From assembly GCA_019915135.1 (NCBI GenBank), contig JAHLMK010000020.1, forward strand, positions 744,001 to 808,000: a stretch of 64,000 nucleotides of DNA, in the 5' to 3' direction. The notes below the pieces were generated by a model, which was not told where the DNA came from, did no database searches, and saw only the letters and a program-made list of their open reading frames with translations. The translations under genes and the position numbers were made by a program. The number at the start of each line of letters is the position of its first letter. Within the stretch, counting starts at the first letter, position 1. Source of the DNA: Strobilurus pachycystidiatus (lineage: Eukaryota; Basidiomycota; Agaricomycetes; Agaricales; Physalacriaceae). This document shows positions 1 through 64,000 of this stretch, one piece after another.

Positions 1-101
1 GGGACCGCTGCAAATACAAGTGGTGATTTATCGCTGGTGAAGGCAAGCTGGGTAGGTGCAGAAAAGGTGAATTCGTAGTCCTGCAATGACGCCTCGAATG
101 A
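1..101 (-). pseudogene. 3' exon of C48/Ulp1-like protease gene, cut off by the retrotransposon
   Basis: Read on the minus strand, 101 to 1 is one open frame of 33 codons running off the window. It follows a good intron 3' end (CTAAC-type branch site, TTCTTAG acceptor at 102-103). The matching first exon is at 16545-17668, on the far side of the LTR element. With the element and one target duplication removed, the donor reads CAC|GTACGT and the frame continues in phase 0 into this exon. I infer it is the next exon of the same gene. The rest lies outside the window. Confidence 0.6.
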
Positions 102-151
102 CTAAGAATTCTTGTTAGAATTGAGCACAGATTGAGAAGAAATACGTACGT

Positions 152-1820
152 TGATACGCAGGGTACTATTCCAGTACTAGAAACGGGGAATTTTGCGATT
201 CCTGAACAGCCCAAAGACCTTAGGAACCTCCAGTCAAGTACTTAGGATAGAGCACGCAGGAGTTACTGCCTTGACGCGGGCAAGCCTCCAGGACAAGGTC
301 CAGGCGCCTTAACAAGTCCTTTAGGACAGGCGCGATCGAAACCTTCGATCACCTTCATCCGAATACCCTTATCCGCGCGTTGGATCCCTTTCAAGATCCC
401 GTACCTTTGCGTGTACCTTGTACTACAGACGATGTGCTATAACCATTCGCACCCAAGGAGGGTCCAAGGTCTCCAGGCGGTTCAGTTTGAGCGACCCAAG
501 ACCTGCGCACCTCAACCCAAAGACCTGGAAGGTCCCGAAATAGTTCAAGGACATCACAACCCTTTTGGGGAAACAATCTTCGGAGCTGTCAAGGACTCCG
601 AACCGACGCCTTCCGCTATGCCGATCGATCATGATCCACGATCAAGGACCACCCGAAAGCAGGGTGTATTACCACTTTAAGAAAGCACTCCCCTGTAGTG
701 TCTGCGCTCGAAAGGACGTTCTTAACGATCTCCATCCAACCTATCCACAAGAAAGCAGGTGTCCGTAGGACCTTGCAACATAAAGATACCTAAGGATCGA
801 AGTCCTTATCGGACCTTGATCTCCTGGGCACAAGGATTGTACCATACCGCCAAGGTGGCGTATATGGCTAAAGGACCAAGCGGCCTGTCCGCAGTTGTTT
901 CGACCAGGGATAGCCAATAAGAATCCAGTACTTGTATGACTCGAAAGTCCGATGTATCCGATCCTAGAATAGATGCTTACTCAGTAGGAACCCACCAGTA
1001 GTATAAAAGGGCCCAAAGGACCCATATTTCAGTAGCTTAGAGCCCCCTCCAGTAGCCGCTAGTCAGACGCAGCCATTGTAGTGAATCTATCTCGAGTTTC
1101 GACTCATTTCTGCAAAGTACACAAAGACCCCAAAGACCTTTCCAAGATTTAAAAGACATCAGGTGTTGCCAAGCTCCTTGAAAGACTCGAAAGAACCTTA
1201 TTCCGACGTACCAAGTCAAGTACCAACGAATCTACTTGGTGTTAGAACCTTGTATTCGCAAGAAGGCCGGTTTGCAAGTGGTTCTGCCCTGCACTCACGC
1301 TCTTTCGTGAAGTACTTCCCTTTGAGGAATAAGTCGAGTTTGAACGAGTGTTGTCAACGTCTGAGACACCTTTCGGAACCTTTGGTCCCGGTGCAAGACA
1401 CTAGAAGTTTGGTTTAAGTGCAAGAAGGAGTCCTTATCGTTAGCAGTCCAGTGGCGTAAAACCTGCGGTAGCGGCCTGACGATTCCAAGACAAAGTCCTT
1501 GTACACCAGAGCACTTGATAGGTAGAAGCTACATTGCCTCGCGCTGTTTAAGGTCTTCATACGTCAAGAGGTTCGGCCTACGACTTCAAGGTTTTCTTGT
1601 GTCATTTCGATCAGAATCCCTACACCCCCAAAAAACAACTCGTAGTTTAACTACAGCATTCGGAATACCTCTCTATTTCTCCATTACCCAAAAACACCTT
1701 GTTCTCTCGAACCTTTGTGCACCCCAGCTCCCTTACAAGGAGTGTTAGTTGTGATAAGGATTGATAGTGTGGTTAGACGATAGCTTCTTTTTCAGAGGTC
1801 TATTCCGAACTTGCACATCA
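152..1820 (+). repeat. 5' LTR
   Basis: Direct repeat of 14875-16544 with TG...CA ends. A TATA box (TATAAAA, 1002-1008) places U3 at about 152-1030. Many copies of AAGGACC, AAGGTCC or GGACCTT are scattered through it. Short open frames inside the LTR are not convincing genes. Confidence 0.95.
1002..1008 (+). promoter_or_regulatory. LTR TATA box
   Basis: TATAAAA followed by GGGCCC in the 5' LTR. The identical copy is at 15726-15732 in the 3' LTR. It is the likely core promoter for the genomic RNA. Confidence 0.6.
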
Positions 1821-1825
1821 TATTT

Positions 1826-1843
1826 TGGAGCCCACCGCGAGGG
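1826..1843 (+). other. Candidate primer-binding site
   Basis: A TGG-initial stretch (TGGAGCCCACCGCG) starts 5 nt after the 5' LTR, where a tRNA primer-binding site is expected. The primer tRNA would end in ...GGGCTCCA. I could not assign the tRNA. Confidence 0.4.
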
Positions 1844-2397
1844 GGTGTAAATTTTGATTTCGAAAGAGACTTCTAAGTCGACCTTGAGATCAGAATCTCC
1901 ATAAACAAAAGACACTGGCTGCAAGGAACTCTGGTCGTTACACCAACAGCCAGAACCGCGCAAATCCACAACCCCCAAAAGGAGACCCAGTTATTGCCGG
2001 ATCTTCAAATCCAGCAACCTCTGGTATCACTAGTCGCCTAAGAAGCAATCGCCCAATCGCCGGCTCACTTTACAACGGTTTACCTAGTGAAGTAGCTCAA
2101 GCACAGCGACGCTTTGCAGACCCAACTACTCCCAAGAACCAAAAGAAGAAACGTACGCAAGTACCACCTTCAACACCTACTGCCTCTAGGATCAGATCTT
2201 CTTCAGATCCTGAATCACCTTCGAGAACTCCAACCAGTACCCGAAGACATTCGGACTCTAGAACTTCACCTAGTCCCGCATTTGTGACACCTTTCGGAAG
2301 TCCTTTGACTGACCTTGAAGACCCCGAAAGTCCAGAACCTATTACCCCCTTCATTGACTTTAACACGTCTACCCAAAACACGATACCAGTTCCAGTA

Positions 2398-3756
2398 ATG
2401 GCAGTACGAGCAATTGTACCTTCCGAGGAGCTTAGTGCTGAAGCTAAGAAAGAGATCCAAGGCAAGAAGATTCCGATACCATTTTCAAGGGATGCTCCCA
2501 AATTCAAGGGACACTCCGGCGATGATGTGAGGGAGTTCTTCACGATGTGCAACTGGATCTTTGACCAGACAGGAATCGCCGAACAAGGTACTAAGTTGGA
2601 AGTAGCCGCGCTATACGCCGGCCACGAACAACGCCTAAGGTGGCACAAAAACCCAGACTATCTGAAAGGTGTCTGGGCGGACTTCCAAGAATCAGTTCTT
2701 TCCTCATACTCAAAGGGAAAGAACGATCCTACATACGTCCCGGTCGACCTGAAGGATGCCTTGGAACCGTACCTGGCTAGGCCCATAGCCAACAAGCAAA
2801 AATGGGAAAGCTTTCAGCGCGAAGTGCTCCATATCATGGGACATCTTATCACGTCGGGAGAACTTACCAATAAGGGTGCTATAGAAGATATCAAGTCCTC
2901 TATCACAGAGGGAGTTTGGCATAATGTCCTTGGGGACCTCAGGCGCGATGCGAAAGCTAATGCAACAGCCGGGACAACCCCCACCTATGACTTCACGTTG
3001 TCAGAGGTCGAGGCAGCGATCTCCAACTACTTCTTGACCGATAAATGGATGAGCAAGAGTGCGAAGGATAGTCCTTATAACAGAGAACTTATTCCCGCCT
3101 CTACCACCCGAATCAAGACAGAGGAGTTGGATGAATACCTGAATAGGGTAGCTAGCCTTCAGGACATTATCCAGAAAGGAGAAAAGGAACGCGAAGAGGC
3201 TCGCAAGGCTGATCAGAAGATGATGGCAGAACTTCTCCATACCTTACAGCGTGGAGGTCCGCAAGGACTCCGCACCCAAGGTTTTGTACAAGAAGCCTCG
3301 CCGATTTATCTACAAACACCTGCTCAAGGTGTCTCAGTCCCGACCAACTTACCGAATGGACTCTACAAAGCTCCTCCGGGCGCGTTCCCAGGAAACAAGT
3401 TCGTAGTTAACGATGGAAGGTGTTACTTCTGTCGTGAACTAGGGCATATTGTAGCGAATTGTCCTACAAAGAAAATGTGCGAAAGCAATGGTCATATCTA
3501 CAAGCCTGGCGGTACCAACATATATCATGTAACGAACGGAACTACTAGTCAACCTATTCAAAGGGTTAGTCCCAAGCAGCCTCTCAGCCCTTGGGAACAA
3601 GTTCAGAAGTTTCAACAAGAAAATGCACCTAAGGTATCGGCGTTCCAATCTCAAGAAGATGAGTTCGCACCTGAGGTCGCGATGTATGTTCAAACCCCAA
3701 CCCAAGAAGAAGAGTTTGCCCCCGACGCCTATCAGGGTTTCGGCAGGGCTCGATGA
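2398..3756 (+). CDS. gag: Gag (capsid-nucleocapsid) of the Gypsy element
   Basis: Structural protein that packages the element RNA. The first in-frame ATG is at 2398, giving about 452 residues. The frame is open, without any ATG, back to 1888, so 170 Ser/Thr/Pro-rich codons precede the chosen start. A retrotransposon-gag-like helical region follows, then a charged coiled segment near 3130-3240. A CCHC zinc knuckle (C-X2-C-X4-H-X4-C) lies at 3421-3462. The frame ends at TGA 3754-3756, which overlaps the ATG of the next frame as ATGA. A slippery heptamer at 3735-3741 lies 12 nt before the stop and leads into the protease frame. I expect Gag and a Gag-Pro fusion to be made from one RNA. Confidence 0.88.
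   Translation: MAVRAIVPSEELSAEAKKEIQGKKIPIPFSRDAPKFKGHSGDDVREFFTMCNWIFDQTGIAEQGTKLEVAALYAGHEQRLRWHKNPDYLKGVWADFQESVLSSYSKGKNDPTYVPVDLKDALEPYLARPIANKQKWESFQREVLHIMGHLITSGELTNKGAIEDIKSSITEGVWHNVLGDLRRDAKANATAGTTPTYDFTLSEVEAAISNYFLTDKWMSKSAKDSPYNRELIPASTTRIKTEELDEYLNRVASLQDIIQKGEKEREEARKADQKMMAELLHTLQRGGPQGLRTQGFVQEASPIYLQTPAQGVSVPTNLPNGLYKAPPGAFPGNKFVVNDGRCYFCRELGHIVANCPTKKMCESNGHIYKPGGTNIYHVTNGTTSQPIQRVSPKQPLSPWEQVQKFQQENAPKVSAFQSQEDEFAPEVAMYVQTPTQEEEFAPDAYQGFGRAR
3735..3741 (+). promoter_or_regulatory. Candidate -1 ribosomal frameshift site, gag to pro
   Basis: G GGT TTC is in register with the gag codons (GGT 3736-3738, TTC 3739-3741) and fits the X XXY YYZ slippery rule. A -1 slip enters the protease frame, which is open from 3675. 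The same arrangement occurs at 4898-4904. Confidence 0.6.
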
Positions 3757-4925
3757 AGGAAGGAGTGCAGTTAGCACATACTCCTCCGGAGAGCCAGTTC
3801 ACTGTAGAAACTCGTCAGACTCGTCAGAGCGCAAAAGCACCTAGTGCACCTGTGGATTCAACTCCACAAAAGAAGGTAACCTCATGGCCTAAGGACCGGG
3901 TGTCCGTGGTCATTCCAAAAGCAGCGCCGGCTAAGGTATCATTCTCCACGCCAGAAGTCACTCAAGAAGTAGAACCTGTTGACCAGGACCTTCTTGACGA
4001 AGTCCTGGCGATGGAAGAACCCGACCCGGTGCCGCAACCAAAAGCAGATTCAACTCTGCCAGAAAAGAACCAACCAAAGGTTCACTCTAAGGAACCTAAG
4101 GTCAAGAGTTTCCAACGCCGTAGCCTGGCAGAAGAACTCTTGCACAAGAATCCCAGTTGGCGTGAAGCCTGGAAGTTCTTGTTACCCGAAGCCCTACTAG
4201 CTACCAACCCCCCTTGGCAGCAGAGCATTTCGGACTTCATCAGGAAACGCAACACGCCTGTGGCTGTATTCAAGACGGAAGTAGTGGCCGATACGGTCCA
4301 AGATCACTTCCAACCCGAGCTATATTCAGTCAACTTTCATGAGCAAGGTGATTTACCTATTGGTGGAATTGTAGTCCACGATGCGGTAGAACAGTTTGTA
4401 AACCTTTCCGGAGGACACTATACTGGTCCCTTTCAAATGATAAGTGGCAATATGGCGCCGGAAAATGCAGATCTACGAACCTTTTGGCCCTTGATCAACA
4501 AGAATGGTAAAAAGGAGAGTTTAGTGGATGGTGGGTCGCAGATCGCCTCCATTTCGCTCAAGGCAGCATTGGAACTAGGAATAGCCTATGATCCCACTTT
4601 CACCATTACTATGGAAAGTGCGGACAAGGGACGAACCAGTACCTTGGGATTGGCTCGTAACATACCGTTTGACTTTGAAGGAATTGTCTATTACCTTCAG
4701 TTGCATGTGTTGCAGGATCCCGCCTATGAGGTCCTACTGGGACGACCTTTCGAGATCGTTTCAAACCTGGTCATCACCAACCTTCCCAACGGGAACGCAA
4801 TCGGAACCCTTACGGATAACACCAATGGGAAGAAGTTATCGCTACCTTCTTACCGTCGAGGACAGATCCCAAGACATATGATTCCAGGGGGACAAACGGG
4901 TTTTCACGGGAACCTAAGGACGTAG
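3741..4925 (+). CDS. pro: Protease frame (aspartic protease) of the Gypsy element
   Basis: This frame is -1 relative to gag. It is shown from the slippery site; the first ATG in the frame is 3753. The first half is a Pro/Lys/Glu-rich linker. The second half holds a retropepsin-like domain: the active-site triplet region reads LVDGGS, with the catalytic Asp codon at 4527-4529 (D-G-G instead of the usual D-S/T-G). Further on, a VLLGRPF segment matches the conserved ILGRPW-type strand of retropepsins. The stop is TAG 4923-4925. A second slippery heptamer lies 18 nt upstream of it. The D-G-G variant deserves note but occurs in a frame otherwise free of damage. Confidence 0.82.
   Translation, partial: RQGSMKEGVQLAHTPPESQFTVETRQTRQSAKAPSAPVDSTPQKKVTSWPKDRVSVVIPKAAPAKVSFSTPEVTQEVEPVDQDLLDEVLAMEEPDPVPQPKADSTLPEKNQPKVHSKEPKVKSFQRRSLAEELLHKNPSWREAWKFLLPEALLATNPPWQQSISDFIRKRNTPVAVFKTEVVADTVQDHFQPELYSVNFHEQGDLPIGGIVVHDAVEQFVNLSGGHYTGPFQMISGNMAPENADLRTFWPLINKNGKKESLVDGGSQIASISLKAALELGIAYDPTFTITMESADKGRTSTLGLARNIPFDFEGIVYYLQLHVLQDPAYEVLLGRPFEIVSNLVITNLPNGNAIGTLTDNTNGKKLSLPSYRRGQIPRHMIPGGQTGFHGNLRT
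4898..4904 (+). promoter_or_regulatory. Candidate -1 ribosomal frameshift site, pro to pol
   Basis: G GGT TTT is in register with protease codons (GGT 4899-4901, TTT 4902-4904). A -1 slip enters the pol frame, which is open from 4820 to 8791. GGGTTTT is close to the GGGTTTA site known from yeast L-A virus. Confidence 0.62.
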
Positions 4926-7900
4926 GAAACTCCTATGAAGAAGCCGTGTTGATCCTTGAAAGGTCACCAGAAGGAAACATCGAAGTAAAGCAAAGTTGGA
5001 TACCTGGTGATAACAGGGAGACCTTCGGGGAAGGGGACTTAACGTCCTTATACATGAAGAAGTCACCCAATAGGGTTCATCAGGCAGCCAAACGGCTAAG
5101 GAAACAACACGCCTTTATGCATGCATCGATGCATCAAGCATCGACACATATGACTGTCCCAGAACATATGGTGACACCTACGGGACTATTAAAGGTCCCA
5201 ACCAAGATTCAAGGCTTTCGCAAGGTATTCAATATCAACCAGATTGCGGAAGACCAAGAAGAATTTAAGTCCTACGCCACGGCGACTTTGAATCTCTTTT
5301 ACGGGGTACCAAAGGAGTTAGAACAAGTCTTTACGGGCTTGTCGGTAACCTTACCAAAGGATTACATGGCGGAGGCACAACAGGAGTTCCTAAGGTTGGA
5401 AAGTCAGATCCCTAAGAGGGGTGTATTCGTAGGAAAGAAGTACAAACCAGTAGCCTTGAAAACCAAAGCTCACCTTGGAACCTTACCTGAAGAATTCAGG
5501 ATCAAGCGCCACATTCATGGAGACCCACTAGCTGGGATGCCTGAATTAGTACCTGATCCACCACCCTTCGTACCCACAGGTAGGTATACTGCCGAAAGGA
5601 GGGAACAGATACAAGCCGACCACGTCGGGGACTTCCTAACGGATGCAGAAAGACGGATTATAGACTCCATCTTCTGTAACCAGAACGAGGGCTTTGCCTG
5701 GGAAGAATCTGAGAAAGGACACTTCAAACCAGAGTTCTTTCCACCAGTGGATATCCCGGTAATACCACACACACCTTGGGTGTTAAGGAATATACCAATT
5801 CCACCCGGAATCTACGATGAAGTCTGTAAGATTATCAAACACAAACTAGACTCGGGCGTGTATGAGCCTTCGAACTCCTCATACCGCTCCAGGTGGTTTT
5901 GTGTTGTTAAGAAGGATGGAAAGAAACTTCGCCTAGTGCATAGTCTGGAACCACTCAATGCGGTGACCATTGCGCACTCAGGGTTACCTCCAGCCACGGA
6001 GGAACTAGCGGAGTCCTTTGCAGGACGAAGTTGTGGAGGGACCTTGGATCTGTTCGTTGGATATGACGAACGGCTCCTTGCCACCGCGTCTCGCGATATG
6101 ACCACCTTCTCGACACCTTACGGAGCGTTAAGGTTAAAGACCTTACCAATGGGCTGGACTAATTCAGTACCTATCTTTCATGACGATGTTACAACGATTC
6201 TCAAGGATGAAATACCAGCCTTCACCAGACCTTATATCGACGATGTGCCCGTCCGCGGGCCCGCCACGCGATATGAACAAGCTGATGGTACCTACGAAAC
6301 GCTTCCAGGTCATCCTGAAGTAAGGCGTTTCGTTTGGGAACACCTTGTGAACATGAACAGAATCATACAACGAATGAAACATGCCGGAGGGACCTTTTCT
6401 GGTCACAAGGCTATCATTTGTGCAGAAGAAATTGTGGTAGTGGGACATGTCTGTACCTACGAAGGTAGAAAGCCAGCTGAAGATCGCGTTAAGGTGATCT
6501 CGGATTGGCCCCCTTGTAAAGCGCTCACGGAAGTCCGTTCGTTCTTAGGAACAGCTGGAATCTTCAGAGCATTCGTAAAGGACTACTCTAAGAAGGCGTT
6601 ACCTTTGACCAGGTTAACCAAAGACATTACCAAGTTCAGATGGACAGACGAGGAGCAGGCAAGTATGGATACCTTAAAGGAAGCCATACGAACTTGTCCG
6701 ATGCTGAAACCACTGAATTATGAATGGTCCACGCCAATCACGCTGTCGGTAGACACCTCTTACCAGGCAGTAGGTTTCTATCTGTCCCAGGTAGATCCCA
6801 AGGACCCTAAAAAACGATACTTTGCCAAGTTTATGTCTCTGACATTGAACGAAAGAGAGGCAAGGTACTCGCAAGCCAAGCGAGAACTATTCGGGCTCTT
6901 CAGAGCTCTGTCCGCGTGCAAGTACTACCTTCTAGGGTGTAGAAAACTAGAAATTGAAGTGGATGCAAAATACATCAAGGGCATGTTATCCAACGTGGAC
7001 TCCTTAGCGAACGCAAACCTGCAAAGGTGGGCTGAGGAGATCTTGATGTATCACTTCACGCTTGTACACGTACCAGGAAAGGTTCATGGCCCGGATGGTT
7101 TAAGTCGCCGTCCAGCCTCAGAGCATGATGTAGTAGTACCCAGACCTCACATAAACATAGAGGATGACGAGGTCAATACCTTTGAGTACCAGGAGCCTAA
7201 AGGTCTGCCTATAGAGGAGCAGCCGTTAGACTTTGACACTTTCAGGAATGACATCGACAGTAGGGGAGGCTATGTCCAGGAAATAGTACGGAGTCCTTTA
7301 CCAGACCATATAAAGGTTTCTAAAGCGGTAAGGACTTCGGGACTAGTCAATGTTAAGGATATCGAAGGATGGATGCATATCACGGAGTTCCCGGAGCTCA
7401 ATAAGAGCAAAAGGGAGCGTTTGTGGGAGACCTATTTGCCCAAACTTCAACCTTACTTACAATCGGAAGATGTACTTGAGGACGAAGACTTGGAGAAATG
7501 GAGCAAAGACTTCTTTGTCCAGCATGAAAGGTTATACCGAAACCATTCGGACTCCCACCCCCGTCGAGTGCTACTTCCAAATGAACGAATCCCGGTTTGT
7601 AAAGCTCTACACGACCGGGCAGGACATAAAGGACAATATTCCGTGTTACAACTCATCATGAAGCGATTCTGGTGGCCAGGTATGGAGGTCGACATACGAT
7701 GGTATGTAAGGACTTGCGTACTATGCCAGAAACGCCAGAAACGTAACATAAAGGTTGCACCAACAATTACTTCGACTCCAGGTATCTACGAAAGGGCTTA
7801 TATAGACACCTTCCGGATGCCTAAGGCAGGAGAGGAATCTATTCGAAAGAAACGACCTTCAAAATGGGCCGGCTTCAATGCTGTGACCGTCGCAAGGTGT

Positions 7901-8791
7901 GGATTAACAAGTTGGCCAGAGGCAAGGGCTCTCAAGGAAGAGACCGCCGAGTCGCTGGGAGAATGGATCTTCGAGGACATTCTATGCAGGTGGGGTTGTA
8001 TCAAGGAAATTGTAACCGACAATGGGCCAGCAATCAAGAAGGCTTTAGTACATATTGAACAGAAATATGGTATTACAGGTATCTTGATCACGGCGTACAA
8101 TAAGCAAGCCAACGGAAAGGTTGAACGAGGACACTGGGATATCCGTCAATCTCTCTTCAAGGTATGCAGGGGTAAACCCGAGCAATGGCCAGAGTTCCTA
8201 CATGAGGTCCTTTGGGCAGAGCGCATTACCATAAAGAGGAGTCTAGGTACTTCAGCGTTCCAGGCAGTAACCGGTTGTGAACCAATCATGCCAATGGACC
8301 TGGAGGAATTGACTTGGCTGGTCGAAGCACCAGGCCGACTGGTCTCCCATTCGGACCTTATTGCCTTCCGAGCTAGGCAGCTCATCAAGCACAAAGAAGA
8401 TACTGTCAAGCTAAGGTCAAAGGTCCTTCTAAATAAACAGAAGGCCGCGGCGAAGTTCCTAGAGGATTTCCAGAACAGTATCCCTCGCTACAAATTCAAA
8501 ACTGGTGAACTAGTACTAGTAAGAAACACTAGGATCGAATCAGAAATGAATGCGAAGTTCAAGGAAAGGTTTATGGGACCTTACGCGGTAGTAACAAGGA
8601 CCTCGGCAGGAAACTATGTGGTCTGCGAGTTGGACGGGACGATCTACAAAGACAAGATAGCTCAGTTCCGTGTAATACCTTTTGTATCGCGACGAGATCC
8701 TATAGACCTTGGGAAACAGTTTTTTGATCGGCTACACTTCATAAGTAAACCGATCACGAAGACCTTAGATGTCCTTGCGAAAACTACGTGA
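4904..8791 (+). CDS. pol: Pol: reverse transcriptase, RNase H and integrase
   Basis: About 1295 residues, shown from the slippery site since the pol frame has no convincing ATG at its start. RT comes first; its catalytic motif is YIDD (6233-6244) instead of the common YVDD. The Gypsy-type connection (SFLGTAGIFR) follows, then RNase H starting near 6740 (SVDTS). Integrase has an HHCC zinc site (about 7600-7735, ending C-X2-C), catalytic Asp near 7805 (YIDTF), Asp near 8018 (TDNG) and Glu near 8122 (KVER), spaced as D-D-35-E. A GPY/F module (MGPYAVV) follows near 8575. No chromodomain was seen. The product copies RNA into DNA and inserts it. No stop or frameshift was found. Confidence 0.93.
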   Translation, partial: SREPKDVGNSYEEAVLILERSPEGNIEVKQSWIPGDNRETFGEGDLTSLYMKKSPNRVHQAAKRLRKQHAFMHASMHQASTHMTVPEHMVTPTGLLKVPTKIQGFRKVFNINQIAEDQEEFKSYATATLNLFYGVPKELEQVFTGLSVTLPKDYMAEAQQEFLRLESQIPKRGVFVGKKYKPVALKTKAHLGTLPEEFRIKRHIHGDPLAGMPELVPDPPPFVPTGRYTAERREQIQADHVGDFLTDAERRIIDSIFCNQNEGFAWEESEKGHFKPEFFPPVDIPVIPHTPWVLRNIPIPPGIYDEVCKIIKHKLDSGVYEPSNSSYRSRWFCVVKKDGKKLRLVHSLEPLNAVTIAHSGLPPATEELAESFAGRSCGGTLDLFVGYDERLLATASRDMTTFSTPYGALRLKTLPMGWTNSVPIFHDDVTTILKDEIPAFTRPYIDDVPVRGPATRYEQADGTYETLPGHPEVRRFVWEHLVNMNRIIQRMKHAGGTFSGHKAIICAEEIVVVGHVCTYEGRKPAEDRVKVISDWPPCKALTEVRSFLGTAGIFRAFVKDYSKKALPLTRLTKDITKFRWTDEEQASMDTLKEAIRTCPMLKPLNYEWSTPITLSVDTSYQAVGFYLSQVDPKDPKKRYFAKFMSLTLNEREARYSQAKRELFGLFRALSACKYYLLGCRKLEIEVDAKYIKGMLSNVDSLANANLQRWAEEILMYHFTLVHVPGKVHGPDGLSRRPASEHDVVVPRPHINIEDDEVNTFEYQEPKGLPIEEQPLDFDTFRNDIDSRGGYVQEIVRSPLPDHIKVSKAVRTSGLVNVKDIEGWMHITEFPELNKSKRERLWETYLPKLQPYLQSEDVLEDEDLEKWSKDFFVQHERLYRNHSDSHPRRVLLPNERIPVCKALHDRAGHKGQYSVLQLIMKRFWWPGMEVDIRWYVRTCVLCQKRQKRNIKVAPTITSTPGIYERAYIDTFRMPKAGEESIRKKRPSKWAGFNAVTVARCGLTSWPEARALKEETAESLGEWIFEDILCRWGCIKEIVTDNGPAIKKALVHIEQKYGITGILITAYNKQANGKVERGHWDIRQSLFKVCRGKPEQWPEFLHEVLWAERITIKRSLGTSAFQAVTGCEPIMPMDLEELTWLVEAPGRLVSHSDLIAFRARQLIKHKEDTVKLRSKVLLNKQKAAAKFLEDFQNSIPRYKFKTGELVLVRNTRIESEMNAKFKERFMGPYAVVTRTSAGNYVVCELDGTIYKDKIAQFRVIPFVSRRDPIDLGKQFFDRLHFISKPITKTLDVLAKTT

Positions 8792-9131
8792 CCTTGAGTC
8801 CCCAGGAATGAACCAAAGGTTCTAAGCAAAGCCAAGGTACCACACCAGATGACGGGGACGTCATCAGAAAAGTAAAGAGAGAATAGAGGGACATCGGTCC
8901 ATTTATTCAAAGACTATAAAAATTTTATTTAAAGACTTATTCTGTGCCCAGCTGGCTACAAAGGTAGCTAAGGTAGCACTGAACTAAGGACAGAATCAGG
9001 AAGCAAGACAAGGCACGAGGCATCAGGGAAGTGGCGGGGTGCGAATAAAGAAAAGTTTAAAAATGATAAGCCCGTAGGCGATGTGGTAAGCGCAAAAAGG
9101 AAGCACCACTCACCGAACATCCACCACGACC
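8792..9131 (+). other. Spacer after pol with a TATA box
   Basis: No gene seen. TATAAAA at 8915-8921 lies about 215 bp before the ATG of the accessory gene and could be an internal promoter separate from the LTR. Confidence 0.4.
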
Positions 9132-11245
9132 ATGCCGCCCCAAGAAAATGAACCCACCGTGGACACGAAGGTAAGTAACCGACGCGATCACAGTATTGAA
9201 CGATTCGGTGAACTTACTTACCAAAAGGAGCAGTCGCCGCCGCCATCGCAGCCGCCGATGAAGGAACACCAGGAGCCTCCCGCCAACCAGGAGGAAGGGG
9301 AAAACGAGTCGCAGGTGCAGGAACAGGTGAGTAGTGGTCAACGGCGCGTGCAAAAACACGAACCTCACCACTGCCCTCCCTTTTGTGCTAGCTCCCTTCC
9401 ATTCCCTGCGAAAGCAGGCCGGGCCATGTCAAAATGACCCGTCCCTTGTTCGACTATAGCGGTTTCCTAACGAACGCGACCACCCCACAGGAGCTGGACG
9501 TGGGTATCAGCCTGCGACTGGCAGAATCGCTGAACGCCGACCCGGTGGCGACGCGAGATATTCTGCAGGAGGCCGGTTACCGAGGATACCTTCAAAATGG
9601 GGTCTTTTGGCTAACGTTCCAGGACGCGCTGAAGGCGCAACCAGCGAGCAAAGCCACTCCGCTCGAACGCGTCGAGACCGCGCTTAGCACCGCGTGGCGC
9701 GCCACCTCCGCCTACAAGAAACAGGTTCGCCCCACCCGAGAAACTGCGTTCCTGGACAACGACCGCGTCGCCCCAGAGCTCGCGATCCGGCTCTCAGAAG
9801 ACGACGCCCAGCGTTGTTTCCTGGAGCTGGACCATCTTTGGAACTTCGTACACGACCAAGACCGCGCCAATCTGTTCTGGGGAGCACTTCTCGTGGAGAT
9901 GCGCAAGCAGCGCGACGAGATTGCCATCCGCGGGTCGTTTCGCAAAGCAATGGACGACCTCATCGAGAGCGCGATTGCCGAACTTGGCATCGCGGACTAC
10001 CAGCGCGACGGTACGCCGAGTCTCGACAGCAAGGTCGACGATGAAAGCACTCCGCGCCCCACGATGCGAGAGATCGCGCGGGAGGAATCGGCGAGCCCTT
10101 GCAACTCGCGAGCCCCAACGCCAGCGTTCTCCTCGCAACACGATCCCACACCCAAGCCCGAGGAGGAACCCCCTCAGCGCAGACCGTATGTTTCGGCGAG
10201 CAAGGGAGGTCCCAAGTCGACAACCAAGTACGTCCGCCGCACCGTCGCGCCTCTAACGTTTGCTGACGCCTCCACAAGGCCGAAGGCCGTGGCCATAAAG
10301 GTGGAACCGAAGGACAAGGACGTCGCCCCCACCCGTAAGACCTCGGTCGCGCGCGCCACCACCGGTGGAAGCCAAAAGCGCAAGTTCGTCGAGGAGGAAC
10401 CGGAGGAGGAAGACGAATTGGAAGAAGACGCCGAAGCCAGCGACGAGGAGGAGGACGACTTCGTCCTCGACGTACGCGACAAGACCAACCCGCGCATCCC
10501 CCTCCACCGCGACGACGGCTTCTGCGTCCCGTGCATCAAGCAGAAGTTGGGTTGCACCTACTTCAGGATCCACGCCACGCCCGCGGAGAAGAATAACAGC
10601 TTCACCTGCGACCAGTGCAAGGAGAAGGACGGGCAGCACGGTCCGTGCTGGGTCGCATGGAGGCGAAGCCAGGTCCCCGAGCCGTGGAAGGAGGTCGCGT
10701 TGAAGGTCCGCGCCCAGTTGCAGGCCGTGGCGAGGAACAAGCCCGATTCTCAGATCCGGGCCCGGCGCCACCAGGACTACTCCGACGCCGCGCAAGCTAT
10801 CGCAAAGGAAGCGGACCAGCGGTGGAAGGAGGAGAAGCAGAGGAAGAAGGACGAGCCCCCGGCGAAACGCCGTCGAGTCGAGAGCGCCGCCAGAAAGAAG
10901 GGCAAGGCCAAGAAGGAGGAGACGTCGGACGAAGAAGGAACCGGCGACTCCGACATCGAGGAAGTCCAAGCGCCCCGTACCCGCCTCCAGAAAGGAAAGG
11001 TCAGCGCCGCCCCGCCTCCCGCCTCGACCAAGTCCTCGAAGGGGGCCACAACTTTAATCAGCGCGGGCCAACGACAGGACAAGGGCGAAGGAGCCAGCCG
11101 TCAAGGCGCGCCGTCCTCCGCCTCCGCCAGCCGCGTCGACCCCACCGAGGACGTAGACAAGGTCCTGGCGTTGTACTTCTCCCTGAGCGAGAAGAGTCGA
11201 AGGAAATTCAGGAAGATCGCCGAGATAGCGGTGGGACGTGAGTAG
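9132..11245 (+). CDS. Sense accessory protein with six-cysteine cluster, in the Gypsy element
   Basis: Three-exon model: 9132-9170, 9234-9326, 9392-11245, about 661 residues. The introns (GTAAGT...CAG, GTGAGT...CTAG) are both phase 0. Intron 1 is also in frame, so it may be retained. A downstream ATG at 9434 would give 603 residues without splicing. The N-terminal part looks globular. The middle is acidic and disordered. A cysteine cluster (about 10520-10650) has spacing C-X2-C-X6-C-X17-C-X2-C-X9-C, close to fungal Zn2Cys6 domains. A basic nuclear-localisation-like stretch (PPAKRRRV) lies near 10860, and a short helix ends the protein. The GC content is higher than in gag-pol, suggesting a different origin. 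I do not recognise the family; a nuclear DNA- or RNA-binding role is inference. Confidence 0.7.
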
Positions 11246-11629
11246 CGTCCCGCCGCTATGTTTTTCTTTGTATATGTACATGCAATCTAGTCACAGTGCC
11301 AAAATGGACACTCATATACGCATCGCCCGCCCCCGTTGTACTTTATATGAAAATTTACAACTTCTTGTAACGAAAGAACCGTGTGAAAACACTAAGGAAA
11401 CAAGAACAAGGACCTTAGTTGAAACCTTAAGTCAAGGGGAGAGTCCAGGACTCTCCTTGATATACCAAAGGTCGCAAAGGTCGGAAGCTAAGGACTTTGT
11501 TAAGTCGAAAGGGCCCACAAGGAACTGCGTTGCAAGTAAAGTAATACAGGCAGAAGCAATGTGACTAAGGACAAGTTGTAAGGAATAAAAAGAGAGGCGA
11601 CCTTTAGGTCAAAAGAAGTCAGCTAAGGA
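11246..11629. other. Spacer between sense and antisense accessory genes
   Basis: No convincing gene. It lies between the stop codons of two convergent genes, so it probably holds both 3' ends. AAGGAC-type motifs are frequent. Confidence 0.4.
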
Positions 11630-12766
11630 CTAAGCAAAACGACTCCAATCAGGAGGGACCGCAAGGTTCGCAAGGCGCGCATAGAAAGGTCCTGCGTGGC
11701 TAAGGTCGATTGCTAACATACTAGCCGCAAGGAGTTCGTAGTCTACTTCGGTGGCCTCCGACCAGTCGATGAGCCAGAGTAGTGGATCGATGATAGGCAG
11801 CGACTGGTTGGGGCGCTGGAAACACAGAAGTTACAAACGGACCTCAAACTACGAAGTTGTTCACGGACCCGATTGGCGGGAAGGTCAATCTCGGGGATCA
11901 ACCGACGCATATTGGGAGGTCTATCCAACGCGTAGGCGTCGTCCCAGCCGTAAAGAGCAGAGTTCTGACGTTGGAACTCTGGCCACCACTTCATAACCGT
12001 GACAAGGTCGGCAGGAAGGTCCCCATACTGAACAGGAAGGACCTTCAGGTCGTCAGACCCGATGTAAAGCGAGCGAAGGAGTGTGGAAAAGCCGGAGTAA
12101 CCACCAAAGTGAGCCTCGACCTACGTCTAAGGTCAGCGCCGACCACAAAACATGAAAGGAAAAGACCAGGTTTAACTCACCATGAAAGGTCCGATGAACT
12201 CTTGGGTAAACCAAGGGTGACTCGCAAGGATGTCCATGTTAAGGTCCCCCAGGTGGAAGCGGGCGCCTTCACCGTCAAGGGTATTGCCTTCGGCGAACCA
12301 GGCTTTGCAAAGTTCGACGGCGGTGTAGTACAAAGGAAAGAAGTGCGCCTTGAAGCCGTGAGGAATGGCCCTGTTCTGGAAGTGAAAAGCGGGTTCCCAG
12401 ATATAACGAAAGCGGACCTAAGGACCATCCGTTAGTCAAGAAAGGTGTCGAGGCGAAGGCAACTAGACCTACCAGGACGTGCAAAAGGTAGCGCAAGGTT
12501 GGAACGTCTAGAGGTTCGTCGCGACCAAAGGCATGAACCGGAGGCTTGAGCTGGGGAAGGAGGCGAGTGTCGTCCTCCGTAGCTAAGGTCCCATCCGGAT
12601 GACGGACTACCGCAACGAAGTAGCATGTATAGTTGTACATCTCCATGGCGCAGCTCAGCGCAAGGTCCGCTGTGACTAAGTCATGTTGAAAGGAGGTCAA
12701 AGGCGAGCGAAGTCGAACGCCTTGAATGCGGGTATCTGCAAAGGAAGGCAGGACGGGCGCGGGCAT
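11630..12766 (-). CDS. Antisense accessory gene 1 inside the Gypsy element (322 aa)
   Basis: Four exons read against pol: 12766-12473, 12417-12181, 12120-11869, 11815-11630. All three introns (55, 60, 53 nt) are phase 0, with donors GTAGGT, GTGAGT and GTCCGT and YAG acceptors; two have CTAAC/GTAAC-like branch sites. The joined frame has no stop until TAG 11632-11630. ATG 12766 was chosen because the frame above it only offers GTG. Visible traits are an aromatic-rich middle (HFFPLYYT) and a C-terminal DPLLWLIDW segment. No family recognised. The exon phases and the coding-like composition make chance unlikely. Its neighbour is a second antisense gene 375 bp upstream. Confidence 0.7.
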
Positions 12767-13141
12767 GATCAAAGATGAGATTCCTGTCGCCACGACCGAC
12801 TTAAAAGAAAACCTCCGCCAGTCAAGAAGGTCCGAACACGCCGATAAAAGGACAAAGTTTAGGCGCCACCAATCTAAAGGTAGGTACGATCGGCGGTAGC
12901 CGATCGAACTAAGTTCGATCTTAGGCCTACCAGGAGGCGGTCAGGAAACTTTGAGGGTTCAAATCGAAAGGAGTTGGATTATGCACCAACTGAGCCTAGA
13001 GTAGTCTAAGGAAACAAAGTGACTACCGCTCCTACAAGTAGAGAAGAAATCCGAAACCAGTATAAAGACGAAGTAGAGAAAAACTATGAGTAGTACTGGT
13101 TAAGACTTGGCGAAAGCTAAGCTAAAGAAGGACCTTGTAGT
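12767..13141. other. Spacer between the two antisense genes
   Basis: No gene seen. It probably holds the promoter of antisense gene 1 and the 3' end of antisense gene 2. I found no clear TATA box in the antisense direction. Confidence 0.35.
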
Positions 13142-14676
13142 CTACTGAGCCTGGTCAATCGCGTCTAAGGCCGAGATATAAAGGTCGCGAGTCGACTGCA
13201 AGACTTGGATACGACCCCGAATCTCGTTGAAGGTCGAGATAATGTCGTGCCGGTACTGGCGTTCCAAAATGACCAAGTTGGGCGAGATGTTGGGATCGTC
13301 AAGACCAGACAACCTTGACATACGCTTGTGGACTTGGGCCAAGGCAGCAGACAGACCATTGATGTACTGGTTCGCTAAGGGGAAGTAACCAGGAATCAAC
13401 AAGGCAAACCAAGAAGCGAGGAAGAAGCACCTTACCGCCTTCAAGTTGTTTAAGAACGACGGGTTCGACTCCAAAGGTCGAAGGCCGGGCCGCCTTTACA
13501 ACACGGCGAGCGTTCTCATCGTTAAGCTTACGCTTAGGAGGAGCTTCTTGACCATTGATCGCGCCCAAGGTTTGAAGGGCTTTCTGGTAAACACGGGCGT
13601 TAATGTCCATACCGGGAAGAGCTGCGAAAGGAAGGTAACGGACGGAAGATGACTATTAAAGAAGTCATAAGGACGTCCGGGACAAACATAGGATTCCAAG
13701 GAACGTACCGCTTCGGCTTCCTTTGACAAGGAATTGGCTAGTTGGAGCTGGCGAAAGGCTTCAATAAAGGAAGATGAGACTGGCAAAGAAATTGAGCGCA
13801 CAGTATCACCGACGACGACAACGGAGTCCTCACCGTCGCTCTCGCCAGCTGCCACATCGTCAGCCCAATTAAAGTACTCCGGAAGAAAGAAGCGCGCACA
13901 AGAGTCGGGATCCATCGCGACGTCGCCGTCTCCCGTCTCGGCTCGTTTCTCCATGGCCTCGGTAACGACCTCGGGCGATTTCTTCGTCTTCTAAGAGAAG
14001 ACATCCAGAGGTTACAGTAGGAAACCAACGAGTAACGAACGGACATACCTTGCCTTTCTCAAGCTTGTCCGGCTTGAAATAAGCGTTATCCGGATGCATA
14101 GGGTGACCCGGGGACAGGCCAGGGAAGTGGGCGTTAGACGCCTTCTTGCAGCTGCTCACCAAAGGTTGGAGGATATGAGCGATGTGGTGCGTCGGCGTCT
14201 GAGGGTGAATCCCCAGCAGGTGTACCAGCATCCCTACATAGAGGCGGAGGTTGAAAAAGAAGACCGCCATGTCCGTCGACACCTTGGAACCATTCGGAAA
14301 GGTGCGAAGGTCATGGGCGACGGCCTAAAGAAAACAAGGACAGGATGAAGTCAGGATCAGGAAAAGAACACAGCGAAGGAGTACACACAAGGACTCTCTC
14401 CATGATCTTGTCAACATAGCCGGTGATCTCCAGTGCCACGTCGGGATTCGAACACGCCTTCTTGAGGTCCAGACGATGGACCTTGGGAATGATGAGCGTA
14501 GGATGCATGCCGAGGTACATAAGGAAGTCGGGTGTGTTGGCTGGAGGGTCGTAGTCGAGCGCATAAGCAACGAGACCGGCGCCAAGGTCGCGCGTAGTGA
14601 TCAGGTCCTTCGCGGACGGAACGTGCGGCGTTGTGGGAAGCAGTTTTGCGATGGGGGTCCAAGTTTTGGGAGCCAT
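13142..14676 (-). CDS. Antisense accessory gene 2 inside the Gypsy element (431 aa)
   Basis: Five exons: 14676-14389, 14324-14049, 13990-13709, 13652-13436, 13374-13142. Introns are 64, 58, 56 and 61 nt with donors GTGTGT, GTATGT, GTACGT and GTAAGG and CTTAG- or AATAG-type acceptors. Phases are 0, 0, 0, 1, and every junction keeps the frame. The start MAPKTWTPIAK lies 47 nt below an antisense TATA box (TATAAAAGG, 14731-14723) close to the 3' LTR. Features: an N-terminal globular part, a YFKPDKLEKGK basic patch, an acidic middle, a PPKRKLN basic segment, and a C-terminal helix rich in E/R/Q that looks coiled-coil. No family recognised. It should be transcribed against the genomic RNA from its own promoter. 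Confidence 0.74.
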
Positions 14677-14722
14677 GATAGGATAAAGGCAGGAATGAAA
14701 GGTCTGAGGACAAGTCCCAGAA

Positions 14723-14731
14723 CCTTTTATA
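14723..14731 (-). promoter_or_regulatory. TATA box of antisense gene 2
   Basis: TATAAAAGG on the minus strand, 47 nt upstream of the ATG at 14676, in the short gap between that gene and the 3' LTR. Confidence 0.5.
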
Positions 14732-14865
14732 ACGGAACGAAGTTAGGCAAAAGAGGGTCCATCGGGCGATAGAAACCAAACGGGGACTTCGTCACGGCGG
14801 CCTGGTACCCAGGATAAAGGTTTTGAACCACCAAGGACTATGTCGCGGACGACATTTCATAAGTC

Positions 14866-14874
14866 AAGGGGAGA
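14866..14874 (+). other. Polypurine tract
   Basis: AAGGGGAGA directly abuts the 3' LTR start, the expected place for the plus-strand primer. Confidence 0.7.
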
Positions 14875-16544
14875 TGATACGCAGGGTACTATTCCAGTAC
14901 TAGAAACGGGGAATTTTGCGATTCCTGAACAGCCCAAAGACCTTAGGAACCTCCAGTCAAGTACTTAGGATAGAGCACGCAGGAGTTACTGCCTTGACGC
15001 GGGCAAGCCTCCAGGACAAGGTCCAGGCGCCTTAACAAGTCCTTTAGGACAGGCGCGATCGAAACCTTCGATCACCTTCATCCGAATACCCTTATCCGCG
15101 CGTTGGATCCCTTTCAAGATCCCGTACCTTTGCGTGTACCTTGTACTACAGACGATGTGCTATAACCATTCGCACCCAAGGAGGGTCCAAGGTCTCCAGG
15201 CGGTTCAGTTCGAGCGACCCAAGACCTGCGCACCTCAACCCAAAGACCTGGAAGGTCCCGAAATAGTTCAAGGACATCACAACCCTTTTGGGGAAACAAT
15301 CTTCGGAGCTGTCAAGGACTCCGAACCGACGCCTTCCGCTATGCCGATCGATCATGATCCACGATCAAGGACCACCCCGAAAGCAGGGTGTATTACCACT
15401 TTAAGAAAGCACTCCCCTGTAGTGTCTGCGCTCGAAAGGACGTTCTTAACGATCTCCATCCAACCTATCCACAAGAAAGCAGGTGTCCGTAGGACCTTGC
15501 AACATAAAGATACCTAAGGATCGAAGTCCTTATCGGACCTTGATCTCCTGGGCACAAGGATTGTACCATACCGCCAAGGTGGCGTATATGGCTAAAGGAC
15601 CAAGCGGCCTGTCCGCAGTTGTTTCGACCAGGGATAGCCAATAAGAATCCAGTACTTGTATGACTCGAAAGTCCGATGTATCCGATCCTAGAATAGATGC
15701 TTACTCAGTAGGAACCCACCAGTAGTATAAAAGGGCCCAAAGGACCCATATTTCAGTAGCTTAGAGCCCCCTCCAGTAGCCGCTAGTCAGACGCAGCCAT
15801 TGTAGTGAATCTATCTCGAGTTTCGACTCATTTCTGCAAAGTACACAAAGACCCCAAAGACCTTTCCAAGATTTAAAAGACATCAGGTGTTGCCAAGCTC
15901 CTTGAAAGACTCGAAAGAACCTTATTCCGACGTACCAAGTCAAGTACCAACGAATCTACTTGGTGTTAGAACCTTGTATTCGCAAGAAGGCCGGTTTGCA
16001 AGTGGTTCTGCCCTGCACTCACGCTCTTTCGTGAAGTACTTCCCTTTGAGGAATAAGTCGAGTTTGAACGAGTGTTGTCAACGTCTGAGACACCTTTCGG
16101 AACCTTTGGTCCCGGTGCAAGACACTAGAAGTTTGGTTTAAGTGCAAGAAGGAGTCCTTATCGTTAGCAGTCCAGTGGCGTAAAACCTGCGGTAGCGGCC
16201 TGACGATTCCAAGACAAAGTCCTTGTACACCAGAGCACTTGATAGGTAGAAGCTACATTGCCTCGCGCTGTTTAAGGTCTTCATACGTCAAGAGGTTCGG
16301 CCTACGACTTCAAGGTTTTCTTGTGTCATTTCGATCAGAATCCCTACACCCCCAAAAAACAACTCGTAGTTTAACTACAGCATTCGGAATACCTCTCTAT
16401 TTCTCCATTACCCAAAAACACCTTGTTCTCTCGAACCTTTGTGCACCCCAGCTCCCTTACAAGGAGTGTTAGTTGTGATAAGGATTGATAGTGTGGTTAG
16501 ACGATAGCTTCTTTTTCAGAGGTCTATTCCGAACTTGCACATCA
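14875..16544 (+). repeat. 3' LTR
   Basis: Matches 152-1820 with one substitution and one 1-bp indel. It is followed by the ACGT target duplication. Because it interrupts a minus-strand gene, a frame from that gene reads about 25 codons into the LTR. Confidence 0.95.
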
Positions 16545-17668
16545 ACGTGGTCATGATGCCTTTCAGCTATACGTAAGAAAAGTCTTAACCGCTCCATGTA
16601 GACGTCGGCTTGAGGAACAAGAGGGTACAAACTCGGGCAGACTCGATGAGCTAATGCATTGAAGCCAAGGGGACCACATGAGGACTGATCCATCTGGTGC
16701 GTGACATCCATCCTCTCCGTTGTAAATGAACCATCGGAATGATACTTGGTCCACCATTGCAGCGGAGCTATCTCATCCTCGGCTGGCTTTCCACTCAGCG
16801 CATCCGCCACAAATATCCCACTCCTTCGAAACTCGCCTGTGAAGGAGACCCAATGGACATCATCCACGTTCATCATTCCTCCAACTGTATCGTGATCGCC
16901 AGACAACAATGCGGCTCCTGTCGTCCGCAGATGGCGGAAGTACTTCTCGGTGCTATAGTTATCCGTATCTCGTTGCTCGTAAGCTCGCTTGAGTTGTTGA
17001 CCAAAGTTCAAAGTCTCGATGATGACTTTTCCACCTCCAGGTACGCGACGAAGATCTGACCGAAGGAGGTCAAGCATCTGATGAACATTGGCATCAGACA
17101 ACCAGCGGTTTGGGCTAAGGAACCGTGCCAGGGTGCGTTTTGGCTCAGCATTTGCGAAGCCTCGTAGAAGTCCTGACCACTGTGTAGTTCCAAGGATGTC
17201 GAAAACCTGCTCGATGAGTCTCCTCTCCTCGGGGCGCCTCATTGATCTGCTTCGAGCATCGAGACTGGCTAGAGCTTGTACCCACTCCTCTCGATCCCTC
17301 CGAAGCTCAAGAATCTTGTACCAGTAAAGTGCGGCCCACACAGGAAGGCGGCGCTCGGAGGATGGCAAAGGAATGTGCGCAATCACGATAGATTTTGTTG
17401 TAGCCTGGCCTTCGTGTAGATCGGCCATGACCTTTTGTTGGATTGCTGTAATAATTTCGGGAGAGGGAAGGGGAATGCGACGAATGATGTTTGCATCAAG
17501 GGTGTTGGGTTCTTGTTGAGAGAGGAAGAGATCCGCCTCTGCTTTACGGTCTGAGATTGTGGGCAGGGAAAAGGCTGCAAACTCGGTAATGCTTAGCCAG
17601 TCACTGGGAAGAATTTCAGCTTTGATTTTGGCTGGGATAACAAGTAGGGGATGTGGGGTGAAACCCAT
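16545..17668 (-). pseudogene. C48/Ulp1-like cysteine protease gene, interrupted by the Gypsy element
   Basis: An uninterrupted exon of about 374 codons starts at ATG 17668. The C-terminal part carries the Ulp1/SENP catalytic pattern: His in VHWVSF, Asp in FVADAL, Gln six residues before Cys, and Cys in QSSCG. C48 proteases cleave SUMO or related modifiers; in fungi many copies ride in transposons. The exon ends in CAC at 16547, where the donor GTACGT is split by the retroelement, and the next exon is at 1-101. With 16.4 kb inserted at the splice donor, normal expression is unlikely. The exon itself has no stop or frameshift, so inactivation is recent. Whether this was a host gene or transposon cargo is open. 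Confidence 0.75.
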
Positions 17669-17911
17669 AATGGACTCTTGTGGACTCAGGTGGTGGTAGC
17701 TTGACGAAATTTGCGGTCTGACGAAATTTGGCGCTTTGTCATGTCTATTTTAGGTGGCTGACGAAATGATAATTTCGTCAAACGTGTCATATGTCAGACC
17801 CCCCGACGAATTGATTTAAATTCTACAGTAATACCAGTCGGTTTATTCGATATCCACCGGACCAATTGACCGATTGTTTGGTTTGTTTGGTCCGGGCAGT
17901 GGGTATCTCAT
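17669..17911. other. Upstream region with TGACGAAAT repeats
   Basis: TGACGAAAT occurs near 17702, 17717 and 17760, and GACGAAAT-gata-ATTTCGTC forms an inverted repeat at 17761-17780. It could be a regulatory or transposon-end motif of the protease gene below. No gene seen. Confidence 0.35.
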
Positions 17912-18351
17912 GAACCGACTGGGCCCGCATGGCAGGATTTAGGCCTGGCCCACCAATTGAGACGTAGGGACTTCACGAAAATTTGTATTTTTTGCAGAAA
18001 AAAGTGCAAAATCACCTATATAAAAATGAATCCTCGTGTCGTGAAACGTCCAGAACTGCGATTAGTTCGAGGGGTAAAATTTGTGACCATATAAATTGTT
18101 GAAGTCGTCGAGCTTAACCTTGACTGCTTGATCGGGAAGCTTACAAGCAGTCAAGCGACGGTAACGGTTTCTTGCTCTCAAAAAATATCCCTCAAACTGA
18201 CATTGGATCTCGAGGTTTTAGAGCAAGGAGATTCATTTTAGTATAGGTGATTTTGCACTTTTTTCTGAAAAAAATGAAAATTCTGTTGAAGTCAGGACGT
18301 CTCATTTGGCGGGCCAGGCCAAAATCGTGCCATGGGGGCCCAGCCGGTTTT
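17912..18351. repeat. Foldback (MITE-like) inverted repeat
   Basis: The left arm from 17912 and the right arm ending 18351 are reverse complements with scattered mismatches over more than 110 bp. Long identical blocks include GAAAAAAGTGCAAAATCACCTAT. Similarity continues inward to a perfect 12-bp hairpin (CTTGACTGCTTG / CAAGCAGTCAAG, 18119-18155) at the centre. No coding frame inside. It is probably a non-autonomous foldback element. Confidence 0.8.
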
Positions 18352-18612
18352 GGAAGGTACTCGCTTGCCCGTTGCTGACAAAACCGGATGGTGTCACGAG
18401 CCTAGCTGCAGTGCCGAGGGCCCTACATTGGCTGAAGTCTTTTACACCAAGTTTACGACCAAATTTGATTGATTTATGTTGCGAACAGGTCATGAAATTG
18501 GCTCCGCCACACATGGTCTTAATCCATTTCTCACATATTCTAACATGGCCATTTTGACCTTCATGCTAATAACACGTTATTAACGTGTTAATAACAGTGT
18601 GAATATTCACAT
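18352..18612. other. Spacer with two perfect palindromes
   Basis: TAACACGTTA-t-TAACGTGTTA (18570-18590) and TGTGAATATTCACA (18598-18611) stand side by side just before the LINE frame begins. No gene seen. Confidence 0.5.
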
Positions 18613-21334
18613 GTGAGAAAAAACCTCATTCTTCACAGAGCCTTAAAGCACGCGGTCAGTGGGTGGTATTGTGACTGCTCGTCAATCCTGGAGGATATTG
18701 CAGAGCTGATCCGAGAGAGAACTGCGCCAGTGGCATTTGAGTTAGCTACTGCTGCAAAGGCAAAAGGTCATTACATGTCTGCTACTCAACTGGCGGAGGC
18801 AGGGATGCGTGTACAGGTGAATCCCGCCCCGTACTCGCAGGATGACGGGGAAGGTGCATACAGTGACAGCACTCAGTGCTTGCCAATGCCACTAGATGTT
18901 AAGAAAGTCTCAACAACGATGCCACCTCCCCCAACGTACGCTGAAGCCCGGAAAATCAGTAGACGTGCAGCCTACGAATACGAGCGGTCTCATCGCGGAC
19001 GGTCACTGGTCCAAAGTACCCGGCAAAGGAATCTGGCAAGGCTCACTGAACATAAGCCCGGGTCGCTGGCATTCTGGCAGGACTATAAAAGCTTACAAGG
19101 TGTGCGTAGTAATCAGCGCGTTGGACCACCCGTGGATGAGCTTGCTGAGGTTTTCTCATCACGTATGAATCCTCCCGCGGTTCCACCTGACTCGTTTGAT
19201 ATACCTGGAACGAGCCGCTGTTGATGCCGCAAATATTCCGAATACGTCTCGTCCTCCGGAGTCTGGCTCGGCATTTGATGTCAAGAGAGTGTTCTCTGAG
19301 GAGAGCATCAAGTGGGCAAAGCGACATATCCATGACCACATGTCAGCACACCCGGCCAAGGGATTTGACGGTGTAGGCTACGATACACTATTCAAAATTG
19401 AGGAGAGTGCTCTCTCGGATCTGTTCATTCAGTGCATGGAAAGCCAATCCACTCTCATGGTATGGCTCACAACACACATTATTGCGATCCTCAAGAAGGG
19501 AAAGAGTCGCAAGGACGCGGAAGGCTATCGAACTATAGGTCTCGAAAGCTGTGTCTAGAAAATGATGACTCTGTTAATCCATCGCGCAGTGTACAATTGG
19601 GCAAATGAAAGTGGCTTCATCCCACCGTTCCAAAATGGGTTCCGTGCCACATACCGGACGAACAACAACGCATTTGTGTTACATTACCTGATTGAAGTGT
19701 GCCGCGCCCAGGGAAAGAAGCTATGGGTGGCTTTCGTGGATATCAGTAACGCCTTTCCGTCCACAAATCACGACATGCTTTGGACAAAGCTGCACAATTT
19801 AGGGTTTACCGGACAGATATTTGACTGGCTGCGCAATCTCTACACCAATATGTCCTACGAGGTCCATGCTAACGGCGAAGTATCGGAGGACTTCAAGGCT
19901 AAGATGGGTGTTCTGATTGGTGATCCTGCCTCGCCTACATTGTGGATTCTTTTCATGCACGATCTTCGTCTGGACACGCACCCCGATGACGTCTACTTAA
20001 TGGCCACAGCGATCTCGCTTCTTGCACATGCAGACGACGTTGCTATAGTGTCTAGCACTGTAAAAGGTCTTCAACATCATCTGCACACATTTGCTGTGTG
20101 GTGCAGACGCAATGCACTTGTGGTTAACAGTCTTAAGTCGTGGGTTATGGTATTTGGCAGCTTACCAAAGGAGCTACCAGTTATAACCTTGGCAGGAAAG
20201 GCTGTCAAATACACGGACGTGTTCACATATGTCGGGGTTACATTCCGTTCGACATCGTAACATCTTTGCCCGACACTATGACCGGATGGCCACAGAAGCA
20301 CGCAAGAATGCGAATGTTGTCCTGGCCTTAGAAGCAGTTGTGGGATTCTTGCCTCCAGATATTGGTAGACTGCTGTATATGACGCGCGTTGATCCATTCT
20401 TGATCAGTGGCTGCGACGTTATGCCCGATGTAACAACAGATCTACTTGAGCAACTGGAGAATGTACAACACAGCTTCCTTCGACGGCTACTGGGAGTCAA
20501 CTCACGTTCTATGCTTGCACCTCTGTTTACGGAACTAGCTATTGTCTCGCTTCGATACCGGCGCTTGATAATTCTGCTCCGTTTTCTGCAATACATTGTC
20601 CGCCTCCCGGATGATTGCTATGCTCGCTTGGCTTTTGATGCTCTCTGCTTGCTTCACAGGCAAAAAGAACCGACATGGATTGGGGATATGGAGAATATCC
20701 TACTTTCTCTCCCCTCGCCATTGATTATGTCGGATGCTGCCTCATTGACACCCGAGAAGATAGAGGAGCTGATCAAAGCGGTACAGGAGATCTACGAGAA
20801 AGACTTACAAGACAAGATCAATGCCTCAGACCGTCTTTACTTGTTGCACGGTAGACTCGAACTGATTGCTGGTGAGAAACCAAAGTACAAGGTGTTGTAC
20901 TTCCGCCACTATCTCCGTGTGTCTAGTTCAGCACACAGAAAGGCGGTGACACGCCTGCTCTTAAGTGACCACAGCTTGGCACTGGAGCAGATGCGACACG
21001 CGTCACGGTATATCCCGGCAGTTCCCAGAGAGGCCCGCCTATGCCCGTTCTGTCATCTGGAAGTCGAGTCACCCAAACACGCGGTGCTGATATGCTCATC
21101 CTCGGATCTACTTGTAGATGTCCGCAACGAGGCGTTCGAGAAACTTGCTGTCTGTTTCCTCGACTCAAGTTTGATTGTGCACGGAATGGTATTACCCAGT
21201 CAAATGCCGTTCATGTTCTTAAATCACTCATATTCCACGAGAAATCAATTGGAATTATGGCAAAGCTGATTTATGAAGTCCTTGCTATATATGACCTGGA
21301 ACCCATGCACAGAGTCTTGGAACTACCGGCTTAA
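18613..21334 (+). pseudogene. Degenerate LINE (non-LTR retrotransposon) reverse transcriptase
   Basis: The coding sequence is split over frames: 18613-19224, 19196-19558, in-frame TAG at 19556-19558, 19562-20260, then 20229-21269 in another frame.  RT hallmarks are visible: FQNGFR (19629 on), a VDISNAFPS block with the first catalytic Asp, the ADD-type active site AHADDVAIVS near 20030, and a C-terminal CPFC...H...C zinc-binding motif near 21040. No endonuclease domain was recognised upstream, so the copy is 5'-truncated as well as broken by two frameshifts and one stop. A second LINE tail with the same C-terminal pattern is at 40544-41116. Confidence 0.85.
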
Positions 21335-21534
21335 TTCATACATGCAGAATTTGTGTTGCGGTTTATGCGGTTGACTGCATGCTAGTTTCTGATCCGGGTT
21401 TCCGCCTTGAGGATCTACAGTCTTAAACGCGGCGAGCTCGTCCTCTTGGTAGGGATTCGGTGTAGGAGTATGTACATTAGCCATGTAATAAGCTCTTACA
21501 ACTCGGCCGCTCATCTTGGACCTTGTCGAGTCAT

Positions 21535-21862
21535 CAGGAAACGCCCTATTATCTTAAGTTGACTCAAAGCTGATAGATTAGTCGCATCTGCTATAAAGCT
21601 GTCAAAGTACCCTCAAGCCCCAAAAGTGTTACAAAGTAACTACAAGATGATAGCAGCTATGCAATAGCTTGAAGACGCTGCAAGTTGTATACAAATACTT
21701 GCAGTTTAATAGCAACAAAACATATATCTTCAGTTGCTATGTGTTACCTTCAAGCTTATGTCTCTCATGCAATGACTTGTAAGTATTTCTAATCAACTTA
21801 ATATATCGAATTGAATAAAAACTACTTCAAAGTACTATCAATCAGTTTCTATGTAATTCTAT
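21535..21862. repeat. Left TIR and subterminal region
   Basis: About 25-30 bp of TIR, then AT-rich sequence with scattered CAAG-type motifs and no gene. It ends at the transposase stop codon. Confidence 0.6.
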
Positions 21863-24800
21863 CTAAGCTAGATAAATAGTTTGATAAGTATATATACTAA
21901 GCCAATTATTAAGTAAAAATTCGTCACAGGTATCTAATACTGAGCTCTTTGAGATAGGAATGTCCCACTGATCTGGCGAACACTTCACCCAATTTGGTGT
22001 CAGGTGGGCACTTTGACGAATATTGATCAAAGGAATAATGGACCATTGCCTTTTGATGTGATCTGGCAAGTAGGCTTTGGCGAGGGAAGGTAAGCGATGA
22101 GTGCGAGCAGCCTTAGCAGTCAAAGAGGGCTTGGTATACCACTCAATATATGCTAATGGATATCGTGGCCAATGTTCGGGAGTGTTCAAGGCAACACCAT
22201 GTAATGTCATCTTTGCAGGAAGTTTGAAGATGACATGAACACGGCCGACACGAGTACCTAATCAACAGTGAGTGATTGAACAATGAATACATGAAAGAGA
22301 TCAATTACCTTGAAGGCCCACGTTCTCAGCATCATCGCCGGTAAGAACAATGACAGTGTCAAATCGCCCACCGTCCAGTGGAGTTGCTTTGACCACATCC
22401 CGAACTTCAAAGTCATCTGTGATTCCCTCTCGTCCAAACTTGAATGAATAATAAACGTCAACGCCCATAAATGGTAGAGCAGGATATTCCTGAGCCGCTG
22501 CACCCAATTTATCTCGACCCAGAGCAATAAGATAGGCAAGGAGGTGAGGGGTGAAGTAGGGAATACGATGTTGTTTTGCAATACGGGTCAGGAGTTTGTT
22601 GGGGATGCTTGGGTGTTTTGGAAGAGAGACTTTCTGAACACGTCCACTGTGCGCAACAGGTGACACTAGAGCAGAGGGTACACCTTCAGCAGGACATGGT
22701 GGAATATCAGGAGGCTCAGAGGATGCGGAGGAGACATATCTTGATACTGTGAACTTATGTCAGTCGATAACTTAGACAGCATCGCCACAATGACTCACCA
22801 GCCTGCTTTTGGACCCAAACGGTATATCGAGCAAAGGCATGGATATTCTCCTTGCGAAGAACCCAGGTCGTCATTTGTGGATACTCGTCCCGCTTGTTCG
22901 AGGCCCGCCAGCCTTTTTTGGAGAAGTCGATGTGAAGACGCTCAAACATCTCAGTATTGAAGTTGTTGGTAGCTCCAAATAGACGAATGGAGGTGACATA
23001 ATGGCGAAGTGAGTGTATTTTGGGAATGTTGAAGTTTTCACGAAGGCCGACCTGCTCAATATTAGATCAGATAATACAAAACAAGGAGAGAACTACTCAC
23101 ATCAATGAAATAATCCTTGTTGGCATGCCACTCATCAAGAGCCTTGTCCATGTAGCCAAGTGTATCCTCCTCATGTGTAGAATATTGAGCAAGGTAGATG
23201 AAATCAAGGATAGCGCGACAAGCAATGACACCACGTTCAGGAATATCTGAACCAACGAGGCAGGCAAGGAGGATCTTCCCCATATTCTTCCGCTCTGCGC
23301 CGCTGACCTGCGAGAGAGCGCTGATTCCATTTTTGAAGTGACGGAGACCCAAACCTGGGGGCAGACATCGAATGCGTCGGTCCATCTCCTCCTCCGTCAA
23401 GAGAGTTTGACACCAATCAATGAGATGTTTGAGAACTCCCTGATATAGCTGATGGAGAACATCTGGCGTCGTGCTGAGATGGATGTTCGTGTGGGGAAGA
23501 TCAGCCCAAAAAGGCTTCGGAACATGTCCAGACACGTTCTGAGACATGCACGTCTCGAAATAAGTCGTCCTGGAGGTCGTCGTCTCGTCGGCATCAGACA
23601 TCACCCCAAGCGTCCACATGGGCGTTCGCAGTGCCCATTCCGTATCATCGCCCATCTCTGCTGGGTCACACTGGCACTTGGGACAGGAGCCGTACTTTGC
23701 ACAAGTCACAAGACATTGTTCAGGATAGTCGGCAACATAACTCGCCAAGATGGGGTGCACCATGCGAACAGCCCCGTCGCCACTCGTCATCTCCACGCCA
23801 GTTTTTCCCGCCTCGATAAGGGGTGAGAAGATCTCAGTCATCGCAGCGTGGAAGAGGCGCTGATATCGAGAACGCATGGCAGCCTTGGAGATGTTCCCCT
23901 TGTTGAGCTTCTCGATGGGGAGGTATCCAACGAGAATACAAGCTAGCTGGGATGGCTTGCGTCGCAGATGGCTGGGAATGTTTCCAAGAGTGAGATAGAC
24001 AGGGTACGCCTGGCGACTGCCCGAGAATTGAGTGAGCTGGGTCTTGTCGGTCGATACTATCAGAGGTGCAACAGTGTGACCTATTGGAAGCTTATCCTGA
24101 TAGTTGTGTGAGTTGGCAAAATCAACAAATAAGAGGGAATCAATTACCTGGATAAAGTGCCACCATTTGGCGGTCCACATTTCATTGTACAGACGTCGGT
24201 CGCGCTCCTTGTTGCTGAAGAGGGTACTTGGCTTGTAAACAAGATGGCTTGCTAGTTCGGGATCACCCCAGAGGGAGCGAATGGACTCGAGAATGTCCCG
24301 ATGACGGAGGGTGAATTGTTCATCGGGAAAATCGGGGAAAGAGAGATGTTTGACCTTCCAGTTGCCAGCGCGACGAGGTAAAGAATCCACAATCTTGTGA
24401 AGGCCGCGTGTAGTGCTGTATGACAGACCAAGCTTTTCTCGCACCTGAAAAGGGTAAAATGAGCGAAAAGCACTGACAATGAGATATGAAACTTACACCC
24501 GGAATACTCAAGAGTTCGTTGAAGGCATTGTGGCCTATGCCTTGATTGACCATCCACTGTGCAATTTGCCAGTCTAAGGCGGAGGCAAACGGCTTGTACC
24601 ACTCCAGATCTGTGAGGTCCGGGGCACCGCTACCATCCATGACTACATCGGGAGTAAAATTGGTGCCGAATAACGCTGCCCACTGCTCATGGACGTTGGT
24701 CGACATACGAAGGATCTTCCCCGCCGTTCCATGCTCATCAGAAACACGCTCCGATAACTCGTCGTCCTCATCGTCATCGAGATAACGGGCACGGCCACCA

Positions 24801-25333
24801 AGCAGAGTCTGCATGCGAATACGCTGTGTGGACGGTCCCGGGCCCGCCTGACCCAGCGCTGGGAGGTCGTCAAGAGTTTCGAACACCTCCAACGCCTCAG
24901 CATTCTCAAGCCACGCCCGGAAAGCAGCACCGGCATTTTCGTCTTCGTCAATGTCGAGATCATCGTCCTCGGCGTTAGGTTGGGTTTCCTCCTCCCCTCC
25001 ACCACCAGTCTCGTCATCCTCAGGTAAGTGCCCTGCATCAACGGAGACAGGCTCATCAAGGTCGTTGTCGTCGTCGCCATCATCGGTATTCTCACGAGCA
25101 GCATGGAAATCCGGTGTGGACTGATACGCATCAAAGACGGCAGCGGATTGAGAGGCTACCTCGATAATAGGAGCGGCAACAAGAGTGGAGTTCGCAAGGT
25201 GCTCCGGGGACTTCCCGCGCGTAAGCCAGCCTTTGCAGGTCTTGGCCTGTCGGAGGTGACTTCGCATGCCGCCCACTGTCGCAAAACGACGGCTGCATTC
25301 CGGGTTCTCGCAAGGGACTAGTTGAGGTGGCAT
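21863..25333 (-). CDS. Plavaka-type transposase (1071 aa)
   Basis: Six exons: 25333-24497, 24444-24148, 24096-23101, 23051-22799, 22746-22309, 22257-21863; every junction keeps the frame. The N-terminus has a zinc finger of C2H2 type (CENPECS...H), then an acidic stretch. The catalytic core shows the family blocks STDKTQLTQFSG with a catalytic Asp, AYPVYLTLGN, YPEQCLVTCAK...CPKCQC, and later TEMFERLHIDF with a downstream GWRASNKRDE block. These are the blocks I know from Plavaka transposases, an EnSpm/CMC-related group abundant in basidiomycetes. The length fits the family. No stop or frameshift was seen. It is divergent from the passenger gene at 26219. It probably cuts and pastes the element by the ends at 21535 and 31701. 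Confidence 0.88.
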
Positions 25334-26218
25334 AGCAGATATAGTAGGCGTGTAGGGACAAGGCTTGTACAGCATCAGTTACGCATGCGAAAGGAATAAA
25401 AAAAGTGCAACTTACATGCGAAATCAAAGAGAATTGGGGTCGAGTGTGTGTAAGAGCTGCGGGACTATACGTGAATTGAGATGCGCTGCAAAAAACTAAT
25501 CAGCACTTGACGTGAAAATTTGGGAGTCTAGCGTGAGCCTGCCCTGCCATCTCGGCGCTGCGGCTGGCGTTGGAAGTAGGCTCAAGGTCGGCCCTTTGAT
25601 CGACAAAGCCAGCCGCCGCGTCAAGAGGGCCGGAGAAGATACGCGAAGGTGGAGAATGACACGTACAAATTTGATTCTGAGCAGCGCGGGACGACGAGAT
25701 GACAATCGGTGGAATATCCTGTAAAAGATGCGATAAATATGTGCTCGAACCGGTGTGACAAGGGGAACGACGGACCCACAGAGACGAAAGAGATCTAGAA
25801 AAACGTTGATTCGTCAGTAAGTAGATACTACGGGGAGGCGGGCCAAAGGAGCGCAAACGGCGGGCATGGGCACTGGCGAGCGAGCGGGCAAAAGAAGGAG
25901 GAAATGACGCTTACCGGAGCGACGGAGTCTGCGTTGAGAGAGTGGCAGTGTACTTGTGCAAGACAGAGTACGGCCAAAAATGCGAAAAGGTACTTGTGCA
26001 AGACAGAGTACATGCGAATCGTATTTGTGCAAGACAGAATACGATATACGGCGGTCCGGGGGCGGAGCAGTGTGCTCGACGGGCGGCGCAGAAGTCTCGA
26101 GGCCAGGTCTAGCGGCGTGGGCGGGTGGTGGGACACTTGACTCAGACGGGAACCGGACTTGATTGTGCGCACGGGCCATGTTTGGTCCTGTCGTGCATCA
26201 GCCTTAGTGACGAATAGG
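25334..26218. promoter_or_regulatory. Divergent promoter region of the Plavaka element
   Basis: This 885-bp gap separates the transposase from the first passenger gene. No gene is convincing here. It carries the three 22-bp repeats at 25950-26042. Confidence 0.4.
25950..26042. repeat. Three 22-bp repeats with hairpin-forming ends
   Basis: GTACTTGTGCAAGACAGAGT-AC occurs at 25950-25971 and 25990-26011. A variant at 26021-26042 has GTATT...AATAC ends. In the third copy both ends changed together, so the 5-bp end pairing is kept. The position between divergent genes suggests a protein-binding site. Confidence 0.7.
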
Positions 26219-28740
26219 ATGATCGATAATCTCAACATCGATCCCATCGCTCAACCATCGCCACCCCAGCAAACTCGAACCCGCCCGCCCACCACTTCGC
26301 TCCGGCGCACTACGATCTTGCATCTAGTGCTACAGCACGATCTTGCATCTGCTGTTCGGTCTCGGTCTTGTGCCAGATCTGACATGGAGTCCGACGCGGA
26401 GTCCAACATCGAGTCCGACGCTGAGTCCAACGCTGAGTCCACCATAGAGTCGTATAACGGGCGGCTCGGGCGCGTCTTTGCCTCCCATGGCGTCTTTGTG
26501 ACCACACCCAACGCCGACTACATCCCCGCCGACCTCCTGATTGGTGAACGGCATGTTCGCCTGCGCCGCAACTACCGATTTGGGCAGGACGACCCTCTGT
26601 TGCACCCCCAGTATTTCGATGAACGTGTACCTCACCTGTCCTGCGTGCCGCACCCCGACAAGCGGGTCGCCGCCGATAACGACGCTCTGTGGTATACCCC
26701 CGATGAGGCCAAGGACTTCGTCTGCGAACAGGACGCTTGTATGTCACGGAATGTCGGGCGGTTGAGCCAACGCCTGCGCCTGGAGATCTCAGAGGCGACT
26801 TTCACCACCCTGTGGCGTGTCAAGTCCATGCTGGAAGATGAGCGCCAAGCTCCCGCGCGCACCGACCGAGTCTTATGCACGCTCCAGCCCCGCCTCAAGT
26901 ATCTCACTCAGCGTTTGAATCTCGTCTCTTCCTTCCCCGAGGCGTTGGCGCTGTATTGTCATACGGCTCGCGTTGCTCTCGAACTGTTGGGCCGAGTCGT
27001 CTGGTTCACCGTCGTCCGCTATCGATATTATAATCTGCCTGAACCGCGTTACGGTTCCACACCCGGCGAGGGGACGGTCTCTGTTGCGAGAACGGTGGGA
27101 GCCCTCACCTTTGATTTGACAGTGGCAGAGAATCTTCACAAGGTGCGCATGATTGTACTTTGTTTCGTGAGTTGCAACTAACCATTGGAATAGTGCGGCA
27201 TCCCAGTTTGGCTTGTTCGCCCTCTAGACCTCAAAGTTGGCATCACTTGCACCGAATGGCTTGACGAAACCGTCCTTCCCGCTGCCGCTCCTTGGGCAGA
27301 GGAAGATTTCTGGTGTGAGGCCGATCCTCCCTTCTCACCCATTTTCGCCGGCGAGTCGCTCGACATCATGCGGCGTTACGCCGCCATGTACAAACACGTC
27401 TCCGAAATGATGAGCTCTTACTCGTCCATGTCCGTGTCTGTCGCCATTTCCTCATCATCCACACCATCATCGACTACACCTCCCATCCCATCGTCATCTA
27501 CACCTTCATCGTCTATGTCTCGCCTCTCCTCCAGCTCCGCAAAGGTGACGACCACGGTCTCTAAGAATTTACGCACATCACCTTGTAAGCATTTTTTTTA
27601 ATTAGCTATCTAGTTATCGGCTGACAGATTCTTGCAGATCCAACCTCTAGTCCACGCGGCACGAAAGAGCCATCTCGTCGCCCTAACAGAGCTCCTCCGC
27701 AACCCAACCGCGACAAGTTCGTAGACGTCTCCACGCCCTTGATGCCCGACTCCATACCTGCTTGGGCCGATGCAGCAGCTGCTGTCAGTAAAGCGGGGCT
27801 CGTCTCGCAAACTCGCAAGCCCTGGCCCGGTACAAGACAAGGTTACGCGCTACCGGACCCGAACCTTCTTGTCAGTTCGAAGGATGATGAGACCATCAGT
27901 GGGCAGCTCCGGATTCTCGTGAAGCTTTGGCGCGTGCTGATCTATCGCATCACGGCTCTGTCGTTGGACGTCTTCAGCTCACAGCAATGGCGTTCAATCA
28001 TGACGATAGAGACGCATGATGCACTACAGCCGGGTTCGAAGGCATACAACCGGCGGCAGGAGATGCAAGACCTTCTGAACAAGTGTCTCCAGGACTCCAA
28101 GAAACAGGTATTCCCTTTTGCTTGACTTTGCGTCTTTTCTCGGGCTGACCTTTCGCAGGGTGTCTGTAATTTCGTGAATATGGCCTCTGCTCCGCTCCGT
28201 TGGTATGGAGAAGCGGTCTCACTCCAGACCCCACTGTCACCAGCGGAGACTCGACCGATTTTGTGGGAGCTTTGCGAGGTGAACTTCCGCTGGGAGATAC
28301 TGTCCTTGGACTCCGTCCTCTACACATTGAAGGACCCCAGCTCCGATACCAATGAGTGGACACCACTCGATGCAGACACGCGGGCCGATCGCGAAGCCGC
28401 AATCCTCGACGCTATTCCCTATTTTGATGTAGCGCTCGTGCCGCGCAGAGTCAGTGGTGGGTGGGGAACCGAGGGATTCGCTGCGCAGGATGCGCGGCAG
28501 CGCCGTGAGTCGATGTTCGGTCTCTTTCGGGTGATGCAAGGGTGGAGGTACTCTCGGGAACATATTCCACGTACTGTCTGGGACTCCGGTGAGGCTTTAC
28601 GCAGCGTGGCCATCGAACGCTCGAGCAGTGCTCTCCGGGATGCCGAGTACAATGTTGCGTACTGGTATATAACCCTCTTTTGCGAGGTGTTCAATCGGCC
28701 GCCTGTCCTCCCTCACTGCTGCTCTCCCTCCGCTCATTAG
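26219..28740 (+). CDS. Passenger gene A, agaricomycete hypothetical protein (788 aa)
   Basis: Four exons: 26219-27142, 27194-27584, 27638-28107, 28159-28740; phases 0, 1, 0 join without a stop. ATG 26219 is the first ATG in the frame; 26383 is an alternative. It begins with a disordered part and a repeated ESDAESN run, then a globular region. The intron 1 junction gives NLHK-CGIPVWLVRP, a block I know from many uncharacterised mushroom proteins. A Ser-rich linker (27400-27540) and a second globular half rich in Trp and Leu follow. No catalytic motif recognised. It lies between the element's TIRs and is divergent from the transposase, so I infer cargo or an accessory of the element. Confidence 0.72.
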
Positions 28741-29075
28741 CTTGCCAGTCTTGGCCTTTGTTCATGTGACGTGCTATGAGCGCCGCCGATTTTTTTTATC
28801 TTGTGCAATTATCTCCAATATCTTGTGTATCCGCTACAGCGCCGTGCCCTCCGTGGCAATAATGCATTCCATTTCTTGCCATTATCGTCCCACTCTGTGA
28901 GTCGTGTGAATTGGCGTGGTCCGTGCACGCGTTTGATTGCAGGGTAAGTAGCGAACCCTGAGATCAAAGGATATATAAGGCTGTTTGTGTGGTGCGTCGT
29001 TCTTTACTTCTTCCCCCCACATTCCTTTTTACTTTTTCTTTCTCGTCCTCGTACCGCCTCTCTGCTCACCGTACC
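28741..29075 (+). other. Spacer and promoter of passenger gene B
   Basis: TATATAAGG near 28970, about 100 bp before the ATG at 29076, followed by a CT-rich stretch typical of fungal start regions. No gene. Confidence 0.45.
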
Positions 29076-30775
29076 ATGCCGTCTCCTGCGCCTGCTGTCT
29101 TGCACACAGGTCGTACTCGCGCCCCTACTCGCGCCCCCGCTGTCATGCACACGGGTGGTAAATCATCGTCTCCCGCCGTTGCTTCCGCTGCCCAGAAGGA
29201 GAAGAGCGCGCGCGCCGCTGCCGCTCTGAAGAAGGCGGAGAGGGCCGCGCAAGCAGAAGGCATGTAGTTTCCTTGTCATTTCTTTTATGGCTAACAGTGT
29301 TTAACAGCCATTCGGAAACGCAACGCTGCACTGCTTGCGGCGGAAGAGGAAAGTGACGATGAGCTCGCTGCCCTCGCAGGCGGGCATCAAGGTATATTTC
29401 TCTCTGTGACTTTGCTATATCCCGCTAATATGATGCAGCGCCTCCTCCTGTTGTCACTGATGCAGGCGGCGAGGACGCTGAGGACGCCGAGGCTGACAGA
29501 CTGCCCGCTTCCTCCGACGTTGAGGACGACATTCCAGTCGCCTCTAGTGACCCAGTCGAGTATGATCAGTCGTCTGACGCAATCGTATGTTACATTTGCT
29601 TTACTTGCTTACAACATTCTTCTGACTCCGCTACAGACCGTTGCTTCTGACAATCCATTCGTCACACCTCGCAAGACTGCCAAACGAGGCCGCGGTCGTC
29701 GCAACCATGACAGCGACGATGAAGAGGAGCAGATGCCCAACAAGAGCGCCAAGGTCACCGCTACCCAGATCTCTCCCGCCTCTCAACGTCTCGGTGTGCA
29801 GAGTAAGAAGCACATGGTTGTCGTCACTGCCACCCGTACTCCGTATCCGGGTCCCCTTAATCGTCTCAGTCATGCAGCGGACGTTATCAAGGAGGCCGCC
29901 ACTGCTCCGGGTGCTGACCCTGAACTCCTCGCAACCTGGGAGCGCCTCCAGCAGTCCCCGAACAAATGGCAAAAGCTTCTCATTTGGGTACGTTTGCTGC
30001 TTTTCTTATGTGAGCTTGCTTCATGAATTGTTAGGTCACGTATGCTCGCGGCCAGCTCATGAATGCGATCATTCGGGTTGCGCGTGAGCAACTGTCCGCT
30101 TTGGGCATTCCGGGGTCCATGCGCCCGACTGAGATTGTTGAGGTCATTTCCTGGTTCATCAAGACTGAGGCTTATAAGTTCGGTGGCTTGGATATCCTGG
30201 TAAGGTCTAGCTATTTGGATTACCTTATAGCTAACATCCTCTCCAGAAAAGGACCTTTGATAACGATATGCCCTTTCAGGCTGGGTTTTTCGAGGCTGTG
30301 CCCCGCGCTCTGTTCATGGAGGGCCGGGGTAAGGCCAACTCTGAAATGTTCCGAACTCTCATTGAACTTCAGAAGTTGCCCACTGTCTTCATGGCCTTGA
30401 CTATGACTGCTGTAAGTTTCTTTGATCACTTCACTGTCAGTCATCTAATGATGAGTCTAGATTGAACATGCTCTTGAAGAATGGCGCGATGGTACCATGC
30501 GTCGCACCGACTTCAAAGAGGATTCTTCGGTTCGCTACTTTTATCATCTAGCTGGTTTGGAGCATGTGGAGTCTCAGGCTCCCAAGTTCATTGCTTCCAT
30601 TCAGTCTGCCTTATTCAAGGATATGCTGTGAGTTGTCTTCTTCAGCTCTATTGTCATTCTGATATCTTTTGCTAGCATCCATACCAACAAGACCTTCCTT
30701 CTGGAATCCCCTGTCTCTCATGCGATGGGCTCTTTGAACTTTGCTGCTTTGGAGGCATCCGTCGCTTCTGCCTAA
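29076..30775 (+). CDS. Passenger gene B, DUF6532-like protein (453 aa)
   Basis: Eight exons: 29076-29259, 29308-29391, 29439-29584, 29637-29987, 30035-30199, 30247-30411, 30461-30627, 30676-30775; all phases agree. Intron 1 is best explained by a GC donor (GAAG|GCATGT). The N-terminus is Ala/Lys-rich with a coiled stretch, then acidic and a basic segment (KRGRGRRN). The C-terminal globular domain (from about 29930) includes a TYARGQLMNAIIRVAREQ helix, a conserved SWFIKTEAYKF block and a downstream FFEAVPRALFMEG block. This layout resembles the fungal DUF6532 domain. Function unknown. It sits inside the 10.2 kb TIR element, 336 bp after gene A on the same strand. Confidence 0.75.
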
Positions 30776-31701
30776 TCCTCATCATCAATGTCATTCTTTT
30801 CTACATCATTAGCACTAATCATAATATTGCATTGTTCTTAATTACCAGTAGTTAGTAAGTAGGCACTCATTGGGAATATCATCAGTTTTTTGGCATTATT
30901 ATCATTGTGTGATTTTGAGGGATTCGCTGTATCTATTATGATTATTGTGAGATTCTAAGCAATTTGGTAGTATTTGCTATTGGCATGTATAACGTCCTAA
31001 AGTTGGTTCTTCGGTGCACTGCAAGTGTTTGTAAGATGTGTTGCAAGTGCAATCGAGGTAGCTGCCAACTCCAATACAAGTAGATGACAAGCATTTGGAA
31101 GGTACAGTACACATGCAGTGAAAGCACAAGACAAGCATAATAAAAGTGTACTCAAAGTGTTGTAGAAGCATTATGCAAGTACTTTGGGGGAGAGATACAA
31201 GCACTGCAAAGATACCGTGCAAGTATTATAGAGTTACGATGCAAGCATAGTAAAAGCAGAGTGAAGTTGCATGAAGACAAGGTTCTTGTATACACATGCT
31301 TGAATACACATTGGCAGTGCTACACAGTTATCATGAAAGAGCTGTATAGGTACAATGAAGTCAAATGAAGACAAGGTTCTTGATAACATATGTCCCAAGA
31401 TATATTGAAGGTATTTGCGGAGTACATTGAATGGTCTTCAAGTTGCCTGTGTACCACTTTGAAAGCACTCCGAAGCAGACTTGGCAGTGTTGTCAAGATG
31501 ACTTAAGACAAGGTTATCTGATGCATATACTTTTATGTGCTTGTGCACTGCCAGCAGATGCTTATGTTACGCTTTTGAGTACTTTCAAGTCCATGTTTCA
31601 GATAACCTTGTCTTAAATCGCTTTTATGGCTTTTTAGCTTTCAGTGCTTGAAGATACTTTCATTTGACTGAAGTTGACTTAAGATATATAGGCGTTTCCA
31701 G
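30776..31701. repeat. Right subterminal region and TIR, with 18-bp inverted repeat
   Basis: CAAGTA/CAAGCA-type motifs recur every 15-30 bp from about 30960. ATGAAGACAAGGTTCTTG occurs twice (near 31271 and 31368). TTAAGACAAGGTTATCTG (31503-31520) has a perfect reverse complement at 31599-31616. The TIR ends at 31701. No gene. Confidence 0.65.
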
Positions 31702-33614
31702 ATGGTATAATACAACACCTTCCTTCCTTCCTTCTGTCATGATGCGTCTCCAGGCAGACCACTTGTCTCATCTACACAGCCGCACGGCTCATCGCCACAG
31801 CCACAACTCTGGCTTGCTATGGCTGCACACACATCTATGATCTATCTTCCATGCCACAGAAGCTCTACCGGGAGGTAAAGCAGGATGATGACAGAGTCTA
31901 GACGCTTCAGGAGCTCTGGGAGCACCTGCGCATACTCTCATAGTGGATCAATGTGAACACCAGGGAACCGGTACTTGTCACAGCATGACCGTAGCTTCTC
32001 TTGGTCTTGGATCACTTCTCAGACCATTGCACACATCGTTGTAATGGCCACAACACTCAGGAACAGCTACAGCACTCAAGAAGGAAGCACACACAAAGTA
32101 CCACTATCAGGAATTGCTCTAGAGACTCGTGGAGTCATCTAGAGGTATATCTATTGAAGGAGAAGTCACAACACTAACACTCGACACTTGAAGAGCCTCT
32201 GGACCGCAGGAGAAGGTTGTAGAACCTTGGAGAAGGTCCCAGAAGGTTCAGGGCGCCTCCAGAACGTCATCCCGCCGCATTGGGCGCTCTGACTCACTCA
32301 GGAGTCGCTGCAGCATGTGGAGCGGCGGGATCCCGCCCTTTACCCGCTCTGACTCATTCAGGAGTCTCTGGAGTCATCCCAGGAACTTCTTGGCAGCCTA
32401 TGACTCGAGCCAAGTCTATACTTAGGCGCATGAGCGCATGCTCCCGCCATTCCCGCCCTCCCGACCAATGGCAGCCCGCCGATCGGGCGCCCCGCCCCTT
32501 GAAACAGTGGATTAAGTGTCTTCCATCGCATCCGACACAGTGGGAGCTCTGACTCAGTCAGTAACCAATTTGGGACACTAGAATGGTATATAAGTCGAAG
32601 TACATTCACCTATGTACTTCAGAGCTGGACATTATTGCATCTGCGCTATTGTATATTCCTTCGCAGTACCTTTTGGCATCTTGCCTCTGCCATTGGGGAA
32701 TTGCTCTCTAAGGGGCCCTCTCTCATTGTACGCTTCACTCTCTGCTGAATCGTACTCTTACTCGTCATCCTCTCCTCCCTCTCCACTATCCTTTTGCCAC
32801 AGGATTGTCCTTGCGTCACTGAGTACGCCGTCGACATGCCATGCAACTGGACGCTCGCTCTCATTGATGGTATCCCGTGGGGATCTCTGTCGAGTGGGTC
32901 AGGGATGAAGATGGATGGATCTCTCGGACACTGGCTGTACGTTTGCTCTCGTCGAGGACGAGGCAATGGTGCAGTCACTGTTGGATTGCTGTCTATGCAC
33001 CGAGGGTGCTAGACATTGATCCCCGCTTGTGTAGCGCTACCCCAATGGAGTGTAATGAGTGGCGCAGGTGAATAGGATCCACAACGACACAATGGGTCTA
33101 CCGTTGAGCAAGACAACGGCTAGACAAGATGAACAGGAGTCTTGCTAGGCAGAGTGCCTAGGAGGTCTCCTGGCCTCCACCCCGAGGACGGCTTTGGGAC
33201 ATGGGATTCACATATGGAGGTGTGCAGTTGCCGTGTGGCGCTGTATGAGCTTGAGCACGTGAGAGTGCTGGCTCAGGTCCTAACACCTTCCTACATATAG
33301 TTACCTAGGATCACCGTGGTTTGTTACATATGGGCAAATTCATATCCTCTTGCTTCCGTTGTGAACGCGGCATTGCGCAGGCAGGCTGCAGGCAAAGTAA
33401 GATCTACATCATCTGAGACAGATCAAGCACACGTCGTAGCAAGCAAATGGCGAACTCCCCCAAGGGTCGCCAAACAAGTTGTTCAATCTCAATAGTATAG
33501 CAGCACGCTCGAGGTCTACGATTACACCCGCAATAAGAATGAAATGTAGAAAGATGAACTACCCCCATCGCAAACATTGACGCGACAAAGTCGGTCTCTT
33601 GTCCACGCCATCCC
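31702..33614. other. Gene-free region with a promoter-like, possible solo-LTR segment
   Basis: From about 32220 to 32650 there are three TGACTCA (Gcn4/AP-1-type) sites in GCTCTGACTCA contexts (near 32290, 32350, 32546), a CCAAT box (32464), GC-rich blocks, and TATATAAG (near 32586). This resembles an LTR or a strong promoter, but I found no partner LTR and no matching gene. Short frames here are not convincing. Confidence 0.35.
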
Positions 33615-33616
33615 TA

Positions 33617-35085
33617 TTAGTGTCCGTCTTGGACAAAAACCAGAAAATTGTGATAGAGTCAAGATTTTGATTGCGTGTCAAGATTTGCTTCTTGTGTGGC
33701 GTCGTTGCCGAGCCAATGCCGCCGGTACCTCAGTTACCGGCACCGGAACCCGGTCCGCACAAGCTTAGCTTGTTGCACACTGCTAGCGGACCACAACCAT
33801 ATGTGCGCAAGGACAGATTTGACGAGGCCAAGGCGCGAGATGCTGCTCTAGAGCGCCATGAAGAGGGATATCAACTTGACTTCTTCATGGCTGCATCTTG
33901 TGGCTATGTAGAGCTCTACGTAGGGGTGCGTCCCTCTTCCTTTGGCTGCCAAGCATACTGATTGTGCGCACCAAGGCACATCTGTAAAGATTGCAGACTA
34001 ACAACCAAGGCCTGACTGAGGCATCTCAGCCTATCTGCCAACCGAAAGATATTGTACAGTTGGTGACATTGTCCGTTGGGCAAATGCCCAGTGTGCACCG
34101 CCGCTCTCAACCGCGCTGATATTAGGGCCAAGCATACCCACTTTGTTGTGTTATGCTCACTGCGGCGGCGGCGCTGTCACTGCGTGTCAGCCTAGCACAT
34201 CAAACATCCACTCTTTGTGTTTCCTGCGGCCCGTAAGTATAGGGCAGTCAGGCGCATTGCAGCTCAACTTCAACACCTCAGTGACCTCCCTATCATTCTT
34301 TCAGTTCCTCTCATAGTCTATAGACATTGTGACTATTGTACTATCCCTTCAATGATGCAGATACGGTCTATATGATCACTTGTCTGTACACATTATTGAG
34401 AAACATCAAATATCACTGCCATTTTGATTGTAATTTCCATCTCAGTCTGTCTGATGGTGTCTGTTCTTCTAGAGAACTGAGCACCTACCATACCCCAGCC
34501 AAGTTGTCTTGAGGATGCTGATAGACCTCGATTAGCCGAGCAAGCTCACTAGCAACTTGAAGAGGACTATAGTTCTCGTTCACGCGTTGAATTCACGGAA
34601 GTGCAAGTGTCATGCTCTCGGTGAGACGGGAGAGGCCCGTGCGGAGACACATGCTGATGCTGCTTGGTCAAAAAATCAGAGCGTGATGCAGACAACAGAT
34701 GCTCGCTAGAGTGAGATGCGTGGTACAAGGGAGTGAGGAGGAGAGGCTTCTCAATCTTATTAAGTAGTGTGCTTGTCTTGTGTGAGTGTACAATCTGATT
34801 AGACCGGTCTGCCGGGGAGATTGATCTCTTGACACAATGTAGAAAGACTGCTGCTTGTAATCTGCGGAACAGACTATTGGCGGGCGCGGCCAAATCCTCA
34901 TCCCGAGCACCCGAGCTTCCTATATTAGACAATCCAGGACAGGCACACTGCTGACAAAACATCACATGCTGAATTTGATGCGCCACACAAGAGGCAAAAA
35001 CTGACGATCACACTGAATTCTGACCCCGAGCACCGAAAATCTGGACGTAATCTGATTTTTGATTTTTGTCCAATACGGACACTCA
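33617..35085. mobile_element. Tc1/mariner-like short element, copy 1, with 1068-bp insert
   Basis: TA-flanked (33615-33616, 35086-35087). Ends read TTAGTGTCCGTCTTGG and, reversed, TGAGTGTCCGTATTGG. Parts 33617-33913 and 34982-35085 match copy 2. Between them lie 1068 extra bp (33914-34981) with no clear gene. Either this is the longer parental form or another sequence inserted. Confidence 0.72.
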
Positions 35086-35090
35086 TACTA

Positions 35091-35491
35091 TTAGTGTCCG
35101 TCTTGGACAAAAACCAGAAAATTGTGATAGAGTCAAGATTTTGATTGCGTGTCAAGATTTGCTTCTTGTGTGGCGTCGTTGCCGAGCCAATGCCGCCGGT
35201 ACCTCAGTTACCGGCACCGGAACCCGGTCCGCACAAGCTTAGCTTGTTGCACACTGCTAGCGGACCACAACCATATGTGCGCAAGGACAGATTTGACGAG
35301 GCCAAGGCGCGAGATGCTGCTCTAGAGCGCCATGAAGAGGGATATCAACTTGACTTCTTCATGGCTGCATCTTGTGGCTATGTAGAGGCCACACAAGAGG
35401 CAAAAACTGACGATCACACTGAATTCTGACCCCGAGCACCGAAAATCTGGACGTAATCTGATTTTTGATTTTTGTCCAATACGGACACTCA
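35091..35491. mobile_element. Tc1/mariner-like short element, copy 2 (401 bp)
   Basis: Same ends as copy 1, flanked by TA at 35089-35090 and 35492-35493. The two copies are separated only by TACTA. It is too short for a transposase. An open stretch inside (starting RVKICFLCG) is coding-like and may be a captured gene fragment. Confidence 0.75.
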
Positions 35492-35908
35492 TACATCCCC
35501 CATGTATCCTTTATCATGTATGCGCCTTCAGTCCAGCATCGCGACGCATGAGTTCATCAGTCTTGCCCCTCTTCTTGGCAACTATTTCTACTCTGAGCAA
35601 TGCGACAAGTTTCGAATACACGAGGACGTTCTGGGTGTAGTGTTTACTATTCTCATCAAAACATACAAAAGTAATGTAAATATTTGAGTAAGCACAACAA
35701 GAAGCATACAGTGGATACCTCGAGAGATACAATAACAAAACACTGCAGGTAACCAGCCAAGAATTAGAGGCCTGAGAGCGGCGCAGGATATTATAGCGAG
35801 GTGGCCGAGACGTCAAGATTGTGACCCGGGGGGCTGAGATGGCGCCGGGGATTTGCTTATCAAAGGATCGACCTTTGACGGCACTGGATTATGCGGGCAC
35901 GTAGGACG
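35492..35908. other. Spacer
   Basis: No gene or repeat recognised. Confidence 0.4.
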
Positions 35909-36841
35909 CTAATGCGGCTGTGTCAACAGCTCATCCGACTGCGGAAGGGTGAGGATGGGCGATTGAGTCAGCTCCGGGGTACTGAGAAGCGGCGGTAGAC
36001 GAGGTGCATCCCAGGGAGTTGTGGGCCGGTGAGGGAAGGGAAGACCCGGACGGGGGAGCATACGGCTCGGAGAGGGTGTCTGGAGGAGGACAGAAGGTCG
36101 TCTAGGCCCGGGGTCTCTAGCGGTACCATATGGCATTGAGGGCCCTACGAGGGGAGCATGGTAGGCACTTTGACGCCTGTGCAGACTGGAACCGTGTTGT
36201 ATGGATTGAAGTGGGTAATGGTGAGCTCTGCCAGTGGGCTGCGGAGCGTGGAACGCGCCTCTAGCTGAGAAGCAGCCATCGACTGATGATTGCTGAGGGG
36301 GGTTGTGGAGGTAACGAGCTCGACCAGGCATTTTCGGCGCAAGCAGCTGGGGGCCCGAGTGCTTCAATGACTCGGAGAAGGGAACCAAAAAGGAGGGATA
36401 GTGCATTGACGACGTCGAACCGCCAACGGTAGGAGCAAAGCCAGTATTGGCAGATTCGACTTGAGGATATGGACCGCATTGCGGCTGCCGCGTCAAAGGA
36501 GCCCGCGTCAAAGGCTTGGGCGCGTTGTTCTGAATATCAACCGTTAGCTGTGACGAATATGGAGGACATGCGAACAACACATACCAGAAGCCACATCTCA
36601 GAACAGCATCAGTGGTCGCTTACATGTAGCGAAGCGATGGCATACCTGGACTTCTTCAACGCTCATCCTGACAGCCCGGCCTACGGTCTCCATTTCTACT
36701 GCAGGGAGAGTGGTAGAGGGCCACTAATTTTTATCAGAACGGTATGTTGTGTTCGCAAACACGGGGACATACCAAGGCCAGTAGCGCATAAAGTATCGAC
36801 AAGTCTAGGGGTCGGAGTTCCGCTTCCGCAGTATCCGCCAT
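35909..36841 (-). CDS. Orphan spliced gene, Pro/Ser-rich protein (255 aa)
   Basis: Three exons: 36841-36773, 36723-36646, 36529-35909; introns of 49 and 116 nt with GTATGT/GTATGC donors, both phase 0. Starts MADTAEAEL. The first 50 residues form predicted helices ending RMSVEEVQ. This faintly recalls the first helices of a homeodomain, but the WF-N-R recognition helix is missing. The rest is Pro/Ser/Arg-rich and disordered. Function unknown. It could be a truncated gene; the model rests on splice phase only. Confidence 0.45.
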
Positions 36842-38997
36842 CCTGCCCTGCGACTCCGAGGACGTGCTGCGAGATCGTGCGTGGTATTGGGAAAAAGGTC
36901 GGTGTAATCGTTGGTGGTTCCTCTCGCCTGAGGCAATGCAAAGAATGGGGATAGAGCCTGTTTGCGTTGATTTATCGCTGTATTCTGCAGCACCGCGTCG
37001 TGTTGCAGAAATGGGAGTTGGGGAACGCGAATTCGACTTCATTGATACTAGCCAAGAAGGAATGACACAGAGGCAACGATGAGACGTTGGAGCGCTTCTC
37101 AATGCACCCAATGCAGCCAGGACCGTTCGCACCGTCCAGAAATCGAAGACGATGGGTGCCAATTTGACTTTTCAGACGTCTTGCAACTCGTTTCCCAGGC
37201 CTGTATGTAAAATCTCGGCCCATTCGATCATCCTGATGCGCTACAGTATATACGGGTTCGAGGCTACTTGATTGAGGTGTTGGTCATCGCCTGAGTCACG
37301 ATTGCCGTCTTAGCCGTCATCACACTTGCGACCAGCATAGAAAAAATTGTACGCAACGGGAATGAGGCTGAACCTTAAGTCATCAGTTTGATTGAATCCT
37401 TGCTTGTAATTCGCACATGCGGTCGGTCATTTGACCTGGCTTTAGCTATCGCACAATCAGTGTACGGCAGTGACACTCGCTTAGATCGGGAATGACCGGA
37501 CGGTGACTTGAAACTATTCATTCAACGCAGTTTTGATTTGGTTTGGGAGTATCCCCAGGTGAGGCCCTCGGATTTCGTGAATTACATCTCCGCTCGGCTG
37601 ATCTCATACACAGTACTGTATGTTACTTTATCAAGTTTGCACTGCAAGGCTAATTGACGAGGCAAGCTCAAGTAGATCTCATCTCTCCGTAACTCGCGAG
37701 TCGCATGTCTCCGCACTCAGGCCGTGTAAGTGAGACATGGTCGAGTTCTCCTCACCGCGAGTTACACACCTCCGGTAGGAAGCGGACTTTCCTTCAAGGT
37801 TCTTATGTCCTCATGTCTCGAATACAGTACGAGTGACATGGGGGTTAAAGGGTTTGGAATCTTCGGTGCGGACAGGTCCGGATCCATCATTGTACGCGGG
37901 AGCTCGTGCGGTTTCGGGGTCCCAAAGCTGTCAATCAATAGTTGCCGAGTTTCCGACCTGGTTCCGACATCCCGCTCATTGCCTTCCACAGCGGTCGGCC
38001 TCACAGTGCACTTTTCAATTCTGGAAGAGCCCCCAGTGTTTGCACATAGAGCAATGTAATAATAAACCTCTGAAAGACTCCTGAATCTCACAACCCCCAA
38101 AATTCCAGTGCCCGCCATGCTGAAGATGAGTCCGGGACATTGAGCTGGCGAGGGCGGGGGTGAGGATTAATTCGCGCGAAAATCATATCTCATTATCTGT
38201 GACATGTGGAACCCTAGCTACATCATGACACTTGACTCGCACGGTGGAGCACAGGTACGACATAACTCCATTTGCCAACCGACTAGCAGCGACTGTATCC
38301 GAAGTGACACACAAAGTTGAGACGTACTATTATTGGCGTGAGAGTGGTACCTCCCAGGTACCTTCTGATGAAACTTGACGTGGTATAGAGCGGCGAACAC
38401 GGTGGGGTGTCGGAGGGCTTCAGAATCTTTGGAAGGCCATAAGCTTGAGTCATCATCATCTCCTACACCCTCGGCCCACCGAAATGATCCCGGAAAAAGC
38501 CACAATGTTCCCTTCAGATTAGCTTCGTCTGAGTCGTTGTAATGACCTCCTACACCCTCGCTTCAGTGAACTGAACTTGGCAAGGGTAAGCATACTGAGT
38601 GCATGCATCATGGCTTCGATCGGGTACTTTCCATTGCGCAACGATTGAGTCCCCTTGGGGGTGGCGTGTATTGCCATGACGGAAGCGGATAGAGGTGTGA
38701 ACCTTACTGATTCATTCAAATTAGTCCTTGTTTAGAAGTTGAGTGGGCCCGCGTCGGGTGGTCGTCACGAAGGGAGGAGCTACAAAGGTGTGTGCAAGAG
38801 ATGCTGTAAGGTGGGTCCTCGTACCCAGGACGTCGAAGGACTGTGGCGGAAACCCGATAAGTGATCGGTTTCCGATTAGATTAGATTAGTCTTTTACTTT
38901 GCTTCTTACCGTCATCTACGCTGTAGTCGTCCCGTTTCTTCGAATAGAACGAGGTCTTACGCAGCTTTGGGTGACTCTGGAGGCGAGGGTTTTACAG
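36842..38997. other. Gene-free region
   Basis: No supported gene. CTCCTACACCCTCG occurs twice (near 38460 and 38545). Short frames lack splice or motif support. Confidence 0.4.
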
Positions 38998-40030
38998 ATG
39001 CACCGCTACCGGCCTGACGAGTGTATGTGTCTCCTTCCAGGAACGTCGATGTTACCTAGTACTAACTCAATACTTTGGCCTTGTAGATGATGCATCTGTG
39101 GACAGCGAGAGCCTCATAGCAACAGTGCTCGCGCACTCCTTTCCCCCGTTATTGCCACCACCCATTCCCCCGACATTCACACCATCCGTTGACCCAACAA
39201 TCCCATCGACAAGCGGGGTTTCTACCGTGCCATCATTCTCAATCGATCCATAGTCAGTCTGCCCAAAGAATTTGCTATCTTTGTTGCTAATGATTATCAG
39301 CCTTTTGTCGTTGTCGCACACAAGCTGGGAGCCGGGGGTGTCAGAATATCAGCCCGAATTGGCTCGGTCGGAGGATGGGCTACAGGATTCCTCACAGGCT
39401 GCCCCCCAAGAATCCGAGCCGAACGAGTACCAGCAATGGTACACGGTGGAATCTCCTCCCCCATCATCATCACACACGTATGTTGATTTATTTTTATCTT
39501 TGCCTGGGTTTATTTTCATGATTACTTAGACCATTGACCATTCGTTTACGAGCACCAGTTGGTGAGTATGTGTATACCCAAATTACCCATGATGTAACTG
39601 GAAACCGTTCGTTGCAGAACCGCCAACATGGCGACTGAGGTCTACACCGCCAGCTGTCAAGTCGACCAGTGACGATTCTTACTCTGAATCTGGTGCGAGC
39701 ATGACCTCAACAGACTCTAACTATACCACGGACAAACGGGTCGGCCGCTCCGGAACCAAGAGGCGCGCCAACAGGCCCAAAAACCGCGGCTATATTGACT
39801 CGGAGGAGGACGCAGAGAGGGTCGAAGCATTGTCAGTAGTGGTTTATAGTGTCTTCTGCACCTGTTCTTGAATGCTTACTGTGCACAGCTTTGCGAGGTC
39901 TGCTCCGACTGACCACAAGCCGCCCAACAAGCGTGTCCTTCGTTCGCGGCCAAAGAAGAGGTGCCAACGCCGCTCGGCATCAGGACAATATGCTGGAGCC
40001 AATAGCGAGATGGAATCGGGACAGAAATGA
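38998..40030 (+). CDS. Orphan spliced gene, basic disordered protein (251 aa)
   Basis: Six exons: 38998-39022, 39087-39252, 39301-39477, 39530-39561, 39618-39831, 39889-40030. Five introns (64, 48, 52, 56, 57 nt) have GTATGT, GTCAGT, GTATGT, GTGAGT and GTCAGT donors and YAG acceptors; the first has a TACTAAC branch site. All phases agree up to TGA 40028-40030. The protein is Pro-rich, then Ser/Asp-rich, with a basic C-terminus (RSGTKRRANRPKNRG) resembling a nuclear signal. No domain recognised. Five agreeing introns make the gene credible, but its role is unknown. Confidence 0.55.
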
Positions 40031-40543
40031 CGAGGAGTACTAGTTTGCAGACTTTTGTATTTAGTATCAGCTGCTGTACAAAATCTAACGAGTTTCACGA
40101 TAAGGAAGGAACATCAAGTACATATAATATATATAGGTGTTCCCAGGAGGAGGAGGAGGAGGAGGAGAGAGGATAAGACCTAAGGTTGTGGGTAACCAAG
40201 TAGGTGTTCGCGTCACGCGTGGCCCAATCACGCGCTCGCAGGCCGGCCGGACGCGCTCCGCAAGCAGTATCGTCCCCCCCCTGTGGACCGACCTCCTACG
40301 GGCGCCCGAGCAGCAATAGGATACCGGGCCTCGCCTATCCTCTGGCGACGCCCTAGGGCAGTCAGTGAATCGTCACCAACTCCAGAGGGAAACTCTCATT
40401 GAGACGCCACAACACTTTGATACAAATTCACTCATAGACTATACGCAGACATTTTTCACAGTACATACAAGGAAGACATATTACACAAGCACCTGTCAGG
40501 CTATCATGGTGGAGTTAGACGGGTAACACAGACCATCGGAAGC
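40031..40543. other. Spacer with AGG microsatellite
   Basis: About eight AGG triplets at 40145-40169. No gene. Confidence 0.5.
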
Positions 40544-41116
40544 TTATCGAGGAGGATCAAACACCGGAAAGGACTCGAACCGTGCAAGCACGTCTGCGAC
40601 GAACTTTCCGAACCTCTGCATGACATCGTCGTCAAAAAAGAGCGCCGGCAACAGGTCACGGCTGCCGAAAGGTAACCGTTTCACGGATCGCTTAGCAGTT
40701 GGATAGTGTCGCCACACATCGGCATAGAATGTCTCCCGTAACACCACCACCGTCTCGTCGCCCTCGCAAGAGAGCAAAGCGTGAACGTCGTCCTCCGTCA
40801 CCGCACACTTGAACCTACATAAGCGGTGAGATCGGGGCACGGGGATTGGATGGGCTCTAGTCGGTCGGCGGAGCACCTCCACGGCCAGGCGGTGGTCACT
40901 GAATGCGAGACGCGTAAGCGCGAGGCGGATGCAGGGGGAGGGGATCTGGAGATATGACTGCAACCGGCAGGCACCTCGTTTGTGACCGGCGGGCAAGGAC
41001 ACCCTCGCTGTGAGTAGGTGACATTTAGAGTCTTGCGCTGATTTGCGAAGGAAATCATCCGCAGATTTTCGTATAGCAGCCACAGTTTTGTCTCGCCAAG
41101 CGGCCGTGGCCATCAC
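40544..41116 (-). pseudogene. 3' tail of a LINE
   Basis: A 190-codon frame with the C-terminal zinc-binding pattern of fungal LINE proteins (LCRFKC...VHALLSC), similar in layout to the end of 18613-21334. No RT core upstream, so it is a 5'-truncated remnant. Confidence 0.6.
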
Positions 41117-42053
41117 AGAGACCCGCCAGTCGGTGAGGATGCACTACGCGCCGACTGTGTAGCAGAGGATCGTTATTCGTCGCTCAGACTGTCTTGCAAG
41201 CAAGCTCAGTATCATTCTGCATGTTTTTGCATTGAAATACGAAAGTTACAATCTTTGTACTCGGTGCGCTCGTCTCAGGAATACAGGTCATGCGCAATGT
41301 GATCGGATCGGCGCGTGAAGGAACCGGCACCCAGTCAGGCCGAGGCCGTATTTAAGAGTGTGGATAAAGGTCTGAAAGCTTCATTCAGGCATCGTCGAGC
41401 GCGTCGCGCGATGCGGAGCGTGGTCGGCGTGCAGAGGAGCCCAGATTGAGCGGATCCTTCCCCGCGTCCATGTACTTAGGCTCACCTCATCGCGCCTGCC
41501 CGCATTTCCAACTCAGTTATGCAACACGAGCAGTCTCACGGCAATTGACGCGAGGTACATCGTGGTGCATAATTTACCACGACTTGCTCTATGCAAGTCG
41601 TGCGTCTCCTTCGTCCCCGATGGGCTCTAGGCGCTGCGCTTCTTACAGCGCGGCGGCGCTGGGCTTGGTTGCCACGGTAACCAAGTCCAACATGACGCGT
41701 CAGCCCAGCCCAAGCCGGGCTTGCTGCTGCAGGACGACGGCGGCGGCGGCACTGGACAACGACTACCGCGGCACTGGACAACGACGACGGCGGCATCACG
41801 ACTCCCCGACCCACAGGTGGAGGGGTACTTAGGCGGGGTCCGGCAACATTGCTGGGTGCGCCGTCTGGAGGCGGGCACCCGCAAAAGGCGCGTATATTTT
41901 GTAATACTTGTTTGCATGCGCCAGCTCTGCACTGGCGCATCCACTCTCATCGCTGATTTCTTCGTAGATCTGGATCTACGCGCGGGGTAAGCCCTCATAT
42001 GAGGCACCCACCCATTTACTCAGCGCGCTCCGATCCAAGCCGGCCCCCGGAGC
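41117..42053. other. Gene-free region
   Basis: GC-rich, with a short GGCACTGGACAACGAC duplication near 41751 and 41771. No supported gene. Confidence 0.4.
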
Positions 42054-42058
42054 CGTAC

Positions 42059-42370
42059 TGTGGGGCTTTCGTGACCGAGGTGACACGAAGCTTCCACGCG
42101 ATAGATAGAAAATAAAAGAAATAAGAGAATAAACTGAAAAACTCCAACAAGTCAGTCAGTTTGAGTGGGATATGTTATCGTTGTTCGTCCCTGTACTCAT
42201 ACATCGGGAAGCTACTTAAATACTGTCCGTGTGGCTATACCCGAGTCATTTCATCCATGGCAGTGCTACGCGCTGCGACTAGTTCCTTCCACTACCTTCG
42301 ACGCGCTGACTGGCGCTGACTCGGGGCGGGTGCTGTGCAATGAGGTAAGCTTCGCGTCACATTCGTTACA
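42059..42370 (-). repeat. 3' LTR of gag-only element
   Basis: TG...CA ends, identical to 45055-45366 by eye. Preceded on the minus strand by a GGAGGG purine run, a weak polypurine tract. Confidence 0.9.
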
Positions 42371-42427
42371 TGCGCCCTCCAAGCCTTCGGCACGAAGGGT
42401 TCCGATCCCGATCCGTTTCCGTCTCCA

Positions 42428-44683
42428 TCAGCGCAATGACCGTCCGTCTGCCTCTGTCTCCGTCCACCATCCGACATGACGAGAATTGTCCCATCTTGAG
42501 CTTGTGGGAGAACATTCTGGTCTTCTACCTCCATCCTTCTCCTCATTCTGACATCTGTTCCCTTCTCCTGGATACCTCTGTCTACTCTGGACCACGCGCC
42601 CTCCCGATCCTATGGCTTTGTCCTGCTCCGCGACGTTGTTGTCGATTCCTGTTGGCCATTTTCCAGTGGCGTCATCCGAGGTTGTCATGTATTTTGCAGC
42701 ACCGGATACCTTTGGTCGTACCGGAGGCGAATATCGCAGAACACATGTATCGAGCGGATTCTGATGTTGATGCAAGTGGGTGTCTGCATTCAAGGAAGGG
42801 TATCTGGTGGATGTTGAATGCTGTCTGGGGTTAATGTCACTGGGTTGTCTGGGAGCTGGAGAGTGGATCGGAATAGTGGTGGAAAATGGGGAATGGGAGG
42901 TGCACACGGAACTATGCGGGTCTGTTGACTGTCTTCCGTGTGTTATCCCCTGCTCATCTTGAACAGCCGATACTTCTATTCCGCATGCATCCAGTCCAAA
43001 CGCGACGAGATCATTCTCTCGCGCGCTTTCGTGGTCAAGGTACGTCTGGATACCATCATAGTTCTTCTCGGATCTGATCTTTATCTGATCCAGGTCATCT
43101 AGTTCTTTGATGTTCGAGCTGCGTAAAGGTGAACGCGACGCGTTATTAGACCCCAATGGACTGCCTCCGCCCGTCGATCCTGTAGAGTGTGCTTGCTCTA
43201 CAAGATCCTCGGTTAGACCAAGCGGGGCGTCGATCACGGTGTCAACTTGTCGCGTTTCTTGCGCAATTTCTTCATCGCTTTCTTCCGGGCTGTCTTCTAG
43301 AGTCATAGCTAGGTTATCAAGGGTGAGCCCTTCTTCGACAAACTGCATTGAGTATATTCTGATTGCTGATACGTCTCTAGTAAGTTTGTAGTACGTGTCG
43401 TCGTCGATTTGGTTCATCGCGTCGTTGATCTCGTCATCATCTGGTACGTCTTCTTCATCACTTACAGCTAGTTTTAGCTGAGGACAGTCTCTAGCGATGT
43501 GTCCGCGTTCTCGGCATTGGAAGCACCTGCCCGCTGACATGTACTCCTGGCGTTTCTGATCCGAGAGTATGCGAACGAGAGGACGCTCTCTAACTGCACG
43601 GGAAGGGTTGACATCCCTGGAGCTACTGGCGCCGTTCTCAGATGACTCTGATTCTGATATGTCACTTCTAGCTTCATCGTCATCGGTGCTTTCTGCCTCG
43701 CTGCTTGTATCATCGGTGGCTGTATTACGGTCTGTATCTTCTGTCCCAGACTCGGTATTTCTCTGATCCTTGTCCGACTCCGATTCAGATTCTGTCTTGT
43801 CATTCGCAGAGTCAGGTTCGTCGTTGCTCGAGTCGGATACGTCCTTACTCGATGCGACATCTTCGATCAATTCAATCAGCTCGGCCTTCCTTTCGACCTC
43901 CTGATATGATGACACCTCTGGATCCAACTCAGCTCTCCAGAGTTCTCTCTGAATGTAAGTGTTCAATCCGTCCCACAGTTTGTGGACTTTCTCACGTTCA
44001 TCTAGAATTCCAACCGTATTGAACAGCTGGTGTAGTTTTGCGGTGTATTGCCGCACTTTCTTGTCTCCTTGTTCGGTAAGTTCAAGCTCTTTTCGCTGCT
44101 GGAAGCGATAATCTAATGGAAAACAGTAGTTATAAAGTTCAATGAAAAATTGTTTCAGTTTCCATTTCTTCGGGTCATCAGAAACCGTGGACACATAGAA
44201 CTCATATGCGCCGCCAGTCAAGAACCGCGACAGCTTCAAGACACGGTCCTTCTTTGCAACGCGACCTTCACGGACATAAGCGCTGCCATCCATCAGGAAC
44301 TTCATGAAGGCTTGCGCATCCGTGGAACCATCATATGGCTCTGGCGCAACTGGTTTCAGCAACATTCGGTGTCTGGATTTCTTCTTTCGGGCTCGTCTAG
44401 GGTTCTTCTGAGTTTGTCTGTGCTTGCCCTGTACATCGGACTCGCTTTCATTTGAGCTATCGCGTGACTTACGCGACTTCTTCTGCTTGTGCTGCCTACC
44501 TCGGCTGTGCACAACGTCTCTGATTTGCTGCTCGATGTCTTTTCTTGGGACACTAGCAGGATTGTCGAGTATCGCCACGGATACTCTGATTGCATCAGGG
44601 CAATCCTCATCGTCTGTGCTGGCCATTTCAATCTCGGTGTCTTGTTCCGAATCAAAAACACTATATCTATTCCTAACTGACAT
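42428..44683 (-). CDS. gag: Gag-like protein of the gag-only element (751 aa)
   Basis: ATG 44683 is the first in-frame ATG; the frame is open further to about 44890. Ser/Asp-rich N-terminus, then a basic stretch, then a retrotransposon-gag domain (about 44350-43900, with PEPYDGSTDAQAF and FFIELYNYCFP). An acidic Ser/Asp/Glu-rich region follows, then a CCHC zinc knuckle (C-X2-C-X4-H-X4-C, CFQCRERGHIARDC, near 43530-43490). A long C-terminal tail ends at 42428, close to the 3' LTR. No stop or frameshift. The protein probably builds particles for its own RNA using enzymes supplied in trans. Confidence 0.88.
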   Translation of the reverse strand: MSVRNRYSVFDSEQDTEIEMASTDDEDCPDAIRVSVAILDNPASVPRKDIEQQIRDVVHSRGRQHKQKKSRKSRDSSNESESDVQGKHRQTQKNPRRARKKKSRHRMLLKPVAPEPYDGSTDAQAFMKFLMDGSAYVREGRVAKKDRVLKLSRFLTGGAYEFYVSTVSDDPKKWKLKQFFIELYNYCFPLDYRFQQRKELELTEQGDKKVRQYTAKLHQLFNTVGILDEREKVHKLWDGLNTYIQRELWRAELDPEVSSYQEVERKAELIELIEDVASSKDVSDSSNDEPDSANDKTESESESDKDQRNTESGTEDTDRNTATDDTSSEAESTDDDEARSDISESESSENGASSSRDVNPSRAVRERPLVRILSDQKRQEYMSAGRCFQCRERGHIARDCPQLKLAVSDEEDVPDDDEINDAMNQIDDDTYYKLTRDVSAIRIYSMQFVEEGLTLDNLAMTLEDSPEESDEEIAQETRQVDTVIDAPLGLTEDLVEQAHSTGSTGGGSPLGSNNASRSPLRSSNIKELDDLDQIKIRSEKNYDGIQTYLDHESARENDLVAFGLDACGIEVSAVQDEQGITHGRQSTDPHSSVCTSHSPFSTTIPIHSPAPRQPSDINPRQHSTSTRYPSLNADTHLHQHQNPLDTCVLRYSPPVRPKVSGAAKYMTTSDDATGKWPTGIDNNVAEQDKAIGSGGRVVQSRQRYPGEGNRCQNEEKDGGRRPECSPTSSRWDNSRHVGWWTETEADGRSLR

Positions 44684-45054
44684 AGATTGACGATGTAACG
44701 CAAGGCTATCGCTTTTTGCGGCACTTGCGTGACTAGAACGACTGTGATCCTTGCTCACAGAACTCCAAGAACAATGATTCTCTTCATTGTCCGGAACGGG
44801 ACGACGTCCGTTGTCAACAGTACAACGACTGTCCGCGACATCACTGATGATGCCGACTTTTCCAGGTTCGATGGCTTTGGTGCGCTATCCGAAAGCCGGG
44901 TTCATCCTTGTCAAAGGATACTGTAGAGGGTAAGGAATTTGGGGTATAGGTGATGGGAGAGCCTGGGTGATCAATCCGGGTAGTCCAAGCGAGTAAGATA
45001 GGTGCGGAGGGTTCGTCGGGTCTAGTTTGTTGATAAACTGACCACTCAAAAATA

Positions 45055-45366
45055 TGTGGGGCTTTCGTGACCGAGGTGACACGAAGCTTCCACGCGATAG
45101 ATAGAAAATAAAAGAAATAAGAGAATAAACTGAAAAACTCCAACAAGTCAGTCAGTTTGAGTGGGATATGTTATCGTTGTTCGTCCCTGTACTCATACAT
45201 CGGGAAGCTACTTAAATACTGTCCGTGTGGCTATACCCGAGTCATTTCATCCATGGCAGTGCTACGCGCTGCGACTAGTTCCTTCCACTACCTTCGACGC
45301 GCTGACTGGCGCTGACTCGGGGCGGGTGCTGTGCAATGAGGTAAGCTTCGCGTCACATTCGTTACA
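45055..45366 (-). repeat. 5' LTR of gag-only element
   Basis: Identical to 42059-42370 by eye; followed by the CGTAC duplication. Promoter elements were not clear. Confidence 0.9.
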
Positions 45367-45371
45367 CGTAC

Positions 45372-46112
45372 CCTATTCATAATCCGCTCTTCGTCGTGGT
45401 CATCTCGACGCCCGCCCCCGAAAACCATACACCAGATAAGGGTTCTTATCTGATGCACGGTCTTCAAAGGCACGCCGTCCAACCACGACGACAAGGGCGA
45501 CATCACTGTCAATACAAGCCCATCACGGTTCATCAGGAAAATCTCGCCAAGACGGTAGTCGACTGCGATCATGGTCAAGATGTGCCGGACCGGCTATGAT
45601 CGGCAATACCGTTACCGTCTATTTGCAATAAATATCTGTCCTGTATTATCCTGCAGTACAATGCCACGATATGATAGTTGAAAGCAAGTCAGGTAGAGCC
45701 TACCTTCTGGTGGCATTCATAATATCGTGAGGCGGCCACCGTTCGGCCGACTGACACAGAAGATCGATCAAAACGGGAGCAAAGCCCCGGTCCCAATGCT
45801 CTCTCCTTTTACCCCGACCGACTCTCAGCGATCATCGACTCACTGGGCGCGCGCGCAACTTTCGCCGGCACATGGGGCTGCTCTTCGACTCGAAAGACAT
45901 GTATGCTGCCGCCGCCGAGGGGTTTGATGACGCGTGCTGCTGTGTGCAGCCTGCCAGTGGACGACATAGTATGTACGTCTCCGCCACCATCGTACTCCTG
46001 TCTTTGGAGCTCACCGCCGTGGCCATGCTTAGATATCCTTGAATTTCCAATGTTCACAAACCAGCCATATCGTATCTATTTCAATCTATCCCATCTTGCT
46101 CATTGATCCATC
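45372..46112. other. Upstream region of transposase-like gene
   Basis: No gene. I searched it for inverted repeats against 52448-53105 and saw none convincing. Confidence 0.4.
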
Positions 46113-49100
46113 ATGATGCCCGCCACCAACGACGAAGACTTCGACAACAATCTCCGGTGTCGTGGATGCAACCGCGGCCCATACACAACACGTCGAGAGT
46201 TGAATACTCATCAGCAGTCGTGCAGGCGCTACACGGATTATTTCAAAACTAAGAGAACACTTTTTGGTCGGCCTACAGGCGACATCCTCAAAACCTTCAA
46301 GAAGAGGCGCAGGAAACAGGGAAGCTCATCCGAAGATAACTACTCGACGTCATCCGACGAGTCCTCTGTGGAAAGTGGGAGGACTCATGATATTCCTGCC
46401 CCTACAGCAGCAACTACCCAGGATACTTTTCTGCAAAACGTCGACGCAGTAGGGGGCTTCCATTATCTCTGTTTTGGAATGAATATTCATGTAGTTTGTG
46501 CATTTAGGACATGTCTCCGTTATCCCACGATGTACCTCCTCGAACGTCCTCACCGATGTCATTTGACGAGGATGTCCTCGGAGGTCAGAGTAATGCCGGC
46601 TCCGACTCGGGACATCGAAGGTCATCGCCTCAACGCCGTGATGCGCCGTGGAGGCGCATCCTCTTAAGGCTGGGTCCTCGGCCAGCCAGTGCCAGTCTCG
46701 ACGACCTACCGGAAGGACCTGCTGATCTTATTGACGACGGCGGCCCAGGCGCAGAGTCCGAATCAGACGCAGCACAGATGGGTTCCTATCAAGCGTCTGG
46801 TCTATCATTCCGCATTCCTCTGCGCGTTAAGACTGCTGCCAACAAGTTTGGCCTCTTCCGGACCTATCCCCGTCGTCCGACTGCAGTACCAGACATGCGC
46901 CTTCGTCCCGATGAACTCAATAATCCCAAACGTCCGCCGAAAAAGCCTCGAAAACTTCTCGACATCCTTTGGCCCTATCCGAACGTTTCCGCCTTCCTCA
47001 TTGGTCACTGGCGGCGCACTGGTAGCAATCAAAAGAGCGGGCCCGAAACGCAGAGATTGCAGCAGATCATCGGCAGCCCGCTGTTCAAAGCAGAGGATGT
47101 CGCAAACGTCGATTTTGGTGCTATCGACAACATGCTGGCCAATGAACCCAGTGGCGAATCTTCACTACCATGGGCAGGAAATGGCTGGCGGAACCAATCG
47201 GTGTCAATCAAGGTACCGACGGGGCAGAAGAAGACCAAAAAGGTCAGAAAAGAGATTCGGCAGAAGCAGAAGAAACACGCCCGTCAAAAACAGTTGGAGG
47301 GAAGCGACGAGGAGGACACCTACGACGACACGGACTTCGCATGGACGAAGTTCACCATTGACAACATATGGACGCGCTCCCTCTCCCACGTCGTTCAGGA
47401 GATGGTGACTGATTCTTCGGCGAAGGACTTTCACTGGCATGGGTACGAGGAATTTTGGAAGCCTCCTGGCGATCGGCCTGTGGAACAAGTCCTGACGGAC
47501 ATCCCGAACTCGCCGGCCTTTCGCGACGCAGAGGCAAAAGTACAGGCATTGCCGCCTGAGCCAAACTGTGATCTGCCGCGTGTTGTGCTCGCTTTGATGG
47601 CCTGGTCAGACTCGACACATCTCGCGCAATTTGGCGACGCCAAACTTTGGCCGTTTTACTTCATGCCCGGCAACCTTTCGAAATATACGCGCTGCCGGCC
47701 AAGCACCCGTTCCGCTGTTCATGGCGCATTTGCACCTTCGGTAAGTTTATGTCGTTGTTTCTACTACCGTGCGTTGCATCTAATTGCCATCTAGCTTGGC
47801 GCAGAGTTTGTACAGTTCCTGACTCGGATGAAGATCAAGATCACCTCGCAGCTCAAAGCACATTGCCGACGAGAGCTCTTTCACGAAGTATGGCGCCTGC
47901 TCTTGGACGACGAATTTCTCGAGATATACAAGCATGGAATCGTCATCACTTGTGCAGATGGTATTCGCCGGCGTGTGTATCCGCGGTTTCTGACATATTC
48001 GGCTGATTACCCCGAGAAGTAAGGCTTTCCTTGTCATTTCTGAGCTGTCTCTTATCGAGTACTAGAGTACTCATTGCAACAATTCGCGATATGGGGAACT
48101 GCCCGTGTCCCCGGTGCAAAGTACACAAGAGCGACATCGGGAATATGGGCTCTCCGGCTGATATGAAGACTCGCAAGGCTGATGCTCGTACTGATGATTC
48201 TTCTCGCCAGAAGAAGGTCGAGGACGCTCGCGAGGTGATTTACGATCACGGCTATGCCGTCAACAGCGAACGCGTTGAAGAAATATTGAAGGATGAGTCT
48301 CTTGTACCTACAAAGGTCAGATTATGCTCCTTGTGCATCGAACACATCTTATCTGTTCCTAACTAGAATGCCTTTTCGGAACGCCTTGGCAACCTAGTGG
48401 ACTTCTTCATGCTCCTCGTTGTTGACCTCATGCACGAGTTCGAGCTTGGAGTTTGGAAAGCCGTCTTAACCCACCTGATCCGCATTCTCTCCTCCTTGAA
48501 GGATAGCGAATTACAGATTTTCGACGAACGGTATGCTATGGCATTAGTCCGATACATTTTAGTTCAATCTTGTCAGATTCTCTCAAGTCTCTCCTTTCGG
48601 GCGGGATACTATCCGGCGATTCACGCACAACGTGTCGGAACAGAAAAAGCTAGCTGCTCGTGACTACGAAGACATTCTCCAGGTATGCCGTACTCGCTGT
48701 TCATGCTAGTAGCAATGCGCTTAATTCCCTATGAGTGCATCATCCCATGCTTTGAAGGACTGTTGCCGAATAAGGATGACGAAGCTTTCATACTCGATCT
48801 TCTATACATCCTTGCGTACTGGCATAGCTTGGCAAAGCTGCGAATGCACACCGATTCGACACTGACCGAGCTTGAGGACGTGACCAAGGCGCTCGGAAAT
48901 TGTCTACGACATTTCTCAGACGTTATTTGCTTGCATTACAAGACCTACGAGACCGACAAGGAGCTGGGTGCACGACAGCGTCGCGAAGTGGCTCAGAAGA
49001 AGAAATCTGGTGGTGCAGTGGGCACTTCTGGCGGCCGTCGTCCTCGGACTTTCAACCTCTCGACATACAAATTACATGCATTGGGCGACTACGTACAACA

Positions 49101-50452
49101 GATTCGATGGTTTGGCCCAACGGACAGTTATAGCACTGTTGTTGTACGTGTACCGCTTTCAGTTCCAGAGCAGTTTCTAACTGCTGTTCAGGGCGAGACC
49201 GAGCATCGCTCCGTCAAGAACAGGTATGCTCGTACCAACAAGCGGAAATTTGAGGCACAACTCATCAAGATGGATTCCTTGGAACATGCCTTCAAGCGGA
49301 TTGAGCAGGAGCTCGAGGACGTGATTCATTACGAATCGGACACCGAGAAGCAGTCCACCGACCCCGATTCTCAAGACATGTTGACGCGCTATCATATTGC
49401 CAAGGAACAGGGCACCAGGACAACTGTTCATCTGCGAGGATGGCTGCAGCATAATAGCGATCCTGCTCTCGAGGTATGGGTCATATATACAACCTGTGCT
49501 CTTCCTCACGAGTCTCTTAGAACTTTGAACATCGTCTCAAGGGCCACATTCTCACCCGGCTGAAAGGTCTCGTTGACATTGGCGATGAGGCTGAATATAC
49601 GTCGCGTCAGCTCTCCGAAGTTTCAATCGACAAAAACGTCATCTATGCCCACGCTACAGCATCCTTCAACTTTACTACCTATGATGTTCGTCGCGATCAG
49701 GACATCGTCAACGTGAACTCGCAACGTCGCGAGGTCATGATCCGCTCACAGGAAACAGCAGCCCCCGGACAGGACAGTATCCATCCATACTGGTACGCAC
49801 GTGTTGAGGGCATCTACCACTGTAATGTCTGGTATGGCCGGGAACAGAAGACACGTCGGATTGACTTTCTTTTTGTTCGCTGGTTTGGTCTTGATGCGGA
49901 CTGGGAAGGTGGACCAGGGGCGCTTCGTCTTGACAAGATAGGTTTTGTACCTTTCGGCGACGAATCTGGCGCATTTGGCTTTCTTGATCCATCACAGGTC
50001 CTTCGAGCCTGCCACATCGTTCCTGCCTTCGCGGATGGGAAAACTTCAGACTTATTGGACAGGCGTTCGCATTATCGTGATTCAGCAGAGGGCGACTGGA
50101 CTTCCTATTATGTCATGAGGTCAGTCGTATTCCAGTAAGACAGTCAATCACTTACAGTGGTACTTTCAGATTCACGGACCGTGATTTGATGATGCGGTAC
50201 TTTGGTCTAGGCGTTGGACATCGAAACCCGGACAATTTCCCGGTGGAGAAGGGACAGCTCAAGCGGGATGTCCTGCAGGATAACAGTGTGAACCCATGGC
50301 CTGATTTGGGTGCACCCGAGGAGTTAGAAGAGGAAGAGGAAGAGGAAGAGGAAGGTAGTGAAAGATCGTCTGCAAGCAATTCGGACTCTGGGGCCAACTC
50401 CGATGATGATGACAACGATAGCGATGATTCTGATCCAGAGTATGACTTCTAA
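46113..50452 (+). CDS. Plavaka-related transposase-like protein (1294 aa)
   Basis: Ten exons: 46113-46448, 46508-47740, 47795-48018, 48066-48315, 48367-48530, 48577-48682, 48736-49143, 49192-49473, 49521-50119, 50170-50452; phases agree throughout. The N-terminus has a cysteine/histidine finger (CRGCNRG...H...C). The core blocks parallel the transposase at 21863: WSDSTHLAQFG with an Asp, LWPFYFMPGN, SADYPEKVLIATI...CPCPRCKVHK, VVDLMHEFELGVWKAV with another Asp, and GETEHRSVKNRYARTNKR. An acidic tail ends it. The family is widespread in mushrooms; I place it as a Plavaka relative within the EnSpm/CMC group. Intact. A DUF6698-type gene starts 294 bp downstream on the same strand. Confidence 0.8.
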
Positions 50453-50746
50453 GAGTGTGGCGTAGTACTATGATATAAACACTTTTTGATCAAAATTTCT
50501 TCGGGTGCTTAAGCGCTTATATTTGACAATGATGCACATGGTATATTCCTTCTCTCTTTTCCTGAGTTGAATGCACGGCTCACGAATCAGATTGATTGTC
50601 TTGACACACGTTCACGCGACGATCACATGTTATCAATCGCGTTTAAACTTTGGTCTTGATTGGCATGGTTCCTTATAACGATCAACTCGGGGCTTGCACA
50701 TGTTCTTCCAGTACCAATTCCTTGGGCTTCTCCTTCCTCATTCATC

Positions 50747-52447
50747 ATGGCCTCACGTACCAGTCTTACCGATAGAACAAACACCTCTTCCCACGGCCGT
50801 CACCGTGACCGTGCTTCGACGCCAGCAACTGACCGCGGTTCGTCACTACCTCCACCTGGAAGCTCTTCCCCTCCCAGCTCGCCCGGCAAGCGCCCATCGG
50901 AGAGCGACAACGACGATGATTCCTCCGAAGACGAGGACAAGGACTCAAACACACGAAAGAAGCGAAGGTAGGCTCAGTGACCAACCTGCATCCTGCCATC
51001 TCATATATCTTTCTCCAGGACTAAGAAGACACGAAAGGGCCTCAGCGACGAGGACGAAATAGCTCTCATAGACATTGGCCGCACTTTGGCTCGCTTCATC
51101 GAGGCCTTTGAATCATGCGAGGACATTCTGACAACGGGCATGACGGTAGATGACGATGACATGGAGGGACTCACCGAGAGGTACGTGATCCAATCAGTAT
51201 CTCTTCCGAGCTCACATATCATAGACAAAAACGGCAACTCAACGCGTTCGAGGCACTCATCAGCATCAAACACGGCCAGGATCCTGTTGTCCTCAAGTAC
51301 ATCAAACACGTTGAGGACATCCCTCTTATTGCTGCCGTAGTACGCTGCCTGCTCTGTGTCCACTTACTTACTCACTTACTTGTGCCATTAGCTCGAGAAA
51401 GGCCGTAGCAAGGCCAGGAGCGACGATGTACAGACATTCAAGAAATATTTCCACACCTGGCCAGGTGTCGTTCGCCTCCCTGGCAGCTGGACAGAAAAGA
51501 AGCACTTCGGATTCCATGACTTTGAGTGCGGCCGGCGTCTGTGTCCTGTCGATGACAATTGGGATGATGAAGAGTACGTTGTCAGCCCACTTGCTATTAC
51601 ATACTAACGGCTCACAGGACACGTCTTGCCCTGCGTACGGGCGAAGTTCCCTCTACACCTGAGCACCTACCGGCTTTCCTTTGGCCTCTCAATGGCTATG
51701 ATTCCGAGACAGTGCTTGCCAACTATCTCGAGAATCCGGAGCTTCTTATTGTATGTAACTATTCTCGGACTCAGATAGTTGCTCACGGGTTTCAGTGCAC
51801 CGAGGGTCTCATCGTTGGACCCTCTGCTCCGAATGGGAACAAGTCAAAGCGCAAGGGTCTTGCGGCACTTGCTGGCATCAAGCGAATCAGCTTCGCAACA
51901 ATTGCATATGTTGCCTGTCTCGTGGGTTTCCATTCGGCACCTCCCAGCACCTCTTTCTCACTCTCTTCCACAGATCCGCTTTGTGATTTCTGACCAGGTA
52001 ACCTTCAATCCGGACACATCAACTTCTTGGGGATACCGCAAGTTCTATCGTCTTATCCTTCAAACTGCAGCTGCCCTCCCATTGAGCCGACAGAAGGAGC
52101 TACTAGACATGTGGACTGAGTAAGTTTACCATCCTTATCTGCGCTCATTCTGACGCTATCCCATTAGGCGCGTGTTCAAGAACGCCGCCGACGATGATGA
52201 CCTTGCCAAATCCAAGACCACCAAGAAGCGTAGCGGCAAGATGTCTATGGCTGAACGACTCTTTGCGGCTGCCGAGAAGGAGAAGGAGCGTGAAGCGGAA
52301 GAGAAGAAGCGTAAAGCGGCTGAGAAGGAAGCTGCTAGGAAAGCAGAGAAGGAAGCCAAGAAGCAGAGGAGAGCTGCTCGCAAAGCGGCTGAGCTTGAGC
52401 AGCAGACCCAACCTTCCGAGCAGCCTGTAGCCACGACCACCGCATAG
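50747..52447 (+). CDS. DUF6698-like protein (454 aa)
   Basis: Eight exons: 50747-50967, 51019-51180, 51225-51339, 51392-51573, 51618-51750, 51796-51921, 51974-52119, 52168-52447; all junctions keep the frame. N-terminus Ser/Pro-rich, then acidic and a basic patch. The central domain contains NAFEALISIK, KGRSKARSDDV, GFHDFECGRRLCP, and RISFATIAYVACL joined to IRF, the pattern I know as DUF6698. The C-terminus is a long Lys/Glu/Ala coiled coil (52240-52400). Function unknown. Its spacing and strand behind the transposase-like gene suggest one element or one transcription unit pair. Confidence 0.8.
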
Positions 52448-53105
52448 TTCTACATGTATATCGCGACTGTCTGACGTCCGCAATTATTATTCTTATTTAT
52501 GTCCTGCATCCTGGTCCGACATTTTCTGATTGCAATTGAGCTGTCAAAATATCTACTGAGTACAAACTTGCGGCAGTGATATGGTATTTTCAGGTAAGGT
52601 CTACATTTACGGTAGAGTCTCCCAGGCCAGTAGAGACTACCGACTGACTATCGTACACTGTAGCATGCTTGTGATCGACTTGCCATCAAACTGCGATCAC
52701 CTTGTCAGATCGAGCTGACGCTGCTGTGGAGGTAGACCTTGCATTTGATTTCAGTGATTGCCGTGCTATACCGTCGGTCGGCCGTCTTTAATTTTTTTTC
52801 GCGATGTTTCTCTGACCTTCGACGGCGACTGGGTATGGGCCGCGACGCGTCGAAATTCACTTCCCGGACCTTTCCACGGCGTCCATGTTGATCATCAGGC
52901 GCCCACCGACGATTGCACCTCCTCCATTCCCGTCCTTCGCCACAACTGGTGCACATCTCCGTGTCGTCCGCCCCCATTTAGCTGACGACGACACCGTTTG
53001 CCTGACGTGGGTTTATCGCGGCGGCGGCCTCGCCGTTATATACCGGCCCGGTTCCATGTACCACTAACACTTATGATAGAGACCCAACCTCACCTCAAAA
53101 CTTCA
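52448..53105. other. Spacer with small hairpin
   Basis: GGTAGAGTCTC...GAGACTACC at 52611-52641 can fold. TATATA near 53036. No gene. Confidence 0.35.
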
Positions 53106-53522
53106 CTAGTGCCCCCTCGGATCATCCTCGTCCCCCTCCCCCCCTACCTCATCGAGTCCTTGAACGGGCAGCGAGCCATCTATCACCTCCCACCCCTCCT
53201 CGCCGTACGTGTCCTCTGAGTCCATTTCAGGCGCGTGCTCTCCGCGTCCCTCCAGCCAATCCTCCCAGTCCCTTGCAGTATCCCGTTGAGTCTTGCGCCG
53301 TTTCTTTGAGGGAGGAGGCGGCCTCGGAGCAACGAACGCCTCGACGATATGCGGCCGGGTGAAAGTGTAAACCCGATCCATGTCGAAGCCGTCCCGAGGA
53401 GTCTCCCAGGACTGGTCTTCATTGTCGTTGATAGTCGAGAAATCTCCGTCGCGGCGACCTTCCCCCGAGTTCGATGCATCTCGTGGTGTGCTCTGGCCGA
53501 AACGAGTGGGGGAAAACAGCAA
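53106..53522 (-). CDS. Possible 3' exon of an unknown gene
   Basis: A 138-codon frame with no ATG at its start, rich in Asp/Glu/Pro, with a basic KKRRKTQR patch. It may be a terminal exon, but no upstream exon was found. Weak. Confidence 0.2.
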   Translation of the reverse strand: MLFSPTRFGQSTPRDASNSGEGRRDGDFSTINDNEDQSWETPRDGFDMDRVYTFTRPHIVEAFVAPRPPPPSKKRRKTQRDTARDWEDWLEGRGEHAPEMDSEDTYGEEGWEVIDGSLPVQGLDEVGGEGDEDDPRGH

Positions 53523-53612
53523 TGTTACTGGATGACAACATCATCACGCACAATGTCACTCCATTTAAAATACTTATGAGTGGTAGAAGGATTACAACAA
53601 GTCTATTCTAGC

Positions 53613-53688
53613 TGCAATGGCGTAGTGGTTACGGCCCTGTGGATCTGGGTTTGGACTCGAAGGGGCGGGTTCGATTCCTGCTTGCAGT
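53613..53688 (+). ncRNA. tRNA-like sequence, SINE head or tRNA pseudogene
   Basis: 76 bp with a 6-bp acceptor pairing (CTGCAA / TTGCAG), an A box (TGGCGTAGTGG, 53619-53629) and a B box (GGTTCGATTCC, 53669-53679) inside a good T-arm (GCGGG/CCTGC). The anticodon arm is poor, so a functional tRNA is doubtful. It could carry a polymerase III promoter of a SINE. Confidence 0.5.
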
Positions 53689-55050
53689 GTTGCAACTCCA
53701 CACGTATGTTTTCTTGAACTTCTCTGCATTAGGGACCAGGGTCTTAGGGTGGCGCAGTAAACCTGCGGGGGTGTAGTACATTTTGGCCAGGTTTCGAAAC
53801 CGTTAGTCATCGATACCAGCACATGATTGTTCCACGTGATGGGCGCGCCGCCCTCCCGCCTTGATCCCGCCCATCTCCCGCTTGCCCCACAGTGCTACAG
53901 ACAACACGTGAAAGCATCACGTGCCGGTATCGAAACCTACCTCCCAACCGGTGAGGGTTTTGATATCGTATCGCTGTCGCTGTCTAGCACACCGCCGGGC
54001 TCATGTAAAGCGTCCTGGCTCTGCTCATCGATAGCGGACATGCCTTGTAACATGGGCGGGCGCTTGACGAGGCAGAGGGACAATGAACATTGTATTTAGA
54101 TGTACCATAAATCTTCTATGCTATCCCGACCTCTTCCCCGTAGCTATGAGTTACAACGAAAGCAACTGTTGGTCTGCACACCCTACTGATATGCCACCGT
54201 CGAATTTCGTGTTGCAGTCGTGATGAAGAAGACGCGCGGTCTCTGGTGACAACGGCCGTGGGTGAGTAGGAGCTGTTGCCGGAAATGAACGCGTAGGAAG
54301 GGGTCGGTGTTGGCACAAGAGCGGGATTGATGACCCCACCGCCGGCCGTCCTCCGAGATGGCCAAAGCGTCGAGAACTTGTCCACCCCATCACGAGAACC
54401 CCACACTTCGCATCATGCTATGCACAACAAGCAATCACACGTCAATTGACGCGCGGTGCGTTTGCGTTGCATAGAGCTCGGAGGCGGGGTGTCGGCGAAG
54501 GGGATGTGATGACGGCGTTGGGGGAGCCGAGAGTCACGAGAACGCGTCGAAATGGGTGGGAAGTTGTCCAAAGAGTCAGTAGGGGAGCTGGCCTGATTTT
54601 AGGAACAATGAATGATGGAATAGAGTAGAAATGAGACACACTCATAGTCGGGACGCGTTCCCGCCGCTGTGCGCTCACCAGCTGCCCCCACGTCTACTGG
54701 TACCCTCCCTCGCCCGCCTATATCACATCCCGTCAATTTCCGGCATCGACTTCCAACGTCGGCCCGCGCTCGCAGTAGTCTTTGGGCGGGATCCCGGGAG
54801 CAGCGGCGCAGGGGGCGGCGTGGGGGTAAGAAACACATCGGGGTCGTCTCCTGAGACGGCTGGGGTCCTGATCCCGTGTGGTCGCCGGTCGTCGTCGTCC
54901 TTGGCGTCCAGCAGACGTGAGAGTAAAGAGAGACAGCGGCTCTGCCATGGTCACTAGGTTGGCGGAGAAAAGCAGTCATTTTTTACAGTAGCCATTTTTT
55001 ACCGTGAGAATTACGTCATTATGCATGTAAATTACAAGGCGCCCCGACGT
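53689..55050. other. Gene-free region
   Basis: GC-rich and low in structure. Short frames lack splice or motif support. Confidence 0.4.
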
Positions 55051-55130
55051 AGCCTGGACTTAGGGGAGGGGGTGACAGGGGTCGACATCGATGTCTCCAG
55101 TTCATCAACATTTTCTTGATCCGACGTAGA
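55051..55130. repeat. Left terminal inverted repeat
   Basis: Pairs with 60945-61018 reversed, with a 10-bp gap near 55076-55086 and scattered mismatches. Confidence 0.7.
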
Positions 55131-55226
55131 AGCCGGTCTCAAGCCGGCCTGAGCCGATCACGAGCTCTGCACAGCCCAAAGCTTCGCGCGTCTTGTTGAT
55201 CGTCTTCGTTGTCTTTGCCGCCGTCG

Positions 55227-57415
55227 ATGGTCGCCGCCTCTAAATTGAGCTTCGACAGCCCCGAGGGTGCCAAATACGTTAAAAATCTCCTCTCCACGGC
55301 TATCTCACCCATCACACGACTACATCATCGAAGGACTATGCAAAGCAGTAGATGGAAAGCATGTCATTTCCGCCCTCTTGACAGGAGGCGGCAAGACGAG
55401 CTACATGTATGGATTTATGAAGTTGCTTCAATCACTCTCCAAGCTTTCTGAGCCCTGCCCATTTGACGTGAAGCCAATACCAGAAAATCCACTCATGGTG
55501 GCAGTATTCCCGACGAAAGGTTTAGAGGAAGACATGGTGAGCACTTGAATTTCTACCTTTGTATCATCTAGCGACTACACAGGAAAAAACCTTTCTCAAG
55601 TACGGAATTAACGCGCTCGCCATTAATGAAGACACGCTCGCGGAGTCTCCGGACTTATGGACTAGGGCAGCGTCACTGGACCTCTCAGTCCTCATCATTT
55701 CCCCCGAGCAATTCAGCTCTAAATCTTACGATAATCTCTTGCATAATCCCTCTGTCCACCCTCGATTCGTCGCCCTCAGCATTGACGAGCTTCATCTTCT
55801 TCTGGACTGGGGAGCTCCCGGGTTTCGAGAGTGCTACCGGGACGTCGGACTTGGCCTGGCGCGAATGCCTGAGGGTGTAGTCATGTTCGGAGTAACTGCT
55901 ACTCTTCCGGCCGGGAAGGAAACTCAACAAATCGTCGACATCCTTGGCCTTAGACCAGGTGAATTCTTCTTCTCACGGCGTTCCAACATTCGACGCGACA
56001 TTCGCCTTTGTGTTCGTGAACTTCGGCATGGTTTGGGTGGATGGTCATTCCCTGATCTCCGATGGATTGTCGGTGGGCGGCGAAAGACTATCATGTATTG
56101 TGACACGATCTCGCTCGCGTTTCGGATTTTTGTAGATCTGTGGTACACTATACCCGATGCCGACTCAGCGTCGCGTAAATCACGCCTCCGCCTGTACTGC
56201 TCCCTGTTCTCAAAGGCTTATAACGAACAGACACGCGTTCTCTTCGTGAACGATCCCGATTTGCAGGTCATATTCTCAACCGATGCTCTCAAAGTCGGGA
56301 ACGACTTTCCAAATGTGGACGATGCTGTTGTTCTCAACCCTGTCAACGTGAACGATATCATCCAGAAGATCGGACGCGCTGGACGAGATCCGGCTCTCGT
56401 ACCAGAACCTCGGGGGATTATCTACGTAACGAAAGCGATGTTGGCACGCGCTCAAGATGTTCTCGACGGAAAGCCTCCCAAAAAGAAGAAGAAGTCAGGG
56501 AGCAAGGGCGATGGGAACATGACCAAGGAGATGGCCAGGTTCCTTCTCGCGGAATGCTACATCCAGGAACTCAACATCCAATACAACAACCCGGCCGTCG
56601 ACCCTCCCTGTACATGCGAAACTTGCAAGACTACCCCACGCCACCATCCTTCCGTTTGCTCCTGCAGCCGCTGCATGCCAGAGCCTCCGTTACCCCCTCT
56701 CCGCCGCAAGACGCGCAAAACTTCTCATGTCGGCTACATTCCCAGGGCTCGTCAGCTCGATGCCACAATGAAGCTGAAGGGTCGGGATCAACTGGAGAAG
56801 GTCCGCTGGCGTCATTGGTTATCTTCCCAAAGCGCTGCTAGCCAGCAGAGAGTTCTGGCAGAAACGGGTCGATGTTCTTCTTAGCACATCCGTTCCTTCA
56901 GAGACCAGTCCACGGCGCCGGTAAGGTCTTACTTGCACCGTCTTCTTGTGTGCTGACATTTCTTAGTGCTCGGGTCATTGTCGAGGATCCCGCTGTTCCT
57001 TCGTCATCATACGACTCTTTCTGGACTACCAATCGCCGTCATCCTGCGGTTGCTGCACTGTCCAATATGCAAGCGACAGCCGAGACTTCACGGACAGCAC
57101 CAGCATCACCAAAACAAATGCCACGGCCATCAGTGTCCTCGACTGTGGAGCCGACTCGCCTGACAATCAGGATACCGTCCTTGGCCAAGCGAAGGGCGAC
57201 GCTGACCCAGGCGCCAGACCTACCCAACCCCTCGAGTCCTCAAAGACAACGTCGCCAGTCGGTTGCCAGACTATCCGCTACCCCAAGTCCTTCGAAAATG
57301 CGGCGCACTACAAGGCGTCATGTTGCAGCTTTGGTTCGTAATCACGATTTCCGAGTTTTGGAAGTGCTAACATCAATAACAGGCTTTGGAAAAGGAGAAT
57401 CAATCAACCCGTTGA
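55227..57415 (+). pseudogene. RecQ-like DExH helicase gene with frame breaks
   Basis: ATG 55227 opens a frame (LSFDSPEGAKYVKNLL) that must shift by one base near 55290 to continue into DYIIEGLCKAVDGK. Helicase motifs: Walker A as GGGKT near 55385, VFPTKGLEED near 55510, DELH (55787 on), a VMFGVTATLP block, STDALKVGNDFP near 56280, and IIQKIGRAGRD (56361-56393). The intron 55537-55582 is phase 0. A Cys-rich segment (C-X-C-X2-C and C-X-C-X2-C) follows near 56610-56680. Another one-base shift near 56840 leads to EFWQKRVDVLL, then exons from about 56984 and 57383 end at TGA 57413-57415. It should unwind DNA in 3'-5' direction if intact. Its stop touches the stop of the opposing gene. Confidence 0.78.
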
Positions 57416-60400
57416 TTAATCGTCATCTATTGCCATATTGTATGTATCCCAATGATCATCTGCTTCCTTGTCGGCCAGGATAAGGTCTCCGTAATCATCG
57501 GCATCAAGATCGTTCTCAACCTCGCCAAGCATGTCGGTGTCGACGTTCATATCGAACTGGCCTGATGGCCTCAGGTACGAAACCTGATTCTCCTCAAACT
57601 CGTTCTCTCCGTCCTCGTCGTCTGACTCGCTTTCCACCTCGCTGACCATCCCTATAAGTTCCGGATCACTGTCATCTGATAGTGCTCCTTCGAGTCCTTG
57701 TAGATCTTCAGGCGCTGATGATGAACCGGCCAAAATAGCAGAGTCGACAAAGACAGTCTGCTGAAGGGCATCCATCGATACAGGTTGAGGGAAGCCATCG
57801 GCTCGCAGCCGTCTGATTCGTGCAGTTTCCTTTGCCCATTGCTCGAGCTTCCCCTCCTGGAAACTCTTCACTCGCCGACCACTATCATCGAAACGGTTAC
57901 GGTCATCGTCACCTGTTGAATACGAACGCGGTGTTCGAAGAACGTGGACCATGTTGGATTCGTAATGGTGCATGAGGCGACGAAGCTCTGCCTCTGCCTC
58001 TGGCTTGTTGTGCTTTCCGGATCGCTTAGCAAGTCCGAGGCCGCGGTGGATGTGCTTTTTGCATTGCATAGTTCGATACGCATTTGGTGCAATGACTTCG
58101 GCAACATGAGGTGAGTCGAATTCGCCATCGTAGTCGCCAAGCTGATCATAGAACTCGTCTTGAATCTGCTCCTGGAATAGATCTCCGCACTCGAAATGAT
58201 CCGGTAGTCCAGAGGCGTTGACGATATAGTTCTCGAAGAACACATCCTGGAGCTCAGGACTGGACTCCAGCTCGATGCTGCAGAACATCTCAAGGAGGTA
58301 CGAGCTGTATTTCTTGTGTGAAGAACCAGCAAAAGACACTGTTAGCATCTGTGTCCGAGTTAACTCAGTAAGTCATTGTGAACGTAAACACTTGCCTTCA
58401 TAATCTCCCACAGACAGCCTACATCGCCAACCTTGACGGCCCTTTGTGCTTCTCGCGACAGCATGACATCGTAAATGCAGCGTGTCGATCGAGCTAACGT
58501 CTCATCCCCCTCAAAGACCTTCTCTGGCCCGGCTTTCTTCTTCTTCTTAGTCCCCGACTGCAAGCTCTCGAACGCTGCTGATGTCTCATCGCGCTTTGGT
58601 GGTATCCATTGTGTACCGTGACGAATTTGGAGATCGGGAGGGTACTGATTGTGCATGGCATAATGAAATGATGCAGGACTGCCGTACAGACGGCGAAGTG
58701 TATGTGCATGCTTCCGGAGATCGTCAAACGATATCATCTGATCGCTCTTTGCCAGGTTATCAAAGTAAGCGTGTAAGCCTTTTTCAGCGTTTAGTTCAAT
58801 ACTAATAGATGTCTGTCAGTGCTTGATGGTCGAGAAAGTCTGCCGCAACTCACCGCCAGCAATCAAGCATCCGTGCTTGGCAGTCTGTCTGCGCAAAGTC
58901 GTTATACTTGTAGAACTCGACTTTTTGCAGACTGGCTGGCGCTCTCAAGTTCAGGACATTAGCACCGCGCCCCATGGCAGCAGGATCCTTGCTTGTAAGC
59001 GAGTCCCAGTGTGCTTCGTAGATTCTACTGAGATCGGTCCAGAGTGTATGCCAGGATTCGAGAATGGGCATCAGGAATTCCAGCCGTGTCCTGGAACTGG
59101 AGATAGTTCATAAGCTGGACCAAACGTTCGAAGGACAGCCCGTCTCCTCCTGCTATCAGAATTCGACGCATAAATTCATCAGCTGTTATACCCATCGATT
59201 CGGCAAGTTTTCGAATTGCCTTATTCATCTCGGCGGTTGATGTTTCGCTATAGGCCGTTGTGGGAAGTGTATAGAGCCGTGTTCTTCGTGTGGAAAGCCT
59301 CCGTTTGGTGCCTTTAGTGCGCTCTAGCTCCTTCAGATTGTCACGGTAAATGTCGAGTTGAGATCCATTGAAGTCCATGAGTTCTCGGATCCACTGTATC
59401 TCGAGAGCATCATCGAGAAAAGCGTGATCGATTCTCTCCCAGAATTCATCGAAAGTAAGAGTATTTCGGAGGTTCTTACTGATGTAGTGGCGACGGACGT
59501 CAATATCCAGCGCCACGGGTATGAAAGCTGCAAGCTCGAAAGCGGTTCCTGCCGTTCCTGTGATCATATGGGCATGGCGTCCAGCACGAATGTAACGCGG
59601 TTTTGGGTATTTTTGCACGTTGTCGAAGCGAAGCATCAGGGCGCGGTTATGGCAACGATGGATTCCCTTCAAGGTTAGACTATCTTGGATACCGAGCTTG
59701 CGGAAAAGCCGCAGGACGGTATCGTAACTGACGGATCCGCCAATACGACTCTCCAGAGACCACATATACTTGTTTGCTGAACAAGAGAACATCAACAGCC
59801 CCTTTGTAAGTGCCAGTAAGTTGGCCTTTTGATTTCGAGAGAACATCACGGAGCTCAGAGCAAAGGTAGCCACCTGTAAGTCGAGCTCAGTCGTCGTTTG
59901 TAGCTTTGACAAAGAAGTACTTACTGTCTCGGGAGGTCGGTCACCCTTTGGTTGTGCTCTGACAGTGGGAGCGGCATTCTTGGCTCTGCTGCGTCGATTT
60001 CGAGGTTTGGGTGCAGCCATGTTTGTCAGGAATCTGAAAGCGAGCGGGGCGTGCTCCAGAAAGACGGCCTTTGCCCCTTCGATAGCTTCGGCACCGTATT
60101 CTTCACTGGCTATATCTCCAGCTTCGGTTGCAAAGCTATGCAGCTCGCTTTTCTTGTGTGTTGCCTTCCTGACCTCCTTCAACAGCTGTTCCTCTGCCAC
60201 TTGAACTGCAAATGTTGTCAACACGGGTCGAGCAAACTTGAGATCCGTATAGTGCATCGTGGCAGAGAAAAGCTCGCGCCTCTCGTCATTGTTCTCTGGC
60301 GGCAAGCCCCATGGATTACGAACCAAGTCCTCGAGGACTTGGGCAAGGGTGATCTTACACCTTCCTCCCATGAATTTACTGACCATATTGCGATGGGTCT

Positions 60401-60857
60401 GACCGCGCTTTATGATGTTGCCCTTGTCGTCCTTAAGATCGGATTGGAGCGTGTAATGGAGGAAGTCGCCGTATGTCCAACCGAGACCTTGAATACACTT
60501 GCATATATGATCGGCCTTCTCTGTGATAGACATGGGCTTTCTTCGCGTGTTGTCCGGACTAGCAGCGCGGGGTGTGGAAGGACCTGCTTGAGATCTTGTA
60601 GATGCGGAGGGATGTTGCCAGCTGGGAGGACCGTATTGCGTCGGTGTAGCCGTGTGTGAGAATGGGCTGAGCACCTGAGCGCTGCTGGTAGGGATGTGGG
60701 AGGCAAAGTACGCGTTGGATGGCCCAGCAGGTGTCATCGGAAATGGGCCCCGTGAGGTATAGTATGGGGAATACGCGACGTGGGGAAAGGAATTTGTCGC
60801 ATGGATCTCATCATCTTGACTGTCCGAGTCAGATTCGAGTGCACTTGGCTCATTCAT
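57416..60857 (-). pseudogene. DUF6589-type protein gene with one frame break
   Basis: Exons: 60857-59925, 59873-58854, 58801-58396, 58348-57416, about 1097 residues. The introns are 51, 52 and 47 nt; the last has a GC donor (AAG|GCAAGT) with CAG acceptor. The frame holds everywhere except near 59072, where one extra base separates LQFQDTAG from MPILESWHTLWTDLSRI. Disordered Ser/Pro N-terminus; the core has IAGGDGLSFERL, WTDLSRIYEAHWD, STRCIYDVMLSREA and a downstream FAGSSHKKYSSYLLE block with APNAYRTM later. These are blocks I know as DUF6589. The role may be that of the element's recombinase, by analogy with its GDG/D-rich core; that is inference. Stop TAA 57418-57416 abuts the helicase stop. 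Confidence 0.78.
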
Positions 60858-60944
60858 TGGTGTAGTATGAGTTGTACCGAAGTCAAGAAAGATCTGTCGC
60901 AGATTACATATTGTGTCACTGGGTATTACTCATAAGCCGCAGAC

Positions 60945-61018
60945 GGCAGTTCGGCCGGGCTGTCAAAAATTTGATGAAAGGGAGACGTCGATGTGACCCC
61001 CTCCCCTACGTCCAGGCT
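60945..61018. repeat. Right terminal inverted repeat
   Basis: Reverse complement of the left end at 55051, strongest over the outer 30 bp. Confidence 0.7.
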
Positions 61019-61462
61019 CTATACGAGAGAACGACTGTCTTCGCTCGTACTAGAGCCGGGTTAACCAGGCTAGCCCCGACGGGCGGTAACTTACCGATGT
61101 CACGTGTGAAGCCCGCCAAATTTTCTGGCCCAACCTGGCAGTGGGTAGGCCCCCGGACGCTACCGCCAATGATTGTCCACAAAAAACCTTGATTTTCGCC
61201 CAAAAATCTGCTTAAGTCTGAGCAAAAATCTGCTAAACTTGGACAGTGACATAGAAGCACGTGGTGTTACAAGGCCAAAGTGTGACCCATTGTGCGCCAC
61301 GTATATACAATGTATAATACAAGCGTTGACATGTAATTACGACTCCGTGGCCCTTCTGCGAGTAATAGAATCCGCCCCCGCTGTATCTCCCAAAATATCC
61401 TTGCGCGCTGGCAATTTGATGGTAAGTAGAACCTTGTTTACCTTTGGCGTTGTCAAAGCCTT
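61019..61462. other. Spacer
   Basis: CAAAAATCTGC occurs twice (61201, 61224). No gene. It lies outside the TIR element. Confidence 0.4.
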
Positions 61463-64000
61463 TCATCGAGCCAATGCATGTGGCTTGAGAGTCACAAATG
61501 AGCCATTATCATCGACATGTGCCAGCTTCGCTCCGAGATGGTATAGCAGCGTGTCCAGCGGTGCGTGGGTATGGAGCTCATATCCCAGTGGTAGATGTCG
61601 CTTTGAGAACATGACAGGCTCATCAGAATCATCGCCGTCATCTTCCTCGTCGTCTGAGCCTGTTGACGGGATGGGCGCCTATGCATGACTGTTAGCTAAT
61701 GCACGAGCAAGCAAGACATATATATATACACTCCGGTTACCAGTGGAAGATAGACCCGAAGAGAAAGGTATGAGAGCTTTGAGAGTTCGGAGCTTGACTC
61801 TACCGAAGCGTGCCGACTATTCGCACCCTTCTGATAGATATCGAGTACCTCTCCGAGATAGAACCGGGGTAGACTCGTCCGCATAATAGCAAAAGATCCG
61901 ATATGGAGAGGGATCATCGACGTGACATTGCGAGTGGCAAGCTGAGGAACAACTGATAGAGAACATCAGAGTGGTAGACAAATGGAGAGAAAGTTTTCTA
62001 CCTGCAGCGTTGATGATATCCTTGAGATTTGCCGCCTTGGTCTTCCACCTCATCTCTCGAACCTTCTGAGGCTTGGCAAGCTGAAGCTCGGCATTCTTGT
62101 CTTGTGCTAGCCGAACTCGTTCAGCAGCCTCTGACGATGTCATTTTCCGAGTGGTGTCCGCAAGCTGTGCAAGCGCAAACTTCTCGCTGATCTTGACAAC
62201 CCTTCCGGAGTGCGTCGTCGAACCAGATTGGAGATGTAATCGGTGGGCGACCATTTTCGAGATGGAAAGTGTGCCATTGGGTGCGAGTATCTCACTGCAT
62301 TTGAGCGTCTCCGACGTGCAGGATACATCACTACCAACCTGGGTGGTCGGTGGCTCAATTGAGGCTGGAAGCTCTACTGTGGCCGCTTGCTGCTCTACAG
62401 CTTCTAGATCCTCGGATAGTGCAGAGAGACGTGCAGTGTCATGAGTCGCAAGGCGCATGCACTCATCCTGGGAAATTTCAGACGCCGGCTTCGGTATAAG
62501 CTGGCTATCGTCTGCTCCGTCGTCTTTGCCGTCGATGTCCACATCATCAAGATTGTCGTCTTCATCTTCGTTGTCATCTGCCTGTTGCCGCGCTATTTTA
62601 GCTGGACAGCCTAGTGGAATCAGGGCAAGCGGTTTGTCGACTTTGACGACAGGAGTGGGGATGTGAAGGAGCTCGCGACATATCAACCTTGCCTCCTGGA
62701 AGGCGATCTCGACCAGGGGATTGATGTCGAGAGCAGTAAGCGAGACAGTGGCCAGTTTTTTGTCCTCTCCCGTCAATGGTGTTGGGTCAAAGTCAAAGAT
62801 ATATCCAGCCGCGGAATGTTTCTCTCGATTCTCCCGAAACTGCCCAGACAGCAGAATCTTCTGGCGTAGCATGATGTGCTTTGTGATCTTGCACAGCTCC
62901 GCGAAGGTAAAGTTCGGACAGATCTGACGTGCTATCCCGAAGAAGTGTTCGACAAAAGCAGTCGACAGTAGCCAGGGACAGAATGGTTGATCAGGGTAGT
63001 ATTTCGCGTATGCAACAGCTGCGAGAACAAGCGTATCGCACAGGCGGTTGAATATGTGGAAGCTGGCGGGGGATATGAAAGAACGAGTATACGAGTAAAG
63101 GTGGGGATATGTCTTCGATAGCGTGTTGATATGGCTCCACCAGAAGTGAAGCCAGAAGCGCGCGCGAAATGCAGCGACTATCCGGTTCTTGACAGACATG
63201 GTTCGGCTCATCCATGCATCAAAAAGTGTACCTGACAATTGAGTTAGTTCACAAGGATTGAGAACTGAAGAACAAACACGTACCGAGAATAAACGTGTAC
63301 GCAAAAAGACCATGGAATCCTTCTCGGATTGACAGCTCGGTATGCTCTGGAACATCTGTCGATGTCGTCGGTCGGCATTCTGTCATTCCCTTCAATGCAT
63401 CATGATGGAAGACGCGTCGTGCGGCACCATCGTCTTGCTTATCTACGTTGTGCACGTCTCTCAAGACTAAACCGCTTGTCTTCAACTTGTACAGATCAAC
63501 AAGAGAGCGGTTGACCAGAAAGCCCAGCCCAAGACTCGCAGTGTGTGTACCATGTTGCGGCTGATTTCGGCCTGTCTTCTGACCGTGTTCTACGTCGGTG
63601 ACGGAGAGACATGGACCGGTAGCAAAAACGGGTGCACGAAGAGCAACACCGTACATGGGATACGAGTAAACAAGACTTTCGCCGCCGGTCGATGGCTGCT
63701 TATCCATGTCTACTTGTGCTCCAGTCTCCGGAGATGCACCATCTGCAGCAAGCGCGAGGAGCGGCAGCTTTAGCTGAGCTGCCATCTTCAGCAACGTCAA
63801 ATTAAACTCGAGGATGATTGCAGACGTGTCCTTTCCATCGGTGGGGATGAGCGCAATGACAATAGGTGCGACTTCGGGGAGCGGAACCTATCAATCATTG
63901 AGTAATGCACGATACCGAGAAGTTAGAAGACGCACCCTTATTATGATAGCACGGACTTGCTTTGCCAGAGCCTTCTTCTTTAAGATCTTTTCGACCGTGA
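61463..64000 (-). CDS. Transposase-like protein, partial at window edge
   Basis: Exons from the edge: 64000-63936, 63887-63284, 63231-62002, 61952-61741, 61678-61463; phases 0, 1, 1, 0 agree, with no stop before TGA 61465-61463. The 5' end is outside. Blocks in order: ALIPTDGKDTSAIIL, LALAADGASPE, VTDVEHGQKTGRNQPQ, NVDKQDDGAARRVFHH, GTLFDAWMSR, FISPASFHIFNRLCDTL, FCPWLLSTAFVEHFFG and IMLRQKILLSG. I know this pattern from many uncharacterised mushroom proteins. The Asp-rich blocks and the LFDAWMSR segment recall P-element/THAP9-type transposases, but weakly. An acidic linker (62500-62580) and FYLGEVLDIYQKG near the end follow. Intact in this window. It lies outside the neighbouring TIR element. 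Confidence 0.65.

Follow-up and report, generated by a model that had tools for sequence, protein, structure and literature searches.

A Ty3/Gypsy retrotransposon of Strobilurus pachycystidiatus with an accessory module of one sense and two antisense spliced genes

Whether intron-containing genes, some of them antisense to gag and pol, can be maintained by an element that replicates via an RNA intermediate is the question raised by a 16.4 kb LTR retrotransposon (positions 152–16544) in the window, the stretch of 64,000 nucleotides analyzed here. Its LTRs of 1.67 kb (5' LTR 152–1820, 3' LTR 14875–16544, both plus strand) begin with TG, end with CA, and revealed 99.88% identity over 1670 columns, and the target duplication ACGT flanks the element on either side. 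A TGG a few bases past the 5' LTR lies at the position of a candidate primer binding site, and a polypurine tract, AAGGGGAGA, precedes the 3' LTR. The gag frame (1888–3756, plus strand, 622 aa from stop to stop) contains a CCHC zinc knuckle (Pfam zf-CCHC, E 0.0011, just under the cut-off). The pol frame (4820–8791, plus strand, 1323 aa) encodes reverse transcriptase (RT), RNase H, and integrase; Pfam matched Integrase_H2C2, RT_RNaseH, and RT_RNaseH_2, with no match to the RT and integrase-core models in the same scan, and the best PDB match was Ty3 Gag-Pol (E 5e-38 over RT/RNase H), followed by a part resembling PFV integrase. Ty3-like RT/RNase H followed by integrase within a single pol frame, together with TG..CA LTRs, a short target duplication, and a polypurine tract, assigns the element to Ty3/Gypsy (Metaviridae).

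The 6.1 kb between pol and the 3' LTR hold three further genes, S in sense and A1 and A2 in antisense orientation. We rebuilt their exon models from the lengths, exon counts, and outer coordinates of the initial annotation, and all of them were reproduced (S with 661 aa, A1 with four exons and 322 aa, A2 with five exons and 431 aa, nine introns altogether), with probably one further intron in A2. S consists of three exons on the plus strand (9132–9170, 9228 or 9234–9326, and 9392–11245) encoding 661 or 663 aa, the latter with the acceptor at 9227, which is favored by a second family of elements described below. A1 comprises 12766–12473, 12417–12181, 12120–11869, and 11815–11630 on the minus strand. 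An alternative A1 intron at 11746–11700 (324 aa) was discarded, as its acceptor AG is missing in eight of 20 copies and the stretch is coding in the second family, and was replaced by the intron 11868–11816. A2, also on the minus strand, would comprise six exons (14676–14389, 14324–14049, 13990–13802, 13747–13709, 13652–13436, and 13374–13142). Its probable fifth intron (13748–13801, minus strand) is in frame, measures 54 nt, and reads GTGCGC..CAG in 20/20 copies; the protein probably has 413 rather than 431 aa, since the homologous stretch is out of frame and carries a stop in both second-family copies read, where it must be removed. With 1 change in 54 sites, this stretch is less variable than the other introns, and the five-exon model that retains it is likewise open in 20/20 copies.

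When introns could be chosen freely, the best spliced frame obtained from the A1 segment had 322 aa. Dinucleotide shuffles of this segment (n = 100) yielded 43 aa on average and 215 aa at most, and the opposite strand gave 75 aa. For the A2 segment, the best frame had 433 aa (100 shuffles: mean 42, maximum 241 aa; opposite strand: 48 aa).

Comparison of other genomic copies together with dN/dS, by which the initial annotation had proposed to judge these genes, came out in their favor. The copy search (27 of 90 candidates scored) resulted in 27 sizeable places, including the window, and one fragment; 20 places were used and seven left out. Prior to tree building, parsimony counts, and dN/dS, 100-nt blocks of a copy were masked if their identity to the window fell below 75%. 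The frames of A1 and A2 were open in all 20 aligned copies and that of S in 18. Every intron of A1 and A2, eight altogether when the probable one is counted, had GT..AG borders in 20/20 copies, and none of the 20 lacked the introns. Changes at first, second, and third codon positions amounted to 17/7/75 for A2, 40/11/107 for A1, 186/126/521 for S, and 74/61/524 for pol. No third-position excess was seen in A2 exons 13990–13802 (6/3/6, p 0.55) and 13747–13709 (1/0/1, p 0.61), and A1 exon 4 revealed 14/0/13; since the copies are related, the chi-square p values overstate independence. Mean pairwise dN/dS (190 pairs each) was 0.148 for A1, 0.161 for S, 0.069 for pol, and 0.086 for A2, the last based on few changes (mean dS 0.029). 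Judged by these substitutions, S, A1, and A2 are under purifying selection among the 20 copies. Synonymous divergence of S was on average 3.7 times that of pol between copies and 11 times for the window and copy L010; the divergence of S is a lower bound, since its most divergent stretches were lost to masking.

The second family in the same genome, of which two copies were read (L029 and L030), shares only about 35% identity in S exon 3, 50% in A1, and 63% in A2. Next to L030, the only second-family pol read is about 85% identical (85–87%), and a related LTR is found there, too. Gene order, strands, intron places, and phases (S 0,0; A1 0,0,0; A2 0,0,0,0,1) are kept, an agreement that is partly built in, as the splice sites of both copies were picked by eye to continue the likeness, each being GT..AG and frame-keeping. 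In public assemblies, we found proteins resembling S exon 3 (69% and 45%), and A2 exon 1 alone revealed four clusters with 78–85% identity, in which the likeness stops at residue 96, i.e., at the predicted splice site. Spliced A2 had no relative among 8000 scored entries of the protein database, and viral contigs contained no relative of S or pol. On account of the 20 copies, the diverged second family, and the homologs in public assemblies, there is strong support at the sequence level that S, A1, and A2 are genuine protein-coding genes with introns, A1 and A2 being antisense.

Profile searches with the S, A1, and A2 proteins against Pfam and PDB, also suggested by the initial annotation, identified no known domain, which counts against their proposed role. 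A1 and A2 matched no Pfam family up to E 1, including TRP28 (PF04195); the Pfam scan and genome search for A1 used its earlier forms (324 and 301 aa). S carries six cysteines (C-x2-C-x6-C-x17-C-x2-C-x9-C, 10523–10648, plus strand), which are invariant across five aligned sequences. The Zn2Cys6 binuclear cluster of fungi has a spacing of about C-x2-C-x6-C-x5-12-C-x2-C-x6-9-C; compared to this, the linker of S is x17, and Pfam Zn_clus reached just E 0.38 in one of five S members. Because of this zinc-cluster-like motif and its lysine/arginine-rich stretches, S may act in the nucleus. The predicted structure of S exon 3 had a mean pLDDT of 45, with values above 70 solely in an N-terminal helical part (about residues 121–200) and a short C-terminal helix, and a PDB fold search with this model gave no match below E 0.001.

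The initial annotation had proposed three transcription programmes. Judged from the DNA, several transcription units are likely. The TATA box claimed 47 nt upstream of A2 was confirmed (TATAAAAG, 14724–14731, minus strand, 47 nt between TATA and ATG) in 20/20 copies, and the two second-family copies read carry TATAAAAA at -54 and -55. For A1, a TATA box was present only in these two second-family copies; in the window's own family, no such motif was contained in the 400 nt covered for the window or the 200 nt covered for the other copies. Upstream of S, a TATA-like site is located at -217 in the window, but none was found in the second family.

Besides the long elements, at least 14 places share one deletion junction by which S, A1, and most of A2 are gone. 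Its left end (9024–9034, as seen in the junctions of L031 and L032) shares an 11-nt microhomology with 14120–14130; in L032, one base within it differs. An origin of the junction as a splice product was rejected, as the microhomology is present. Among module-less pol copies, compiled by eye (candidates scored 71/86, 45/426, and 40/117), pol of the short forms was free of stops in 10 of 11 scored, which argues that the module is not needed in cis.

We consider it highly probable from these comparisons that the locus represents a Ty3/Gypsy LTR retrotransposon of recent insertion, which carries S, A1, and A2 as an accessory module of protein-coding genes with introns. Gag-pol would be made from the LTR transcript, while for A2 and probably A1, transcription would start at Pol II promoters within the element on the minus strand, followed by splicing through the host machinery and translation. 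As the genomic RNA runs in the opposite direction, the antisense introns would go unrecognized on it and pass reverse transcription intact, which agrees with the lack of intron-less copies noted above. The proteins of S, A1, and A2 may then serve as accessory factors in trans, and the short forms have multiplied despite the loss of the module, either with help in trans from long forms or because they do not need it.

A more far-reaching version, which we put forward tentatively, is a complex retrovirus-like element with up to four transcription units and trans-acting accessory proteins, two of whose genes are antisense so that reverse transcription leaves their introns in place. In this version, the short forms are satellites living on the accessory proteins, and S has been swapped between element lineages as a cassette; such an exchange would be in line with a factor that is engaged in a conflict with control by the host. 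Rather unlikely as the main explanation is that antisense transcription itself matters, i.e., that A1 and A2 RNA anneals to the 3' portion of the genomic RNA, thereby limiting or tuning retrotransposition via dsRNA or interference, the proteins being secondary. The conserved minus-strand TATA of A2, whose transcript would be complementary to the genomic RNA at its 3' end, speaks for it, and a role of antisense RNA is discussed for plant elements in the consulted part of PMC7264820. However, constraint falls on the encoded A1 and A2 proteins (dN/dS 0.09–0.15), and gene structures persist over two families, something that a function of the RNA alone would not require. The constraint therefore does not reflect the antisense control raised by the initial annotation, though both roles are compatible and may hold together. 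It is improbable that the module is another mobile element or a host segment that was inserted once between pol and LTR and simply carried along. The spread of deletion derivatives without the module and the lack of a known domain linking S, A1, and A2 to retroelements would suit such a passenger, but 8700–14900 contains no inverted repeats of at least 20 nt, the module occurs in two families with neighboring pol about 85% identical in the one copy read, and a mere passenger would hardly stay open in 20/20 copies with dN/dS well below 1. An origin of the module by one-time capture before the split of the two families fits all data. That the frames are open by chance, with short introns picked at will from repetitive DNA, has a negligible probability: though introns of 47–66 nt with loose splice signals are easily found and the earlier A1 model, wrong at one intron, still gave 324 aa, this reading is already refuted at the sequence level, apart from the precise borders of individual exons, by the shuffles, the codon-position bias, frames open in 20/20 copies, homologous second-family introns, and database likeness ending at a splice site.

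Among known antisense genes, HBZ of HTLV-1 is spliced. Like A1 and A2, it is an antisense protein gene in an LTR element (excerpts of PMC11963269); the HTLV antisense promoter is described inside the 3' LTR (excerpts of PMC7264820), whereas the A2 TATA box lies inside the element, which has two antisense genes. The initial annotation knew of no fungal element with two multi-exon antisense genes, and the literature searched, as far as available, contained none, but one fungal antisense gene has been described, brtn of Boty from Botrytis cinerea/Sclerotinia sclerotiorum (Zhao et al. 2011, as cited in excerpts of PMC7264820, PMC8365987, and PMC4227169). As here, the extra gene of this fungal LTR element is antisense to gag-pol and located between pol and the 3' LTR. 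While one antisense gene is named in these excerpts for Boty, our element has two, with 3 and 4–5 introns, plus a spliced sense gene. Boty gag-pol has a chromodomain (excerpts of PMC4227169), whereas Pfam matched none in our 1323-aa frame at a limit of E 0.1, in a scan that also missed RT and integrase-core. Bdelloid rotifer LTR retrotransposons likewise have an additional, non-envelope ORF3, which displays enzyme-like domains (GDSL, DEDDy) in contrast to the module genes (excerpts of PMC5408684).

In the literature searched, as far as available, antisense extra genes of LTR retrotransposons are ORFs without a known function, for the most part from plants, with one named fungal case. Here, a spliced sense gene and two antisense protein genes rich in introns are kept between families sharing only about 35–63% protein identity, which shows a way for an RNA-copied element to keep spliced genes. 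Long and natural module-less short forms in one genome provide a test system, in which expression, small RNAs, and relative success are directly comparable.

A similar layout is found in plant Gypsy elements of the Retand/Tat type, with 2.9–6.6 kb between pol and 3' LTR compared to 6.1 kb here and antisense ORFs likewise kept in most copies (excerpts of PMC11963269 and PMC7264820); Grande gene23 reportedly has an antisense promoter of its own (excerpts of PMC7264820). Antisense ORFs with a TRP28 domain occur in 97% of Retand clusters (excerpts of PMC11963269), whereas A1 and A2 match no Pfam family, and the consulted main text of PMC11963269 and PMC7264820 makes no mention of introns, in contrast to the multi-exon A1 and A2. 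According to the same excerpts, about half of the Retand/Tat elements carry tandem repeat arrays, compared to a single two-copy repeat of 22 nt revealed by our repeat search.

The LTR retrotransposon in the window (152-16544) possesses LTRs of 1.67 kb each, which are 99.88% identical, start with TG and finish with CA, and it is flanked by ACGT on both sides. A zinc knuckle in its gag frame scored E 0.0011, slightly short of the Pfam cut-off. The pol frame of 1323 aa harbors RNase H and an integrase zinc-binding domain in Gypsy order, with no match to the Pfam models for RT and integrase core. The nearest solved relative of pol by sequence is Ty3 Gag-Pol, and its later part resembles PFV integrase; no chromodomain was seen in the Pfam scan, which also missed the RT and integrase-core models. 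Pol and the 3' LTR are separated by 6.1 kb, which carry one gene in sense (S) and two in antisense (A1 and A2), together referred to as the module. A further frame of 426 aa (16469-17749, minus strand) terminates within the 3' LTR and showed a weak match to Ulp1-type peptidases (E 0.049, below the Pfam cut-off). The insertion site of the element (flank 1-151; flank positions offset by roughly 3 nt in this reading) seems to adjoin ACGTACGT, beside a possible GTACGT splice donor of the gene containing the 426-aa frame.

The sizes and intron numbers of the initial annotation were reproduced for S (661 aa, two introns) and A1 (322 aa, three introns), as was the TATA box of A2, found at 14731-14724, 47 nt ahead of the ATG. 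For A2, the 431 aa and four introns were likewise recovered, but comparison suggests a fifth intron at 13748-13801 (minus strand), which is stop-free and in frame in the window's family, so that the product probably comprises 413 aa. This putative intron revealed one change in 54 sites, fewer than any other module intron, and may be optionally retained. Intron 1 of S may end at 9227 instead of 9233. An alternative A1 model with a different last intron was ruled out by comparison of the copies and the second family described below. The best spliced frames reached 322 aa in the A1 segment and 433 aa in the A2 segment, compared with maxima of 215 and 241 aa in 100 dinucleotide shuffles each and with 75 and 48 aa on the opposite strand.

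A DNA search of the genome (51.8 Mb), in which 27 of 90 candidates were scored, resulted in at least 27 sizeable places including the window, and 19 of the 26 others were aligned with it, giving 20 copies. A1 and A2 were open in all 20 and S in 18; the eight A1/A2 introns kept GT..AG throughout, and both S introns (55-57 and 64-73 nt) were present in every copy, with the first S donor altered in one. Parsimony changes by codon position amounted to 17/7/75 for A2, 40/11/107 for A1, 186/126/521 for S and 74/61/524 for pol. Mean dN/dS over 190 pairs, a comparison proposed with the initial annotation, was 0.086 for A2, 0.148 for A1, 0.161 for S and 0.069 for pol, and because of this protein-level constraint a coding function of all three module genes is close to certain. 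Exon by exon, the third-position excess was clear in A1 exons 1-3, the large S exon and A2 14676-14389, 13652-13436 and 13374-13142, and borderline in A2 14324-14049 (p 0.05) and S 9132-9170 (p 0.028). It was not demonstrable in A2 13990-13802, in A2 13747-13709, where changes were few, or in S 9228-9326 (p 0.21). In A1 exon 4 (14/0/13), second positions were spared and first positions equaled third ones.

Protein searches revealed a second group of elements in this genome, in which S, A1 and A2 share the order and strands of the window element. Two examples, L029 and L030, were studied, with GT..AG introns picked by eye to continue the likeness; the introns so chosen occupy homologous places and phases. 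A1 comprises 322 aa (50% identical), A2 409 aa in L030 (63% identical), extending to 496 aa in L029, and S 655 and 651 aa. In these two copies, TATA boxes were located ahead of A2 (at -54 and -55, one per copy) and ahead of A1 (at -42). Immediately downstream of L030, an LTR starts in the same way as those of the window element and is associated with a similar polypurine tract. Since the second family carries all three genes with homologous introns, the module is older than the split of the two families. Moreover, S exon 3 is about 35% identical between the families, compared with 85-87% for the pol just upstream of L030, which is broken by about 330 nt; S thus evolves far faster than pol. The interruption of this second-family pol (L033, about 464-794) lies inside RT and may be an intron, an insertion or a lesion.

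Between the window element and another copy, L010, the dS of S was 0.403, compared with values of 0.035 (pol), 0.044 (A1) and 0.037 (A2); for S, pol, A1 and A2, means over 190 pairs were 0.309, 0.083, 0.057 and 0.029, respectively. Such a jump within a single element suggests that lineages may have exchanged the S segment, e.g., by template switching.

Shorter forms of the element were also identified. Among 45 pol copies scored (426 candidates), 14 had no nearby S match. The two short forms examined share a gap of about 5.1 kb (window-equivalent 9035-14130), with an identical 11-nt microhomology at the junction. This deletion takes out S, A1 and everything in A2 that follows the beginning of exon 2. 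At least 14 places among 40 scored (117 candidates) carry this junction; 11 of them adjoin pol copies without S, one 940 nt away, and 10 of these 11 pol copies showed no stop in the searched 1023 aa. To the left of the junction, the two short forms examined belong to different lineages. These sequences are most simply explained by a single origin of the deletion and its subsequent spread, in part by recombination. The module is dispensable in cis.

Since the RNA copied by the element would be the sense RNA, on which antisense introns would be no splice substrates, the antisense layout would enable A1 and A2 to keep their introns; no intron-less copy was seen among the 20. As the sense introns of S are also kept in these copies, either the packaged RNA would be unspliced over them or S would be transcribed separately. 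In the window, S is preceded by a TATA-like site at -217; no such site was detected ahead of S in the second family. S displays six invariant cysteines with zinc-cluster-like spacing, though Pfam support is weak and the structure model poor. The profile searches suggested initially for A1 and A2 resulted in no match in Pfam or PDB.

The short introns and the size of the genome suggest a fungal host. Beyond this genome, S exon 3 has two relatives in the protein collection (69% and 45%), and A2 exon 1 is similar to four clusters (78-85%). These match 75-84 of 96 positions over residues 1-96 and, past the predicted splice site at residue 96, only 1-6 of 7-25. Whole spliced A2 found no relative there among the 8000 candidates scored, nor did S or pol in the viral contigs searched.

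Antisense extra genes are described in plant LTR elements (PMC11963269), and one fungal example, brtn of Boty, is cited in PMC7264820, PMC8365987 and PMC4227169; in the available text, a fungal LTR survey (PMC3248453) does not mention "antisense", nor PMC3411680 "antisense" or "opposite". Our literature search, covering a minority of subscription papers, revealed no element in which two antisense genes each have several exons. This agrees with the initial statement that no fungal case with two such genes was known; a single antisense gene is described for Boty. In contrast to Boty, the window element carries two multi-exon antisense genes, and the status of S, A1 and A2 as genes is well supported.

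Elsewhere in the window, inverted repeat arms of 177 nt (17913-18089 and 18173-18349, 77% complementary) lie close to frames at 18595-20260 that, by eye, resemble a non-LTR reverse transcriptase. Perfect direct repeats (300, 107 and 312 nt) occur at 33614-35494 and 42059-45366 and may be LTRs of additional elements.
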